64,000 nt of DNA, taken from assembly GCF_000003195.3 (NCBI RefSeq), contig NC_012871.2, positions 43,814,434 to 43,878,433 on the forward strand, read 5' to 3'. Below the pieces are notes generated by a model. That model was not told the origin of the DNA. It saw only the letters and a list, made by a program, of their open reading frames with translations, and did not search any database. The stretch is from Sorghum bicolor (Eukaryota > Streptophyta > Magnoliopsida > Poales > Poaceae). Positions 1-64,000 of this stretch are shown here, one piece after another; position 1 is the first letter of the stretch; the number at the start of each line of letters is the position of its first letter. The position numbers and the translations under genes are program-made.

Positions 1-3000
1 TGTCCTTTCAAGTATTTCAAAGCTTCATGATCACAATGAATAACAAATTCTTTTGGCCATAAGTAGTGCTGCCATGTTTCAAGCACACGTACCAAAGCAT
101 ATAATTCTTTATTATACACAGAATAATTCAATTGAGCACCTCCTAGTTTTACACTAAAATATGCTACAGGTTTTCCTTGTTGCATTAAAACTCCTCCTAA
201 CCCAATTCCACTAGCATCACATTCTACTTCAAAAGTTTTAGTGAAATTAGGAAGAACAAGTACAGGTGCTTCAGTCAAACGTTTCTTTAATTCTTGAAAT
301 GCATTTTGTTGTGATTTTCCCCATTTAAAGTCAACACCTTTCTTTGTGAATTCATTCAAAGGAGCAGCGATGGTACTGAAATCTCTCACAAACCTTCTAT
401 AAAAACCAGCAAGGCCATGAAAACTTCTTATTTGACTTACATTTGTTGGAGTTGGCCAATCCTTGATGGCTTTCACCTTGCTTTCATCCACTTCTATGCC
501 CTTTCCCGAAACAACAAAGCCAAGTAACACAGCATGGTTTGTGCAAAACCTGCACTTCTCAAGATTAGCAAATAATTTCTCCTTTCTAAGCTCTTCCAAG
601 ACTTGCCGAATATGATTCACATGTTCCTCAAAAGACTTGCTGTAAATTAAGATATCGTCGAAGTAGATAACAACAAATTTTCCAATGAAAGCTCTCAAGA
701 TATGGTTCATTAATCTCATGAAAGTACTAGGAGCATTAGTCAAACCAAAAGGCATAACTAACCATTCATACAGCCCAAATTTTGTTTTAAATGCAGTTTT
801 CCATTCATCCCCTGTTTTCATTCTTATCTGATGGTATCCACTTCTCAAATCAATTTTAGTGAATATGGTGGAACCACTTAATTCATCAAGCATGTCATCT
901 AAACATGGAATAGGATGTCGATAGCGAACAGTGATATTATTTATAGCTCTACAGTCAACACACATCCTCCAAGAACCATCTTTCTTAGGCACTAAAATTA
1001 CAGGAACAACACAAGGACTTAAACTTTCATGAACAAGACATTTATCAAGAAGTTCTTGCACTTGCCTTTGTATCTTCTTTGTTTCATCTGGATTGGTTCG
1101 ATATGGTGGTTGATTAGGTAGTGCAGCCCCTGGAATGAGATCAATTTGATGCTCAATCCCACTACTTGGAGGTAGTCCAGCCGGTGTCTCCTTTGGAAAA
1201 ACATCTTCATAGTCCTGCAAAAGATGAGACACAACACTAGGAAGAGAGGTCATGTCGTTAGCTGAAATTAAAATGTCTTTGTACACAAGTACAAAGAGCA
1301 CTTGTTCGGGGTTGTTCCTCACTTCTCTCATTTCAGATTTTGTGGCTAGCATGACTAAATTCTCTCCCTCTCCTTTCTTTTTCTCCCTCAAATTTGGCTT
1401 GTGGCACTCACTCACCAAATTGTGGATGGCACTCAATTTCTTTTGTTCTCCTTCCTCTCTACTCACTGGAACAATTTCAGATTTCTTTTGTAAATGTTTA
1501 GCCATGATTTGTTGGGGTGTCATAGGCTTGAGAACAAACTTCTTCCCCGTTAGATTGATAGTAAACTGATTTGTTCTCCCACAATGTTGGCTATATCGAT
1601 CATATTGCCATGGCCTTCCAAGCAGCAAGTGACACACCGACATGGGCGCCACATTACACTCTACTGTGTCAACATATTCACCAATCTTGAATGGAATGTT
1701 TACTTTATATCCAATCTTGATATCTCCCAAATCATTCAGCCACTGTACATGATATGGATGAGGGTGTCGTAGCAGCTTCAGGCCAAGTTTATCAGCCATC
1801 TCACGACTAGCAAGATTATGGCAGCTCCCTCCATCAATAATCACCTTCACCACCTTATCATGTACCTTTGCTCTGGTTTGAAATAAATTATGTCGCTGCC
1901 CATTTTCAGCTTCTTTCATTTGAACACTCGAGATTTGAGTCACCACAAGAGCAGCACCATGCTCATATTCACAGCCAATATGTTCCTCATCTTGATGGGC
2001 CTCACCAACATGTTCTTCCTCAGCTTCCTCTTCACTAGCGGATTCAAATTCTCCACTATCATTCACAATGACCACACGATTATTTGAACACTCTCTTGAT
2101 ACATGTCCACGGCCGCCACACTTGAAGCACTGAATTCCACTACTCTTGGAAGTGGAACCTACTGAAGTAGTGTTTGATGCTGCTGGTTTTGAACTTGGGA
2201 CAGCAGCGTTCTTTCCACTAAAAGTACCCTGAAAATTAGATCGTGAGCCTCCACTTGAGCCTTTCACCATGGATGGTTCAGCAGAAAACTTGGTGATTGA
2301 TTTGCTTCCTCCAGAGAAGTTCCTCATACCAAAGGACAAGGACTTGCTGCTCTTAGCATCTTGCTGCAATTGACGTTCAGCTTTGGTTGCTTGATGTACC
2401 AAATCAATAAGATGACGGTATGGCTGAAACTCAACAATGCGCTGAATATTGCGATGCAGCCCAGCCATAAAACGTGCAATAGTTTGCTCTTCATCTTCAT
2501 ACACATTGGCTCTAATCATAGATTTCTCCATCTCCTTATAATACTCTTCAACAGAGAGACTTCCTTGCTTCAAATTCTGCAATTTATCAAAAAGATCACG
2601 CCGATAGTGCTTCGGCACAAAACGACTTCTCATTTCTCTCTTCATTTCATCCCAGGTTGCAATAGGATGTCTTCCATCTTCTTCACGATCATTGAGGAGC
2701 TGCTCCCACCATATCAGAGCATATCCTTCAAACTCCAGAGATGCCATTGCCAGCTTCTTCTCTTCTGAATAATTATGCAAGCGAAATATTTTATCCACTT
2801 TCAGCTCCCAAGTGAAATAAGCTTCAGGATCAGACCCACCATCAAACTTTGCCATGTTAAACTTCAGTTTTCCCCGCCTCTCCTCATGGTTGCCTCTTCT
2901 ACGATGTCGGCGACCAAATCGATATTGAGAATGATCATCATCATCTTCTTTTTCAGATTCTTCATCATCATGATTTCTTGGACCTTGACCTCTTCCCCTA

Positions 3001-3230
3001 CCTCGGTTCCTCCTTCCTTGTTCCCTCGAGCTTCTACTAGCAGCACTTCTATCACTCATATCTCCATCTTCCCCATGGTTGCTTGCTCCATCATGAGGTT
3101 GGCGACGCCTTCCGATTTCAGTCATAAGGTTCTGAAGATCTTGTGTCAACCTATCTTGATTTTCTTCTATGCTTTGTCGTAGTTCATTAAATTGTGCCAA
3201 AGTGACACAATCCTCTATTACATCACCCAT
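1..3230 (-). CDS. E1 gag-pol polyprotein, partial (gag, zinc knuckle, protease, RT, start of RNase H)
   Basis: The ATG is at 3228-3230 and I read no stop to the left edge (about 1,076 codons). Domain order: a short acidic/arginine-rich N-terminus with an RGRGRG stretch; retrotransposon gag core (about 2820-2430, WWEQLL and [16 protein letters not shown] motifs); a CCHC zinc knuckle [14 protein letters not shown] (about 2145-2100); an aspartic protease with DGGSCHNL (about 1830-1810); then RT with VDCRAINN, the [15 protein letters not shown] block and the catalytic YFDD (about 653-664). RNase H begins before the edge (DASG near 220). The product would make the capsid, mature the polyprotein and reverse-transcribe the element RNA. 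The sequence just upstream, TTACAG then GAAG and ATG, looks like a 3' splice site, so the leader may be spliced. The gene is incomplete only because the window ends. Confidence 0.85.
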
Positions 3231-4176
3231 CTTCCTGTAAGATTAGCTGAATACAAATAATTTGTATTGGTGGAATATGAAAATTTGGTGGCCCTCACAA
3301 CTCACCTCTCTAACCACCAAAGCTCTTATGAATTCCTCTGCTGCAGATTACAAGGAAAACAAATGTGTGGTGGCAACTGAAAGTGATGGCGAGGCGAATA
3401 CAAGAACAGAGAGTACCGATTACGATGGTTTTTATGTGGAGCTTGGTGGAGAGTAATACACAAGGAATGCAATCTGAATTCTAGTTGTTGTAAAGTTAAG
3501 TAACGATCCAAACTAGAAGTTCTCTGCCTAGTGCTGATCAAAAAATTCGAAGTGTATAAATAGATCACACACACGCAAAGAAATTTCAGAATTGATGCAA
3601 ACAAGGAGTATGATTGGGATGCAAGTGTTGCAATCAGACCCAACCAAAGTTTTGCACCAAACAAAGATAGCAAACTGGTTGTAGAACTTGATATGAAACT
3701 TTCAGCACTTGTGCACATAAATCAACTAATCTTTCAGACTTTCTCTCTGAACCTTTCTCAACTTTTTTTTTCACTTCACTTTTTTTTGCACTTTCTTTTC
3801 TTTCTTTTTTGACACACTTTTTTTATATATATAGAACTAAAAACAGGGATCAGATTATGATACTTGCACAACTAAAGACACAAATGAAACAACAACCAGT
3901 AGCTAGATAGGATCAAAGTTAACACAAAGGATGATATAGGCTATAGAGTTTTTTTTTGTGGGGATTTTTAGATATAAAAGAGGCACAAAGAACACGCGAA
4001 GGATAAATGATCAGCAACTAAAACAAAGACTCTAATGGACTGCGACTTAACTGAACTCGCTAAAATAACAGATTGAAACAAAGGTCTAAACAATATATTT
4101 TTCTGGCTTTTTGGTGGATAGGACGAAGCAAAATATATATGTAGCTAGGGATAAAATTCCTACCGTGGTAACGAAA
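3231..4176 (-). other. E1 untranslated leader between primer-binding site and gag
   Basis: This 946 bp stretch lies between the primer-binding site and the gag ATG. On the plus strand it holds T-rich runs (3765-3830) ending in a TATATATA stretch near 3824. At its gag end, on the minus strand, it has a pyrimidine-rich stretch and TTACAG (about 3235-3240), a plausible 3' splice site. I see no convincing coding sequence; the short ORFs here do not resemble known families. Confidence 0.6.
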
Positions 4177-4188
4177 GCTTTGATACCA
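4177..4188 (-). other. E1 primer-binding site (initiator Met tRNA type)
   Basis: On the minus strand TGGTATCAAAGC follows the LTR end after two bases. It differs by one base from the TGGTATCAGAGC seen in element E7 and matches the usual site complementary to plant initiator-methionine tRNA. It fixes the LTR boundary and the orientation. Confidence 0.85.
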
Positions 4189-4190
4189 GA

Positions 4191-5386
4191 TGATGCGACA
4201 CGTTGTCCCGATCTTCACGACGTAGGATGAACACCGATAACTAGCTGAAGAACAGCCGGATAACTTGCTGCAAGCAGCGATAACTAGTGCAACCTGACAA
4301 ATAAAACTCGAAGCCAACCACCGTCTTTAACCGGCAACCTGAATCGAGGATTCGCCCAACCACACTCTCAAAGAACCAACCAACACGGCCTACAATCAAT
4401 CCAGGAATACCTTGAAGGGAGTAGGAGCACCAATTGGGAGCGGATGAAGCCGCCGCCTATATAATCCCACGAGGAAATCACAAGAGCAAAGGGGTAGAGA
4501 TCACTCTCTGAATATTTGCTAGCACACAGCTAAACAAAAGGGGTTCTGTATTTCAATTATGAAAGTCTTAGATTACAATGAGTCTTAGGGGTATTTATAC
4601 TAGCAACAGCCCTGCTAGATAGGTATGAAAATGAAATAGAGTTTCTGAGGGAAGGCAATGTGAAAGGTCCCCTCGAAATGGATTCGCGAAGTGGCTTCGC
4701 GTGACTGTTGGCCTCCAGAGCAGTTTCCAATAAATAGACCATAACTTTTTATTGGGATGTCCAAATGATGAACCGTTTCTTGGGTGTGAAACTAGACTCA
4801 AAGGGCTTTACAGCAATGTATTCCAACCAGCACGAAACATTGTAGATTGGTAAAGTTTTACTTGGCAAGTTGTACCAACATTCTGTCATGTTAGACTGTT
4901 GACCTTCTGAGCAGTCTGTGCTAATTAGTGTCTAGAGGTAATATGGAGTATCCAAACTGGTCGCCACTAGATTCATTGGAAAGTACACTTGTCAAGGTTT
5001 CCAACAAGTGCTCATGGACCTTCATAGCGTTTGTGAGTGAAAAGTTATGAAGATTTCTTGCACTGGTCTGTTTTTGACTTTCACTGGTCCGTTTTTGACA
5101 TCTTTTGGAACTTGCACTGGTCCATCCTTCAGGGTCCGATTCATCCTTCTCTTCTTCTATATACCTGAGTACAATCAAGGTACAACACTTAGGTAGTATA
5201 TAATTCTCATTAATATTAAAATGAATCTCACAAAGTAGCGCGTGGATCTCTTGTTGTAGCTTCTTTGCACGACTACGTGTAATCAGTCCATCGATGACTT
5301 GGGCTGGTGTCGGTGTAGGTGAAACTTGAGTGGGTGTAGCTTGACTTGGAGCTTGTGACATCTTGCTTGGTGGCGTGGTCATATCA
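4191..5386 (-). repeat. E1 5' LTR, 1,196 bp, including C-terminal pol coding sequence
   Basis: On the minus strand the LTR runs from TGATATGACC (5386) to GTCGCATCA (4191). Its first part carries an open frame of about 155 codons (5386 to 4921) beginning MTTPPSKMSQ and containing ITRSRAKKLQQE, a motif style typical of the polyprotein C-terminus in grass chromoviruses. In the intact element, pol would therefore read into the 3' LTR. A likely core promoter TATAAATA is at 4592-4599 (minus). The start is fixed by the abrupt end of the E3 antisense gene, and the end by the primer-binding site. Confidence 0.8.
4592..4599 (-). promoter_or_regulatory. Putative TATA box of the E1 LTR
   Basis: TATAAATA on the minus strand, about 400 bp upstream of the LTR 3' end, a usual spacing for U3/R. 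A second candidate, TATATA near 4456, could serve instead. Confidence 0.4.
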
Positions 5387-5703
5387 CACACCGCGGCAAA
5401 GATCGCCCTGGTGGTGATGGCGTTGGGGGAGAAGTGCTGGAGCTCGACGCTGTAGTGATGGTAGAGCGCCCTCATGAAGCGGCTCGGAGGGGATCCGAGC
5501 CCGTGGCGGTGGAACTTGGCGAATGAGATCACGTACCCCTTCGGCGGGTTTGGCTCCCGGTGATCCGCCGGCGGCGCGATCCACTCCAGCCGCGTCGAGG
5601 AAGCGTGGGGGCGCAGGAGCCCCTCCTTCTCCAAATCTCTCAGTCGGCGCTCCGTCATGGACGACGGGCGCCAATCGTCGGCGGCGATGAGTCTCAGAGG
5701 CAT
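5387..5703 (-). pseudogene. E3 antisense gene (Transposase_28-type), first exon cut off by the E1 insertion
   Basis: About 105 codons from the ATG at 5701-5703 encode a basic N-terminus, an ERRLRDLEKEGLL segment, then YVISFAKFHRHGLGSPPSRF and HHYSVELQHFSPNAIT. This follows the same plan as the antisense gene of the Tat copies at 8179 and 40462 (entry residues about 20-125), the 'putative gypsy-type transposon' domain family (Transposase_28). The frame stops matching at 5387, where the E1 LTR begins, just before the position equivalent to the CEAYVGI segment of the copies. The frame stays open into the LTR and makes a 260-codon chimera. The gene lies antisense to the inferred gag-pol strand of E3, with its 5' end towards the 3' LTR. 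The function of this family is unknown. Confidence 0.75.
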
Positions 5704-5845
5704 CTTGTCAGAAGGTGGAGGGCGACTTTGCAGATCTCTCCACTCGAGGGTGTGTGGTGCTTCAGGCGCGCAAGAAGATGCAGAGGAAGCAAGGGCGAGA
5801 GCAATAGCAGGATGCGGAAGAGACGGCAGCCAGACGACCCCCCGA

Positions 5846-5853
5846 TATTTATA
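5846..5853 (-). promoter_or_regulatory. Putative TATA box of the E3 antisense gene
   Basis: TATAAATA on the minus strand, about 140 bp upstream of the ATG at 5703. The spacing resembles that seen for the antisense genes at 8179 and 40462, which supports an independent promoter. Confidence 0.5.
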
Positions 5854-6356
5854 AGTGCCCCATAACGGGCAGATCTGACGAACGAGGTAACTTCCTCAAT
5901 AAATACGCCGCCTAACAGTCCTATTTCTCTCTGGCAGGACGTTAATGGACTAGCGCCGCAATGGCTCCCTCCTAAAAAGGCGCGCCCAATGGGCAAGAAA
6001 ACGAACCGCCACAACTCTTCCTTCCGTCGCAAGGTAAGATGGGCGCATAGCGCCACAAGAACCTCTAGGTAGCGCAGACTAGTCCACCGTTGCAGATTAA
6101 AGCTTTAATCAGAACGCTGCAGACTAGTCCACGAATGGGGCATGGGTTCTCGCTTGGATTACCCGATAGAAGCTCACCCAAGACGATGACGCTCGCTCCA
6201 CCGGGAGTACGTCACGCCCCCAGCCTTGAAAACGCCCTATGGTGAAAAGGAAGATTAGGAGCAGTCGCATCTGAAAAAGAAATACAGCCCTCAAAGGAGT
6301 CCAAGACTCCTCCAAGGGCTCAGGGGCTACCCCCGCGGGGGTCGCTCGCGCGACCC

Positions 6357-6361
6357 CCACG
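6357..6361. repeat. Target-site duplication of Tat copy 1, left (CCACG)
   Basis: CCACG directly before the LTR start; the same five bases follow the right LTR at 18476-18480. This proves that 6362-18475 is one complete insertion. Confidence 0.95.
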
Positions 6362-6821
6362 TGTCGACGAAAGCTGGTCGGCAGTCTACCTTGGGGTATA
6401 CCCACGGTAGTAGTTTATCGGTAGACGGTGCGCAAACTACGAACTCGATGGTGACGCAAGACACGGACAAGCTTTTTATCCAGGTTCGGCCGCCGAGTTG
6501 GCGTAATACCTACGTCCTGCGTCTGGTTGTATTGATTTGTGTTGAGAGAATATGATGTGTCCTAGGGGGTCCCTTGCCCCTCCTTATATAGTCTGGAGGG
6601 CAGGGTTACAGATCTGGAAACTAATCCTAGTCGGTTACAATTGCCATGGATAGTTCGATATCAATTCCTATTCTAGCCGACTAGAGCCCTGCTTGATCCC
6701 CCATCTTGCTTCCTTGCGCGAAACTCCAGGTTGTCGGATCAAGCCTTGAACTCGTCTCGTAATGGGCCAAACTTCCTGGCCGAAGTCTAGCCGTAAGGGT
6801 ATAGGGGTTTATACCCCCACA
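6362..6821 (-). repeat. Tat copy 1 3' LTR
   Basis: On the plus strand it starts TGTCGACGAAAG and ends TATACCCCCACA; on the coding (minus) strand it starts TGTGGGGG and ends CGTCGACA. It contains TATATAAG at 6583-6590 (minus), the probable promoter. It is nearly identical to 18015-18475. Confidence 0.95.
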
Positions 6822-6837
6822 GCTAGTCCCCGAGCAC
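6822..6837 (-). other. Tat copy 1 polypurine tract
   Basis: On the minus strand GTGCTCGGGGACTAGC abuts the 3' LTR, the expected place for the plus-strand primer. Its core CTCGGGGACT is repeated in the 70 bp tandem array further inside. Confidence 0.65.
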
Positions 6838-7373
6838 CATGTATTATGATGTAATATGCTGTCTTGAGCTTCTTCGATCAGTGAGGCTTGACGTCTTCAG
6901 GAAAGTTGCCCGAACAGGTGCAACGGTATTTTGACCAACTCAAAAGACAGTTGATCAACATTGACATCGAAGAAGCGAGTTGTTCGAAGAATGCATGGTG
7001 CTCTAAATTAAAAAAGATTTCTTTCCTGGTGAAGTGTGCCCACTTTACTTTTTTGGAAGGTATAAACATCAAAAAAGCAAGCAAATTCACCGCAAGGTGA
7101 AGTGTGCCCACTTAGTCCCCGAGCCTGGTAGTAGGTGACGCAGGCACGTGGTGCCAGGGTCAAAACAAAAGTCCTCAAAGAAATTCTGTAACTGAGATGC
7201 ATCGCCAGATGCATCGTACCGATGTAGTCCCCGGTCTTGCTGGAAGGCGAAGTATGAGCCTTGTAGCAAGGTCTAAAAAGTTGAATTTACCAGTCTGACT
7301 GCAATTGAATAGATTAATCGACCAGTCACCAAGCACCAAGTGCTTTTTAGAATTCTGTGTTGCTGTACTGTAC
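6838..7373. other. Tat copy 1 3' untranslated region before the tandem array
   Basis: No gene is visible. The sequence contains scattered TAGTCCCC-type motifs (near 7113 and 7226) that match the reverse complement of the PPT core, and two copies of GTGAAGTGTGCCCACTT (near 7029 and 7099). Confidence 0.6.
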
Positions 7374-7795
7374 GACCAGTCCCCGAGCATCGAGTGCTCG
7401 GTGGTCGGTGCAGTTCTTTAAAGCTTCTAGCTGATAGACTGGGCGACCAGTCCCCGAGCGTCGAGTGCTCGGTGGTCGGTGCAGTCCTTGAAGTTCCGAG
7501 CTGATAGACTGGGCGACCAGTCCCCGAGCGTCGAGTGCTCGGTGGTCGGCGCAGTCCTTGAAGTTCCGAGCTGATAGACTGGGCGACCAGTCCCCGAGCG
7601 TCGAATGCTCGGTGGTCGGCGCAGTCCTTGAAGTTCCGAGCTGATAGACTGGGCGACCAGTCCCCGAGCGTTCGAATGCTCGGTGGTCGGTGCAGTCCTT
7701 GAAGTTCCGAGCTGATAGACTGGGCGACCAGTCCCCGAGCGTCGAATGCCCGGTGGTCGGTGCAGTCCCCGGATTGTTGACTCTCTGGCGTATGT
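7374..7795. repeat. 70 bp tandem repeat array in the 3' region of Tat copy 1
   Basis: The marker GACCAGTCCCCGAG begins units at 7374, 7445, 7515, 7585, 7655 and 7726, a period of 70-71 bp. Each unit holds the inverted pair CCGAGC...GCTCGG and the PPT-like core. Copy 2 has the equivalent array at 39657, also six units. Variable tandem arrays in the 3' untranslated region are a known feature of Tat-lineage elements and a proposed source of satellites. Confidence 0.9.
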
Positions 7796-8060
7796 GTCTT
7801 CTTGTTTTTTGAAAAGATCTTTCCAGTTAAAGTTGACGTGACGAGGCCTCCTGACGGGGTGTCAGACGGATGCATGAAAAGTTGCGCCTGGCAACTGTGC
7901 AGCCGCCCTTTGCATGGTTTGAGAAAAGGAAACCATCAATTGGTACGAAAAATCCGCCGCATTAATTGTCTAAAATCATTGTAAACCGAAACGCCGCATC
8001 CGCCGCATGGCCCGCCCACTTCCCGAGAATACGGGAAGTGGGAGAGGTGGAGTTGCGGGC

Positions 8061-8068
8061 TATAAGAG
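8061..8068 (+). promoter_or_regulatory. Putative TATA box of the Tat copy 1 antisense gene
   Basis: TATAAGAG lies 118 bp upstream of the ATG at 8179, after a GC-rich stretch. The identical arrangement is present in copy 2 (40344). It suggests the plus-strand gene has its own promoter rather than depending on the LTR, which drives the other strand. Confidence 0.55.
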
Positions 8069-8178
8069 CCTGATAGTTCCACCTGTACTGCTTACCCTGC
8101 CATTGCCTTCAAACCTTCCGCTCTCATCTCCCCCAATCGCCTGCATCTTCCTAACTCAAGCCCACATTCGCACCTCTA

Positions 8179-11100
8179 ATGGCGAAGAGCGACTCCAGGA
8201 AGAGGGCCGAACTGATGGCCAAGGAGTGGAAGAAGTCTCGCAGCACCACGAAATCTCTTGGTGACCTCGTCGATATGGGGCTTCTGCACGGCCCGGAGCT
8301 CGGCGGCTGGAGGGCACCGGAGGGGGAGAGCTACCCCGACCCTCGCGCCGGTGAGATCGTCGTATTTGAAGATTTCATTAAGAGGGGCTTTGGTGTTCCT
8401 GTTCATCCTTTTCTTCAAGGTCTTCTTTTATACTATGAGATCGGGATTTGCAATCTGCACCCGAACTCAATTCTCCTCATTTCCACTTTTATCCACCTGT
8501 GCGAAGCCTATGTTGGCATAGAGCCGCACTTCGATCTTTTTCGGTATCTTTTCTGCTTGAGGAAGAAGGGAGCAGTTGGAGGCTCCAAGGTTGCAGGTGG
8601 AGTATACCTCAACCTTCGTGATGGAATGAAGAATCGCTACCTGCACTGTCCATGGAACACTTCCTTGACCGAATGGTACAGGAAGTGGTTCTACATCAGG
8701 GAGGAACCGGGCAGCTCCACATTCTGCGACGTGGGATACATTCCTGAGAAGAGGATGAGCTGGACCGACCGCCCGGAGTTCGACGGTCCAGTGGCGGATC
8801 TCATGAAGCTGATCGACTGGTCGCGCCTGGACGGGCTTGGCGTGGTCGGCAACTTCATTTGTCGTCGGGTGATGCCCTGCCAGAAGAGGGTGCACTCGAC
8901 GTACGAGTATGCCGGAAGCGTGGACCCGACCAGGATGCGGCCAGAGATCTTGGAGAAAGCGGAGGTACAACAGCTGTTGAACGAGCTGTTTAACTTCGCG
9001 GACGGAGGCTTCATCCGTGGCAGTGATCGGGTGCAAGCATTCAAGTTAGGACGACCAGCACCAAAGGTATGTAGCAGATTATTTTGTTTTAGCATTCGTA
9101 TATCGTCGGCAGCTGACTCATCTCTGTTGCTTTTGCAGATCGGCGATGTCGACTGGTGCACAGTGTATGTATCACTGGCACCGGGGATGGAAAATCCTGC
9201 GGGAGAAGACCCGCCAGAGGAGGACGCTGCTCGGTGTACTCATTACACCAGCAGCGAAGAGGACCAAGCCCGCCCCGTCCCGACCTCCGAGGAGAGGGTA
9301 GCGGGGAAGAGGCCATTGCCGGCAGATCCTTTGCCGACACCGGAGCTGCCGGCAGATCTACCGGCGGAGAGCAGCCAAGCACCGAAGCGTCGTCGGCTCG
9401 TGCGGATCGTTGACGACGACGACGACGACGAGGAGGCTGCGCCGTCGTTGGTCCGACGGCCCCGGGGCCGCCCAGATATTGTGCCGGCCACTACTGATCG
9501 AGTGGCCAGCGACGCCCCTGCACCGCAAGTTGTCGAGATGGGGGTGCAGGTGCCGACCGGCCGGGCGAGGAGGAGGTTCACCGCCACCCACCGTCGATCA
9601 GACCTGTAAGTGTTCGACTTACATATTTTGGACTCCTCTTTGATTTTTTTTTATTTTTTTTTTGAAATTACACTTTTGTTCCTGTAGTGCGGCGTCGGAT
9701 GTCGACCCCGGCCAGGCTGCCAGCTAGGGGACGGGCGAGCCAGTCCACGCTGCTGAGGATACGGCCCCCCAGACCACAGAGCAGCCAACAGCTGCAGTCG
9801 CGCCTGGGAGCACCGAGGGGCTCCCGACCGCGGCAACGACTACGACAGGCAGCCCGACCAGGGCTAGAGAGGCTCCCCCAACTGGCTCCTCAGAGGAGGG
9901 AAGATCTCCGACCGCTCCTCCTGCCGGGGGGAGTGAAGTCCCCACGCCGCCCCGAGCAGGAGCCTCTTCGGCTGCGGGCTCCCCAGGTCTGGTCCGAGGA
10001 CCAGTAATACCTGGGACCACCACCGGGGGTGACGCAGCGCAGGAGGAGGAAACCCGGGCGGCCTCCGATGATGAGGTGGAAGAGATTGAGGGTCGTCCCC
10101 GTGATGGCCGCCAACACGTGTATGTGTGGCGCCAACGCGGGGATCACTTTATCGGGCATGAGGAGCTCGCTGAGACCGAAGAGGCCGCCAGGGTGGAGCG
10201 CGCGGCCAAACGCCTCGTCGATGAAGTCAAGGTAAGCGACTTTTTGTACTGCTGTACATTCTATGCCTTGTCTTGTATGGTCATTATATGCTCGCTTTGT
10301 AGGGCGCAATGAAAATGGCAAAGTACCGGAAACGGTGCTTTGACCAGATAGAAGGCGTCATGGCCGAGAACAAGGCCCTTGCCGCGGAGGTAGACCGGCT
10401 GCGTTCGGAGGTCGGGGAGAAGGTGGCCGAGATGAGTGTCCAGGAGGAGCGTCGTCTCGACCTCACTCGTCGCTTGGCCGACCAGTACCGGCACCGAGAA
10501 GGTTAGTCACACGCTCCGAGCAGCTTTGCGTACTTGTGTAGTTTGCTTTACTGACCAGTTTATGGTTCACACAGACTTGGAGGAGGAGGTGGCGCGCCTC
10601 CGACAAGAGAAGGAGCAGCTCAGCCAACAGCTCGCCGGTGCGCTGGAGTCCGGGCGGCGAGCAGGAGAGGAATTGGGCCGAAAGGACCGGGAATTATTTG
10701 GTAATGTGTGCCGCCTTGTTAGCTGCTGCTTGTCGGCCCTTTGTTTGTTTAGTATGCCGAAAATAACGCCTTGTTTCGTTTGCAGTGCTCAAGGTGAACG
10801 CCAAGAAGCACCTGGATGATCTGATCAAGGACCGGGACTCCTGGAAAGTCAACTGTTGCAGGATCTGGAAAGGAGTGTCCCCGGTCCTAGACCTGATCAG
10901 TCCCGAGCTCCCGGAGAGCCAGCCCCGCGCGCCGCAGTTGACCCCGGTCGAGAAGGCGCAACGGGCGTGGGACTGGCTCCAGCAGTTCGTGAAGGACGCC
11001 GGGGAGTTTGCCGGCGCGCACGTCCTCAGCATGGTGCGCGCCCACTACCCCCTGGTCGACTTGAGCAGGCTGGAGAAGGGGTACCCGAAGGAAGTCGGCC

Positions 11101-11360
11101 CTCAAGAAGCGGACGAACTTCGGGGTAGTCTGCTGGACTTGTCGTCGACGGTGATCGGCGACATCAATCTGTGCGGAACGGCCACTCCTCCAGACCAGCC
11201 GAGTTCAGATAGGTCGGCCAGGGAGTTGTCGGGCGCGTCCGTTGCGGGAGATGGGCGGTCGACGCCTGCGGTCTCGACCAGCCAGGCGCCGGTGGCCCCG
11301 ACCCCTTTGTCCGGGCAGCAGGGCCAGGCGGGTGATCAGCCCGAGCAGCTAGGCCAATAA
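8179..11360 (+). pseudogene. Tat copy 1 antisense gene (Transposase_28 family), six exons, one nonsense codon
   Basis: Exons 8179-9066, 9139-9605, 9688-10231, 10303-10501, 10575-10700 and 10786-11360 are joined by introns of 72, 82, 71, 73 and 85 bp, all GT-AG. Phases match, and the exon sum of 2,799 bp is divisible by three. Exon 1 encodes the Transposase_28-type domain (FEDFIKRGFGVPVHPF, CEAYVGIEPHFDLF). Exon 2 is proline/acid-rich with a poly-Asp run and a basic PKRRRL that could be a nuclear signal. Exons 4-6 are charged and predicted coiled coil. Copy 1 carries TAG at 9725-9727 in exon 3 where copy 2 has CAG. The gene is transcribed convergently with pol, 278 bp apart at the 3' ends. Its biochemical role is unknown; similar antisense ORFs are reported in Tat elements. 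Confidence 0.85.
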
Positions 11361-11638
11361 AGTAGTCTGTAGGAATAGACTAGTGTCTGCCCGTCAGGGT
11401 ATTTATTGTAAACTTTGTGTGTAAAGTTTGTAATAAAGTTTGCTTTTTGTCATGACTGTTGTTTTGAGCGCTGTAAAAATATCTGAGTGACGTGTCACCG
11501 TACTCGTCTCGGTAGTCGCTAGGAGCATCCATTGCAGGAGTTTTGCCGAGTGCTGTGTGCGACAAGATATAGGGAAAAAAATAGAGAATTTCATTATCAA
11601 AAATTATAAGATACTTACAAAGGAAAGTTATCAAAACT
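11361..11638. other. Convergent 3' ends of antisense gene and pol in Tat copy 1
   Basis: This 278 bp spacer separates the stop of the plus-strand gene from the stop of minus-strand pol. AATAAA at 11432-11437 (plus), about 70 bp after the stop, is a plausible polyadenylation signal for the antisense gene. No other gene is visible. Confidence 0.5.
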
Positions 11639-14600
11639 TTATGGATAGAAACGTCGCAGTTTGTCGATGTGCCAAGAGTTAGGCACTCGTGTTCCGTCTG
11701 GGTATGCCAATCTGTAGGACGTGGGTCGTGTGACCTCGGTCACCACGAAAGGTCCTTCCCAGGGAGTGGATAGCTTGTGCATTCCCTCCTGGCTTGTTTT
11801 CCATCGAAGTACCAGATCGCCGACCACAAAGGAACGGTCTTTGACGTTCCTGTTGTAGTATCGCCTGACTGCCGCGAGATATTTTACTGTTCGGAGGCAA
11901 GAATCTAAACGCTTTTCCTCCATGCAATTGATTTCAAGTTCTCTGGCGTTGTCGGCGGTGGCCTGGTCGAAGTGTTCGATTCTAGGAGATCCGAAGTGTA
12001 TGTCGGACGGCAGGACCGCCTCTGCACCGTACACCATGAAGTAAGGAGACACCCCTGTGTTTCGACTGGTCTGAGTTCGGAGGCCCCAGACCACTGCCGG
12101 CAATTCTTTCATCCATCGACCGGGTGCTCTGTCGTTTTCGGTGTACAACCTTTTCTTTAGGGCGTCAACGATCATTCCGTTAGCACGTTCAACTTGACCG
12201 TTGGCACGTGGATGTGCCACTGACACGTATTTTATGACTATGCCTCTGTCATCGCAGAAGTCCCAAAAAGTAGTGCCAGTAAACTGAGTGCCCAGATCGG
12301 TGATTATGCTGTTCGGGATGCCGAATCTGTGTATGATTTGATTGAGGAACTCCACAACCTTCTCGGAGGTTGCCTTGACCATGGGCATGTATTCAATCCA
12401 CTTGGAGAACTTGTCGATTAACACGAAGACGAACTTGAAATTGCCCGGGGCTGGTTTAAATGGTCCAATCATGTCAAGCCCCCAGCAAGCAAAGGGCCAA
12501 GACGACGGGATAGTTTGGATTTCATGGGCAGGTACATGGGTCCTCTTAGCGAAGAACTGACATCCTTCGCAATGCCGAACCAGTTTTTCTGCGTCGCCGA
12601 CCGCGGTTGGCCAATAAAAACCTGCTCGGAAAGCCTTTCCGACCAACGTTCTAGATGCGGCGTGATTGCCGCAGGATCCAACATGTATGTCCTCTAAGAG
12701 CTTGATACCATCATCTTGGGGTATGCACTTGAGCAGTACTTCGGAGCTTGCGTTTTTCCGCATGAGTTTTCCGTCGACCAGGATGTAGTTCTTTGATCGT
12801 CGGATGAGGCGCTCGTTCTCTGTTTTGTCCTGAAAACCTGTCCCGTCTGATATGTATTTGATGAACGGGGTACGCCAGTCACGCCCATCGGTTGTCGGAG
12901 TGGCGTCGTCTATGAGCATTGCCTCGGTGGGTTGCTTGTCGACCAGGGAGGAGCCTACGCTCGGCTCATGGATGTCCTGGACGAAAATACCCTGCGGGAT
13001 TTCGGCCCGAGATGAGCCTAACTTTGACAACGCATCTGCTGCTTGGTTCTTATCCCGGACCACGTGGATGTATTCTATGCCATAGAAGTTGGTTTCCCAT
13101 TTGCGAATTTCTTTGCAGTAGAGATCCATCTTCTCGTGGGTTGCGTCCCACTCCTTGTTGAGCTGGTTGATGACCAAAGCGGAGTCGCCATAGACATAGA
13201 GGCGCTTGACCCCCAGTTCAACGGCTAGTCTTATGCCATGCAAGCATGCTTCGTATTCGGCGACGTTGTTTGACGCCGGAAAAAGGATCCGAAGGACGTA
13301 ACGCAGTTTGTCCTTGTTGGGTGATACGAACAGTACCCCAGCGCCGGCACCGTTGATGTTCAAGGACCCATCAAAGAACATTGACCAGTGGTCTGAGACA
13401 TCGGGAACGGGAGGCTCATTGAGATCCGTCCATTCAGCAATGAAATCGACCAGGGCCTGAGACTTGACCGTAGTTCGGCTCTGGAACTCCAGCGAAAATG
13501 GGCACAATTCCATCGCCCATTTCACGATTCTGCCATTGGCGTCTTTATTGCGCAGGATGTCCCCGAGAGGGAAACTGGTTGTCACCAGGACTCGATGGCC
13601 GTCGAAGTAGTGCTTCAGCTTTCTTGATGTTATCAGAATGGCGTATATGAGCTTCTGTATTTGTGGATACCTAGCCTTGGACTCGTTTAGGACTTCACTT
13701 ATGAAGTAAACGGGTCTCTGGACCTTGTAGGCGTGACCTGGTTCATCTCGCTCGACCACTATTGCCGTGGAAACAACCCTGTCGGTTGCAGTAATGTAAA
13801 GAAGTAGGTCTTCATTGGGTTGAGGCGCTGTGAGGACAGGTGGTGAAGTGAGGAAGGTCTTAAGCTGAGTGAACGCAGCATCGGCTTCCTCTGTCCAAGA
13901 AAATTTTTCTGACGCTTTCAATAGTTTGAAGAAAGGGAGGCCTTTTTCTCCCAGCCTTGAGATGAAACGACTGAGGGCGGCCATGCATCCGGTTAGCTTC
14001 TGAATGTCCTTGACGTTCTTCGGTGGTCGCATGTCGAGTACGGCTTTGACTTTTGAAGGGTTTGGTCGTATGCCGTCGCGACTGACGACGTTGCCGAGCA
14101 GTAGACCGGAAGGAACGCCGAAAATGCATTTCTTGGGGTTGAGCTTCCACTTGTACCTATTGAGTGCCTTGAAGGTTCGGTCTAAGTTGTCGATTAGGGT
14201 GCTCGCGTCCCTTGTTTTTACGACCACGTTGTCCACATAGGCCTCGACGAGGTCATCGCGAATCTCGTCGTGGAGGCATTGCTGGATGGCCCTTTGATAA
14301 GTGGCCCCGGCGTTTTTGAGTCCGAAAGACATGGTCGTGTAGCAGTATGCGCCGAAGGGTGTGATGAAGGATGTTTTGATCTGATCTTCTTCCTTTAGCG
14401 AGATCTGGTGATAACCAGAGTAGCAGTCTAGAAAGGAGAGGAGTTCGCATCCGGCCGTTGAGTCGACCACCTCGTCGATGCGAGGGAGACCAAAAGGATC
14501 TTTAGGACAGTGTTTGTTAAGATCAGTGTAATCAACGCACATTCTCCATTCATTATTCTTTTTGCGTACAAGAACCGGATTGGCGAGCCAATCGGGGTGA

Positions 14601-14824
14601 TACACTTCTTTTATGAATCCGGCTGCTAGAAGCCGTGTTATTTCTGCCCTAATAGCCTCCTTTTTGTCACGAGCGAACCGTCACAGTTTTTGCTTGATTG
14701 GTCTTGCGGTCTTCGAGACATTTAAGGAGTGCTCGATCAGGTTTCGTGGGACACCGGGCATGTCTGCGGGTTTCCATGCGAAAACGCTCACGTTGTCCCT
14801 TAGAAACCTGACGAGCGCGTCTTC
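11639..14824 (-). pseudogene. Tat copy 1 pol: RT, RNase H, second RNase H, integrase; inactivated
   Basis: On the minus strand the region encodes RT ([17 protein letters not shown], then [11 protein letters not shown]), a connection RNase H, a second archaeal-type RNase H ([26 protein letters not shown]) typical of Tat, then integrase with an HHCC-like zinc region ([12 protein letters not shown]) and the D, D, E residues in [16 protein letters not shown] and NGQVERANG. The open stretch 14605-11639 is 988 codons. Lesions: TGA at 14681-14683 (copy 2 has an Arg codon) and a catalytic YVDD changed to YVDN at 14228-14230. A TAG at 14825-14827, shared with copy 2, separates it from protease in the same frame. 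The chain ends with IDKLRRFYP. Confidence 0.9.
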
Positions 14825-17800
14825 CTATTTTGGACCCAGGTTGGCCCCGATGAGGGCTGTCTTCTCGGGGTTGCCTTCGACCAGCTGCACTTCTTTGTAC
14901 TCCTTGGATTTTGAGTTCTTCCTGGCTGTCGCCTGTTCGGGTAATCGGAGCTGGTCGGGAGGTAGCTGTGCGGCTTGGTTTGCTGTTTCCGCCATGCGGA
15001 TTGAGAGGTCGATTGCCTCGGTGATCTTGAAGCTTTCTTCTTCGCAGGTGTACGCAGTGTAGACGTTGACTCTGACGGTTAGGACGCCCTTCTCCGTGGG
15101 CATCTTAAGGACCAGGTATGAGTAGTGCGGGACTGCCATGAACTTTGTCAGCGACGGGCGGCCCAGTATGGCGTGATAGGTCCCGTCAAAATCCGCGACT
15201 ACGAAGTTGATGAACTCTGTCCGGAAGTGGTCGGGTGTGCCGAATTGGACAGGCAATGTTATCTGTCCGAGGGGCACTGAACTTTGACCTGGCAAAACCC
15301 CCAGAATTGGGCGTCGTAAGGTTTTAGTTGCGTCGGTGATATCTTGAGGGCGGGCAGGCTGTTGCGGAAGAGGATGTCGATGGAGCTTCCCCCGTCCACG
15401 AGCACGCGCTCGAATCTGATGCTGTTGATGCAGGGGTCAAGAATCAGTGGGAAACGACCCGGCTCTGGGATAGCGGCCCACTGGTCCTTCCTGCTGAACG
15501 AGATCTCCCTGTGGGACCACGTGGGAAATTTCGGATCTGCGATCAGCCCGTCCGTGCTGTCTATGTTGAGGTAGGCTCTCTTTAACAGTTTTCTTTCTCG
15601 CTTGGACTCAGTGGAGACCTTGCCCCCGAAAATGGAGTGGACCACGTCAGTGGGGCTGACGTATTGGTGTCGGGGGTCCCTATCTTGGTCCTCATCCTCA
15701 TCTTCGTGGTCGTGCCCGTCGCGCTTGTTATTTTTCTTGGCGGAGTCCTCTTGGGCGGCCCGCCGTGTATAGATACTTTTGAGGACGCGGCACTCTTCCA
15801 TGGTATGATTGGACTTTGGGTGTAGCTGGCATGGTCCCTTCAACGTTTTGTTGTAGTCTTCTTGGTAGTCCCGTCGCCCATTGGGACGTTTGACCGTATT
15901 TACTTCGTGGTCGTAGTCGCGAGGGCGCTTTCCTCTGAAGTCGTCGCGGCTGTCGCGCCGCCGATCCCAACCCTCTCGGTGATCGCGGTTGTCGGAGCGG
16001 CGGTGATTTCTGTTGTCGTAGCGACCACGACCGTCATCTCGCCGGGGAGGCTGGTCGGGGCCTCTCGCATCGTCTCGGATTAGTTTTTCTGCGTCATCGG
16101 CATCGGCGTAATTTTTGGCCGTGGCGAGCAGCTCTGCTACCGTTGATGGGCGCTTACGCAACAGCTTGTTCCTCAGCGCTTCGTGGAAACGCAAGCCCTT
16201 GATGAAGGCTGAGATGGCCTCGTCATGAGAAATCTTCGGGATTTTGAGGCACATATCCGAGAATCGTCGGATGTAATCGCGCAGAGGTTCATTCTTCCTG
16301 TCCCTTATCCTTTCAAGGTCATACTTGTTTCCGGGCTGCTCGCATGTGGCGATGAAGTTGTCGATGAAAGCCTGGCGTAGCTCTTCCCAAGAGTCGAAGG
16401 AGTCCTCGGGCAAGCCGAGAAGCCACTGATGACCAGCCTGGTCGAGGACTACGGGGAAGTAGTTAGCCATGACATGCTCATCTCCTGCCGCTGATCGGAC
16501 GGCGATTTCATAGAGGGTGATCCAGTTCTCTGGATTTTCCTTGCCGTCGTATTTTTTAAGTTTTTCGAGCTTGAAATTGCGGGGCCACACGACCTGGTGG
16601 AGGTGTGAGGAGAACTGTCTTAGGCCCGGAGGACCGTGGGTTGCATCGTACTCGATGCGGCGCAGGTTTTCGTGGACTGCTCTCTCTGCGGCGCGCCTGT
16701 TGATGCGGTCCCGGGCATCTTTGGAAGGGATGTTGTGGCGGAGATCCCTGTGTTGATCTTCTTCTTGGCCGCGTACGTGGTTCTGCTTGCGGCGGCCATC
16801 GGCGTCCCGACCACCATCGTCGCGCCGCGAGTCCCCTCGACGGTTGTCGGGGGAGCGGCTGCGGTGACGCCTGCTGGGTGAGACCTGGCTACGATTAGTC
16901 TGGTCGGAGGCGGCTTCCGTATAAGAGACGTCCTGGACTCTCTTGAGCAGAGTGGCTGTCTGTCCCATTGCGGCGATCAGGTGTGCTCGGATGCTGGTCC
17001 GGACTCCCTGGCATTCGGGGGTGTCAGGAAGCCGATCCAGGTTAGCCATGGCGACAGCCACGTTGGCGCTTGGCGTTTTGTAGACTGGCTGGTCCCCGAC
17101 CATGTCAAAGGCATCGTTGAGGTTATTTGGTGGCATCTGTTGTTGCTCGTCTGCACGTCGTCGGGCGCGATCGGCGTTACGCTGTTCGCGGAGTTGCCTC
17201 TGGTCGTCTGTTTCTCCGTCAACGGCCGGTTCGTCGGCGCTGACATTGAACACAATATCCCCTCGCCGGGGGGGGGGGAATATCGGGAATCGGTCGAAAC
17301 CCGGAGGGTGTGAAGGAAAGTCCAGGTCGTAGCCCTCGTCTTCGGTGTTTATATCCTCGGTGGGGACGGAGCCGGTGCTTGAGTTGGTGCTGGAAACCTG
17401 GCCGTCCCGTAGCTCTCGGATTGTCACCATGTTGACATGGTGACGATTGTTCCTTGTCGGCGACCAACCCGCCTTGCTGAAAGCGGATTGGACATGCTGT
17501 TAGTAAACAGAGGCCGAGTTGTTCAGGCCGCAAGGATAGTCTTCCTTCTTGAGCTCGACGGATCGTCCTGAGGGGGTTGAGGTTATCGTCAGGGACGTTC
17601 CCAGCCGTTCGTGTGTGGCGACACGAGTTGGCCGGCGGGATTTCGAGAAATCCGCTCGAGCAGCTTGGTCGGGCCGGCGCAGAACTCCATCTATTAGTTG
17701 GGAGACTTCGAGTAGCTTGGAGTCAGCGCGATCGAGCGCTTGGAGGAGGTCCGAGCAGTCGATCTCCTTTCCCTTGTAGAGTGGGAACGGTGGTCGGGCG

Positions 17801-17967
17801 CTTGGTGCCGTCATGCGTGTGGTCGGAGACGGCGTGATCTCAGATTGGATCTGGATCTCTTTCGGGACCGTGGTCGCGAAGCCGCCGCTGCACGTCGTCC
17901 ACGTGATCTGGCCGACGGTGAACGTGAGGCCTTCGGGCACGGTCGCGGAAGCTGGGATCGTGACCAT
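14825..17967 (-). pseudogene. Tat copy 1 gag-protease, with nonsense codon and frameshift
   Basis: The probable start is the ATG at 17965-17967 (MVTIPAS). The region encodes a long N-terminal part, a charged linker rich in RSRSPDNRRGDSR, the retrotransposon gag core (NFKLEKLKKYDGKENPENW; LRQAFIDNFIATCEQ), a CHC-type finger CQLHPKSNHTMEEC (about 15840-15795) and an aspartic protease (VLVDGGSSIDILF, about 15410-15370). Compared with copy 2 there is a TAA at 17500-17502 (Ser codon in copy 2) and a one-base loss in a C run at about 15298-15302 (five Cs versus six) that shifts the protease out of frame. The protein would form the virus-like particle. Copy 2 shows the uninterrupted version at 47109-50240. 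Confidence 0.9.
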
Positions 17968-17995
17968 CTTGTTCGCCGGAAAAGTTGCACGCACA

Positions 17996-18013
17996 CCCCT
18001 ACCTGGCGCGCCA
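17996..18013 (-). other. Tat copy 1 primer-binding site
   Basis: On the minus strand TGGCGCGCCAGGTAGGGG starts one base after the LTR end. The same sequence is present at both LTR/internal junctions of copy 2. I did not assign the tRNA with certainty. Confidence 0.8.
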
Positions 18014-18014
18014 C

Positions 18015-18475
18015 TGTCGACGAAAGCTGGTCGGCAGTCTACCTTGGGGTATACCCACGGTAGTAGTTTATCGGTAGACAGTGCGCAAACTACGAACTCG
18101 ATGGTGACGCAAGACACGGACAAGCTTTTTATCCAGGTTCGGCCGCCGAGTTGGCGTAATACCTACGTCCTGCGTCTGGTTGTATTGATTTGTGTTGAGA
18201 GAATATGATGTGTCCTAGGGGGTCCCTTGCCCCTCCTTATATAGTCTGGAGGGCAGGGTTACAGATCTGGAAACTAATCCTAGTCGGTTACAATTGCCAT
18301 GGATAGTTCGATATCAATTCCTATTCTAGCCGACTAGAGCCCTGCTTGATCCCCCCATCTTGCTTCCTTGCGCGAAACTCCAGGTTGTCGGATCAAGCCT
18401 TGAACTCGTCTCGTAATGGGCCAAACTTCCTGGCCGAAGTCTAGCCGTAAGGGTATAGGGGTTTATACCCCCACA
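18015..18475 (-). repeat. Tat copy 1 5' LTR
   Basis: 461 bp. It matches 6362-6821 except for G/A in GTAGACAGTGCGC and one extra C in GATCCCCCCATC. On the minus strand it starts TGTGGGGG and is followed by the primer-binding site. Confidence 0.95.
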
Positions 18476-18480
18476 CCACG
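18476..18480. repeat. Target-site duplication of Tat copy 1, right (CCACG)
   Basis: CCACG follows the LTR and matches 6357-6361. Removing copy 1 rejoins the E3 3' region with the sequence leading to its 3' LTR. Confidence 0.95.
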
Positions 18481-18545
18481 GAAATTCGACAATCAGAAGA
18501 ACCTCTGCTCGAACACAAGTGCTCGAACAGAGGCTCAGGAGCTAC
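18481..18545 (+). other. E3 sequence ending in its polypurine tract
   Basis: After the TSD the E3 3' region continues for 65 bp and ends GAGGCTCAGGAGCTAC directly before the LTR, the expected position of a PPT. It contains CCTCTG...CAGAGG inverted around two GCTCGAAC direct repeats. Confidence 0.55.
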
Positions 18546-18693
18546 TGTCGAGGATGTTAATAGGGGGTGTCCCAGCCAACACTCACAACGAGAGGATTCA
18601 CAAACAAATCGAGTCTCCAGCTCAACGCTCCAACATAAATACATGATCATCGGGGCACGGTGTCAATCGTGGCCTCGAACACCGAGACAGGGT

Positions 18694-18745
18694 CCAGCGA
18701 ATGGATAGGGGCTCGATAGCCAGCGAATGGATAGGGGCTCGATAT
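18694..18745. repeat. 26 bp tandem duplication in the E3 LTR
   Basis: The unit CCAGCGAATGGATAGGGGCTCGATAG occurs twice in a row with one difference (last base G/T). Confidence 0.85.
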
Positions 18746-19355
18746 CCAGCGACCGTCGAATACGGAAGTAGCTCGAGCGAGTCGACGGGCCTCGAGCGAA
18801 AAAGCGTCCCCCGCCGCCTGTCGTGGGTATGGAAGTCAAGGCATTTAATGCTATTGCCATGCTCCCACCTAACCCGACAGTCACGGGAAGCATGATAGGG
18901 GAACAAGCATCCGTCAAATCTCCACTTCTTCCAGCTTTATCCCCAAGGATGGATGAAGGTACGATTCGGTATAGTATGGCAGACGTGATATCCCATCGCG
19001 GCGCCCCTCGAGATGCACGAAGTAAGCGCTCCCACGAAGCAAGGCTGCTCGAGCCGCCCGACCCTCGAGCAGACACGTTCCTTCCCACGAAAGGATCAGG
19101 CGATGGAAGTCAGCGCTTCAACCACCCCAAACATGACTACTGCCACGACGTACAAGCGTGCCCACGCCTAAACCAATACCAGACGATGTACAGGACTTGA
19201 ATTCAGGAAATGTATGCACCATCATCACCAAAGTACCCCGTAACAAGACGGGTCGAGGCCACGCTGGTACGGAATCCTCGAGTAGGCTAGCACCATACCC
19301 CTATTGAGGCTTATTCTAATGCCTACACCCTGTAACCTAGGTCTCCCCTTGGAAC

Positions 19356-19362
19356 TATAAAA
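19356..19362 (+). promoter_or_regulatory. Putative TATA box of the E3 LTR
   Basis: TATAAAA in the context AACTATAAAAGGGGACAC, about 290 bp before the LTR end, an ordinary U3/R arrangement. Confidence 0.55.
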
Positions 19363-19648
19363 GGGGACACTAAGGGCGAGATTCAGAGAACACAACTCGT
19401 AGAACACGATCCTCACACACCACCACCGGCTAGGACTTAGAACTCTTGGCCACATCCACTTGTATTCACCCCTGTACAAGCACTTAGGTGCAAGATAATA
19501 CAAAGTCTCTCCCCCCCGCTGGACGTAGGGCCTTCTCTTACCCAAACCAGGATAAATCTTTGTGTCATTCTTGTATCACCATCCAAAAAAGGGAGCACAC
19601 ACACAAATTCACTCGTTGGTGTCACCCCCTGGAGTCAAAACACCGACA

Positions 19649-20640
19649 ACAAACTTGTCGAACTCTAGCATGAAGACAGAATTCATGAGGTACATGAAAT
19701 GAGGAGGGGCAATTTTCAAGCCAAAGGACATGATGAGATACTCATACAACCCATATCTCATAGAGAAAGCTATTTTAGTTATATTTTCAGGACAAATCTT
19801 GATTTGATGGTACCCAGATCTCAAAAAAATCTTGGAGAATACCTTAGCTTTAGACCACTGATCAAACAAGATATCCATGTGAGGAAGAGGATACTTATTC
19901 TTGATAGTCACAACACTAAGTGGACAATAATCCACACACATGTATAGAGATTGATCTTTCTTCTTCACAAAGATAGCCGGACAACCCCAAGGAGATGAAC
20001 TAGAGCAGATGAGATCCTTCTTTAACAACTCATTCAACTGGATCTTAAGCTTAGCTAGCTCATTTGGTGTCATTCTATAATGTCTTCTAGAGATAGGTAT
20101 AGTGCTTGGAAGTAACTCAATTTTAAACTCCACATCACGGTCTAGAGGGGGTCCAGGCAATTCATCAGGAAAGACATCTAGAAACTCACACACCACCGAA
20201 ACATCCCCAATGGGACTAGATGTAACTGCATTCATCATGTTGTGGATATTGACATCACGGGGAAGCTGCACTAAGATTGCTTCCTTGGTAGTAGGATCCC
20301 TCAACATCACCACCCTAGTAGTGGTGTCAGTAAGGACCCTATTGCCACTCATCCATTTCATTCTCAGAATCAAATCTATTTCCACACCAGGCAAAACTAC
20401 AAGATCAGCAAGAAACTGACGATCTCCTATTTCCAGAGTTGCCCCCAAAACCACTTGATTGGTGGAAATATTATTTCCAGTGGCACTAATGGAGTATCCA
20501 CCTTTATCAAGGGTAACCACCTTGAGATTATGGTTAGATGCAAAGTCTGAGCTTATAAAAGAATGTGATGCTTTGGAATCAAAAAGCACAACTACAGGGC
20601 ATTGATTAACTAGATACTTACCAGCTGTAACAACCTCACT
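19649..20640 (-). pseudogene. E4 protease and RT, truncated at the E3 insertion
   Basis: About 310 codons remain open from 20589 to 19653. The protease signature is FDSKASHSF, in which the glycine usual after DS is lysine, so the active site is probably damaged. Then come the PELLPSTIPISRRHYRM-like linker, WGCPAIFVKKKDQS, the RSGYHQIKI block and YLIMSFGL. The frame stops matching at FVV, just before where the FIDD catalytic box would lie, because the E3 LTR begins there. The apparent C-terminus in the open frame (GVLTPGGDTNE) is encoded by that LTR. Confidence 0.8.
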
Positions 20641-21640
20641 AGCAGGAATTTCCTCAATAGTAGTGTAATGGACACGTCCCGATCAGACATTCCCCTAATT
20701 AGTCTTCCAAGGCAGGTAAGGAAAGTTGCTTTGCCAATGACCCGTCTAATTACAATTTTAGCGCGGTTGATTGGTAGGTGGAGCTTTTGCATTATTTGGT
20801 CTTGTGTTTCCCTTAGGAAGAGAGATAGAGTAACCCTTGCGAAATCTAGTCTTCACCAGATTCTTCCTAACATGAGGGTGGTACCACACATTTGGAGTTG
20901 GTGCATGGTACTAGGGTTTCGCTACCACTGGTGCCTTGGATTGAGAGGCTCCTGCCTCAAAAGCTCGTCAATAATTATTAGTCACGACATAAAAAACATT
21001 ATAGTTCTCTTGCATAAGAGCAACACTCATGAAGTCATTGAATGTAGCACACTTGTTGTTTCCCATGGTCTCCATTAGCTTGGGACTGAGACCCCTCTTG
21101 AAACTGGTAGTCCTCTTTGCCTTAGTATTCATGAATTCATTCACATACCTTGACAAATGATTGAAAGCATGGAGATACTCCTTCAAGGTTTTGTTGCCTT
21201 GGGTCAAGTTCATGGACTCAGTATGCTGCATTTCCATGAGCCTAGGGGCAATGAAGTGTCCCTTGAAGGCCTCACAGAACTAATTCTAGTCAACCACGGC
21301 GTTATTAGGTAGCATCTTTCACTAATGGCTCCACTAGATACCTGTGGGACCCTTAAGTTGATGAGCTACATACTCAGCCTTCAGACTCTCGATCAACCTA
21401 AGCAGATAGAACTTATGTTCAACAGTTTTTCAGCCACTCTTCCTTGAAAAGAGGTGGCTTGGTATCTAGAAAGTCCTTGAAGTTGCTATACTGATTTGGT
21501 GATGGCCCATGTTGCACATTGCGGCCCCCTTAGTTTGCCATCTGATGGAGGGCATCAGTCAACAATTGCTAATTTTCCACCACTATCTACATCAATTCAG
21601 CCAGATTGGGTGGTGGTGGAGGAGGGGGTGGATCCATATT
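20641..21640 (-). pseudogene. E4 gag remnants
   Basis: The clearest piece is 21237-20968, with LTQGNKTLKEYLHAFNHLSRY and FKRGLSPKLMETM, the conserved C-terminal part of plant gag (compare VMEYVARFNHLSQYA in E7). The rest towards 21640 shows gag-like fragments broken by stops and frame changes. No intact zinc knuckle is visible. Confidence 0.65.
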
Positions 21641-22135
21641 AACATGATTTCCGCCATGAGGAATAACTTTACAAAAAACATTCAAACAGAGAAAAACGAG
21701 GAGGGGGCCACAAGACATCAATAAAGACACAAGACATCTATAAAGACACATTTACTGAGTATTGATGATGACAAGATTTTTTGTACAAGAACTTATAATC
21801 ATGCCTAAAAGTATTCATGAGGAATAACTTTACACAAAAGATAAGGCACAATAATTCAATTCCACAGAACAACACCATCAGCACAGCACATGACACAAAT
21901 AATCTATCGCATGGACAAGGGAACATTCAAATGGAGAAATATGATTGTTCGAATGATTTCTTACTATTAAAAGCAACTAGTCTGGGCCTTCATCACACAA
22001 TCAAAGTTCCTCTAGAACATGAACTTAAACAAGAGGTTGATTATTACAACAACGATTACAAGGACAAAACTGCCACTACCCCAGCACAACAAAAGAACTA
22101 GCCAAAAGCATGCTAAACTAGGACACTAAGCCCAC
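21641..22135. other. E4 spacer between upstream ORF and gag
   Basis: No gene is visible. ATGAGGAATAACTTTACA occurs twice (near 21656 and 21818), and a short tandem of AAGACACAAGACATC is found at about 21708-21740. Confidence 0.5.
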
Positions 22136-22587
22136 TACATGGCAGGCTCATCATCTAAGTCTGCATCTAAGATGGCCTCTCCATCTTCATCACTGACCGG
22201 CTCAAGCTCCTTGTCCTCCACATCCTCATGCAGAGGAGTGCAGCCTCTGTTCGCCCATCAACCTCCATACCATTGTCCTCTACCACAATCACCTGAGGAC
22301 CCAAGTCTAGATGAGCTGGTGCAGGGCAAGGGATCGAGTGTACCAAGTTATTGAGATAGTGTATCTCCTCAACTCCAGCTTCAATCTAGTCCTGAAGGTA
22401 GTTCTCCCGCTTAGCTATGTGGACCCGGTTCATGGCCCACTCCTAGCGCCTTGTCTCAGCCAACTGTAGGGCAGCATCTCTCTGACGCATGATTTGCACT
22501 AAGCACTCCTACAATGCATCATTCTCACGGGACAACTAACCCATCTGGTCCTGATTATGATCCCATTTGTGGGCAGCCTTCACCCAC
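22136..22587 (-). pseudogene. E4 remnant of the coiled-coil/acidic ORF found upstream of gag in E7
   Basis: On the minus strand I read pieces such as MRQRDAALQLAETR, a helical stretch, a Pro-rich turn (SIPCPAPAHLD) and an acidic end with SDEDGEAILDAD, interrupted by stops. The order (QRD, helix, HQL/Pro turn, MD/acidic tail) parallels residues about 140-215 of the E7 ORF at 60437. The N-terminus is missing because the LTR at 22588 cuts it off. Confidence 0.55.
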
Positions 22588-23996
22588 TGAAAGCCCTAGT
22601 TTGGTTTTGGATAATTGATGAAACCCTAGTACTAACCTCTATGCTAAGTGTGTGTAGACTTAATGAGGTTGGTACATGCCAAGTGATGGAGCAAATGATG
22701 ATCATGATGACGATGGTGACGACCACAAGATGATCAAATGCTCAACTTGGAAAAGAAGAAAAACAAAAACAAAACTCTATGGAGATCAAGGCAAAGATAT
22801 TGCTTAGGGTTTTGGTTTTGGTGATCAAGACACCATATAGGGTGTGATCACATTTAGGATAGATAGCCATACTATAAAGAGGGGAATTCTTTGGCTAAGT
22901 GGTTATCAAGTGCCACTAGGTGTTATTGTTCATGTGCATTTATTTAGAACCTAGTGAGCTAACTTAACTCCTTCGGAGAAAATGATTGTCAAAATGCTAA
23001 CACACGTGCACAATTTGGCACACTTTGAGAAAGAGGTGGAGTTTGAACGGTACGGAGAGGATGGGTTCCTCTCTTTGAATTCGGCGCTTTTGAGAAATGA
23101 AGTGCATATTTTCTATTGCGCCGGTGGAAAATTTGGAGAAGTCGAGGGAGTGTTTCTCGCCACCAGACGCTGGCCACTAAGGCACCGGATGCTGAGTCTG
23201 TGCGTCCGGTGTAGTCAGTGCCAGGCTTGGTTAGGGTTAGGCACCGGACGCCAGGTACCGGATGCAAGCTTGTCCCTGTTTGAGCGTCCGGTGTGCGGTC
23301 CGTTTGCGAACCTCCCTGCGTTTAAGACCGGTGAGCACCGGACGGTCCGGTGCTCAGCGTCCGGTGACCGTGCGCGTTTGCAGACCTCTCTGTGTTTAAG
23401 ACCGGTGTGCACCGGACGCGTCTGGTGGCAACTTGCTCAGCGTCCCGTGCTCTGCAGGTTACCGTTAGACTCGGACACATGGCTGACTTCGGAGCACCGG
23501 ACACAGGTGTTGAGTGTCTGTGCCCCTTTAAGAGCGTCCGGTGACCCCGTGTTAAGCCCAGTGAAAGAGCCAACGGCTCTATTTGTCTGAGGGGTTTATA
23601 AATAGTTGTTGGCCGGCTTGGGGCTCACACTCTTGGCATTCTTGACTACTAGATATCCTTGTGAGCCTAAGCAAACACCTCCCACTCATCTCCTTCATAG
23701 ATTATTCATCTTTGTGAGATTGGGAGTGTTTCCAAGTGCATTTGCTTGAGTGATTGCATCTAGTGGCACTTGGGGATCGTTCTAGCTGCGGTTTTCTTGT
23801 TACTCTTGGTGGTTGCCACCACCTAGATGGCTTGGATCAGCGGAGGAGCATTGGCACGAGTTGGTGATTGTTCGTGGCCATCTCCCGGTGATTGTGAGGG
23901 GTTTGTGCCTACCTCGGTGGAGAGCCAAAGGCAACATTAGTGGATTGCTCGTGTCATTGAGCTAACTCACTTGTGGGTAGGTTCTTGTGGTGTCCT
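22588..23996 (+). repeat. Truncated LTR of an unassigned family (TGAAAGCCC... type)
   Basis: It begins TGAAAGCCCTAGTTTGG, a defined LTR-like start directly after E4 sequence (CCCAC at 22583-22587 as candidate TSD). It has TTATAAATA near 23596 and downstream leader-like sequence, and is cut at 23996 by the E5 LTR. The middle (23160-23560) holds many copies of CACCGGACG/CGTCCGGTG. An open frame at 22982-23590 lies within it and is repeat-driven. It may be Ty1/copia (SIRE/Maximus-like), but no coding part is present to show this. Confidence 0.6.
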
Positions 23997-24707
23997 TGTT
24001 GACACCGTTTTTGGACACGTACCCAGGATCGGTAGATTGTAGATCGGCAAGATAGGGCAACTGGTATGCAGGAGAGTTGCCGATGAGGGTGGTTGCCGAT
24101 GAGGAGGCAGCCGGATGTAGCTAAGTCCATGGATGGTGATGTGTTTATGCCGATGGCCAACATTAACCTTTGCTGATGGCTACGATGGAGGATCTGCCGA
24201 TGACGCGGAAGGAAGACTTGAAGGTTGTCGATTGGTCTATGGTGGCGTCCCAGTTTGTCACGGGAGGATAGTTTTATGTTTTCCTTAGTTGTTTAAATTG
24301 TTTTGTATACAGATTCTGTGTAATTTGGAATTTGAGTTCCAGTCGTGTCTGGTTGTAGCTCCTTGAGCAAGGTATAAATGTAGACCCTAGGGCCTTGTAA
24401 TCGATACATCTATCAATCAATCAAATACAAGTTTTTACTCATATTCCAGCATCTCCTTTTTCGACGACTTCGTCATATTTTCCTTTTTCATTACGAGTTC
24501 TTAGGAGTACGTCAACTTAAGCTCGGCATATTCTCAAGTTCCGTGTGAATACCTCTTGGCCGTGGCATCTGGGCGCATCGCTGTTGTCGGGACCAAAGTA
24601 TTCGAGTTATCACCTTTGCCGATAGTAAGGTCAAATCGGCTGGCACGCCTTAACGTTTAAATTGGGTATTAGCCCTTTGTATTTGCAGATCAGCTTTTGC
24701 ATCAACA
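23997..24707 (+). repeat. E5 5' LTR, 711 bp
   Basis: It starts TGTTGACACCG and ends GCATCAACA (inverted ends TGTTGA/TCAACA). TATAAAT at 24373-24379 is the likely promoter. The primer-binding site follows after five bases. Confidence 0.8.
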
Positions 24708-24712
24708 TCTTT

Positions 24713-24731
24713 TGGCACACCCAGTGGGACC
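24713..24731 (+). other. E5 primer-binding site
   Basis: TGGCACACCCAGTGGGACC follows the LTR end after TCTTT, a form commonly seen in grass Gypsy elements of this type. The tRNA was not assigned. Confidence 0.65.
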
Positions 24732-24751
24732 AAGTCAAGATCAAGATTAAC

Positions 24752-27326
24752 ATGTCGACTACCAAATTCGACTTGGAGAACGTCATCCCCGTGACAGAAG
24801 CTAGCCTCAAAGATGAGCAGAAGCAAGCTATTGCGAATGCTATGGAGTATTACAAGCAACAATGCCTCAAGGCCTTCAGCATAAACAGGAGTGGTGAAGT
24901 GATCCAGAAAGAAGCACTGCCGGCACCTCGGCAGGTTACCTTTGATGCCAATCCTGGTAAACTCCAAGACATGGTCGATAATGCTATCAACCGTGCCTTG
25001 ATCAACCAAGCTGGTGTGCTGTCCAATACGGTTTTCAATGCCATGGCCAGAACTTTCAAAGAAGGACAATTGCCACTGAATTATGTGGGCCCTGTCTATC
25101 ATCAGCCAGGAGCGCCAGTGGTTACGGCTCCATCGGCTGCTACGGCCGCCGCAGGCACAGAAACCACTACTCCTCCAAGCACGCTAGGAGTCTCTAATGC
25201 GCAATCCACGCCGATGCCATCCAATCCATCGACATCAGATGAGTCGATCAAGATTACTACAGATCTATTGGCATCAGCAATGTCGGGATCCGCTCCTCCC
25301 AGTTGGTGGGGTTTCGGTATGCCCCCGGAATACTTGTTGAAGACACCTGGCACATTTCAGGCGGCTGATATGAGAGGCAAGGCTCCTATGGCATCGGCAC
25401 CTCCAAATATGCCGATGAATCAGAGTCCCCAGTATACTACAACTACTACTGCAAGACCTTACACTGGGAATTCTCAAGCTCCAACATTCCAGATGCCTAA
25501 TGCATCGGCAGATTCAATGCCGATGCAACAAAGGTTTATGACTCAGCCAGGGTATGTCAATTCAATGATGATGCCCAATTACCAGTCATCGGCAGGACCT
25601 ATGCCGATGAATGCTAATAGCAGATGGCATGGGCAGCAAGTCTTTCCGCAAATGCCCCAACAGAATCATCAGGCTCCAGGGTTTCAACAAGGCCAGATCT
25701 ACCCCGGGTTCCAGAATCATAGATTGCCCAACTAGCCAATGAATCTTGGGCAGCAGATCGGCGGACAGCAGATCGGCGGCAACAGTTTGGTGGTCGGCAG
25801 ATGGTTGGCCAAATGATTAACCCAATGTTCCATGCAGATCGTGCACCACACCGACACATGGAAGCTTACCAGCAGGTGCCAGATCCGCAACCGCCTCATC
25901 GGCAAGATGCTGATGCTTATTGGGCCGATAAGATTGCTGAAGTAATGAGAGACCAATTTGGGATAAAACCCAAAGTCAACACTTACTCTTATCGGACACC
26001 GTATCCTCCTGCATATGATTTAATTCCACTTCCAAATCAGTACAAAGTACCAGATTTTACTAAGTTTTCTGGGCAGGATGATACATCAACCATGGAGCAT
26101 GTCAACAGGTTCATCATCCAATGTGGAGAAGCTGCTAACAGGGACGAGCTGAGAGTTTGCTTGTTCTCGTCATCATTATCTGGATTGGCTTTCACTTTGT
26201 TTATATCATTACCTCCCAATTCAGTGATTACTTGGGCCGATCTAGAGAAACAATTCCACAAATACTTCTTTTCTGGAGTCCATGAGAAGAAGATCACCGA
26301 TTTGGTCAAATTGAAGCAACACAATGATGAATCGGTTGAAAGCTTTGTGCAGAGGATACGGGAGGTTAAGAACAAATGTTATAGTCTGGTTCTAGATGAT
26401 CGGCAGCTAGCCGATTTGGCTTTCTAGGGTTTGTTGCCACACATAAGGGACAAGTATGCGTCTCAGGAGTTTGAAAGCTTAAGTCATTTGGTGCAGAGAA
26501 TTTCTTATCAAGATATCAAACCTTTTGAGCCCAAGAGAGCATGGAATAAAAAGGTGTCATTCGTTGATGAGGCAGCAAGCTCGGATTCTGATGAGGAACC
26601 AGTCATCGGTTTAGCAGAGTGGGTGAAAAATAAGAAGCCGATGTCTTGTCCTTTTGGGCACAAGGAGCGAGAGAAGTTCGCGTTTGACATCACTAAGGCC
26701 GATAGGATATTTGACTTTCTGCTTCAGGAGGGTCAGATCAAATTGTCACCCAATCATGTAATCCCATCGGCTGAAGAATTAAAAAAGATGAAGTACTGCA
26801 AATGGCACAATGCAACTTCTCACAGCACGAATGAGTGCAAAGTTTTTAGACAACAGTTGCAATCGGCTACAGAATCTGGAAGGATCAAATTCGACAGCTC
26901 TAAAGCTCAGAAGCCGATGAAGATTGATCAACATCCTTTCCCATCAAACATGCTGGATGCTAAGGGAAAGGCCAAGGTCTTGACGTTGGAAGCAGCTGAA
27001 AGAAGTGCATCGGTGGATCCTCAGCATGGATCACTACTGCCGATGCGAAAGGAAAAGGCTTGATCCAGGAGGGAACTAACTCAGGAAGGCCTCCCCGATC
27101 CGGTATTGTCATAACTCACAGAAGGCCTCGGGAAACATGGCAGCAACGTGAGGATCGGTACCGGCGCCAGCAAGAAGATTATCATCGGGAAGAAGAAAGA
27201 CGCCGACAAGAATGGAATCGGCATAGGGATCACTGGAATTGTCCGTTCTTCATCCATTGCTGGGAGGAAAACGTCAAGCTTCCTACTGTCAGAGACTGCC
27301 TAGAATGTAATGGGTATGATCGGTAT
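24752..27326 (+). pseudogene. E5 gag, broken by stops and a frameshift
   Basis: It starts MSTTKFDLENVIPV (24752). A glutamine/methionine/proline-rich region (to about 25735) precedes the gag core YKVPDFTKFSGQDDTSTM, FIIQCGEA and LEKQFHKYFFSG (about 26040-26290), KNKCYSLVLDDRQLADLAF, and then a zinc-finger-like region CPFFIHCWEENVKLPTVRDC (about 27241-27305). Lesions seen: TAG at 25733-25735, a frame change near 25785, TAG at 26425-26427, and a frame change near 27050. The gene is split by the E6 insertion at 27326 and resumes at 36653. Confidence 0.85.
27322..27326. repeat. Target-site duplication of E6, left (GGTAT)
   Basis: GGTAT precedes the E6 LTR and recurs at 36648-36652. Confidence 0.95.
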
Positions 27327-28842
27327 TGTTGACGGTCCTTATGTACTAAAATTAATAATCAAATAAACATGAAAAAGGATCAATATGAAACAAACATCTA
27401 GAATTAGGGTTTTATCTGACAGAATTCCACGAGTTTTGGTGTTTATCTATTTCTGTAGGGGTTTATTAGAAAATAGGGAGAGAAGGCCCACATGTCATGT
27501 TTACAACGAGATAATTACGTGCCGCGCAATTTTCCTTGATCTGGAAGGATCCAGAAGCCACGGGAACGAACGAGAGGGGATTCGGGCTCGGGGGCTGGGC
27601 GGCCGCCCACCCCCCTTGGGCGCCCGCCCAGGTGGAGAGTCCAATCAGGACTCTGCTTCGGGACAATCCTCCACCGACCTAAAGGATCAATCTAAACCAT
27701 ACAATCTATGTCGGTTTGATCCAATGGCTCACGTTCACTTGAGGGGACTATAAAACCAGACCCCCTGGCCCCTGGAGGAGAGAGGAGAAATCATTATTCA
27801 GAGGTAGCCATCAGAGTTAGGGTTTAGAGCTTCTCTCCCACAGAGAATTAGAATTAGCTACTCCCTAATCCTTCAAGTTTAGAGGTTTGATTAGATAGCA
27901 ATTAGAGAAGTGGAGCACTACGCTCTGGATTCGGATCTTCGGTAATAAAGATTGGTATTATTCATATCTTTCTCTAATTCTATTGTTCTAATTGCATTAT
28001 GTCTCTAATTATTATGTTCTTAGTTTGCTCTTGTTCTATATTTGATATAGTTCTAATTGATAATGAGTTTATGTATAAGTTTGCAAAGCGCTTAGCTCTT
28101 GACGCGAGGGAGTTAGGTGATAGATCACATGTGAGCGTGGTGCTTAGATGTTATTTATCTGCAAATGTATCCTATTGGCCGAGTCGTGTGGTAGTTCACG
28201 ATAGTGACAGCTTCGTTGATTCTTATATAGTCCACCCTCCGTTGATAGGACAGGCAGAACCGGTATTGTGGAGTAAGTCATGCGATGTTCTGATTTACTT
28301 TATCAATGTTCCTTATACATGAATGAAGAGTCTTTTATGCTATATATGATCTTGTAGATAACTAGAGTAGATTATGACTTAGTAGTTAGTAGATAACTTA
28401 GATTCCATTCTCTAGCTAATCCGACATCACCTACATATATGAGGAGTAGTCTATTTTCTAATCGCTGTGCTCTTTATCCCATGAACTTATACTTTATTAT
28501 CATTATCTTTATGGTTTACCCCCTGCTAAAGTAAGTGACTGTGTGACGAGTTTCTCATTAGTAATCATGTTCTTGCAAGTTTATCTCTAGTCTATGCCTT
28601 GATAGATTTTGCCCCTTTGATTTAATTCCATCTTCTTGAGATCCCTAGAGCAAAATTATAAATAACGATACCTGGAATACTTATCCTGGTGAAATGCTAC
28701 AATGAGGTGTTTTATCTGTGCGCTTGCGGATAGAATAGATTATTTTCTAGAGAGCCTTTACATTTATAAATACCTTTGTACACTCTGGCTTCATGCTAGG
28801 GATGACAACCTAGTATCTAAGTGGTGTTAGCTAGTGTCAACA
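27327..28842 (+). repeat. E6 5' LTR, 1,516 bp
   Basis: It starts TGTTGACGGTCC and ends GTGTCAACA. TATAAAA at 27749-27755 follows a GC-rich inverted repeat (CTGGGCGG...CCGCCCAG, about 27596-27632). The small ORFs inside it (such as 27999-28322) recur in the 3' LTR simply because the LTRs are copies. Confidence 0.95.
27749..27755 (+). promoter_or_regulatory. Putative TATA box of the E6 LTR
   Basis: TATAAAA in GGGGACTATAAAACCAGAC. The same box is at 35554-35560 in the 3' LTR and, reversed, in the Athila-like fragment near 55720. Confidence 0.6.
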
Positions 28843-28850
28843 AGCATTTC

Positions 28851-28868
28851 TGACGCCGTTGCCGGGGA
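28851..28868 (+). other. E6 primer-binding site (Asp tRNA type)
   Basis: TGACGCCGTTGCCGGGGA, eight bases after the LTR, is one base from the TGGCGCCGTTGCCGGGGA typical of Athila elements and complementary to Asp tRNA. Confidence 0.75.
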
Positions 28869-29205
28869 GTTACGGAGACATGTTAGAATTATATGAATTA
28901 TATGAGTCTCAAGAATAAGCCGTAAAAGGGGAACAAAGGAGTAATATTGAGGAAAGCCAGAAAATCAATCAAGGTTATTCATATAAAATTTTAGACTAGA
29001 CTATAGAGAAATAATTGCATAAAACAGCTACTAAGTGAGAAATCATAACAAGGCACCGCTGCTTTGGCAGGTTCACCCTGTTGTTTTTCTATGTTTATAT
29101 TTTTATACAGGGTATAACAGGATTGACTTTGGGTACATTCAACTCTTCATCATCAGAACCAAAGCAATCAAGAGAAGAAGAAGCTAGTTACCAATTGCTG
29201 AAGCT
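28869..29205 (+). other. E6 leader between primer-binding site and gag
   Basis: 337 bp, AT-rich, without a convincing ORF of its own. Packaging signals would be expected here, but I cannot identify one. Confidence 0.5.
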
Positions 29206-31161
29206 ATGGCACAAAAGACCTTGCAAGAATTCTCTGCTCCAAGTCTTGAGAACATTCCAACTGGTCCAAGATTTGCAGTAGAAGAAGGAATACCTGAGTT
29301 TGAGCTCAAGTCAAGCCTCATCAATTTGGTACAAGCTACACAATTCAGTGGAAAGGCACATGAAGATGCCAGTGCACACTTGCAGAATTTCTTAGAGATT
29401 GGAAGCACAATCCACATCAACGGAGTTGACAAAGACGTCATACTGCTTCGCCTTTTTCCATTCTCATTAGAAGGAAAAGCGAGGAAGTGGTTCTACACTC
29501 ATCAAGATAACATCAACAACTGGACGAACTTGTCAGATGCCTTTCTATCAAAGTTTTTCCCTATAGGCAAAACAACTGCCTTAAGAGGAAATATTGTCAG
29601 TTTCCAACAGCAGAAGACAGAAGCCATTTCAGAAGCATGGGAGTGTTTTCAAGGATACATATCATATTGTCCTCACCATGGAATGGCCACATGGTTACTT
29701 ATGCAGACCTTCTACCATGGATTAACCCAGAAGGCTCGTGAGTGCCTAGATGCATCTGCTAAAGGATCATTCTTGGAGCTTACAACTGGAAAAGCAGAGA
29801 TACTTTTGGATAAGATAGCAGAAAACCAAAGCTGGTTCCAAGATAAAGCTCAACATTGTCATCAAACTGAAGAAATACCAGAAGAAATAAATGCATTATC
29901 AACTAAGATGGAAAATTTGCTCCATTGGATTGACCAGAGGGCCAAGTTCAAAGAAGATCAAAGGGCCATTGAGACAGCATACAAATATCAACCAACTTCG
30001 AGTCAACCCAATAGCAAAGGTATGAATTCAGGTAATACTGTCAAGCAACTTTCATTAAAAGAGATAATTGCTCAACAAACCAAAATTAATGATGAAATTA
30101 AACAAAGGCTAGATACAAATGAATCATCTCTAAAAGATATACACAATAAAATGGATTTTCTACTAACTGCCTTTGATGAGCAAAACACTCTTAATAAAAG
30201 GGTAGAGCTTAAATTAATAAAGTTAGCTGCTGCACTGCCTGTTGCTACTAACATTGAGCAGGTAAAGAATATAACTACTAGAGGAGGTAAAGCTACCAGA
30301 GATCCACCATACCCAAAAGAGAAACAAAGAACATCAGCACCAGTGCAACCAGCAGTAATAGAAGAAGAAAGCCCAGTTGAAGCAGAAGATCTGCTCCAAC
30401 CACCAAGAACTGGAGAAATGAGGAAAGATTTTTACGACACCAACTATTTGCCATTTCCCAGAAGAAACAGAGGACTGCAGTCGGATGAGCAGTTTGGTAA
30501 GTTTGTAGAGGTCATTCAGAAATTATATGTCAACATACCTCTGCTCGATGCCATACAGGTACCTACATATGCAAAGTACATCAGAGATATTCTTAACAAG
30601 AAGAGACCACTGCCCACCACTGAGGTTATCAAGCTGACGGAAGAATGTAGTGCGGCCATCCTCAATAAGCCACCAAAGAAGAAGGAAGATCCCGGATGTC
30701 CCACTATAGACTGCTCGATCGGAAACCAACACTTCAACAATGCACTTTGTGATCTCGGAGCAAGTGTCAGTGTGATGCCAGTATCAGTCTACAAAAAGCT
30801 TGAGCATGCGACCTTAGAACCAACATCAATGTGCCTACAACTAGCGGATCAATCGGTTCGACACCCGTTGGGCATCGCCGAGAACATTCCAGTCAAGATC
30901 AGAGATTTCCTGGTGCCAGTAGACTTCGTAGTACTGGACATGAGTCCTGACTCAAAAGTGTCCATCATCCTTGGAAGGCCATTTCTGAGCACTGCCAATG
31001 CCCACATTGATGTCGGGAAGGGAGAAATCAAGTTCAACATAAACGGTCAAGAAGAACACTTCACATTCAAACCCAGACCAGAGAGAGACTCTACAGTGAA
31101 GGAAGTTCATGAAGAACCACTGGAGACACCATCTCCAGAGGAAGGTAACTCAGAAGATTAA
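29206..31161 (+). CDS. E6 gag-protease, 651 aa, open
   Basis: The start MAQKTLQEFSAP is followed by an Athila-type gag: FELKSSLINLVQATQFSGK (residues about 30-50), LFPFSLEGKARKWFY and LSDAFLSKFFP. A helical/coiled segment around KEIIAQQTKINDEIKQRL follows (residues about 285-345). The C-terminal third holds an aspartic protease with CDLGASVSVMP (about 30750-30780) and ILGRPFLSTANA. The frame ends after an acidic tail at the stop codon 31159-31161. In complete Athila elements RT would continue here; it does not. The protein should form particles and self-process. With no polymerase present it would have to act with enzymes from another element. Confidence 0.9.
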   Translation: MAQKTLQEFSAPSLENIPTGPRFAVEEGIPEFELKSSLINLVQATQFSGKAHEDASAHLQNFLEIGSTIHINGVDKDVILLRLFPFSLEGKARKWFYTHQDNINNWTNLSDAFLSKFFPIGKTTALRGNIVSFQQQKTEAISEAWECFQGYISYCPHHGMATWLLMQTFYHGLTQKARECLDASAKGSFLELTTGKAEILLDKIAENQSWFQDKAQHCHQTEEIPEEINALSTKMENLLHWIDQRAKFKEDQRAIETAYKYQPTSSQPNSKGMNSGNTVKQLSLKEIIAQQTKINDEIKQRLDTNESSLKDIHNKMDFLLTAFDEQNTLNKRVELKLIKLAAALPVATNIEQVKNITTRGGKATRDPPYPKEKQRTSAPVQPAVIEEESPVEAEDLLQPPRTGEMRKDFYDTNYLPFPRRNRGLQSDEQFGKFVEVIQKLYVNIPLLDAIQVPTYAKYIRDILNKKRPLPTTEVIKLTEECSAAILNKPPKKKEDPGCPTIDCSIGNQHFNNALCDLGASVSVMPVSVYKKLEHATLEPTSMCLQLADQSVRHPLGIAENIPVKIRDFLVPVDFVVLDMSPDSKVSIILGRPFLSTANAHIDVGKGEIKFNINGQEEHFTFKPRPERDSTVKEVHEEPLETPSPEEGNSED

Positions 31162-32031
31162 AAGATTTGGAGGTCCAGCTTGGGGGACCTAAAAATCCCA
31201 AACCCTCACCGGGAGGTAAATCGGTATTTATCCGCATTATCAATTTTCTCATTCTTGCATTAGTCATAGCATTATTATAATAATCAAAAAGCCCCATATA
31301 AATAATATTTGTGGTGTGTAACAACCCATATTTATTATTGTGGAGGCACAAAAATATTTTCCATTATCATTTTCATTAAGTTTCGATTCTCATAGATTTT
31401 CCTGCATTATATTTAATCATATTAATCTTCTAGAAGCATGACCCACACTCTTTGGGTCCCACATGTCATACACTTCACCTCACATACATCCCATCACATA
31501 ATTTCATCCACCAATATATTTCCACTCACCTGACATCTTTCCACCGTCCAACCACCACCAACACAACATTATTTTGCGTGAGATCAAAGCAAGGAAGTAA
31601 GTGGAGGAAGCACACCCAGGATGGACACCAGGGGTGGGCGCCCACCCACCTACCTTGGGCGCCCGCCCTGTCCCCTGCTCAGCCTATAAAAGGCCACCTC
31701 CAGCTTTCATTCTCTTCACACAAACACTTCAGAAAACCACACAAATCTCAGTCTCCCGAGAAGGAGCTTTTGTAGTGAAGAGAAGAGAGTAGAGAGAAAG
31801 AGGAGAGTGGACGAGAAAGTTGGAGTTCTTTTGAGAGAGTGTTTATCACCTAGCAAGTAGTGATCCCGCTGTCTAAGCGGAAGTAAAAGTTGTTTAGGGG
31901 GAGGCTCTACCAAAATAGAAACTTGTCTTGAACGATTAACCCCTGGACTACTGACACTCCGGACAGCTGACCACTAACATTTTATCTCACATTTTCCACC
32001 AGTTGTGTTTTTGCCAACTTTTGTTTGCAGG
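31162..32031 (+). other. E6 inter-ORF region with internal promoter and probable 5' intron
   Basis: Directly after gag comes AGCTTGGGGGA (31177-31187), the same box as the element's PPT. Around 31620-31690 a GC-rich stretch (TTGGGCGCCCGCCC) precedes CCTATAAAAGG, mirroring the LTR promoter. The region ends in a pyrimidine-rich stretch and TTTGCAG at 32030, one base before the ATG, a good 3' splice site. A GTAAAAG near 31883 could be the donor. No RT-like sequence is present. Confidence 0.6.
31685..31691 (+). promoter_or_regulatory. Putative internal TATA box upstream of the E6 second ORF
   Basis: TATAAAA in CAGCCTATAAAAGGCCACC, about 345 bp before the ATG at 32032, with the same GC-rich block upstream as in the LTR. 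Confidence 0.5.
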
Positions 32032-33588
32032 ATGTTTAAGAAGGTGAAGAATGCAGGGAAGGCACTCAAGAACATTGGTACAAGGAGTTCATCCCGACAC
32101 TCCTCACAACCATCAGAGATGAGCGTCGACCCGACACCCACACAAGCTCCATCATCTTCATCAGACCAGCAAGTCAAGGTCCTTCTCAAGATAGGAGACC
32201 TAGGACTGAAGACCCGAAGAGATAAGGAAGTCTATCAGCAACTGAAGAACAAAGATTTCATTCACACCCCTACTATCGATCCAATCCTACTACGAGAAAC
32301 AGGTATGGACACTGAATTTGACTTAATTTTTCAAATGATGGGTTGGACAAATTTTTGGAATATAACTGAGCTGGGTTCTCGTCTTCTCACCCTCGAATTT
32401 CTTTGTACTTTACAATACTATGAGGGGGGAATTGTTTTTCGGATGTTTAAACAGGAAATTATGCTGTCTTGGAGAGAGCTGAGCGACCATCTTGGTTTCT
32501 CTTCAAGATGCATCCTAAACATCGACTCCGATTTACCCAATTTTGAGAGACACCAGTTTTGGAGAGAAATATCTAGAGATAATTTTTACAGTCAAGCCCG
32601 AACCAGTGACATGGAACACCCCACTCTTAGGATGTTTCACAAATGGCTTGGGTACAATCTTTTCTATCGTGACGATATTAGGAAAGTAAGAGTAGGAGAT
32701 TTACAACTTTTATATGCTGCTATTAGTAAAGTACCTACTTCACCTGTTACACTATTAGTTTCACATTGGCTTAGTATACCTAGTCTGCAGGGACCAGTAG
32801 GATGTACTTCACTTATCACTCGTCTAGCCACTAATCTTCACTTACTAGAAAACTCATCATTGGACTTCATAGGAGAATTAAGGATTTATCATGGCTATGA
32901 CACATTTAGACAAGCTCGGATGTTAAAGAAAGAGGGGAATATAATGTATATGCTATATGATGATAAAGGCAAGATTCGGTTACCTAACCCGAACCTTGGC
33001 CTCTACTCTGTGCAAAACTTTTTGATTGAGATTGCAGCAACACCAGTGAACCAGAGAACTCCACAGCGAGTGGCATCTGAAAGGACAACCACTCACCGAG
33101 AACGCACTTGGTATGGAGCTAACCCTGGACCAGAAGAAGCAGCGCACCTGCATTATTGCGATTACAATCCACGAGTCCTTCGAGACCCATGGGCTCGATA
33201 TGCACAACAACAAGAGCCAACAGAGGAGACATGGCCGGAGAGCCAAGATCACCAGTGGACAAACCCGCCTTTTCATACGGGCAGGTACTCCACTGATCCA
33301 TATGGAGCTTCAGGATCCAGACCTCCACCCCAATTTGATGCAGGACGATACTCCGACGCCTCCTACGCCTTCACGAATGACTACTATCAAGAGGCCGGTG
33401 CTTTCTTCACTCGTACCGACAACACCCTCCTCAACATCCAGAACACGCAAGGAGAACATGGAAGACTCCTGGAAGAGCAACAAAAATGGAACCAGGACCA
33501 TGCCGCTACAGTAGAAGAGCTGAGACAAGATACAACAATATTGAACGACAACATCACAACCATGATGCGATTCTGGAACATCGGGTAA
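32032..33588 (+). CDS. E6 second ORF, Athila ORF1-family protein, 518 aa
   Basis: The ATG at 32032 lies one base after a 3' splice-site consensus; an open frame extends nine codons upstream, but no earlier ATG is needed. The N-terminus is basic (MFKKVKNAGKALKNIG). The central part carries the LTLEFLCTLQYY, IVFRMFKQEIMLSWRELSDHLGF pattern characteristic of the plant Athila ORF-1 family, often drawn in the position of an env-like gene. The C-terminus is rich in Pro, Tyr and Asp and ends in a short helical region (LLEEQQKWNQDHAATVEELRQ). I see no signal peptide or clear membrane segment, so an envelope role is not supported by the sequence. The function is unknown. Confidence 0.8.
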   Translation: MFKKVKNAGKALKNIGTRSSSRHSSQPSEMSVDPTPTQAPSSSSDQQVKVLLKIGDLGLKTRRDKEVYQQLKNKDFIHTPTIDPILLRETGMDTEFDLIFQMMGWTNFWNITELGSRLLTLEFLCTLQYYEGGIVFRMFKQEIMLSWRELSDHLGFSSRCILNIDSDLPNFERHQFWREISRDNFYSQARTSDMEHPTLRMFHKWLGYNLFYRDDIRKVRVGDLQLLYAAISKVPTSPVTLLVSHWLSIPSLQGPVGCTSLITRLATNLHLLENSSLDFIGELRIYHGYDTFRQARMLKKEGNIMYMLYDDKGKIRLPNPNLGLYSVQNFLIEIAATPVNQRTPQRVASERTTTHRERTWYGANPGPEEAAHLHYCDYNPRVLRDPWARYAQQQEPTEETWPESQDHQWTNPPFHTGRYSTDPYGASGSRPPPQFDAGRYSDASYAFTNDYYQEAGAFFTRTDNTLLNIQNTQGEHGRLLEEQQKWNQDHAATVEELRQDTTILNDNITTMMRFWNIG

Positions 33589-35116
33589 GACCGACGTCAA
33601 CATCCAGCTTGGGGGAGTTCCTCCCAAATTTATCAAGTAAGTTTTTATTTGCTCTTCTTATTTATTCTATTCTGTCTTAGTATTTAATTTATCTTAAAAG
33701 GAAAAGCTTAGAAAACCAAATAAATATTTTCTTGCTTTAATTTACTGCACTTTATAAAAATGAAAACAAAATAAAAAGAGTGTGTAGATAAGTGTGCTTT
33801 ATCTTCCTGCTAAGTTTAATCTCTAGAAAAATAAAAAGACCAAAAATATACATGATGGAAATGATGAATAGTTGCTCTGTTTGCTCACTTACAAGTACCT
33901 AGCTTTTATATTAGAATTCTTCCAGGAATTACTAAAACTAAAATTACTATCTTTGGGAAAGCATAAACTAAAGTCTAGGTAAGAGAAAGGCATGATATAA
34001 AGTTGAGCTACTGTTTATCTCGTTCCTACTACACTAAGTTCTGGAGATTTATTTTTGAAAACTTACAAATCACATGATGAGTTCCTAGCATAACAAACTA
34101 CCTACCACAGCCATACTTGCTATAACATCTTTACTATATTCACATTGAGTTTGATCGAGCTGTGTTGACCCTTAGGAGCTTTTCATGTGGTTAAATTAAG
34201 ATATTCACTTGCACGCATCTACCACAGTATTCATTATCAATCATTAAAATTGCTAAAAATATTATCACTCACTGTCCCGAATATTGTTATTCTCTCTCTC
34301 TCTAAAAAGATTCAATGCAGAAGAGGCATGGGTTATGCAAAAAAAATATATATACGAGGAAATAAAAAGGGGCAAGTGCCCGGAACCTCGATAAAAGAAA
34401 AAGAGTGAGACGAGAGGTAAAAATGGACAAGTGTCCGAAGTAGAATTAGGGGTACAAAGATGCCCACTTGAGCGGAAAAAATGGACAAGTGTCCGACAGT
34501 AGAATTAGGGGTATCCACTACCCATCTAAAAAAAAAGAAAAAAAAGATAGCCCATGTTCTCCCAAAGCAAAGATCAAAGAAGAGGAGAGATAGCAATATG
34601 AGGAGCAATGAGAAGTAAATTTTATTATCACTTATGCATTTTCACCATCACTATCATTTACTCCATCACACATGCACATCTTGATTTAATTATATGCTGA
34701 GTTCCTTTGGATCCATGGCTCGATTAGACAACATATGTATGAGCTGTTTGCACTCCTATGAGCTCCACTTAATTATTCTATTAGCTATAGGCAAGTGACA
34801 TTATGGTAAGGATCCACAAATACTACATATAGAGAGACTTGAGAGAATCATTGCTGGGAACTCTGAGTTTTATTTTAAAAACTTATGAAAAACTATAGAA
34901 CAAAGGTGAAGTATAGATAGGAGGGATAGTGCTTGACTTAACTATTTTGTCTTTCGATTACTTAAGACTTAAGTGCAGGTAGTAAACTTCATAACACTTC
35001 ACTCTAATCTGGAAGAATTTTTATGTAAAAGCATGTGTGCCTGTCAGGAAAGAAAACATCGAAGCAACTCCTGATCCGTCTGAGTTTAGCTATTTGCTCA
35101 TGGACGAGCAAAGGGT
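33589..35116 (+). other. E6 3' untranslated region
   Basis: About 1.5 kb, AT-rich. It starts with a second AGCTTGGGGGA box (33606-33616). At 34370-34494 there are three short palindromes of the form GGxC-AAGT-GxCC, two of them within a repeated unit AAATGGACAAGTGTCCGA...GTAGAATTAGGGGTA. No ORF of interest. Confidence 0.65.
34370..34505 (+). repeat. Three palindromic repeats in the E6 3' region
   Basis: GGGCAAGTGCCC at 34370-34381 and GGACAAGTGTCC at 34425-34436 and 34483-34494. The change from G-C to A-T in the stem keeps pairing. The last two sit in a 58 bp direct repeat. Confidence 0.75.
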
Positions 35117-35131
35117 AAGCTTGGGGGAGTT
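35117..35131 (+). other. E6 polypurine tract
   Basis: AAGCTTGGGGGAGTT directly before the 3' LTR, the usual PPT form for plant Athila and related elements. Confidence 0.8.
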
Positions 35132-36647
35132 TGTTCACGGTCCTTAAGTACTAAAATTAATAATCAAATAAACATGAAAAAGGATCAATATGAAACAAAC
35201 ATCTAGAATTAGGGTTTTATCTGACAGAATTCCACGAGTTTTGGTGTTTATCTATTTCTGCAGGGGTTTATCAGAAAATAGGGAGAGAAGGCCCACATGT
35301 CATGTTTACAACGAGATAATTACGTGCCGCGCAATTTTCCTTGATCTGGAAGGATCCAGAAGCCACGGGAATGAACGAGAGGGGATTCGGGCTCGGGGGC
35401 TGGGCGGCCGCCCACCCCCATTGGGCGCCCGCCCAGGTGGAGAGTCCAATCAGGACTCTGCTTCGGGACAATCCTCCACCGACCTAAAGGATCAATCTAA
35501 ACCATACAATCTATGTCGGTTTGATCCAATGGCTCACGTTCACTTGAGGGGACTATAAAACCAGACCCCCTGGCCCCTGGAGGAGAGAGGAGAAATCATT
35601 ATTCAGAGGTAGCCATCAAAGTTAGGGTTTAGAGCTTCTCTCCCACAGAGAATTAGAATTAGCTACTCCCTAATCCTTCAAGTTTAGAGGTTTGATTAGA
35701 TAGCAATTAGAGAAGTAGAGCACTACGCTCTGGATTCGGATCTTCGGTAATAAAGATTGGTATTATTCATATCTTTCTCTAATTCTATTGTTCTAATTGC
35801 ATTATGTCTCTAATTATTATGTTCTTAGTTTGCTCTAGTTCTATATTTGATATAGTTCTAATTGATAATGAGTTTATGTATAAGTTTGCAAAGCGCTTAG
35901 CTCTTGACGCGAGGGAGTTAGGTGATAGATCACATGTGAGCGTGGTGCTTAGATGTTATTTATCTGCAAATGTATCCTATTGGCAGAGTCGTGTGGTAGT
36001 TCGCGATAGTGACAGCTTCGTTGATTCTTATATAGTCCACCCTCCGTTGATAGGACAGGCAGAACCGGTATTGTCGAGTAAGTCATGCGATGTTCTGATT
36101 TACTTTATCAATGTTCCTTATACATGAATGAAGAGTCTTTTATGCTATATATGATCTTGTAGATAAATAGAGTAGATTATGACTTAGGAGTTAGTAGATA
36201 ACTTAGAATCCATTCTCTAGCTAATCCGACATCACCTACATATATGAGGAGTAGTCTATTTTCTAATCGCTGTGCTCTTTATCCCATGAACTTATACTTT
36301 ATTATCATTATCTTTATGGTTTACCCCCTGCTAAAGTAAGTGACTGTGTGACGAGTTTCTCATTAGTAATCATGTTCTTGCAAGTTTATCTCTAGTCTAT
36401 GCCTGGATAGATTTTGCCCCTTTGATTTAATTCCATCTTCTTGAGATCCCTAGAGCAAAATTATAAATAACGATACCTGGAATACTTATCCTGGTGAAAT
36501 GCTACAATGAGGTGTTTTATCTGTGCGCTTGCGGATAGAATAGATTATTTTCTAGAGAGCCTTTACATTTATAAATACCTTTGTACACTCTGGCGCCATG
36601 CTAGGGATGACAACCTAGTATCTAAGTGGTGTTAGCTAGTGTCAACA
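35132..36647 (+). repeat. E6 3' LTR, 1,516 bp
   Basis: It starts TGTTCACGGTCC (one terminal difference from the 5' LTR) and ends GTGTCAACA. It has the same length as the 5' LTR, and I count about 18 substitutions between them. Confidence 0.95.
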
Positions 36648-36652
36648 GGTAT
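36648..36652. repeat. Target-site duplication of E6, right (GGTAT)
   Basis: Matches 27322-27326. Confidence 0.95.
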
Positions 36653-37948
36653 GACAGATCAAATCAACAGTATCAGAACAATAACCGCCGGTTTGATGGA
36701 CCGATTAGGGGAAGGGCATCGGTTCACGATCGGCTGGGGGGCAGGCTCAGCGTGCATGATAGGCTTGGTGACCGTGTTGAATATTTTCCCAGGAACCAGG
36801 AAGAGCTTGAGGAGATGGCTAATACACGAGTTCCCGATGAGTTCATATTTTGCAGGGATGCCAATACTTATCAGATGGAGTCAAGGGAAAATTATCGCCC
36901 ATCGGTAAGGCAGCAACAACTTCCTCCATGGTGTCCAGAGGGGTTGACTAGGACACAGAAGCGGAGGCTGCTACGCGAAAGACGATAAGAGTTAAGCAAG
37001 GGTGAGAACTCTGGCCAACCTAGGGATCAACAATTAGATCTTAAGGAGAAAGGGCCATCGGCAGATGTCAACATGGTATTTATGTTGCCGATGGAATTCC
37101 TTGCGCCATCCAGCGATGATGAGTTGGAGTTTTCCGACCAAATAGCTCAGTTGGCTCTAGATCCGATGACAGCCATCTTCGAAAAGCCTGCTGATGATGA
37201 AAGGCAACATCTTAAGGCTCTGTTTGTCAAGGGAAGAGTGGATGGTCAGCCGATGACCAAGATTTTAATTGATGGTGGGGCTGCCATCAATATCATGCCA
37301 TATGCAGTGTATCGGAAGCTTGGAAAGGGAGATTAGGATTTGACCAAGACCAATATGATGCTCAAAGACTTTGAGGGCAACGTGTCTCTAGTTAAGGGAG
37401 CAATATGTGTTGAATTGACTATCGGCAACAAAACCTTGCCGACAACCTTCTTTGTGATCAGTGGAAAAGGTGCTTATAACTTGTTGTTGGGGAGAGATTG
37501 GATTCACGCCAATTGTTGCATCCCATCTACAATGCACCAATGCTTGGTTCAGTGGGTAGGTGACAAGATTGAGATTGTCCCGGGAGACTCCTCATATGTC
37601 ATTGCATCGGCAGAAGCAGACACCTATGAAAGAACTAGGTGTATTTAAGGAGAAGTTTGGGAAAAGGATTTTCTCAAAGTTGCCGATTATGAAATTCCAC
37701 CGATCCAAGCAGTCGGTTCTGATGAAGGTTTTTAATGGATAGGTTCGCCGATGATGGAAAATTAGGCCAGGGATTCACATCGGCCGATGATCTAGTAGAA
37801 GTAGATATAGGTAGTGGTGATAAACCTAGTCCTACTTTTATTAGTGCTAAGTTAAATTCTGAGTGTAAGCAGCAGTTAACTGATTTGTCAAAGGAATATA
37901 AAGATTGCTTTGTTTGGGATTATACTGAGATGCCTGGTTTGGACGTAG
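36653..37948 (+). pseudogene. E5 gag end, protease and first part of RT, truncated
   Basis: The gag end includes WCPEGLTRTQKRRLLRERR. The protease follows with ILIDGGAAINIMPYAVY (about 37263-37312) and LLLGRDWIHANC. A linker then leads to FVWDYTEMPGLD, the usual start of Tat RT. At 37948/37949 the sequence changes to the minus-strand gag of Tat copy 2, so the RT palm, including the catalytic aspartates, is missing. Stops are at about 36986 and 37334, with frame changes near 37650-37730. Confidence 0.85.
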
Positions 37949-38613
37949 CCAGGTCGTAGCCCTCGTCTTCGGTGTTTATAACCTCGGTGGGGACGGAGCC
38001 GGTGCTTGAGTTGGTGCTGGAAACCTGGCCGTCCCGTAGCTCTCGGATTGTCACCATGTTGACATGGTGACGATTGTTCCTTGTCGGCGACCAACCCGCC
38101 TTGCTGAAAACGGATTGGACATGCTGTGAGTAAACAGAGGCCGAGTTGTTCAGGCCGCAAGGGTAGTCTTCCTTCTTGAGCTCGATGGATCGTCCTGAGG
38201 GGGTTGAGGTTATCGTCAGGAACGTTCCCAGCCGTTCGTGTGTGGCGACACGAGTTGGCCGGCGGGATTTCGAAAAATCCGCTCGAGCAGCTTGGTCGGG
38301 CCGGCGCAGAACTCCATCTATTAGTTGGGAGACTTCGAGTAGCTTGGAGTCAGCGCGATCGAGCGCTTGGAGGAGGTCCGAGCAGTCGATCTCCTTTCCC
38401 TTGTAGAGTGGGAACGGTGGTCGGGCGCTTGGTGCCGTCATGCGTGTGGTCAGAGACGGCGTGATCTCAGATTGGATCTGGATCTCTTTTGGAACCGTGG
38501 TCGCGAAGCCGCCGCTGCACGTCGTCCACGTGATCTGGCCGACGGTGAACGTGAGGCCTTCGGGCACGGTCGCGGAAGCTGGGATCGTGACCATCTTGTT
38601 CGCCGGAAAAGTT
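37949..38613 (-). pseudogene. Second, truncated gag start of the Tat copy 2 array
   Basis: On the minus strand the sequence repeats the beginning of gag found at 50240-49600, from MVTIPAS through SVYSQHVQS and TIRELRDGQVSS, and stops at GYDL. After that the frame runs into E5 sequence. It is nearly identical to 49597-50240, so it is a real duplicate of the 5' internal region. The product would lack the gag core. Confidence 0.85.
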
Positions 38614-38623
38614 GCACGCACAC

Positions 38624-38641
38624 CCCCTACCTGGCGCGCCA
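38624..38641 (-). other. Primer-binding site next to the middle LTR of Tat copy 2
   Basis: TGGCGCGCCAGGTAGGGG on the minus strand, adjacent to the LTR at 38643. Its presence to the left of the LTR shows that this LTR is followed by a second internal region. Confidence 0.8.
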
Positions 38642-38642
38642 C

Positions 38643-39103
38643 TGTCGACGAAAGCTGGTCGGCAGTCTACCTTGGGGTATACCCACGGTAGTAGTTTATC
38701 GGTAGACGGTGCGCAAACTACGAACTCGATGGTGACGCAAGACACGGACAAGCTTTTTATCCAGGTTCGGCCGCCGAGTTGGCGTAATACCTACGTCCTG
38801 CGTCTGGTTGTATTGATTTGTGTTGAGAGAATATGATGTATCCTAGGGGGTCCCTTGCCCCTCCTTATATAGTCTGGAGGGCAGGGTTACAGATCTAGAA
38901 ACTAATCCTAGTCGGTTACAATTGCCATGGATAATTCGATATCAATTCCTATTCCAACCGACTAGAATCCTGCTTGATCTCCACATCTCGTTTCCTTGCG
39001 CGAAACTCCAGGTTGTCGGATCAAGCCTTGTACTCGTCTCGTAATGGGCCAAGCCTCCTGGCCGAAGTCTAGCCGTAAGGGTATAGGGGTTTATACCCCC
39101 ACA
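38643..39103 (-). repeat. Tat copy 2 middle LTR (3' LTR of the full unit)
   Basis: 461 bp. It shares copy-2-specific variants (CCAACCGACTAGAATCC, CTCCACATCTCG) with 50289-50749 that copy 1 lacks. Confidence 0.95.
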
Positions 39104-39656
39104 GCTAGTCCCCGAGCACCATGTATTATGATGTAACACGCCGTCTTGAGCTTCTTCGATCAGTGAGGCTTGACGTCTTCAGAAAAGTTGCCCGAACAGT
39201 TGCAACGGTATTTTGACCAACTCAAAAGACAGTTGATCAACATTGACATCGAAGAAGTGAGTTGTTCGAAGAATGCATGGTGCTCTAAATTAAAAAAGAT
39301 TTCTTTCCTGGTGAAGTGTGCCCACTTTACTTTTTTTGGAAGGTATAGACATCAAAAAAGCAAGCAAATTCACCGCAAGGTGAAGTGTGCCCACTTAGTC
39401 CCCGAGCCTGGTAGTAGGTGACGCAGGCACGTGGTGCCAGGGTCAAAACAAAAGTCCTCAAAGAAATTCTATAACTGAGATGCATCGCCAGATGCATCGT
39501 ACCGATGTAGTCCCCGAGCTTGCTGGAAGGCGAAGTATGAGCCTTGTAGCAAGGTCTAAAAAGTTGAATTTACCAGTCTGACTGCAATTGAATAGATTAA
39601 TCGACCAGTCACCAAGCACCAAGTGCTTTTTAGAATTCTGTGTTGCTGTACTGTAC
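39104..39656. other. Tat copy 2 PPT and 3' untranslated region before the tandem array
   Basis: It starts with GCTAGTCCCCGAGCAC, the complement of the PPT. The rest matches 6838-7373 of copy 1 with scattered differences. No gene. Confidence 0.6.
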
Positions 39657-40078
39657 GACCAGTCCCCGAGCATCGAGTGCTCGGTGGTCGGTGCAGTTCT
39701 TTAAAGCTTCTAGCTGATAGACTGGGCGACCAGTCCCCGAGCGTCGAGTGCTCGGTTTTCGGTGCAGTCCTTTAAAGCTTCTAGCTGATAGACTGGGCGA
39801 CCAGTCCCCGAGCGTCGAGTGCTCGGTTTTCGGTGCAGTCCTTGAAGTTCCGAGCTGATAGACTGGGCGACCAGTCCCCGAGCGTCGAATGCTCGGTGGT
39901 CGGCGCAGTCCTTGAAGTTCCGAGCTGATAGACTGGGCGACCAGTCCCCGAGCGTCGAATGCTCGGTGGTCGGCGCAGTCCTTGAAGTTCCGAGCTGATA
40001 GACTAGGCGACCAGTCCCCGAGCGTTGAATGCCCGGTGGTCGGTGCAGTCCCCGGATTGTTGACTCTCTGGCGTATGT
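39657..40078. repeat. 70 bp tandem repeat array in Tat copy 2
   Basis: Unit starts (GACCAGTCCCCGAG) lie at 39657, 39728, 39799, 39869, 39939 and 40009. Units 2 and 3 share GCTCGGTTTTCGG, absent from copy 1, so the array has been homogenised separately in this lineage. Confidence 0.9.
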
Positions 40079-40343
40079 GTCTTCTTGTTTTTTGAAAAGA
40101 TCTTTCCAGTTAAAGTTGACGTGACGAGGCCTCCTGACGGGGTGTCAGACGGATGCATGAAAAGTTGCGCCTGGCAACTGTGCAGCCGCCCTTTGCATGG
40201 TTTGAGAAAAGGAAACCATCAATTGGTACGAAAAATCCGCCGCATTAATTGTTTATAATCATTGTAAACCGAAACGCCGCATCCGCCGCATGGCCCGCCC
40301 ACTTCCCGAGAATACGGGAAGTGGGAGAGGTGGAGTTGCGGGC

Positions 40344-40350
40344 TATAAGA
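40344..40350 (+). promoter_or_regulatory. Putative TATA box of the Tat copy 2 antisense gene
   Basis: TATAAGA, 118 bp before the ATG at 40462, identical in position to copy 1. Confidence 0.55.
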
Positions 40351-40461
40351 GCCTGATAGTTCCACCTGTACTGCTTACCCTGCCATTGCCTTCAAACCTT
40401 CCGCTCTCATCTCCCCCAATCGCCTGCATCTTCCTAACTCAAGCCCACATTCGCACCTCTA

Positions 40462-43400
40462 ATGGCGAAGAGCGACTCCAGGAAGAGGGCCGAACTGATG
40501 GCCAAGGAGTGGAAGAAGTCTCGCAGCACCACGAAATCTCTTGGTGACCTCGTCGATATGGGGCTTCTGCACGGCCCGGAGCTCGGCGGCTGGAGGGCAC
40601 CGGAGGGGGAGAGCTACCCCGACCCTCGCGCCGGTGAGATCGTCGTATTTGAAGATTTCATTAAGAGGGGCTTTGGTGTTCCTATTCATCCTTTTCTTCA
40701 AGGTCTTCTTTTATACTATGAGATCGGGATTTGCAATCTGCACCCGAACTCAATTCTCCTCATTTCCACTTTTATCCACCTGTGCGAAGCCTATGTTGGC
40801 ATAGAGCCGCACTTCGATCTTTTTCGGTATCTTTTCTGCTTGAGAAAGAAGGGAGCAGTTGGAGGCTCCAAGGTTGCAGGTGGAGTATACCTCAACCTTC
40901 GTGATGGAATGAAGAATCGCTACCTGCACTGTCCATGGAACACTTCCTTGACCGAATGGTACAGGAAGTGGTTCTACATCAGGGAGGAACCGGGCAGCTC
41001 CACATTCTGCGACGTGGGATACATTCCTGAGAAGAGGATGAGCTGGACCGACCGCCCGGAGTTCGACGGTCCAGTGGCGGATCTCATGAAGCTGATCGAC
41101 TGGTCGCGCCTGGACGGGCTTGGCGTGGTCGGCAACTTCATTTGTCGTCGGGTGATGCCCTGCCAGAAGAGGGTGCACTCGGCGTACGAGTATACCGGAA
41201 GCGTGGACCCGACCAGGATGCGGCCAGAGATCTTGGAGAAAGCGGAGGTACAACAGCTGTTGAACGAGCTGTTTAACTTCGCGGACGGAGGCTTCATCCG
41301 TGGCAGTGATCGGGTGCAAGCATTCAAGTTAGGACGACCAGCACCAAAGGTATGTAGCAGATTATTTTGTTTTAGCATTCGTATACCGTCGGCAGCTGAC
41401 TCATCTCTGTTGCTTTTGCAGATCGGCGATGTCGACCGGTGCACAGTGTATGTATCACTGGCACCGGGGATGGAAAATCCTGCGGGAGAAGACCCACCAG
41501 AGGAGGACGCTGCTCGGTGTACTCATTACACCAGCAGTGAAGAGGACCAAGCCCGCCCCGTCCCGACCTCCGAGGAGAGGGTAGCGGGGAAGAGGCCATT
41601 GCCGGCAGATCCTATGCCGACACCGGAGCTGCCGGCCGATCTACCGGCGGAGAGCAGCCAAGCACCGAAGCGTCGTCGGCTCGTGCGGATCGTTGACGAC
41701 GACGACGACGACGAGGAGGCTGCGCCGTCGTTGGTCCGACGGCCCCGGGGCCGCCCAGATATTACGCCGGCTGCTACTGATCGAGTGGCCAGCGACGCCC
41801 CTGCACCGCAAGTTGTCGAGATGGGGGCGCAGGTGCCGACCGGCCGGGCGCGGAGGAGGTTCACCGCCACCCACCGTCGATCAGACCTGTAAGTGTTCGA
41901 CTTACGTATTTTGGACTCCTCTTTGATTTGATTTTTTTTTTTTTTTGAAATTACACTTTTGTTCCTGTAGTGCGGCGTCGGATGTCGACCCCGGCCAGGC
42001 TGCCAGCCAGGGGACGGGCGAGCCAGTCCACGCTGCTGAGGATACGGCCCCCCAGACCACAGAGCAGCCAACAGCTGCAGTCGCGCCTGGGAGCTCCGAG
42101 GGGCTCCCGACCGCGGCACCGACTACGACAGGCAGCCCGACCAGGGCTGGAGAGGCTCCCCCAACCGGCTCCTCAGAGGAGGGAAGATCTCCGACCGCTC
42201 CTCCTGCCGGGGGGAGTGAAGTCCCCACGCCGCCTCGAGCAGGAGCATCTTCGGCTGCGGGCTCCCCAGGTCTGGTCCGAGGACCAGTAATACCTGGGAC
42301 CACCACCGGGGGTGACGCAGCGCAGGAGGAGGAAACCCGGGCGGCCTCCGATGATGAGGTGGAAGAGGTTGAGGGTCGTCCCCGTGATGGCCGCCAACAC
42401 GTGTATGTGTGGCGCCAACGCGGGGATCACTTTATCGGGCATGAGGAGCTCGCCGAGACCGAAGAGGCCGCCAGGGTGGAGCGCGCGGCCAAACGCCTCG
42501 TCGACGAAGTCAAGGTAAGCGACTTTTTGTACTGCTGTACATTCTATGCCTTGTCTTGCATGGTCGTTATATGCTCGCTTTGTAGGGCGCAATGAAAACG
42601 GCAAAGTACCGGAAACGGTGCTTTGACCAGATAGAAGGCGTTATGGCCGAGAACAAGGCCCTTGCCGCGGAGGTAGACCGGCTGCGTTCGGAGGTCGGGG
42701 AGAAGGTGGCCGAGATGAGTGTCCAGGAGGAGCGTCGTCTCGACCTCACTCGTCGCTTGGCCGACCAGTACCGGCAGCGAGAAGGTTAGTCACACGCTCC
42801 GAGCAGCTTTGCGTACTTGTGTAGTTTGCTTTACTGACCAGTTTATGGTTCACACAGACTTGGAGGAGGAGGTGGCGCGCCTCCGACAAGAGAAGGAGCA
42901 GCTCAGCCAACAGCTCGCCGGTGCGCTGGAGTCCGGACGGCGAGCAGGAGAGGAACTGGGCCGAAAGGACCGGGAATTATCTGGTAATGGGTGCCGCCTT
43001 GTTAGCTGCTGCTTGTCGCCCCTTTGTTTGTTTGGTATGCCAAAAATAACGCCTTGTTTCGTTTGCAGTGCTCAAGGTGAACGCCAAGAAGCACCTGGAT
43101 GATCTGATCAAGGACCGGGACTCCTGGAAGGTCAACTGTTGCAGGATCTGGAAAGGAGTGTCCCCGGTCCTAGACCTGATCAGTCCCGAGCTCCCGGAGA
43201 GCCAGCCCCGCGCGCCGCAGTTGACCCCGGTCGAGAAGGCGCAACGGGCGTGGGACTGGCTCCAGCAGTTTGTGAAGGACGCTGGGGAGTTTGCCGGCGC
43301 GCACGTCCTCAGCATGGTGCGCGCCCACTACTCCCTGGTCAACTTGAGCAGGCTGGAGAAGGGGTACCCGAAGGAAGTCGGCCCTCAGGAAGCGGACGAA

Positions 43401-43643
43401 CTTCGGGGTAGTCTGCTGGACTTGTCGTCGACGGTGATCGGCGACATCAATCTGTGCGGAACGGCCACTCCTCCAGACCAGCCGAGTTCAGATAGGTCGG
43501 CCAGGGAGTTGTCGGGCACGTTCGTTGCGGGAGATGGGCGGTCGACGCCTGCGGTCTCGACCAGCCAGGCGCCGGTGGCCCCGACCCCTTCGTCCGGGCA
43601 GCAGGGCCAGGCGGGTGATCAGCCCGAGCAGCTAGGCCAATAA
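40462..43643 (+). CDS. Tat copy 2 antisense gene (Transposase_28 family), six exons, 932 aa, intact
   Basis: Exons 40462-41349, 41422-41888, 41971-42514, 42586-42784, 42858-42983 and 43069-43643, introns GT-AG of 72, 82, 71, 73 and 85 bp. The joined frame has no stop before the final TAA. Residues about 1-296 (exon 1) hold the Transposase_28-type domain. Exon 2 encodes an acidic/Pro-rich part with poly-Asp and PKRRRL. Exon 3 is low-complexity Pro/Ala/Thr followed by EEVEGRPRDGRQH. Exons 4-6 form a likely coiled coil (KYRKRCFDQIEGVMAENKAL; LEEEVARLRQEKEQLSQQL) and a conserved WKGVSPVLDL region. Intron 1 has no stop and a length divisible by three, so its retention would give a longer protein. 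The position is antisense to pol. Function unknown; a nuclear or RNA-binding role would be a guess. Confidence 0.85.
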
Positions 43644-43922
43644 AGTAGTCTGTAGGAGTAGACTAGTGTCTGCCCGTCAGGGTATTTATTGTAAACTTTG
43701 TGTGTAAAGTTTGTAATAAAGTTTGCTTTTTTTGTCATGACTGTTGTTGTGAGCGCTGTAAGAATATCTGAGTGACGTGTCACCGTATTCGTCTCGGTAG
43801 TTGCTAGGAGCATCCATTGCAGGAGTTTTGCCGAGTGCTGTGTGCGACAAGGTATAGGCAAAAAATAGAGAATTTCATTATCAAAAATTATAAGATACTT
43901 ACAAAGGAAAGTTATCAAAACT
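43644..43922. other. Convergent 3' ends in Tat copy 2
   Basis: A 279 bp spacer between the antisense gene and pol, with AATAAA near 43715 for the plus-strand transcript. It matches 11361-11638. Confidence 0.5.
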
Positions 43923-46900
43923 TTATGGATAGAAACATCGCAGTTTGTCGATGTGCCAAGAGTTAGGCACTCGTGTTCCGTCTGGGTATGCCAATCTGTA
44001 GGACGTGGGTCGTGTGACCTCGGTCACCACGAAAGGTCCTTCCCAGGGAGTGGATAGCTTGTGCATTCCCTCCTGGCTTGTTTTCCATCGAAGTACCAGA
44101 TCGCCGACCACAAAGGAACGGTCTTTGACGTTCCTGTTGTAGTATCGCCTGACTGCCGCGAGATATTTTGCTGTTCGGAGGCAAGAATCTAAACGCTTTT
44201 CCTCCATGCAATTGATTTCGAGTTCTCTGGCGTTGTCAGCGGTCGCCTGGTCGAAGTGTTCGATTCTAGGAGATCCAAAGTGTATGTCGGACGGCAGGAC
44301 CGCCTCTGCACCGTACACCATGAAGTAAGGAGACACCCCTGTGTTTCGACTGGTCTGAGTTCGGAGGCCCCAGACCACTGCCGGCAATTCTTTCATCCAT
44401 CGACCGGGTGCTCTGTCGTTTTCGGTGTACAACCTTTTCTTTAGGGCGTCAACGATCATTCCGTTAGCACGTTCAACTTGACCGTTGGCACGTGGATGTG
44501 CCACTGACACGTATTTTATGACTATGCCTCTGTCATCGCAGAAGTCCCAAAAAGTAGTGCCAGTAAACTGAGTGCCCAGATCGGTGATTATGCTGTTCGG
44601 GATGCCGAATCTGTGTATGATTTGATTGAGGAACTCCACAGCCTTCTCGGAGGTTGCCTTGACCATGGGCATGTATTCAATCCACTTGGAGAACTTGTCG
44701 ATTAACACGAAGACAAACTTGAAATTGCCCGGGGCTGGTTTAAATGGTCCGATCATGTCAAGCCCCCAGCAAGCAAAGGGCCAAGACGACGGGATGGTTT
44801 GAATTTCATGGGCAGGTACATGGGTCCTCTTAGCGAAAAACTGACATCCTTCGCAATGTCGAACCAGTTTTTCTGCGTCGCCGACCGCGGTTGGCCAATA
44901 AAAACCTGCTCGGAAAGCCTTTCCGACCAACGTTCTAGATGCGGCGTGGTTGCCGCAGGATCCAGCATGTATGTCCTCTAAGAGCTTGATACCATCATCT
45001 TGGGGTATGCACTTGAGCAGTACTTCGGAGCTTGCGTTTTTCCGCATGAGTTTTCCGTCGACCAGGATGTAGTTCTTTGATCGTCGGATGAGGCGCTCGT
45101 TCTCTGTTTTGTCCTGAAAACCTGTCCCGTCTGATATGTATTTGATGAACGGGGTACGCCAGTCACGCCCACCGGTTGTCGGAGTGGCGTCGTCTATGAG
45201 CATTGCCTCGGTGGGTTGCTTGTCGACCAGGGAGGAGCCTACGCTCGGCTCATGGATGTCCTGGACGAAAATACCCCGCGGGATTTGGGCCCGAGATGAG
45301 CCTAACTTTGACAACGCATCTGCTGCTTGGTTCTTATCCCGGACCACGTGGATGTATTCTATGCCATAGAAGTTGGTTTCCCATTTGCGAATTTCTTTGC
45401 AGTAGAGATCCATCTTCTCGTGGGTTGCGTCCCACTCCTTGTTGAGCTGGTTGATGACCAAAGCGGAGTCGCCATAGACATAGAGGCGCTTGACCCCTAG
45501 TTCAACGGCTAGTCTTATGCCATGCAAGCATGCTTCGTATTCGGCGACGTTGTTTGACGCCGGAAAAAGGATCCGAAGGACGTAACGCAGTTTGTCCTTG
45601 TTGGGTGATACGAACAGTACCCCAGCGCCGGCACCGTTGATGTTCAAGGACCCATCAAAGAACATTGACCAGTGGTCTGAGGCATCGGGAACGGGAGGCT
45701 CATTGAGATCCGTCCATTCAGCAATGAAATCGACCAGGGCCTGAGACTTGACAGTAGTTCGGCTCTGGAACTCCAGCGAAAATGGGCACAATTCCATCGC
45801 CCATTTCACGATTCTGCCATTGGCGTCTTTATTGCGCAGGATGTCCCCGAGAGGGAAACTAGTTGTCACCAGGACTCGATGGCCGTCGAAGTAGTGCTTC
45901 AGCTTTCTTGATGTTATCAGAATGGCGTATATGAGCTTCTGTATTTGTGGATATCTGGCCTTGGACTCGTTTAGGACTTCACTTATGAAGTAAACGGGTC
46001 TCTGGACCTTGTAGGCGTGACCTGGTTCATCTCGCTCGACCACTATTGCCGTGGAAACAACCCTGTCAGTTGCAGTAATGTAAAGAAGTAGGTCTTCATT
46101 GGGTTGAGGCGCTGTGAGGACAGGTGGTGAAGTGAGGAAGGTCTTAAGCTGAGTGAACGCAGCGTCGGCTTCCTCTGTCCAAGAAAATTTTTCTGATGCT
46201 TTCAATAGTTTGAAGAAAGGGAGGCCTTTTTCTCCCAGCCTTGAGATGAAACGACTGAGGGCGGCCATGCATCCGGTTAGCTTCTGAATGTCCTTGACGT
46301 TCTTCGGTGGTCGCATGTCGAGTACGGCTTTGACTTTTGAAGGGTTTGGTCGTATGCCATCGCGACTGACGACGTTGCCGAGCAGTAGACCGGAAGGAAC
46401 GCCGAAAATGCATTTCTTGGGGTTGAGCTTCCACTTGTACCTATTGAGTGCCTTGAAGGTTCGGTCTAAGTTGTCGATTAGGGTGCTCGCGTCCCTTGTT
46501 TTTACGACCACGTCGTCCACATAGGCCTCGACGAGGTCATCACGAATCTCGTCGTGGAGGCATTACTGGATGGCCCTTTGATAAGTGGCCCCGGCGTTTT
46601 TGAGTCCGAAAGACATGGTCGTGTAGCAGTATGCGCCGAAGGGTGTGATGAAGGATGTTTTGATCTGATCTTCTTCCTTTAGCGAGATCTGGTGATAACC
46701 AGAGTAGCAGTCTAGAAAGGAGAGGAGTTCGCATCCGGCCGTTGAGTCGACCACCTCGTCGATGCGAGGGAGACCAAAAGGATCTTTAGGACAGTGTTTG
46801 TTAAGATCAGTGTAATCAACGCACATTCTCCATTCATTATTCTTTTTGCGTACAAGAACCGGATTGGCGAGCCAATCGGGGTGATACACTTCTTTTATGA

Positions 46901-47108
46901 ATCCGGCTGCTAGAAGCCGTGTTATTTCTGCCCTAATAGCCTCCTTTTTGTCACGAGCGAACCGTCGCAGTTTTTGCTTGATTGGTCTTGCGGTCTTCGA
47001 GACATTTAAGGAGTGCTCGATCAGGTTTCGTGGGACACCGGGCATGTCTGCGGGTTTCCATGCGAAAACGCTCACGTTGTCCCTTAGAAACCTGACGAGC
47101 GCGTCTTC
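43923..47108 (-). pseudogene. Tat copy 2 pol, one private stop and one shared stop
   Basis: Same domain order as in copy 1: RT with [19 protein letters not shown] intact here (near 46512), two RNase H domains, and integrase with DMIGPF, DLGTQF and the final E in [13 protein letters not shown] at 46563-46565 replaces the Gln codon found in copy 1 (AIQQCLHDE), between the RT fingers and the YVDD box. Upstream, an in-frame TAG at 47109-47111 separates it from protease, as in copy 1. The downstream open part is 865 codons. The C-terminus is IDKLRCFYP. Confidence 0.9.
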
Positions 47109-50100
47109 CTATTTTGGACCCAGGTTGGCCCCGATGAGGGCTGTCTTCTCGGGGTTGCCTTCGACCAGCTGCACTTCTTTGTACTCCTTGGATTTTGAGT
47201 TCTTCCTGGCTGTCGCCTGTTCGGGTAATCGGAGCTGGTCGGGAGGTAGCTGTGCGGCTTGGTTTGCTGTTTCCGCCATGCGGATTGAGAGGTCGATTGC
47301 CTCGATGATCTTGAAGCTTTCTTCTTCGCAGGTGTACGCAGTGTAGACTTTGCCTCTGACGGTTAGGACGCCCTTCTCCGTGGGCATCTTAAGGACCAGG
47401 TATGAGTAGTGCGGGACTGCCATGAACTTTGTCAGCGATGGGCGGCCCAGTATGGCGTGATAGGTCCCGTCGAAATCTGCGACTACGAAGTTGATGAACT
47501 CCGTCCGGAAGTGGTCGGGTGTGCCGAATTGGATAGGCAATGTTATCTGTCCGAGGGGCACTGAACTTTGACCTGGCAAAACCCCCCAGAATTGGGCGTC
47601 GTAAGGTTTTAGTTGTGTCGGTGATATCTTGAGGGCGGGCAGGCTGTTGCGGAAGAGGATGTCGATGGAGCTTCCCCCGTCCACGAGCACGCGCTCGAAT
47701 CTGATGCTGTTGATGCAGGGGTCAAGAATCAGTGGGAAACGACCCGGCTCTGGGATAGCGGCCCACTGGTCCTTCCTGCTGAATGAGATCTCCCTGTGGG
47801 ACCACGTGGGAAATTTCGGATCTGCGATCAGCCCGTCCGTGCTGTCTATGTTGAGGCAGGCTCTCTTTAACAGTTTTCTTTCTCGCTTGGACTCAGTGGA
47901 GACCTTGCCCCCAAAAATGGAGTGGACCACGTCAGTGGGGCTGACGTATTGGTGTCGGGGGTCCCTATCTTGGTCCTCATCCTCATCTTCGTGGTCGTGC
48001 CCGTCGCGCTTGTTATTTTTCTTGGCGGAGTCCTCTTGGGCGGCCCGCCGTGTATAGATACTTTTGAGGACGCGGCACTCTTCCATGGTATGATTGGACT
48101 TTGGGTGTAGCTGGCATGGTCCCTTCAACGTTTTGTTGTAGTCTTCTTGGTAGTCCCGTCGCCCATTGGGACGTTTGACCGTATTTACTTCGTGGTCGTA
48201 GTCGAGAGGGCGCTTTCCTCTGAAGTCGTCGCGGCTGTCGCGCCGCCGACCCCAACCCTCTCGGTGATCACGGTTGTCGGAGCGGCGGTGATTTCTGTTG
48301 TCGTAGCGACCACGACCGTCATCTCGCTGGTCGGGGCCTCTCGCATCGTCTCGGATTAGTTTTTCTGCGTCATCGGCATCGGCGTAATTTTTGGCGGTGG
48401 CGAGGAGCTCTGCTACCGTTGATGGGCGCTTACGCAACAGCTTGTTCCTCAGCGCTTCGTGGAAACGCAAGCCCTTGATGAAGGCTGAGATGGCCTCGTC
48501 ATGAGAAATCTTCGGGATTTTGAGGCGCATATCCGAGAATCGTCGGATGTAATCGCGCAGAGGTTCATTCTTCCTGTCCCATATCCTTTCAAGGTCATAC
48601 TTGTTTCCGGGCTGCTCGCATGTGGCGATGAAGTTGTCGATGAAAGCCTGGCGTAGCTCTTCCCAAGAGTCGAAGGAGTCCTCAGGCAAGCCGAGAAGCC
48701 ACTGATGACCAGCCTGGTCGAGGACTACGGGGAAGTAGTTAGCCATGACGTGCTCATCTCCTGCCGCTGATCGGACGGCGATTTCATAGAGGGTGATCCA
48801 GTTCTCTGGATTTTCCTTGCCGTCGTATTTTTTAAGTTTTTCGAGCTTGAAATTGCGGGGCCACACGACCTGGCGGAGGTGTGAGGAGAACTGTCTTAGG
48901 CCCGGAGGACCGTGGGTTGCATCGTACTCGATGCGGCGCAGGTTTTCGTGGACTGCTCTCTCTGCGGCGCGCCTGTTGATGCGGTCCTGGGCATCTTTGG
49001 AATGGATGTTGTGGCGGAGATCCCTGTGTTGATCTTCTTCTTGGCCGCGTACGCGGTTCTGCTTGCGGCGGCCATCGGCGTCTCGACCACCATCGTCGTG
49101 CCGCGAGTCCCCTCGACGGTTATCGGGGGAGCGGCTGCGGTGACGCCTGCTGGGTGAGACCTGGCTACGATTAGTCTGGTCGGTGGCGGCTTCCGTATAA
49201 GAGACGTCCTGGACTCTCTTGAGCAGAGTGGCTGTCTGTCCCATTGCGGCGATCAGGTGTGCTCGGATGCTGGTCCGAACTCCCTGGCATTCGGGGGTGT
49301 CAGGAAGCCGATCCAGGTTAGCCATGGCGACAGCCACGTTGGCGCTTGGCGTTTTGTAGACTGGCTGGTCCCCGACCATGTCAAAGGCATCGTTGAGGTT
49401 ATTTGGTGGCATCTGTTGTTGCTCGTCCGCACGTCGTCGGGCGCGATCGGCGTTACGCTGTTCGCGGAGTTGCCTCTGGTCATATGTTTCTCCGTCAACG
49501 GCCGGTTCGTCGGCGCTAACATTGAACACAATATCCCCTCGCCGGGGGGGGAATATCGGGAATCGGTCGAAACCCGGAGGGTGTGAAGGAAAATCCAGGT
49601 CGTAGCCCTCGTCTTCGGTGTTTATAACCTCGGTGGGGACGGAGTCGGTGCTTGAGTTGGTGCTGGAAACCTGGCCGTCCCGTAGCTCTCGGATTGTCAC
49701 CATGTTGACATGGTGACGATTGTTCCTTGTCGGCGACCAACCCGCCTTGCTGAAAACGGATTGGACATGCTGTGAGTAAACAGAGGCCGAGTTGTTCAGG
49801 CCGCAAGGGTAGTCTTCCTTCTTGAGCTCGATGGATCGTCCTGAGGGGGTTGAGGTTATCGTCAGGAACGTTCCCAGCCGTTCGTGTGTGGCGACACGAG
49901 TTGGCCGGCGGGATTTCGAAAAATCCGCTCGAGCAGCTTGGTCGGGCCGGCGCAGAACTCCATCTATTAGTTGGGAGACTTCGAGTAGCTTGGAGTCAGC
50001 GCGATCGAGCGCTTGGAGGAGGTCCGAGCAGTCGATCTCCTTTCCCTTGTAGAGTGGGAACGGTGGTCGGGCGCTTGGTGCCGTCATGCGTGTGGTCGGA

Positions 50101-50240
50101 GACGGCGTGATCTCAGATTGGATCTGGATCTCTTTCGGAACCGTGGTCGCGAAGCCGCCGCTGCACGTCGTCCACGTGATCTGGCCGACGGTGAACGTGA
50201 GGCCTTCGGGCACGGTCGTAGAAGCTGGGATCGTGACCAT
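47109..50240 (-). CDS. Tat copy 2 gag-protease, open frame
   Basis: The first plausible ATG is at 50238-50240 (MVTIPAS); the frame is open from there to the TAG at 47109-47111, 1,043 codons. The domains are as in copy 1: RSRSPDNRRGDSR-type basic linker, gag core, the CHC finger CQLHPKSNHTMEEC, then protease with VLVDGGSSIDILF and ILGRPSLTKF. Relative to copy 1 it keeps six Cs near 47585, so protease is in frame, and lacks three residues (a 9 bp deletion near 48328). The TAG after NLGPK is in the same frame as RT, so read-through or a suppressed stop would be needed to make pol. Confidence 0.85.
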   Translation of the reverse strand: MVTIPASTTVPEGLTFTVGQITWTTCSGGFATTVPKEIQIQSEITPSPTTRMTAPSARPPFPLYKGKEIDCSDLLQALDRADSKLLEVSQLIDGVLRRPDQAARADFSKSRRPTRVATHERLGTFLTITSTPSGRSIELKKEDYPCGLNNSASVYSQHVQSVFSKAGWSPTRNNRHHVNMVTIRELRDGQVSSTNSSTDSVPTEVINTEDEGYDLDFPSHPPGFDRFPIFPPRRGDIVFNVSADEPAVDGETYDQRQLREQRNADRARRRADEQQQMPPNNLNDAFDMVGDQPVYKTPSANVAVAMANLDRLPDTPECQGVRTSIRAHLIAAMGQTATLLKRVQDVSYTEAATDQTNRSQVSPSRRHRSRSPDNRRGDSRHDDGGRDADGRRKQNRVRGQEEDQHRDLRHNIHSKDAQDRINRRAAERAVHENLRRIEYDATHGPPGLRQFSSHLRQVVWPRNFKLEKLKKYDGKENPENWITLYEIAVRSAAGDEHVMANYFPVVLDQAGHQWLLGLPEDSFDSWEELRQAFIDNFIATCEQPGNKYDLERIWDRKNEPLRDYIRRFSDMRLKIPKISHDEAISAFIKGLRFHEALRNKLLRKRPSTVAELLATAKNYADADDAEKLIRDDARGPDQRDDGRGRYDNRNHRRSDNRDHREGWGRRRDSRDDFRGKRPLDYDHEVNTVKRPNGRRDYQEDYNKTLKGPCQLHPKSNHTMEECRVLKSIYTRRAAQEDSAKKNNKRDGHDHEDEDEDQDRDPRHQYVSPTDVVHSIFGGKVSTESKRERKLLKRACLNIDSTDGLIADPKFPTWSHREISFSRKDQWAAIPEPGRFPLILDPCINSIRFERVLVDGGSSIDILFRNSLPALKISPTQLKPYDAQFWGVLPGQSSVPLGQITLPIQFGTPDHFRTEFINFVVADFDGTYHAILGRPSLTKFMAVPHYSYLVLKMPTEKGVLTVRGKVYTAYTCEEESFKIIEAIDLSIRMAETANQAAQLPPDQLRLPEQATARKNSKSKEYKEVQLVEGNPEKTALIGANLGPK

Positions 50241-50269
50241 CTTGTTCGCCGGAAAAGTTGCACGCACAC

Positions 50270-50287
50270 CCCCTACCTGGCGCGCCA
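50270..50287 (-). other. Tat copy 2 primer-binding site
   Basis: TGGCGCGCCAGGTAGGGG on the minus strand, one base from the LTR at 50289. Confidence 0.8.
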
Positions 50288-50288
50288 C

Positions 50289-50749
50289 TGTCGACGAAAG
50301 CTGGTCGGCAGTCTACCTTGGGGTATACCCACGGTAGTATTTTATCGGTAGACGGTGCGCAAACTACGAACTCGATGGTGACGCAAGACACGGACAAGCT
50401 TTTTATCCAGGTTCGGCCGCCGAGTTGGCGTAATACCTACGTCCTGCGTCTGGTTGTATTGATTTGTGTTGAGAGAATATGATGTCCCCTAGGGGGTCCC
50501 TTGCCCCTCCTTATATAGTCTGGAGGGCAGGGTTTCAGATCTGGAAACTAATCCTAGTCGGTTACAATTGCCATGGATAATTCGATATCAATTCCTATTC
50601 CAACCGACTAGAATCCTGCTTGATCTCCACATCTCGTTTCCTTGCGCGAAACTCCAGGTTGTCGGATCAAGCCTTGTACTCGTCTCGTAATGGGCCAAGC
50701 CTCCTGGCCGAAGTCTAGCCGTAAGGGTATAGGGGTTTATACCCCCACA
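50289..50749 (-). repeat. Tat copy 2 5' LTR
   Basis: 461 bp. It differs from 38643-39103 at about five positions (TAGTATTTTA, GATGTCCCC, GGTTTCAG, ATCTGG). E5 sequence resumes at 50750. Confidence 0.95.
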
Positions 50750-53068
50750 GCTATCAATAAAATAGTTGCTCCTACCAACAAGACTGAGCTGCAGTACCTG
50801 ATGGGCAAGGTAAATTTTATCAGGAGGTTTATATCTAATTTGTCTGGTAAAATTCGTGCTTTCAGTCCATTACTTAAGTTGAAAGCCGATCAAGAATTCA
50901 TTTGGGGGAAAGAACAACAGTTGGCCTTGGATGAGATCAAGAATTACTTGGTAAATCCTCCAATCCTGATTCCACCTTAGCAAGGGAAGCCCTTCAAATT
51001 GTATTTGTCTACCGATGGGATGGTCATCGGTTCGGCTTTAATTCAAGATTTTGAAGGGAAGGAACGTGTGATTTACTATTTAAGCAGGAGGTTGATTGAT
51101 GCTGAGACTAGGTATTCGGCTATTGAGAAACTATGCTTATGCTTGTATTTCTCCTGTATTAAGTTAAGGCATGATTTGCTATCGGCCGAATGCACTGTTA
51201 TTTGAAAAGATGATGTGGTCCGGTACATGCTATCTATGCCGATCATGAGTGGCAGGATCGGTAAGTGGATTTCGGCACTGGCAGAATTCGATCTGCGTTA
51301 CGAATCGGTTAAAGCGGTTAAAGGGCAGATTATGGCTGATTTCGTGACTCAACATTGTGGTACAGTGGAGGCTTTGGAGATTGTACCTTGGACGCTCTTC
51401 CTTGATGGATCCACATGTGACCGGGGGGCAGGAATCGGCATAGTGTTAATTTCCCCTCGGGGACAGAAATATGAGTTCTCCTTGCTGATTGTTGCCACGT
51501 CAACAAATAATCAGACTGAGTATCAAGCTTTGATAAAGGGGTTGGAATTGCTAAGAGAAGTTCATGCTGATGCTGTTGAAATCTTTGGGGATTCTATGCT
51601 GGTTATAAACCAATTGGCTGGAAGTTATGAGTGCCGAAGCGAAGTCTTGATAACATATCATAAAAGGAGCATGCAATTGTTAAAGGAATTCAAGGACTTA
51701 CGATTAGAGCATGTTCCTCGATTGCATGATGAAGAGGCCAATCGGTTGGCTCAGCATGCCTCGGGATATCAGCCCATGATTAATGCAATATCGGCAGTCG
51801 GTGCGGATGATTGGAGAAAAGAAATCATTGATTATTTAAAGGATCCATCCAAGAAAGTTGAGAGATGTGTTCGGTTTCAAGCCATGAAGTATGTGCTCCT
51901 TGAGGAGAAGTTATATTACCAAACTATTGATGGGATTCTTCTCAGATGTTTAGGTGGTGATGAGGCTAAGAATTTGATGGGAGAAATCCATGAAGGAGTA
52001 TGTGGAGCACATCAGTCGGCCTTTAAGATGAAGTGGATGATTAGAAGAAATGGGTATTATTGGCCGACTATACTTGAAGATTGTTTTAAGTATTTTAAGG
52101 GGTGTCAAGGATGTCAGAAATTTGGCAATGTTCAAAGGGCACCTGCATCGGCCATGAATCCTATCATCAAGCCTTGGCCCTTCCGGGGATGGGCTATTGA
52201 TTTGATCAGCCAGATTTATCCGCCATCCAGCAAAGGACATAAATTTATTCTGGTTGCTACCGATTATTTCACCAAATGGGTTGAAGCTATTCCTTTAAAG
52301 AAAGTTACATCGGCCAATATGATTGATTTTGTGAAAGAGCATATTATCTACCGATTTGGAATTCCTGAAACAATTACTACCGATCAGGGTACTATGTTCA
52401 CATCGGGAGAGTTTGATGAATTCGCAATCGGTATGGGAATTAAAGTATTAAACTCTTCTCCTTACTATGCTCAAGCTAATGGGCAGGCCGAGGCATCTAA
52501 CAAAGGAATTATCAAGCTTATTAAACGAAAGATTGAAGAAAATCCTAGGAGGTGGCACACATTATTAAAAGAAGCTTTATGGTCATACCGGATGGCTCGT
52601 CATGGATCGACCAAGGTTTCACCTTATCAGTTGGTGTATAGGCATGATTCAGTGCTACCTTGGGAAATTAAGACTGGGTCTAGGAGACTATCTTTTCAAG
52701 ATCAATTGGCTGCCGATGATTATGCTACTTTGATGGCAGGCGAGTTGGATGATCTAGCAGGACATCGGCTAAGGGCTTTGATGAGTATAGAAGAGAATAA
52801 GAAGAGAGTTGCCAGATGGTATGATAAGAAGGTAAAAGCTAAGGAGTTTGCCAATGGAGACTTAGTGTGGAAATTAATCTTACCAATTGGGACTAAAAGT
52901 TCAAAATTTGGGAAGTGGTCTTCCAAATGGGAGGGTCCCTATCGGATAAATCGATCGGCTCCTGGTAATGACTATATTTTAGAAACTCTCGAAGGAGTTG
53001 AATTTCCCAGAGCATTAAATGGCAAATATCTAAAGAAGTACTACCCCAGCATATGGGTCGATGCATGA
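50750..53068 (+). pseudogene. E5 RNase H, second RNase H and integrase
   Basis: It resumes at INKIVAPTNKTELQYLMGKV, the thumb/connection end of RT. RNase H follows (LYLSTDGMVIGSALI; SRRLIDAETRYSAIEK), then the second, archaeal-type RNase H (LFLDGSTCDRGAGIG; GDSMLVINQL), integrase zinc region (CGAHQS... CQGCQKFG) and the core with WAIDLIS, ITTDQGTMF and NGQAEASNKG. The end is YLKKYYPSIWVDA. Stops occur at about 50978 and 51203; from 51215 the frame is open for 617 codons. No catalytic RT part is present, so E5 cannot encode a working polymerase. Confidence 0.9.
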
Positions 53069-53221
53069 AAGTTTAAGTGCCGATAACATTCCTATCGGCT
53101 GGATCAAAATGTATCTGGAGCTGGACTTAGTGTTTTAAAAGGTGCCGATAACAGTCCTATCGGCTAGACCAAGATACTAGGAGTGCTCAAAAGGGGAGAG
53201 TAGGATGTATCGCCGATGAAG
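53069..53221. other. Convergent 3' ends of E5 pol and antisense gene, with two stem-loops
   Basis: Two inverted repeats GCCGAT-9 nt-ATCGGC lie at 53079-53099 and 53144-53164 with nearly identical loops. They sit between the pol stop and the antisense gene's end. Confidence 0.75.
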
Positions 53222-54545
53222 AGTTCATATGTTCAGCAGCGCCTGGATTGTCGATATGGCGCGCAGACGGATCTGGTTGGCTTCTTCTATCTCCTTCACG
53301 TCGTCATCAGCAGAGCCTTCCACTAGCTTCAGCTTCTTCTTCATCTGCAGCGCCTTGCGGCCATGGACATTTCCCTTACTTGCTTGAGCTCTGCCAACAG
53401 GGCTTCACTTTTTGCCGACAGATCAGAGATCTTATGCTTCAGAGCATCTCCTGAGGACTTCAAGATGCCGATGTTCTTGTGCTTCTCATCGGCAAGGAGC
53501 TTCACCTTCGTCATCTCCTCAGAGAGCTGGGCATGAGCGGCTCTATCAGCAAGACGTTGGGCAGCCCTCTGGTACTGCAATTGACGGCTCTCTAGGTGTG
53601 CAGCTTGAAAGAGAACTTCTTCAGCATCGGCAGGGATTTGGCCTCTTAGGGTCTTGAACAAAGCCTTGGCCGGGTCAGAATCATCAACCAGTTGGGCTGT
53701 GTCTTGATGGAGGAGGGCCGACAATTCTTCCAATTTTGCCCTGATCTCTGCCGATGTGATTCTAACTGCTCGGAAGGAACTTGCCTCCTCACCTTCATCT
53801 TCGGAGATGTTGATGGCGAAGGAGAACAAACTGTCAGGAGAGTCCTGCTCCTGAAAAGGAAATGAAACGAGTTATTTTATGGTCAGGTATTGATAAATGA
53901 TACAGATAGGGATTGGGTAACTTACTTGTTTCAGGGCAATCTCTCGCCTCTGACTAGAAGATGCCAATGGAACCACAGGCTGATCGGCTGGGGTTGCCGA
54001 TGGAACTATGTCGGCTGAAAGAATAATAGAGATAATCATAAGACAGAGGAAATAGGGTCATCGGCAGTAATTTCGTGGAAAGTGTGTTACCTTGAGGAGG
54101 AGCGATACTTGTCTGGATGGAGGAAACTACCGATGCTGTAATGGAACCTCCTGGATCGGTAGTTTGCTCATGCACATCAGCCGATGTGTCTTCTGGCTGA
54201 GGTACTTCTGACTGGGGCTCTTCTGGTTGGGGTTCTTCCACTTGGGGTGCTTCTTCTGGCTGAGAAGGAGATGGTACCTGCTGTGTCTGTGTTTCTGGAG
54301 AAGAGGGAGAAGATTCTACCGGGATTGGAGATACCGGGGGAGGAGGAGGCGTTGCTACTCTTTGGTGCTTTGCTTGTGCTCTGGTATGCTTGGCACCTTT
54401 CCTCTTCGTCTGGCTGGACTGGGGGGCATATGCACTTGTGCTTCTGGTCCTTGCCGATGTGCCGGTTTGCTGATACAACGATAAAAATTCGTGAGTACTG
54501 TTGGGTATTCTTAACATCATTACTAAAAGTAGACTAAGTTCTAAA
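53222..54545 (-). pseudogene. E5 antisense gene, 3' exons of a spliced ORF, 5' end lost
   Basis: On the minus strand three exon-like pieces are visible: about 54474-54093 (TGTSARTRSTSAYAPQ, Pro/Glu-rich, ending at a GTAACA donor), about 54018-53925 (ADIVPSATPADQP... ending at GTAAGT) and 53853-53341 (SLFSFAINISEDEGE, then a helical region with EEMTKVKLLADEKHKNIG). TTTCAG and TTTTCAG acceptors precede the last two. A frame change near 53360 separates it from a downstream open piece ending IRLRAISTIQALLNI at about 53222-53340. The position and architecture match the antisense genes of the Tat copies, but the Transposase_28 exon is missing because the Athila-like fragment begins there. Confidence 0.65.
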
Positions 54546-55747
54546 TCTAGCAACGGTGCCAAAAATGCCAAACCTATCCCTCACACCACTTAAGCCAAGT
54601 TGTCATCCCCAGCATGATATAAGAGACGCGGTATTGAAATATGCAATTGCTCTTCTAAATAAATAATGAATGGGATCTGCAAGCGCACAGATTAATACCG
54701 ATGTAGCATTTTAACCGGGAAGTATTCCAGGTATCGTTATTTATATTTTTACCACTGGGAAGGGATTAGTCAATCATCACTATTGATTACAGAATAGAAT
54801 ATGAGATTGAGCATCTATCATTGCATGTATAATTGAGAACATTATATCTAACTCTTCATACAGGGATAAGTGTCACATAATAGATATATGAAATGATAAT
54901 AGTGACAAGGATAACTAATCTGATCTAGCCACATAATAAATATGATAAGCACCTCAATTAGATACTCTAGAAAGTCATTAGCATGGTATTAGAACGAACT
55001 ACAAGAATATTCCCTAAGTTATTCTCAACTATATAGTCTAGCATATCATAGTTAGTGCAAGCATACTTAGCAATCATTGCGAGACAAGACTACGCCCATG
55101 CATAGTGATATTAGCAAGGAATATGAGAAACATAGCAATCACTCCCCTGTAATAATGTTGCTCTGCCAGCCCAATACACGAGAGGGGGACTATATAAGAA
55201 TCAATGAAGCTGTCACTATCACGAACTACCCCACGATCTGGCATATTGGGTACAATCGCAGATAAATACGGTATAAGCACCACGCCTACACAATATCTAT
55301 CATTTACCCATGGATCCGATGGATAAACGCTATACGATCCTAAGCATGTATATAGATCGTATCTAACTAAGCCAAGTACATAACTATGATAAACTAAGAA
55401 CAATATAATCTTGAATATAAGCAAGTAGAGCAAAGTCATAAGTAATATATTGAAGTAGAACAAAGTCATATTCATAATATTGAAGAACAAAGATAATTAG
55501 AAAGCAATTAGAAGCACAATTAGAGAATTACCAAGAATCCTCCTGACAGATCCAGAAACCAATCGAAGGTTGACTCCTTCTAGTTCTAATCCTATGTAGC
55601 TATGCTAATCTAGATATCTAATTGATGTGGTGGCTCTAATCTTGATCAGAGGCTTCTTCTCCCTTGATGGAACAATGAATTAGGGTTGAGAGGCTCTACC
55701 CTCCAGGGGCCAGGGGGTCTGGTTTTATAGTCCCTTCAAGTGAATAT
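54545..55747 (-). repeat. Athila-like LTR fragment with a short piece of its primer-binding site, minus strand
   Basis: On the minus strand the sequence aligns with the E6 LTR: TTTATAGTCCC (TATA region, about 55720), the GATACCTGGAATACTT block (about 54720-54745) and GGATGACAACTTGG near the end. It is followed at about 54550-54568 by a degenerate TGGCACCGTTGC primer-binding site. It is much more diverged from E6 than the two E6 LTRs are from each other. Both ends are broken: the left end at E5 sequence, the right end just upstream of the TATA box. Confidence 0.7.
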
Positions 55748-55783
55748 TGTGGGGGTATAAACCCCTATACCCTCACGGGCCTA
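55748..55783 (-). repeat. 36 bp sliver of a Tat-type LTR end
   Basis: TGTGGGGGTATAAACCCCTATACCC equals the coding-strand start of the Tat copy LTRs, then CTCACGGGCCTA differs. It is followed at once by the E7 LTR, so E7 probably inserted inside a Tat LTR. Confidence 0.6.
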
Positions 55784-58700
55784 TGTAACATCCCTGATGT
55801 TACGGTTACTAAAAACGGATCATGTCATCATAAGCATTGTAAAGCATAATTGTTAAAGCACATTAGTATGCATCAACTTAAAACAAGTTTATTTTGATTG
55901 CTTGAGCTTAGGGAAGTAGAGTGTGCTTCTGTGATGTGTTGTTGCTTGTGTGGTTGCTAAAACCCTAGGGTGGAAGTTTTCCGATAGGCTAAAGGGGGAA
56001 GAACCCTGATTTCTGGATCCTAGATTTGTCCCCTTTTTCATAAGTCAAAAACTAAGCAAAATTTGAGGTTGAGTTCAAAAGCAAAGTTGTAGATCTTGGC
56101 AAGATGTACAACTTTGGTGTTTTGAGTTTTTGAAGTTTCAATACAAAATTCAAAGTAATTTTGAAAATACAGATTTCCAGAAAGTGTCCCCTTTTCCAAC
56201 TTAAATTCCCAATTCAAAATCCATTTGGAATTTTGAAAAGTGGTCAACATGAAAGTTGTAGAACACAAAAAGTTGAGCAACTTTCATGTTGGGAGTTTTT
56301 CAAGTTGTTATACAAAATCAAAAGTAATTTTGGAAATTCTGTTTTGCCCCAATTCAAAAAAATTTGGAATTTCTTTGATTTGAGTTTGATTTTCAAACTG
56401 TTTGGCCAAATTCACCCTGTTACACTCAAAATCAGCTCTGGTCACCAAAACATGATTTGTAGCTTACAAAATTTGGAACAACTTTTGTTTTGACACAAAT
56501 TTGACTCCAGTTCAAATTTCGGCTGAATTTTACAAAGTTCAGAAAAGAGGGGATAAGGGTCTGCTACAGTGACCCGATAGGGATCACTGGCTCCCTGTCC
56601 AGCGCGGCCGCCGTGCGCGCAGCACCGCGAGCGCCCGTGCGGGCACGCAGCTGCCTGCTTGCCTGCGTCGCCAGGCAACGTGGACGCCCTGGGCTCATCT
56701 CCTTCTCCCCTTTGAGCACCAGCGTGGGCGCCGCCGCGCGTTTCCTCCGTCCTGAGCCAGAGAACCCCGACGAGCTCCCTTCTTCAATTCACCATAACCA
56801 CTCCTTCCCGAGCCAAATTGAGCAACCCAGCGTCTTCGTCACCTTCGTGCGGACCCAGTGCACCCCCAAGCTCCCTCTCTAACCCCCTCAAGCGCCCGAG
56901 CTCCTCCCTCTTCTCCAACTCCGGCCGAGACCGCCGCCGCGGAGCTCTTCCCGTGGCCACGGTGTTCCAGTGAGTATCACACCCCGCTGGCGACTGTTTC
57001 AAGTTCCTTCCGTGCCCCGGTTGCTCATGCTCTCGCTCCTTCTCCTTGAATGTGAGCAGGATCGCCGGAACAAGTTTGCCGGAGCCAGAGCTCCCGCCCG
57101 ACGACACTGCTTCCGTCGCCAGCGGCTTCAGCTGCTTCTCCGAGCCTTGCAGCGTGAGCACCACCCTCCCCAACCCCTATGGAAGCTCGCTCGGCCGTCA
57201 GCTTGCACTCTATCGGGCCCTAGCGGCCGGCCGAGGGTCGGCCATGGCGGCTGCCCGCCCTTCTCGTGACCGAGGTGGAAGAAGTAGGGTAGAGCGTGGG
57301 TAAGGGGTGTCCACAGTGTCGCGGAGTTGAAGTGAAGCCGATGCGCACGCGCACTCCGGCCGAGACCCTCGCCAACGGCGGCCGGAGCCGTGGCCGAACC
57401 GCCGTGCGCGGTGAGGACGCAGCTGACGGGTGGGGTCGCCCCGTCAGCGTCCCGCAGAGAGAGGGCCTGACGAGCGGGACCCGCTCGTCAGTGACCGCTG
57501 AGAGAGAGGGGCAGCGCGCGCAGCGCGGGTGCGGGCCGAGCGCGTGTGGGCCGGCCTGCGGCCCAGTTCCCAGACAGCCCACTGCACTGTGTTTCTTTTC
57601 TTTTTCCTTTTTGATTAAAATTGATTGATGTTTGAAATTATGTGATTAATTGTGTGCTAATCCAAAAATGATGAAAGTTTTTGTATAGGTTCCATAAGGT
57701 GGGTAGAACACAAGAAAAATAGTGGATTCTGTTTTCTGGTAGTTTGCATGTCCGAAAAAAAATTTGCTCTTTTAATTAATGAATAAAACTTCTAGGAATT
57801 TTAATAATTTATTTGTATGTCCAAAAATCACCAAAAATTGTGGGGAGCCTCTGAATATTATTCCCTGGCTCCACACAAAATTTGGTGGCATTTGGATGAT
57901 GTTTGTTCAAAATATTAATAAACCCTTAGTTAACACTTAAATAATAATTCCAAAATAATTAGGTAATGATTAGTTAAATTCTCAAAATTAGGGTTTGAGT
58001 GATTTTGGGATTATGTGATGACCTGAGGTCATTGACCTTAATGACCTTTGGCATTTAATTATTGTTTGGCCTTAATGCTTAATTATTGTCATTAGAAATT
58101 AATTAAGAATTAATTAAGGTAAATAGGATTAATAATTAGTTAATTTAAGATCATTATAAATTAAGTAAAGTCTTAGTTTACAGATGCAACCTCTTGGGTA
58201 AAAGTATTAAGTTATTAAACACCTTTATTTAGTGACAATTTTGTATTGCATTAAAAAGGCAAATCGTACTTAATTCGGTCCATCTTGCATAATTGCCATA
58301 CGCTTATCATAAGCATTCATCATTTTGCGTATAGCGTCCGTGACCGAAGGAGCGCCTGTTGAACCGAACCCCGAGGTCGGTGCTCCGTTCGAGGAAGTCG
58401 GATCCGAGACTTGGGAAGTCTCCGAGGGTCCCTCTCTGCCCTGCAACCAAGGCAAGCCCCGGATGCATTAACCCCTCCTTGGATGTTTAAAATCTTTTAT
58501 CACTTATGAATTGAAAATGCTGCATTAGGTAGTTGAGAATTGGGTTAACCTACTTGCTGCATTTACTACTTTGATATCTGTATCCTGCCCTTGACACCTG
58601 TTTTATTTTAAAACTGCGTAGCGATGCTTAGCCCTGCTACTAGATAGGTTTTTAAACAAGAAAGTTTGAAGGGTTGTTGTGGGATACACTTATGATCAAT

Positions 58701-60062
58701 AATGTTTTAAGTTGAGACCGGTCGGTGGACTTGCTTTAAGAATGGAGTCTTAAAGTAGTGTCTCCAACTGTGTCGGTTAAGGACCGTTCCGTTGATGGCC
58801 TGCTGGGTTGAGAATTTATAGTACTAGCCACCTGCCTACGGTAAGCCCAGTCTTGTGATCCCTCGACGCGAACAGCTACTCGCGCACTGGGAGTGGAAAG
58901 ATGGCGAGAGTAGTGTGTACCCACCTTACGGATCTGAGATGACCGGAAAACATCTAGATCGGCTGTAGGATGGTGGAGTACTGTGCTCTCGGGTGCCGCG
59001 AACCTGGTCAAATTTGGGGAGAGCTTGATTTGGGTTGATATATGCAAGATTTGGTTCTACATATGTCGGGTGGTTAGGAACTCCAGCTGGATTGCTAAGC
59101 GATTCGAATCGTCGTTGCTCCCCGATTGGGAGACTCAATTCCTTCGACCCTCATCGTAGTTAAATATGCAAATAAGTGATATAATGAGAAAGGGGAAAAT
59201 GTCTCATGAGGTTCGGATCCCAATTCCCGGACTCATAGCGACATGAAGCTATGACCATCAATAAATAATACTTAATGATAGGACTAGGAACTCACGGATT
59301 CGTCTGTGGGGAACAACTAGTTAGACCATCCTCGAATTCTTCTGCCTCTGCGAGGGAGGAATTCAGGGTAAAACTTGAAAATAAGGATGCACTGCTAGTA
59401 AGCTTTTCCGCAAAACACTTTGGCTCCTTGCTCAGCCACCCCTTGTCTACCCTAAGCCTGCATCCCTAAATTCTCCTCTTTTCCCCGGCGGATAAGTCTT
59501 GTTGAGTACTCCCGTACTCAGGGTTTCAATACCCCTGTTGCAGGTGAAGCACAGGAGCCGACTTGTTTCGGACCCTGTTGTGTGACCGTCGTCGAGGTTG
59601 ACGACGAAGAAGAGTGAGCGTGACCCATGGGCAGGGTCTGTAATTTTGTTCTGTCTATACTAAAGTTTCAGTTGCTCCGCTGGACCAGGCTTGTAATAAC
59701 ACTCTACTATTTGGAAGAACTACTTTTGTAAATTAAGTTATGTAATACTTCCGCTGTTTCACTCTGAAATATTATTTTGGGTCTTGTGTTGTTGAGTTAC
59801 TGCTTTATCTTCGCAACGAATGATCCTGGTGATAAGGTGGCCACTTGCTATCCTGTAAGGGCGAGAAGAAACAGTTCTCGTTGTTTGACCATTATCAGTG
59901 GTCAGGACGAGCCAGCTTGGTACGCCACAGGTAGCAGTGGAATGAGCACACAGTAAGGCTCATCGGACTTCTAAAGTGGGAGGACTCCCGGCATCACCGT
60001 CAGAGGTCCTTGGGACAATGGCAGGTGTCGGTGGGCCCAAACACTTAAGGGGTTCTGCCACA
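55784..60062 (+). repeat. E7 5' LTR, 4,279 bp
   Basis: It starts TGTAACATCCCTGATG and ends GGGTTCTGCCACA, two bases before the primer-binding site. The first part is AT-rich and unlike coding sequence. A GC-rich block (56590-57560) resembles a gene 5' end, with a possible donor CCAGTGAGT near 56968 and CAG acceptor near 57060; I see no protein family in it. The remainder (57600-60062) is AT-rich, and the short ORFs within it show no family signature. Confidence 0.8.
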
Positions 60063-60064
60063 GC

Positions 60065-60076
60065 TGGTATCAGAGC
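60065..60076 (+). other. E7 primer-binding site (initiator Met tRNA type)
   Basis: TGGTATCAGAGC, the standard plant site, two bases after the LTR. Confidence 0.9.
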
Positions 60077-60436
60077 ATTCGTTGCTAAGATGACTGCTGA
60101 ACCTTTTGAAAAACTTCAAAAAAATTCGTTTGGAACTAATACTATGAATCTGCTTATTTTGAGTCCAAGTGCTTAGTCCTAACCTACCCCTGTCTATAGG
60201 CTTCCTTAGAATTTTTGAAGTGGTATGGAGGAGCAACCTATAGTATTGCCCTATGTTGTAAAAATTTAAGGTACTGTTGTTACGAATTGTTAGTAGGAAT
60301 CGTAAGTTCGTGCATGCATCATGATGTATTAACTGAATAAGTTCCTTCCTCCTTGTTGGGTTGGGTGAATAGAATCAATCCTATTCTTGCTAACCTTTAA
60401 GGTCTCTCTTACTTATCTAAACTTACCCTCTACAGG
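60077..60436 (+). other. E7 leader before the extra ORF
   Basis: 360 bp without a convincing gene. It ends in a pyrimidine-rich stretch and CTCTACAG, one base before the ATG at 60437, a good 3' splice-site consensus. Confidence 0.55.
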
Positions 60437-61141
60437 ATGGCTCGTCAGAAGCAGACCCCGCGTAAGCGGACGGGTCCAAAAGGAGTTCCCCGACATCAGC
60501 TAGCCCCACGCAGTGACCAAGCCAGTAGTAGCCGTACACCGCCTCAGCAGGAGGTGGACAGGTTGTCCGCCGAGTTGACTGAGGTGATGAGAGAGAGAAT
60601 GTACAATGTTATGGAGATTGGCAAACTTAAAGCTCAACTGGCCAAAGAAAAACAAGCTACAGAAAATTGTGAAGCTATGTTGTCCTGGATGGTGGAGGAG
60701 CGGAATGCAGCCATTGCTCGAGAGGAAGAAGCTAGGAGCACCCATAGGCATGAGCTAACTAGGATGAACGCAAAGTTGGGCAAGGCAAAGTATCTTAAGG
60801 ATTTGTATGTGAAGATGGCGGCCACGGTCACCGCACAACGGGATGTCGCGTGGCAACGAGAGGACCAGCTCCAGTTTCTCCAGCAGGAGCTGGCATCTCA
60901 CTTAGATACAGTCAATGATCTGGCTATGCAGTATCGTGATATTGCATTTGATCTGTATCATCAACTCCACCCACCTCCCGGCGAAGGAGAAATGGATACG
61001 GATGGCGAGTTGGCGGACGATGGAGAACCCGATCCAGGCCTCAGTGATGAAGAGGAGTCCGACCCCGATGACCACAACCCAGGGGGTAATCAAGATGATG
61101 GCAACGACGACCCGGGCTACAGCTCTGGCCACACCGATTAG
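60437..61141 (+). CDS. E7 extra ORF: histone-H3-tail-like N-terminus, coiled coil, acidic tail (234 aa)
   Basis: The ATG at 60437 follows a splice-acceptor-like CTACAG. The first residues MARQKQTPRKRTGPKGVP copy the histone H3 tail (ARTKQTARKSTGGK): once the initiator Met is removed, A1, R2, K4, Q5, T6, R8, K9, T11, G12 and K14 coincide, then PR and QLA follow with a one-residue shift. Residues about 40-175 are a long charged helix with heptad character (EVDRLSAELTEVM; KLKAQLAKEKQATEN). Residues about 178-234 are strongly acidic (DGELADDGEPDPG; DEEESDPDDH). The ORF lies between LTR and gag, and is in a different frame from gag. E4 holds a decayed relative. No known domain beyond the tail similarity; the function is unknown. 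Binding of, or mimicry towards, chromatin readers is an inference. Confidence 0.8.
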   Translation: MARQKQTPRKRTGPKGVPRHQLAPRSDQASSSRTPPQQEVDRLSAELTEVMRERMYNVMEIGKLKAQLAKEKQATENCEAMLSWMVEERNAAIAREEEARSTHRHELTRMNAKLGKAKYLKDLYVKMAATVTAQRDVAWQREDQLQFLQQELASHLDTVNDLAMQYRDIAFDLYHQLHPPPGEGEMDTDGELADDGEPDPGLSDEEESDPDDHNPGGNQDDGNDDPGYSSGHTD

Positions 61142-61356
61142 TTCGGTGAAACCAAGGGCAACGTCGTTGTAGGGGTCTTAGCTTGCCGTAGTGGGGTTCG
61201 GGTTTGTAATATAAGTTTTCTTTCGGTTTGAGAAGTTGAACTTGCTTACTCTTGGTGTGTATCTAACTGATGTTTAATAAGTGAATGGAAGAATGTAAGA
61301 TATGTGCTGTGTTATGAATTCTACGTGGTAACAGGTATCTACGATTCTTGTAACAG
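61142..61356 (+). other. E7 spacer between extra ORF and gag
   Basis: 215 bp, AT-rich, ending in TTCTTGTAACAG directly before the gag ATG at 61357, another possible 3' splice site. Confidence 0.5.
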
Positions 61357-62171
61357 ATGCCGATGCGTACTCGCGGATCCGATGGAGCTGGGACATCCCA
61401 GGGAGGGGATGATATCCCCAACCCTCCACCTGCTCCACCTTCTTTGGCTGACGCCATTGCTGTCCTGCTAAGTGCCACAACTGACAATGCTCGCTTGCTG
61501 CGCGAGCTAGCACAGCGTCAACCACACTCTGCTCCAAACATCAGAGCACCGCGCAACGGGGATGGAGAGGCTCGGTATGTGGATTTTACCGAGACCAGGC
61601 CCCCGGTGTTCACTAAGGCCGATGAGCCTTTAGAAGCGGATGACTGGCTCCGAACTATGGAGCATAAGTTCAGTTTAATTCAGTGTTCAGAAACTCAGAA
61701 ACCCTTATTTGCAGCCCAGCAGCTTCGGGGAGCTGCAGGTGCCTGGTGGGAGAACTTCTTAGCTATTCAAGCTCCCGGACACCAAGTTACCTGGACTGAA
61801 TTTAGGGACGCGTTCCGCGCCCACTACATCCCCGAAGGGCTCATGGCCATGAAGGCCGAAGAGTTTCTCGCCTTGCAGCAAGCGACAAAAGTGTTATGGA
61901 ATACGTGGCAAGGTTTAATCATCTTTCTCAATATGCCACGGATCATGTGAACACTGACAGAAAGAGGAAAGCCTGTTTCATGCGTGGTCTAAATACTAAA
62001 CTTCAGACCATGATGACCACTTGCCAAAATGCTACTTTCTATGAGGCAGTAAATATTGCTATCGCCTCAGAGGAAAAGAATAGGAAACATAAGGAAGCCA
62101 AGAAGAAGGCTGCTTCCTCTTCTTTCTCTGGTCGCGGTCAAAAGCGCCAGAGGATCATTTATCATCCATAG
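61357..62171 (+). pseudogene. E7 gag, one frameshift and one stop
   Basis: It starts MPMRTRGSDGAGTSQGG. The gag core is clear: FTKADEPLEADDWLRTMEHKF, AAGAWWENFLA, FRDAFRAHYIPEG. Near 61887-61890 an A run is one base short for the family frame, so the match moves to the frame of 61896 (MEYVARFNHLSQYATDH, FMRGLNTKLQTMM), which ends in TAG at 62169-62171 after IIYHP. The zinc knuckle [14 protein letters not shown] (62340-62381) is downstream of that stop, in the frame of pol. Gag would form the particle; as it stands it is truncated. Confidence 0.85.
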
Positions 62172-64000
62172 GGCCACGGACGTTTCCAAACGCCGTTACC
62201 TTATCGTGGTCCTTTCTCCCCTCCACAGTACAGACCCGGGCAGCAGGTATATTCTCGACCTACTGCCATCGCTTTTGCACCACGCCAGCCGAACGCCCCG
62301 GGTGTTCGCCCTACTGCACCGCCCAGCCACAATTACCCTTGCTTCAATTGTGGTAAACCTGGGCATTTCTCTAAAGAGTGCCCTTTTCCCCGTCAAACCA
62401 ACCCTACCTTTCCAAGGCCACCTATGGGCCAACCCCAGCCGGGTCAGTTCAGAACTGGGGTTCAAAAAGGGCAACAGGTACAGAAAGGTAGACCGGTAAA
62501 GAAGACAGGGCAAGTCTTCCATACTGAAGTGGAGACAATTCCAGAGGGTGAACCAGTGATGATGGGTACGTTTCCTGTTGCGAAGCAACCTGCTTTAATG
62601 CTCTTTGATTCTGGTGCATCCCATACATTTATCAATCGCACCTTTGTGTTAAAGCATGGCATACCCATTGGGGAAACACAAGATCATTTTTATATACAGT
62701 CGCCAGGAGGACGGCTGATGTCTAAAGAAATGGTTCACCAAGTACCCATCGAATTTGGTGGGCACAATTTTCCTACTAGTATGATTGTTCTTAAGGACCA
62801 AGAAATTGATGTTATCTTAGGCATGAACTGGATGGCGCAACGAGGGGTTGTGCTAGACACTTTGCACCGAACCATTAAAATCCCATTGCCCAATGAGAGT
62901 TCTTATTTGCTAATCCAATTAGTTACTCCCAAACGGACAATTGGGCAAGTTCATGCCGCTAATGTGTCTGAAGTTAAAGATATCCCGGTAGTTCGAGATT
63001 TCCCGGATGTATTTCCTGAAGACTTACCAGGTCTGCCTCCGGACCGGGATGTACAATTCAGTATAGAATTGAAACCAGGAACGGCCCCAATATCTCGAAG
63101 GGCCTACAGAATGGCACCGAAAGAGCTGGCCGAATTAAAAACCAAATTACAAGAGTTGTTGCAGAAGGGTTTTATTCAGCCTAGTTCTTCTCCATGGGGT
63201 TGCCCAGCCTTGTTTGTGAAGAAGAAAGATCAAACATTAAGGCTGTGTGTCGACTATCGTCCTCTGAATGAGGTAACGATTAAAAATAAGTACCCATTGC
63301 CCCGCATTGACTTATTGTTTGACCAGTTAGCTGGGGCCAAAGTGTTCTCAAAAATTGATTTGAGATCAGGGTACCATCAAATCAAAATTAGGCCGGAAGA
63401 TGTGCCCAAGACTGCTTTCACAACCCGTTACGGGCTGTATGAATACTTGGTGATGTCTTTTGGGTTGACCAACGCACTGGCCCATTTTATGTACTTGATG
63501 AACTCTGTCTTTATGCCAGAACTAGACAAATTTGTGGTCGTCTTCATCGATGACATCTTGATTTACTCCAAAACTAAGAAGGAGCATGCTGAACACTTGA
63601 GAATCGTGCTGACCCGTCTCAGGGAGCATCAGCTATATGCCAAGTTCAGCAAATGTGAGTTCTGGCTGGACAAAGTTCATTTCCTGGGTCATGTATTATC
63701 AGCGGAAGGAGTCGCTGTAGACCCAGGCAAGGTAGAAGATGTGTTGAATTGGAAACCCCCGACTACGGTACATGAGGTCCGTAGTTTTCTGGGCATGGCG
63801 GGATATTACCGTCGTTTTATCCCGGACTTTTCCAGAGTCGCCAAACCAATCACAACCTTGCTCAAAAGTCAAACAAAATTTGTTTGGTCACCCCAATGTG
63901 AGCAAGCTTTTCAGGCTCTGAAAAGGTTGTTGACAACTGCACCTGTCTTAGCCCAGCCAGATATTGAAAAACCCTTTGATGTATATTGTGACGCATCAGG
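62172..64000 (+). CDS. E7 zinc knuckle, protease, RT and start of RNase H, partial
   Basis: This frame is open for 609 codons to the window edge. It encodes the CCHC knuckle [14 protein letters not shown], the protease [11 protein letters not shown] (about 62600-62632) with ILGMNWM, then RT with [46 protein letters not shown], and the catalytic FIDD (63543-63554) followed by ILIYSK. RNase H starts at the edge (VYCDASG). It is separated from gag by one TAG. Chromodomain and integrase, expected for this clade, lie beyond the window. Confidence 0.9.

Follow-up and report, generated by a model that had tools for sequence, protein, structure and literature searches.

A Tekay-type retrotransposon with an additional ORF upstream of gag

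The window, i.e., the whole stretch of 64,000 nucleotides of sorghum DNA that was analysed, ends inside an LTR retrotransposon on the plus strand. Its 5' LTR (55784..60062, TGTAACATCCCT...CCACA) is followed by a primer binding site (PBS; 60065..60076, TGGTATCAGAGC), which we take to be of the initiator-Met tRNA type, by an open frame of 234 amino acids (60437..61141), by gag (Retrotrans_gag, 61357..61950, the frame of this copy ending at 61950), and by protease and reverse transcriptase (62424..64000), which extend past the window end. The element's pol continues in L069, where RNase H, integrase and a chromodomain occupy positions 1-1888 and the 3' LTR starts at 2093. The frame of 234 residues, a sense ORF between the 5' LTR plus PBS and gag, is referred to here as ORF0, or 5' additional ORF (5' aORF). 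Aligned over 4281 bp, the LTRs show 3 mismatches and one gap (99.9% identical), and the element is flanked by the target duplication GCCTA, as read by eye off the printed ends. The insertion is very young, some tens of thousands of years old at the usual grass substitution rate of 1.3e-8.

The order of LTRs, PBS, gag, protease, reverse transcriptase, RNase H and integrase is that of LTR retrotransposons of the Tekay/Del type. Such elements normally carry an integrase chromodomain, as the first-pass annotation of this DNA had noted, and one is indeed found beyond the 3' end of the window, where Pfam Chromo matches with E 1.7e-5 and 25.0 bits, slightly less than the cut-off of 25.1. In addition, the pol end in L069 contains EEATWESE at the integrase C-terminus, which fits EEXTWEXE, the motif of the type II chromodomain (PMC3350952). 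Judged by domain order and chromodomain motif, the host element of ORF0 is a Tekay-type (Tekay/Del chromovirus) LTR retrotransposon. The element is a very common one: when the genome (709 Mb, 846 contigs) was searched for copies of ORF0, all 150 matches scored, from 1450 candidates, were full length at 94-100% identity, and 146 of them were free of stops.

The window also holds two 12-kb copies (6357-18475 and 38639-50749) that are 98.3% mutually identical and have common terminal stretches; they are probably another LTR element, present twice. Within both copies, repeat units about 70 bp apart are found (7367-7768 and 39650-40051).

The N-terminus of ORF0 resembles the histone H3 tail

The ORF0 protein starts MARQKQTPRKRTGPKGVPRHQLAPRSDQ (also given as MARQKQTPRKRTGPKGVPRHQLAPR). 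Codons 1-25 (60437..60511) correspond to H3 residues 1-23 plus one inserted Val. It had been claimed from the sequence that, after removal of Met, 10 of residues 1-14 are identical to H3, and that PR and QLA of H3 follow with an offset caused by a one-residue insertion. Both statements hold, and our analyses confirm that the observation is real and was understated. For example, a phmmer search with the first 40 residues against 177,635 PDB sequences gave a best E of 0.019, and the best 60 of its 115 matches (E<=10) were H3 or H3 chimaeras only. When residues 2-31 were shuffled 20,000 times, the observed score was never reached, although narrowly (observed 63, best shuffle 62), and the anchored identities to H3 were 9/12, compared with at most 7 in 300,000 draws.

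The remainder of the protein is not histone-like. AlphaFold2, run on alignment A4, predicts a single long helix or coiled coil over residues 36-177 (60542..60967; pLDDT mostly >90), and this is followed by a disordered acidic C-terminal end (60968..61138; recognised by sequence, pLDDT ~45), which bears out the coiled coil and acidic tail proposed for the rest of ORF0. ORF0 therefore shares with H3 the N-terminal tail, whereas the histone fold expected downstream is replaced by the predicted helix, and neither is a double-stranded RNA-binding domain (dsRBD) fold found in the window's ORF0. No histone families are among the listed Pfam matches of ORF0 proteins; all of these matches are below curated cut-offs, and they are mostly to coiled-coil families. 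In 11 of 14 representative ORF0 proteins (described below), the similarity of the region after residue 30 to the H3 core falls within shuffles at the 5% level, the exceptions being P0057, P0150 and P0113 (reached by 12, 7 and 14 of 300 shuffles, respectively). A relic of an H3 gene that retains its core is thus not supported.

Conservation of ORF0 across families peaks in the tail

At least 161 relatives of ORF0 were listed from three protein searches, one of which contributed 120 of 166 relatives. By a loose score, a tail is present in 80 of the 161, e.g., MARTKQTARKKTGPKGVPRHQLAPRT (P0107), MARTKQTARKMTGPKGVPRHQLAPRD (P0098), MAKTKKTARKSTGPHGVPRHQLAPRN (P0048) and MARTKRTARKSAGGRAPRHRLAPRE (P0148). 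Of the remaining 81, 78 begin only past the start of the tail, the tail of P0119 is a variant one, and P0104 and P0121 have other starts. Counting only the 83 relatives that cover the N-terminal region, 81 have the tail. A profile built from 13 ORF0 tails, whose proteins were gathered through full-length ORF0 searches and not through H3, reaches E 6e-7 for H3 in a PDB search, and the best 60 of its 144 matches are H3 entries, including one labelled Cse4. ORF0 relatives in viral contigs were looked for as well, and none was found among 41 pattern matches.

For deep comparisons, the 64 sequences with a length of 135 amino acids or more were clustered greedily at 60% identity, computed outside the tail, which gave 14 representatives. 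The 80 tails behind these representatives were chosen by the loose tail score, which biases the comparison, and this bias was checked with tail-less queries (see below) and by sorting the relatives without a scored tail. Among the 14, mean identity is 69% in the tail and 34% elsewhere, tail identity exceeds that of the rest in all 91 pairs, and the majority frequency is 0.79 in the tail versus 0.54 in the best 26-column window elsewhere. The tail is therefore the most conserved part of ORF0 in deep comparisons. In shuffle tests, the scores of 10 representatives were never reached by 20,000 shuffles, while those of P0113, P0057, P0043 and P0044 were reached by 1, 3, 9 and 39 shuffles, respectively.

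Position by position, residues identical to H3 are found in the following numbers of the 14 representatives: A1 in 13, R2 in 10, T3 in 10, K4 in 11 (replaced by Arg in 2 and His in 1), Q5 in 5, T6 in 14, A7 in 7 (Pro in 6, Gln in 1), R8 in 11, K9 in 14, S10 in 6, T11 in 13, G12 in 13, G13 in 3 (Pro in 11), K14 in 7, A15 in 2, P16 in 14, R17 in 12, K18 in none (His in 14), Q19 in 12, L20 in 14, A21 in 13, T22 in none (Pro in 11) and K23 in 1 (Arg in 13). The Val insertion is present in 11. Hence K9, T6, P16, L20 and the change of K18 to His are invariant. The replacement of S10 and T3 in the window's copy had been taken to mean that phospho-marks would be lost while K4 and K9 remain; the loss is not general, as 6 of the representatives retain S10 and 10 retain T3.

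Queries lacking the tail recover copies that have it

The part of P0010 downstream of the tail was used as a first tail-less query (1495 candidates, 150 of 150 scored matches), and 20 of the 150 stretches were picked for their spread of identity (71-100%), with their tails unseen beforehand. All 20 of these diverged copies have the tail, with K9 altered in two of them (Glu in L077, which also contains stops, and Gln in L087). The corresponding part of P0042 served as a second query (150 scored of 1837 candidates) and led to a second large family, F4, which is 54-60% identical to the query. An H3-like start, e.g., MARTRLTARKSTGGRAPRHPLAAR, is present in 27 of the 30 best F4 copies of the 150 scored. 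F4 tails retain K9 and S10, while K4, K14 and K23 are mostly Arg. A whole F4 protein of 347 amino acids matches H3 in the PDB at E 1.8e-4 with an ungapped alignment, the best 60 of its 130 matches all being H3. The F4 copy in L070, which came from an H3 query and was excluded from the count of 27/30, reads MARTRLTARKSTGGRAPRHQLATR, and 19 of 24 residues, Met included, are identical to H3 without a gap.

In P0133, a relative of F4-type ORF0 (e.g., L009:892-1932) that represents a sister type of the window's ORF0, residues 38-123 are predicted to form a dsRBD-like fold between the H3 tail and the coiled coil. The predicted order of elements, alpha-beta-beta-beta-alpha, is that of a dsRBD, with middling scores, and no dsRBD family is among the 11 Pfam rows (E<=1) of L009.

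Selection on ORF0

It was suggested earlier that dN/dS and the conservation of the tail relative to the rest of the ORF be compared among related elements, and the reading was to be dropped if relatives failed to conserve the tail. They do conserve it, which supports the earlier interpretation in part. Among 11 stop-free copies of the window's clade (one of which, L078, has no ATG at its start), dN/dS is 0.10 in the tail and 0.12 in the rest at a dS of ~0.87, and values of about 0.1 indicate purifying selection. In 9 copies with stops, dN/dS is 0.12 in the tail and 0.11 in the rest, and pN/pS in the window's clade is 0.15 [0.07-0.29] in the tail and 0.18 [0.15-0.22] in the rest. Thus tail conservation is evident in the deep comparisons, but within the window's clade it is not clearly above that of the rest, from which we infer that the whole ORF0 protein is selected and that the tail is distinct only over longer times. 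Nonsynonymous change is absent in this clade at the codons for K4, Q5, T6, K9, K14, His18, L20 and A21, and R2, R8 and R17 mutate mainly to His, Cys or Gln, the pattern expected of CpG decay. Because lysine codons contain no CpG, lysine would outlast arginine in methylated copies by mutation alone.

Origin of the tail and possible splicing of the leader

In three sorghum H3.3-type genes (L068, L059 and L062), an exon ends after ...QLATK at a GT, and the H3-like part of ORF0 stops at the same residue. In L059, CAG lies directly 5' of the ATG of this exon; in L062, an acceptor-like CAG lies 21 nt 5' of the start, and in L068 no acceptor-like site is present in the 60 nt upstream that were examined. 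The acceptor is therefore right at the ATG in only one of the three genes with that exon. The sequence 5' of the ORF0 ATG is CTCTACAGG in the window and (C/T)AGG in 20/20 relatives, and it is GCAGCAG/GTAGCAG in F4.

A donor-like GTAAGT is found 132-135 nt upstream of the ORF0 start in both families. In the window, it delimits a putative leader intron (60302..60435, plus strand), proposed from sequence features only, whose acceptor CTCTACAG adjoins the ORF0 start codon. The donor lies within a 25-bp leader block (60299..60323, plus strand, ATCGTAAGTTCGTGCATGCATCATG) that is common with F4 leaders, being identical in L009 and L017 and one base off in L070, and is thus shared by families strongly diverged in ORF0 outside the tail. 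The block is donor-like, and perhaps it is another RNA signal too. Four ATGs lie between the PBS and the donor at 60302, which counts against a splicing model with ORF0 as the first frame. Further, an acceptor-like CAG is located directly 5' of the gag ATG in the window (61357), L009 and L017, so that alternative splicing from the donor at 60302 could give rise to both ORF0 and gag-pol messages.

The matching exon end, the upstream acceptor and the leader donor together point to capture of one H3.3-type exon with its acceptor, and this is the likely origin of the ORF0 tail. The exon-end argument is suggestive only, and 'SSRQKS' in F4 could be a remnant of 'AARKS' of the next H3 exon. The DNA itself had been described as resembling plant H3 genes; this likeness is weak, with 57-62% identity to five H3 genes and no significant excess of codon matches over expectation (P 0.05 to 0.68 in 20 comparisons), and codons therefore do not prove exon capture. 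Such a test would have little power if synonymous sites became saturated after an old capture. CENH3 was considered as an alternative source, and a CENH3-like start in L060 (MARTKHQAVRKLPQK) is less similar, as judged by eye. Two sorghum H3-like genes or pseudogenes, L066 (chromosome C2) and L067 (chromosome C1), have altered tails (MARTKCWARRSTGGKTPRKQLVRT and MARTKSTARNSTGGKAPRKQLVKK), in which K9 is replaced by Arg or Asn.

A possible mimic of the H3K9 tail

Taken together, we hypothesize that ORF0 is a conserved H3K9-tail mimic that is written or read by the host K9 machinery, with a decoy of K9me2 readers as the favoured form, and we give this reading about even odds (roughly 0.5). That K9 is retained in nearly all relatives examined points to possible interference of the element with the plant's silencing of jumping genes. 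In this model, the disordered, H3 1-23-like N-terminus would be displayed on the long helix with its acidic end, and K9 in this tail would be methylated by H3K9 methyltransferases of the host, whose H3K9me2 readers would bind the methylated tail. ORF0 oligomers showing many tails could thereby titrate the silencing machinery away or misdirect it. The predicted dsRBD-like domain between tail and coil of the sister type would fit interference with RNA silencing too.

Which reader might be affected can be considered from known reader contacts. In ZMET2/CMT3, H3 residues 1-10 are held in the BAH domain and residues 14-23 run along an allosteric loop; K18 is needed for activation, and R17, L20 and T22 also make contacts (PMC9256654). 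The fixed His18 of ORF0 would remove the activating K18 contact, and CMT3/ZMET2 is therefore a good candidate target, to which the K9-methylated tail could bind without activating it. Further candidate readers are SHH1 and AGDP1, which recognise K4me0 together with K9me2 (PMC6208443); AGDP1 also uses R2, R8 and A7, the last in a hydrophobic pocket (PMC6208443). The fixed ORF0 residues appear to fit K9 reading, although two features fit less well: the contact residue T22 is absent in 14/14 representatives, which argues against CMT3/ZMET2, and the frequent change of A7 (Pro in 6, Gln in 1 of 14) argues against AGDP1. It could also be that His18 is a founder change without function. In its most specific form, the hypothesis would state that in grass Tekay elements a captured H3.3 exon became a dominant-negative H3K9 tail, with K9 kept, His18 binding CMT3/ZMET2 without activating it, display on a coiled coil, and a dsRBD-like domain in the sister type, and that it suppresses DNA methylation linked to H3K9me2 and perhaps RNA-directed DNA methylation as well; this version is speculative, with the odds well against it.

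The main rival would be a tether rather than a decoy, in which the tail, K9-methylated or unmodified, docks ORF0 and the integration complex on heterochromatin readers or on the element's own type II chromodomain and so steers insertion. The element does carry a Tekay-type chromodomain with EEATWESE, and in published work type II chromodomains are still without an identified partner (PMC6317226; PMC3350952). Moreover, in sunflower, 5' aORFs were described in the Tekay group that shows no pericentromeric bias of insertion and in neither of the two groups that show it (PMC11728184). However, of the three cage residues, type II chromodomains are missing the first and, in most cases, the last (PMC6317226), so that contact of the ORF0 tail with the element's own chromodomain, which the first-pass annotation had considered, is less likely as a methyl-lysine contact. 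Overall, we regard steering of insertion as conceivable but improbable.

It is also possible, if rather unlikely, that a captured H3.3 exon was kept for its start codon, its splice acceptor, and a basic, disordered tail that serves as a nuclear signal or binds nucleic acids, its likeness to H3 being unused. This would agree with the coinciding exon ends, the basic nature of the tail and the nuclear location predicted for published grass 5' aORFs (PMC11728184). Yet the residue order and the non-basic T6, T11, G12, P16, L20 and A21 are retained across families that are 34% identical elsewhere, which is more than a mere nuclear signal would need.

Alternatively, a basic N-terminus might have gained its H3 likeness by convergence under selection for mimicry, like the short viral histone mimics, rather than by capture. 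The unremarkable codon matches described above would be expected in this case, and so would the lack of H3 core likeness after residue 30 in 11/14 representatives, but the codon test is weak for the reason of saturation already given, and the ungapped match of L070 over 19/24 residues and the coincidence of the H3-like part with exon ends make convergence unlikely. Finally, an accidental likeness to H3 in a short basic peptide, to which the window's ORF alone (E 0.019, best shuffle within one point) and the four representatives whose scores were reached by 1 to 39 of 20,000 shuffles might point, is hardly credible and is contradicted by the family profile of 13 tails (E 6e-7), drawn from searches independent of H3, and by the single F4 protein (E 1.8e-4).

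Comparison with known systems

Like the ORF0 family of the window, the ORF0 or 5' aORF of Retrosat2, RIRE3, RIRE8, ZMsat2, Sorsat2 and Brasat2 is a sense ORF between the 5' LTR and gag of grass elements with long LTRs, and its overall divergence is fast (Gao 2012, PMC3485330). These ORFs are described there as divergent and without clear function, with the ORF0 of Retrosat2 and Sorsat2 ~10% similar (PMC3485330). The window ORF0 matches them by position, and is otherwise likened to them through description, not sequence. In sunflower, the 5' aORF of Tekay group 2 occupies the same position and has disordered regions, and its authors see a likeness to plant DRBM proteins, which recalls the dsRBD-like fold of P0133; it differs in its length of ~400 amino acids and, according to these authors, has no amino-acid similarity to grass 5' aORFs (PMC11728184). 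The word 'histone' is absent from the main texts of both papers (PMC3485330; PMC11728184). An H3-like tail in a retrotransposon ORF is unreported in the literature found on aORFs, ORF0 and histone mimicry, a body that leaves most subscription journals outside its coverage.

ORF0-type 5' aORFs are found in abundant grass elements and lack a settled function in that literature. If their tail is a conserved mimic of H3K9, it would allow a direct test, at the level of peptides, of how these elements meet the plant loop of H3K9me2 and DNA methylation. Within the same element, the type II (Tekay) integrase chromodomain is a chromatin module and a candidate reader, with ORF0 as the would-be read tail, so that the tail is a candidate partner for this chromodomain.

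With respect to histone mimics, EZHIP has been called an 'oncohistone mimic' with an H3-like peptide (PMC12713659). The modifiable lysine expected at a comparable place in such a mimic is present in ORF0 (K9 in 14/14 and K4 in 11/14 representatives). Influenza NS1 is another histone mimic, i.e., a non-histone protein that engages chromatin proteins through a peptide resembling H3. The mimics in NS1 and EZHIP are short motifs away from the true N-terminus, whereas that of ORF0 spans ~23 residues at the N-terminus, belongs to a plant retrotransposon and comes probably from an H3.3 exon. With plant H3.3-type genes, ORF0 has the first 23 residues and the exon end in common, and it is unlike them in having no histone fold and, among the 14 representatives, His for K18 in 14, Arg for K23 in 13 and an inserted Val in 11. 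The tail may be an instance in which a retrotransposon captured a histone exon.
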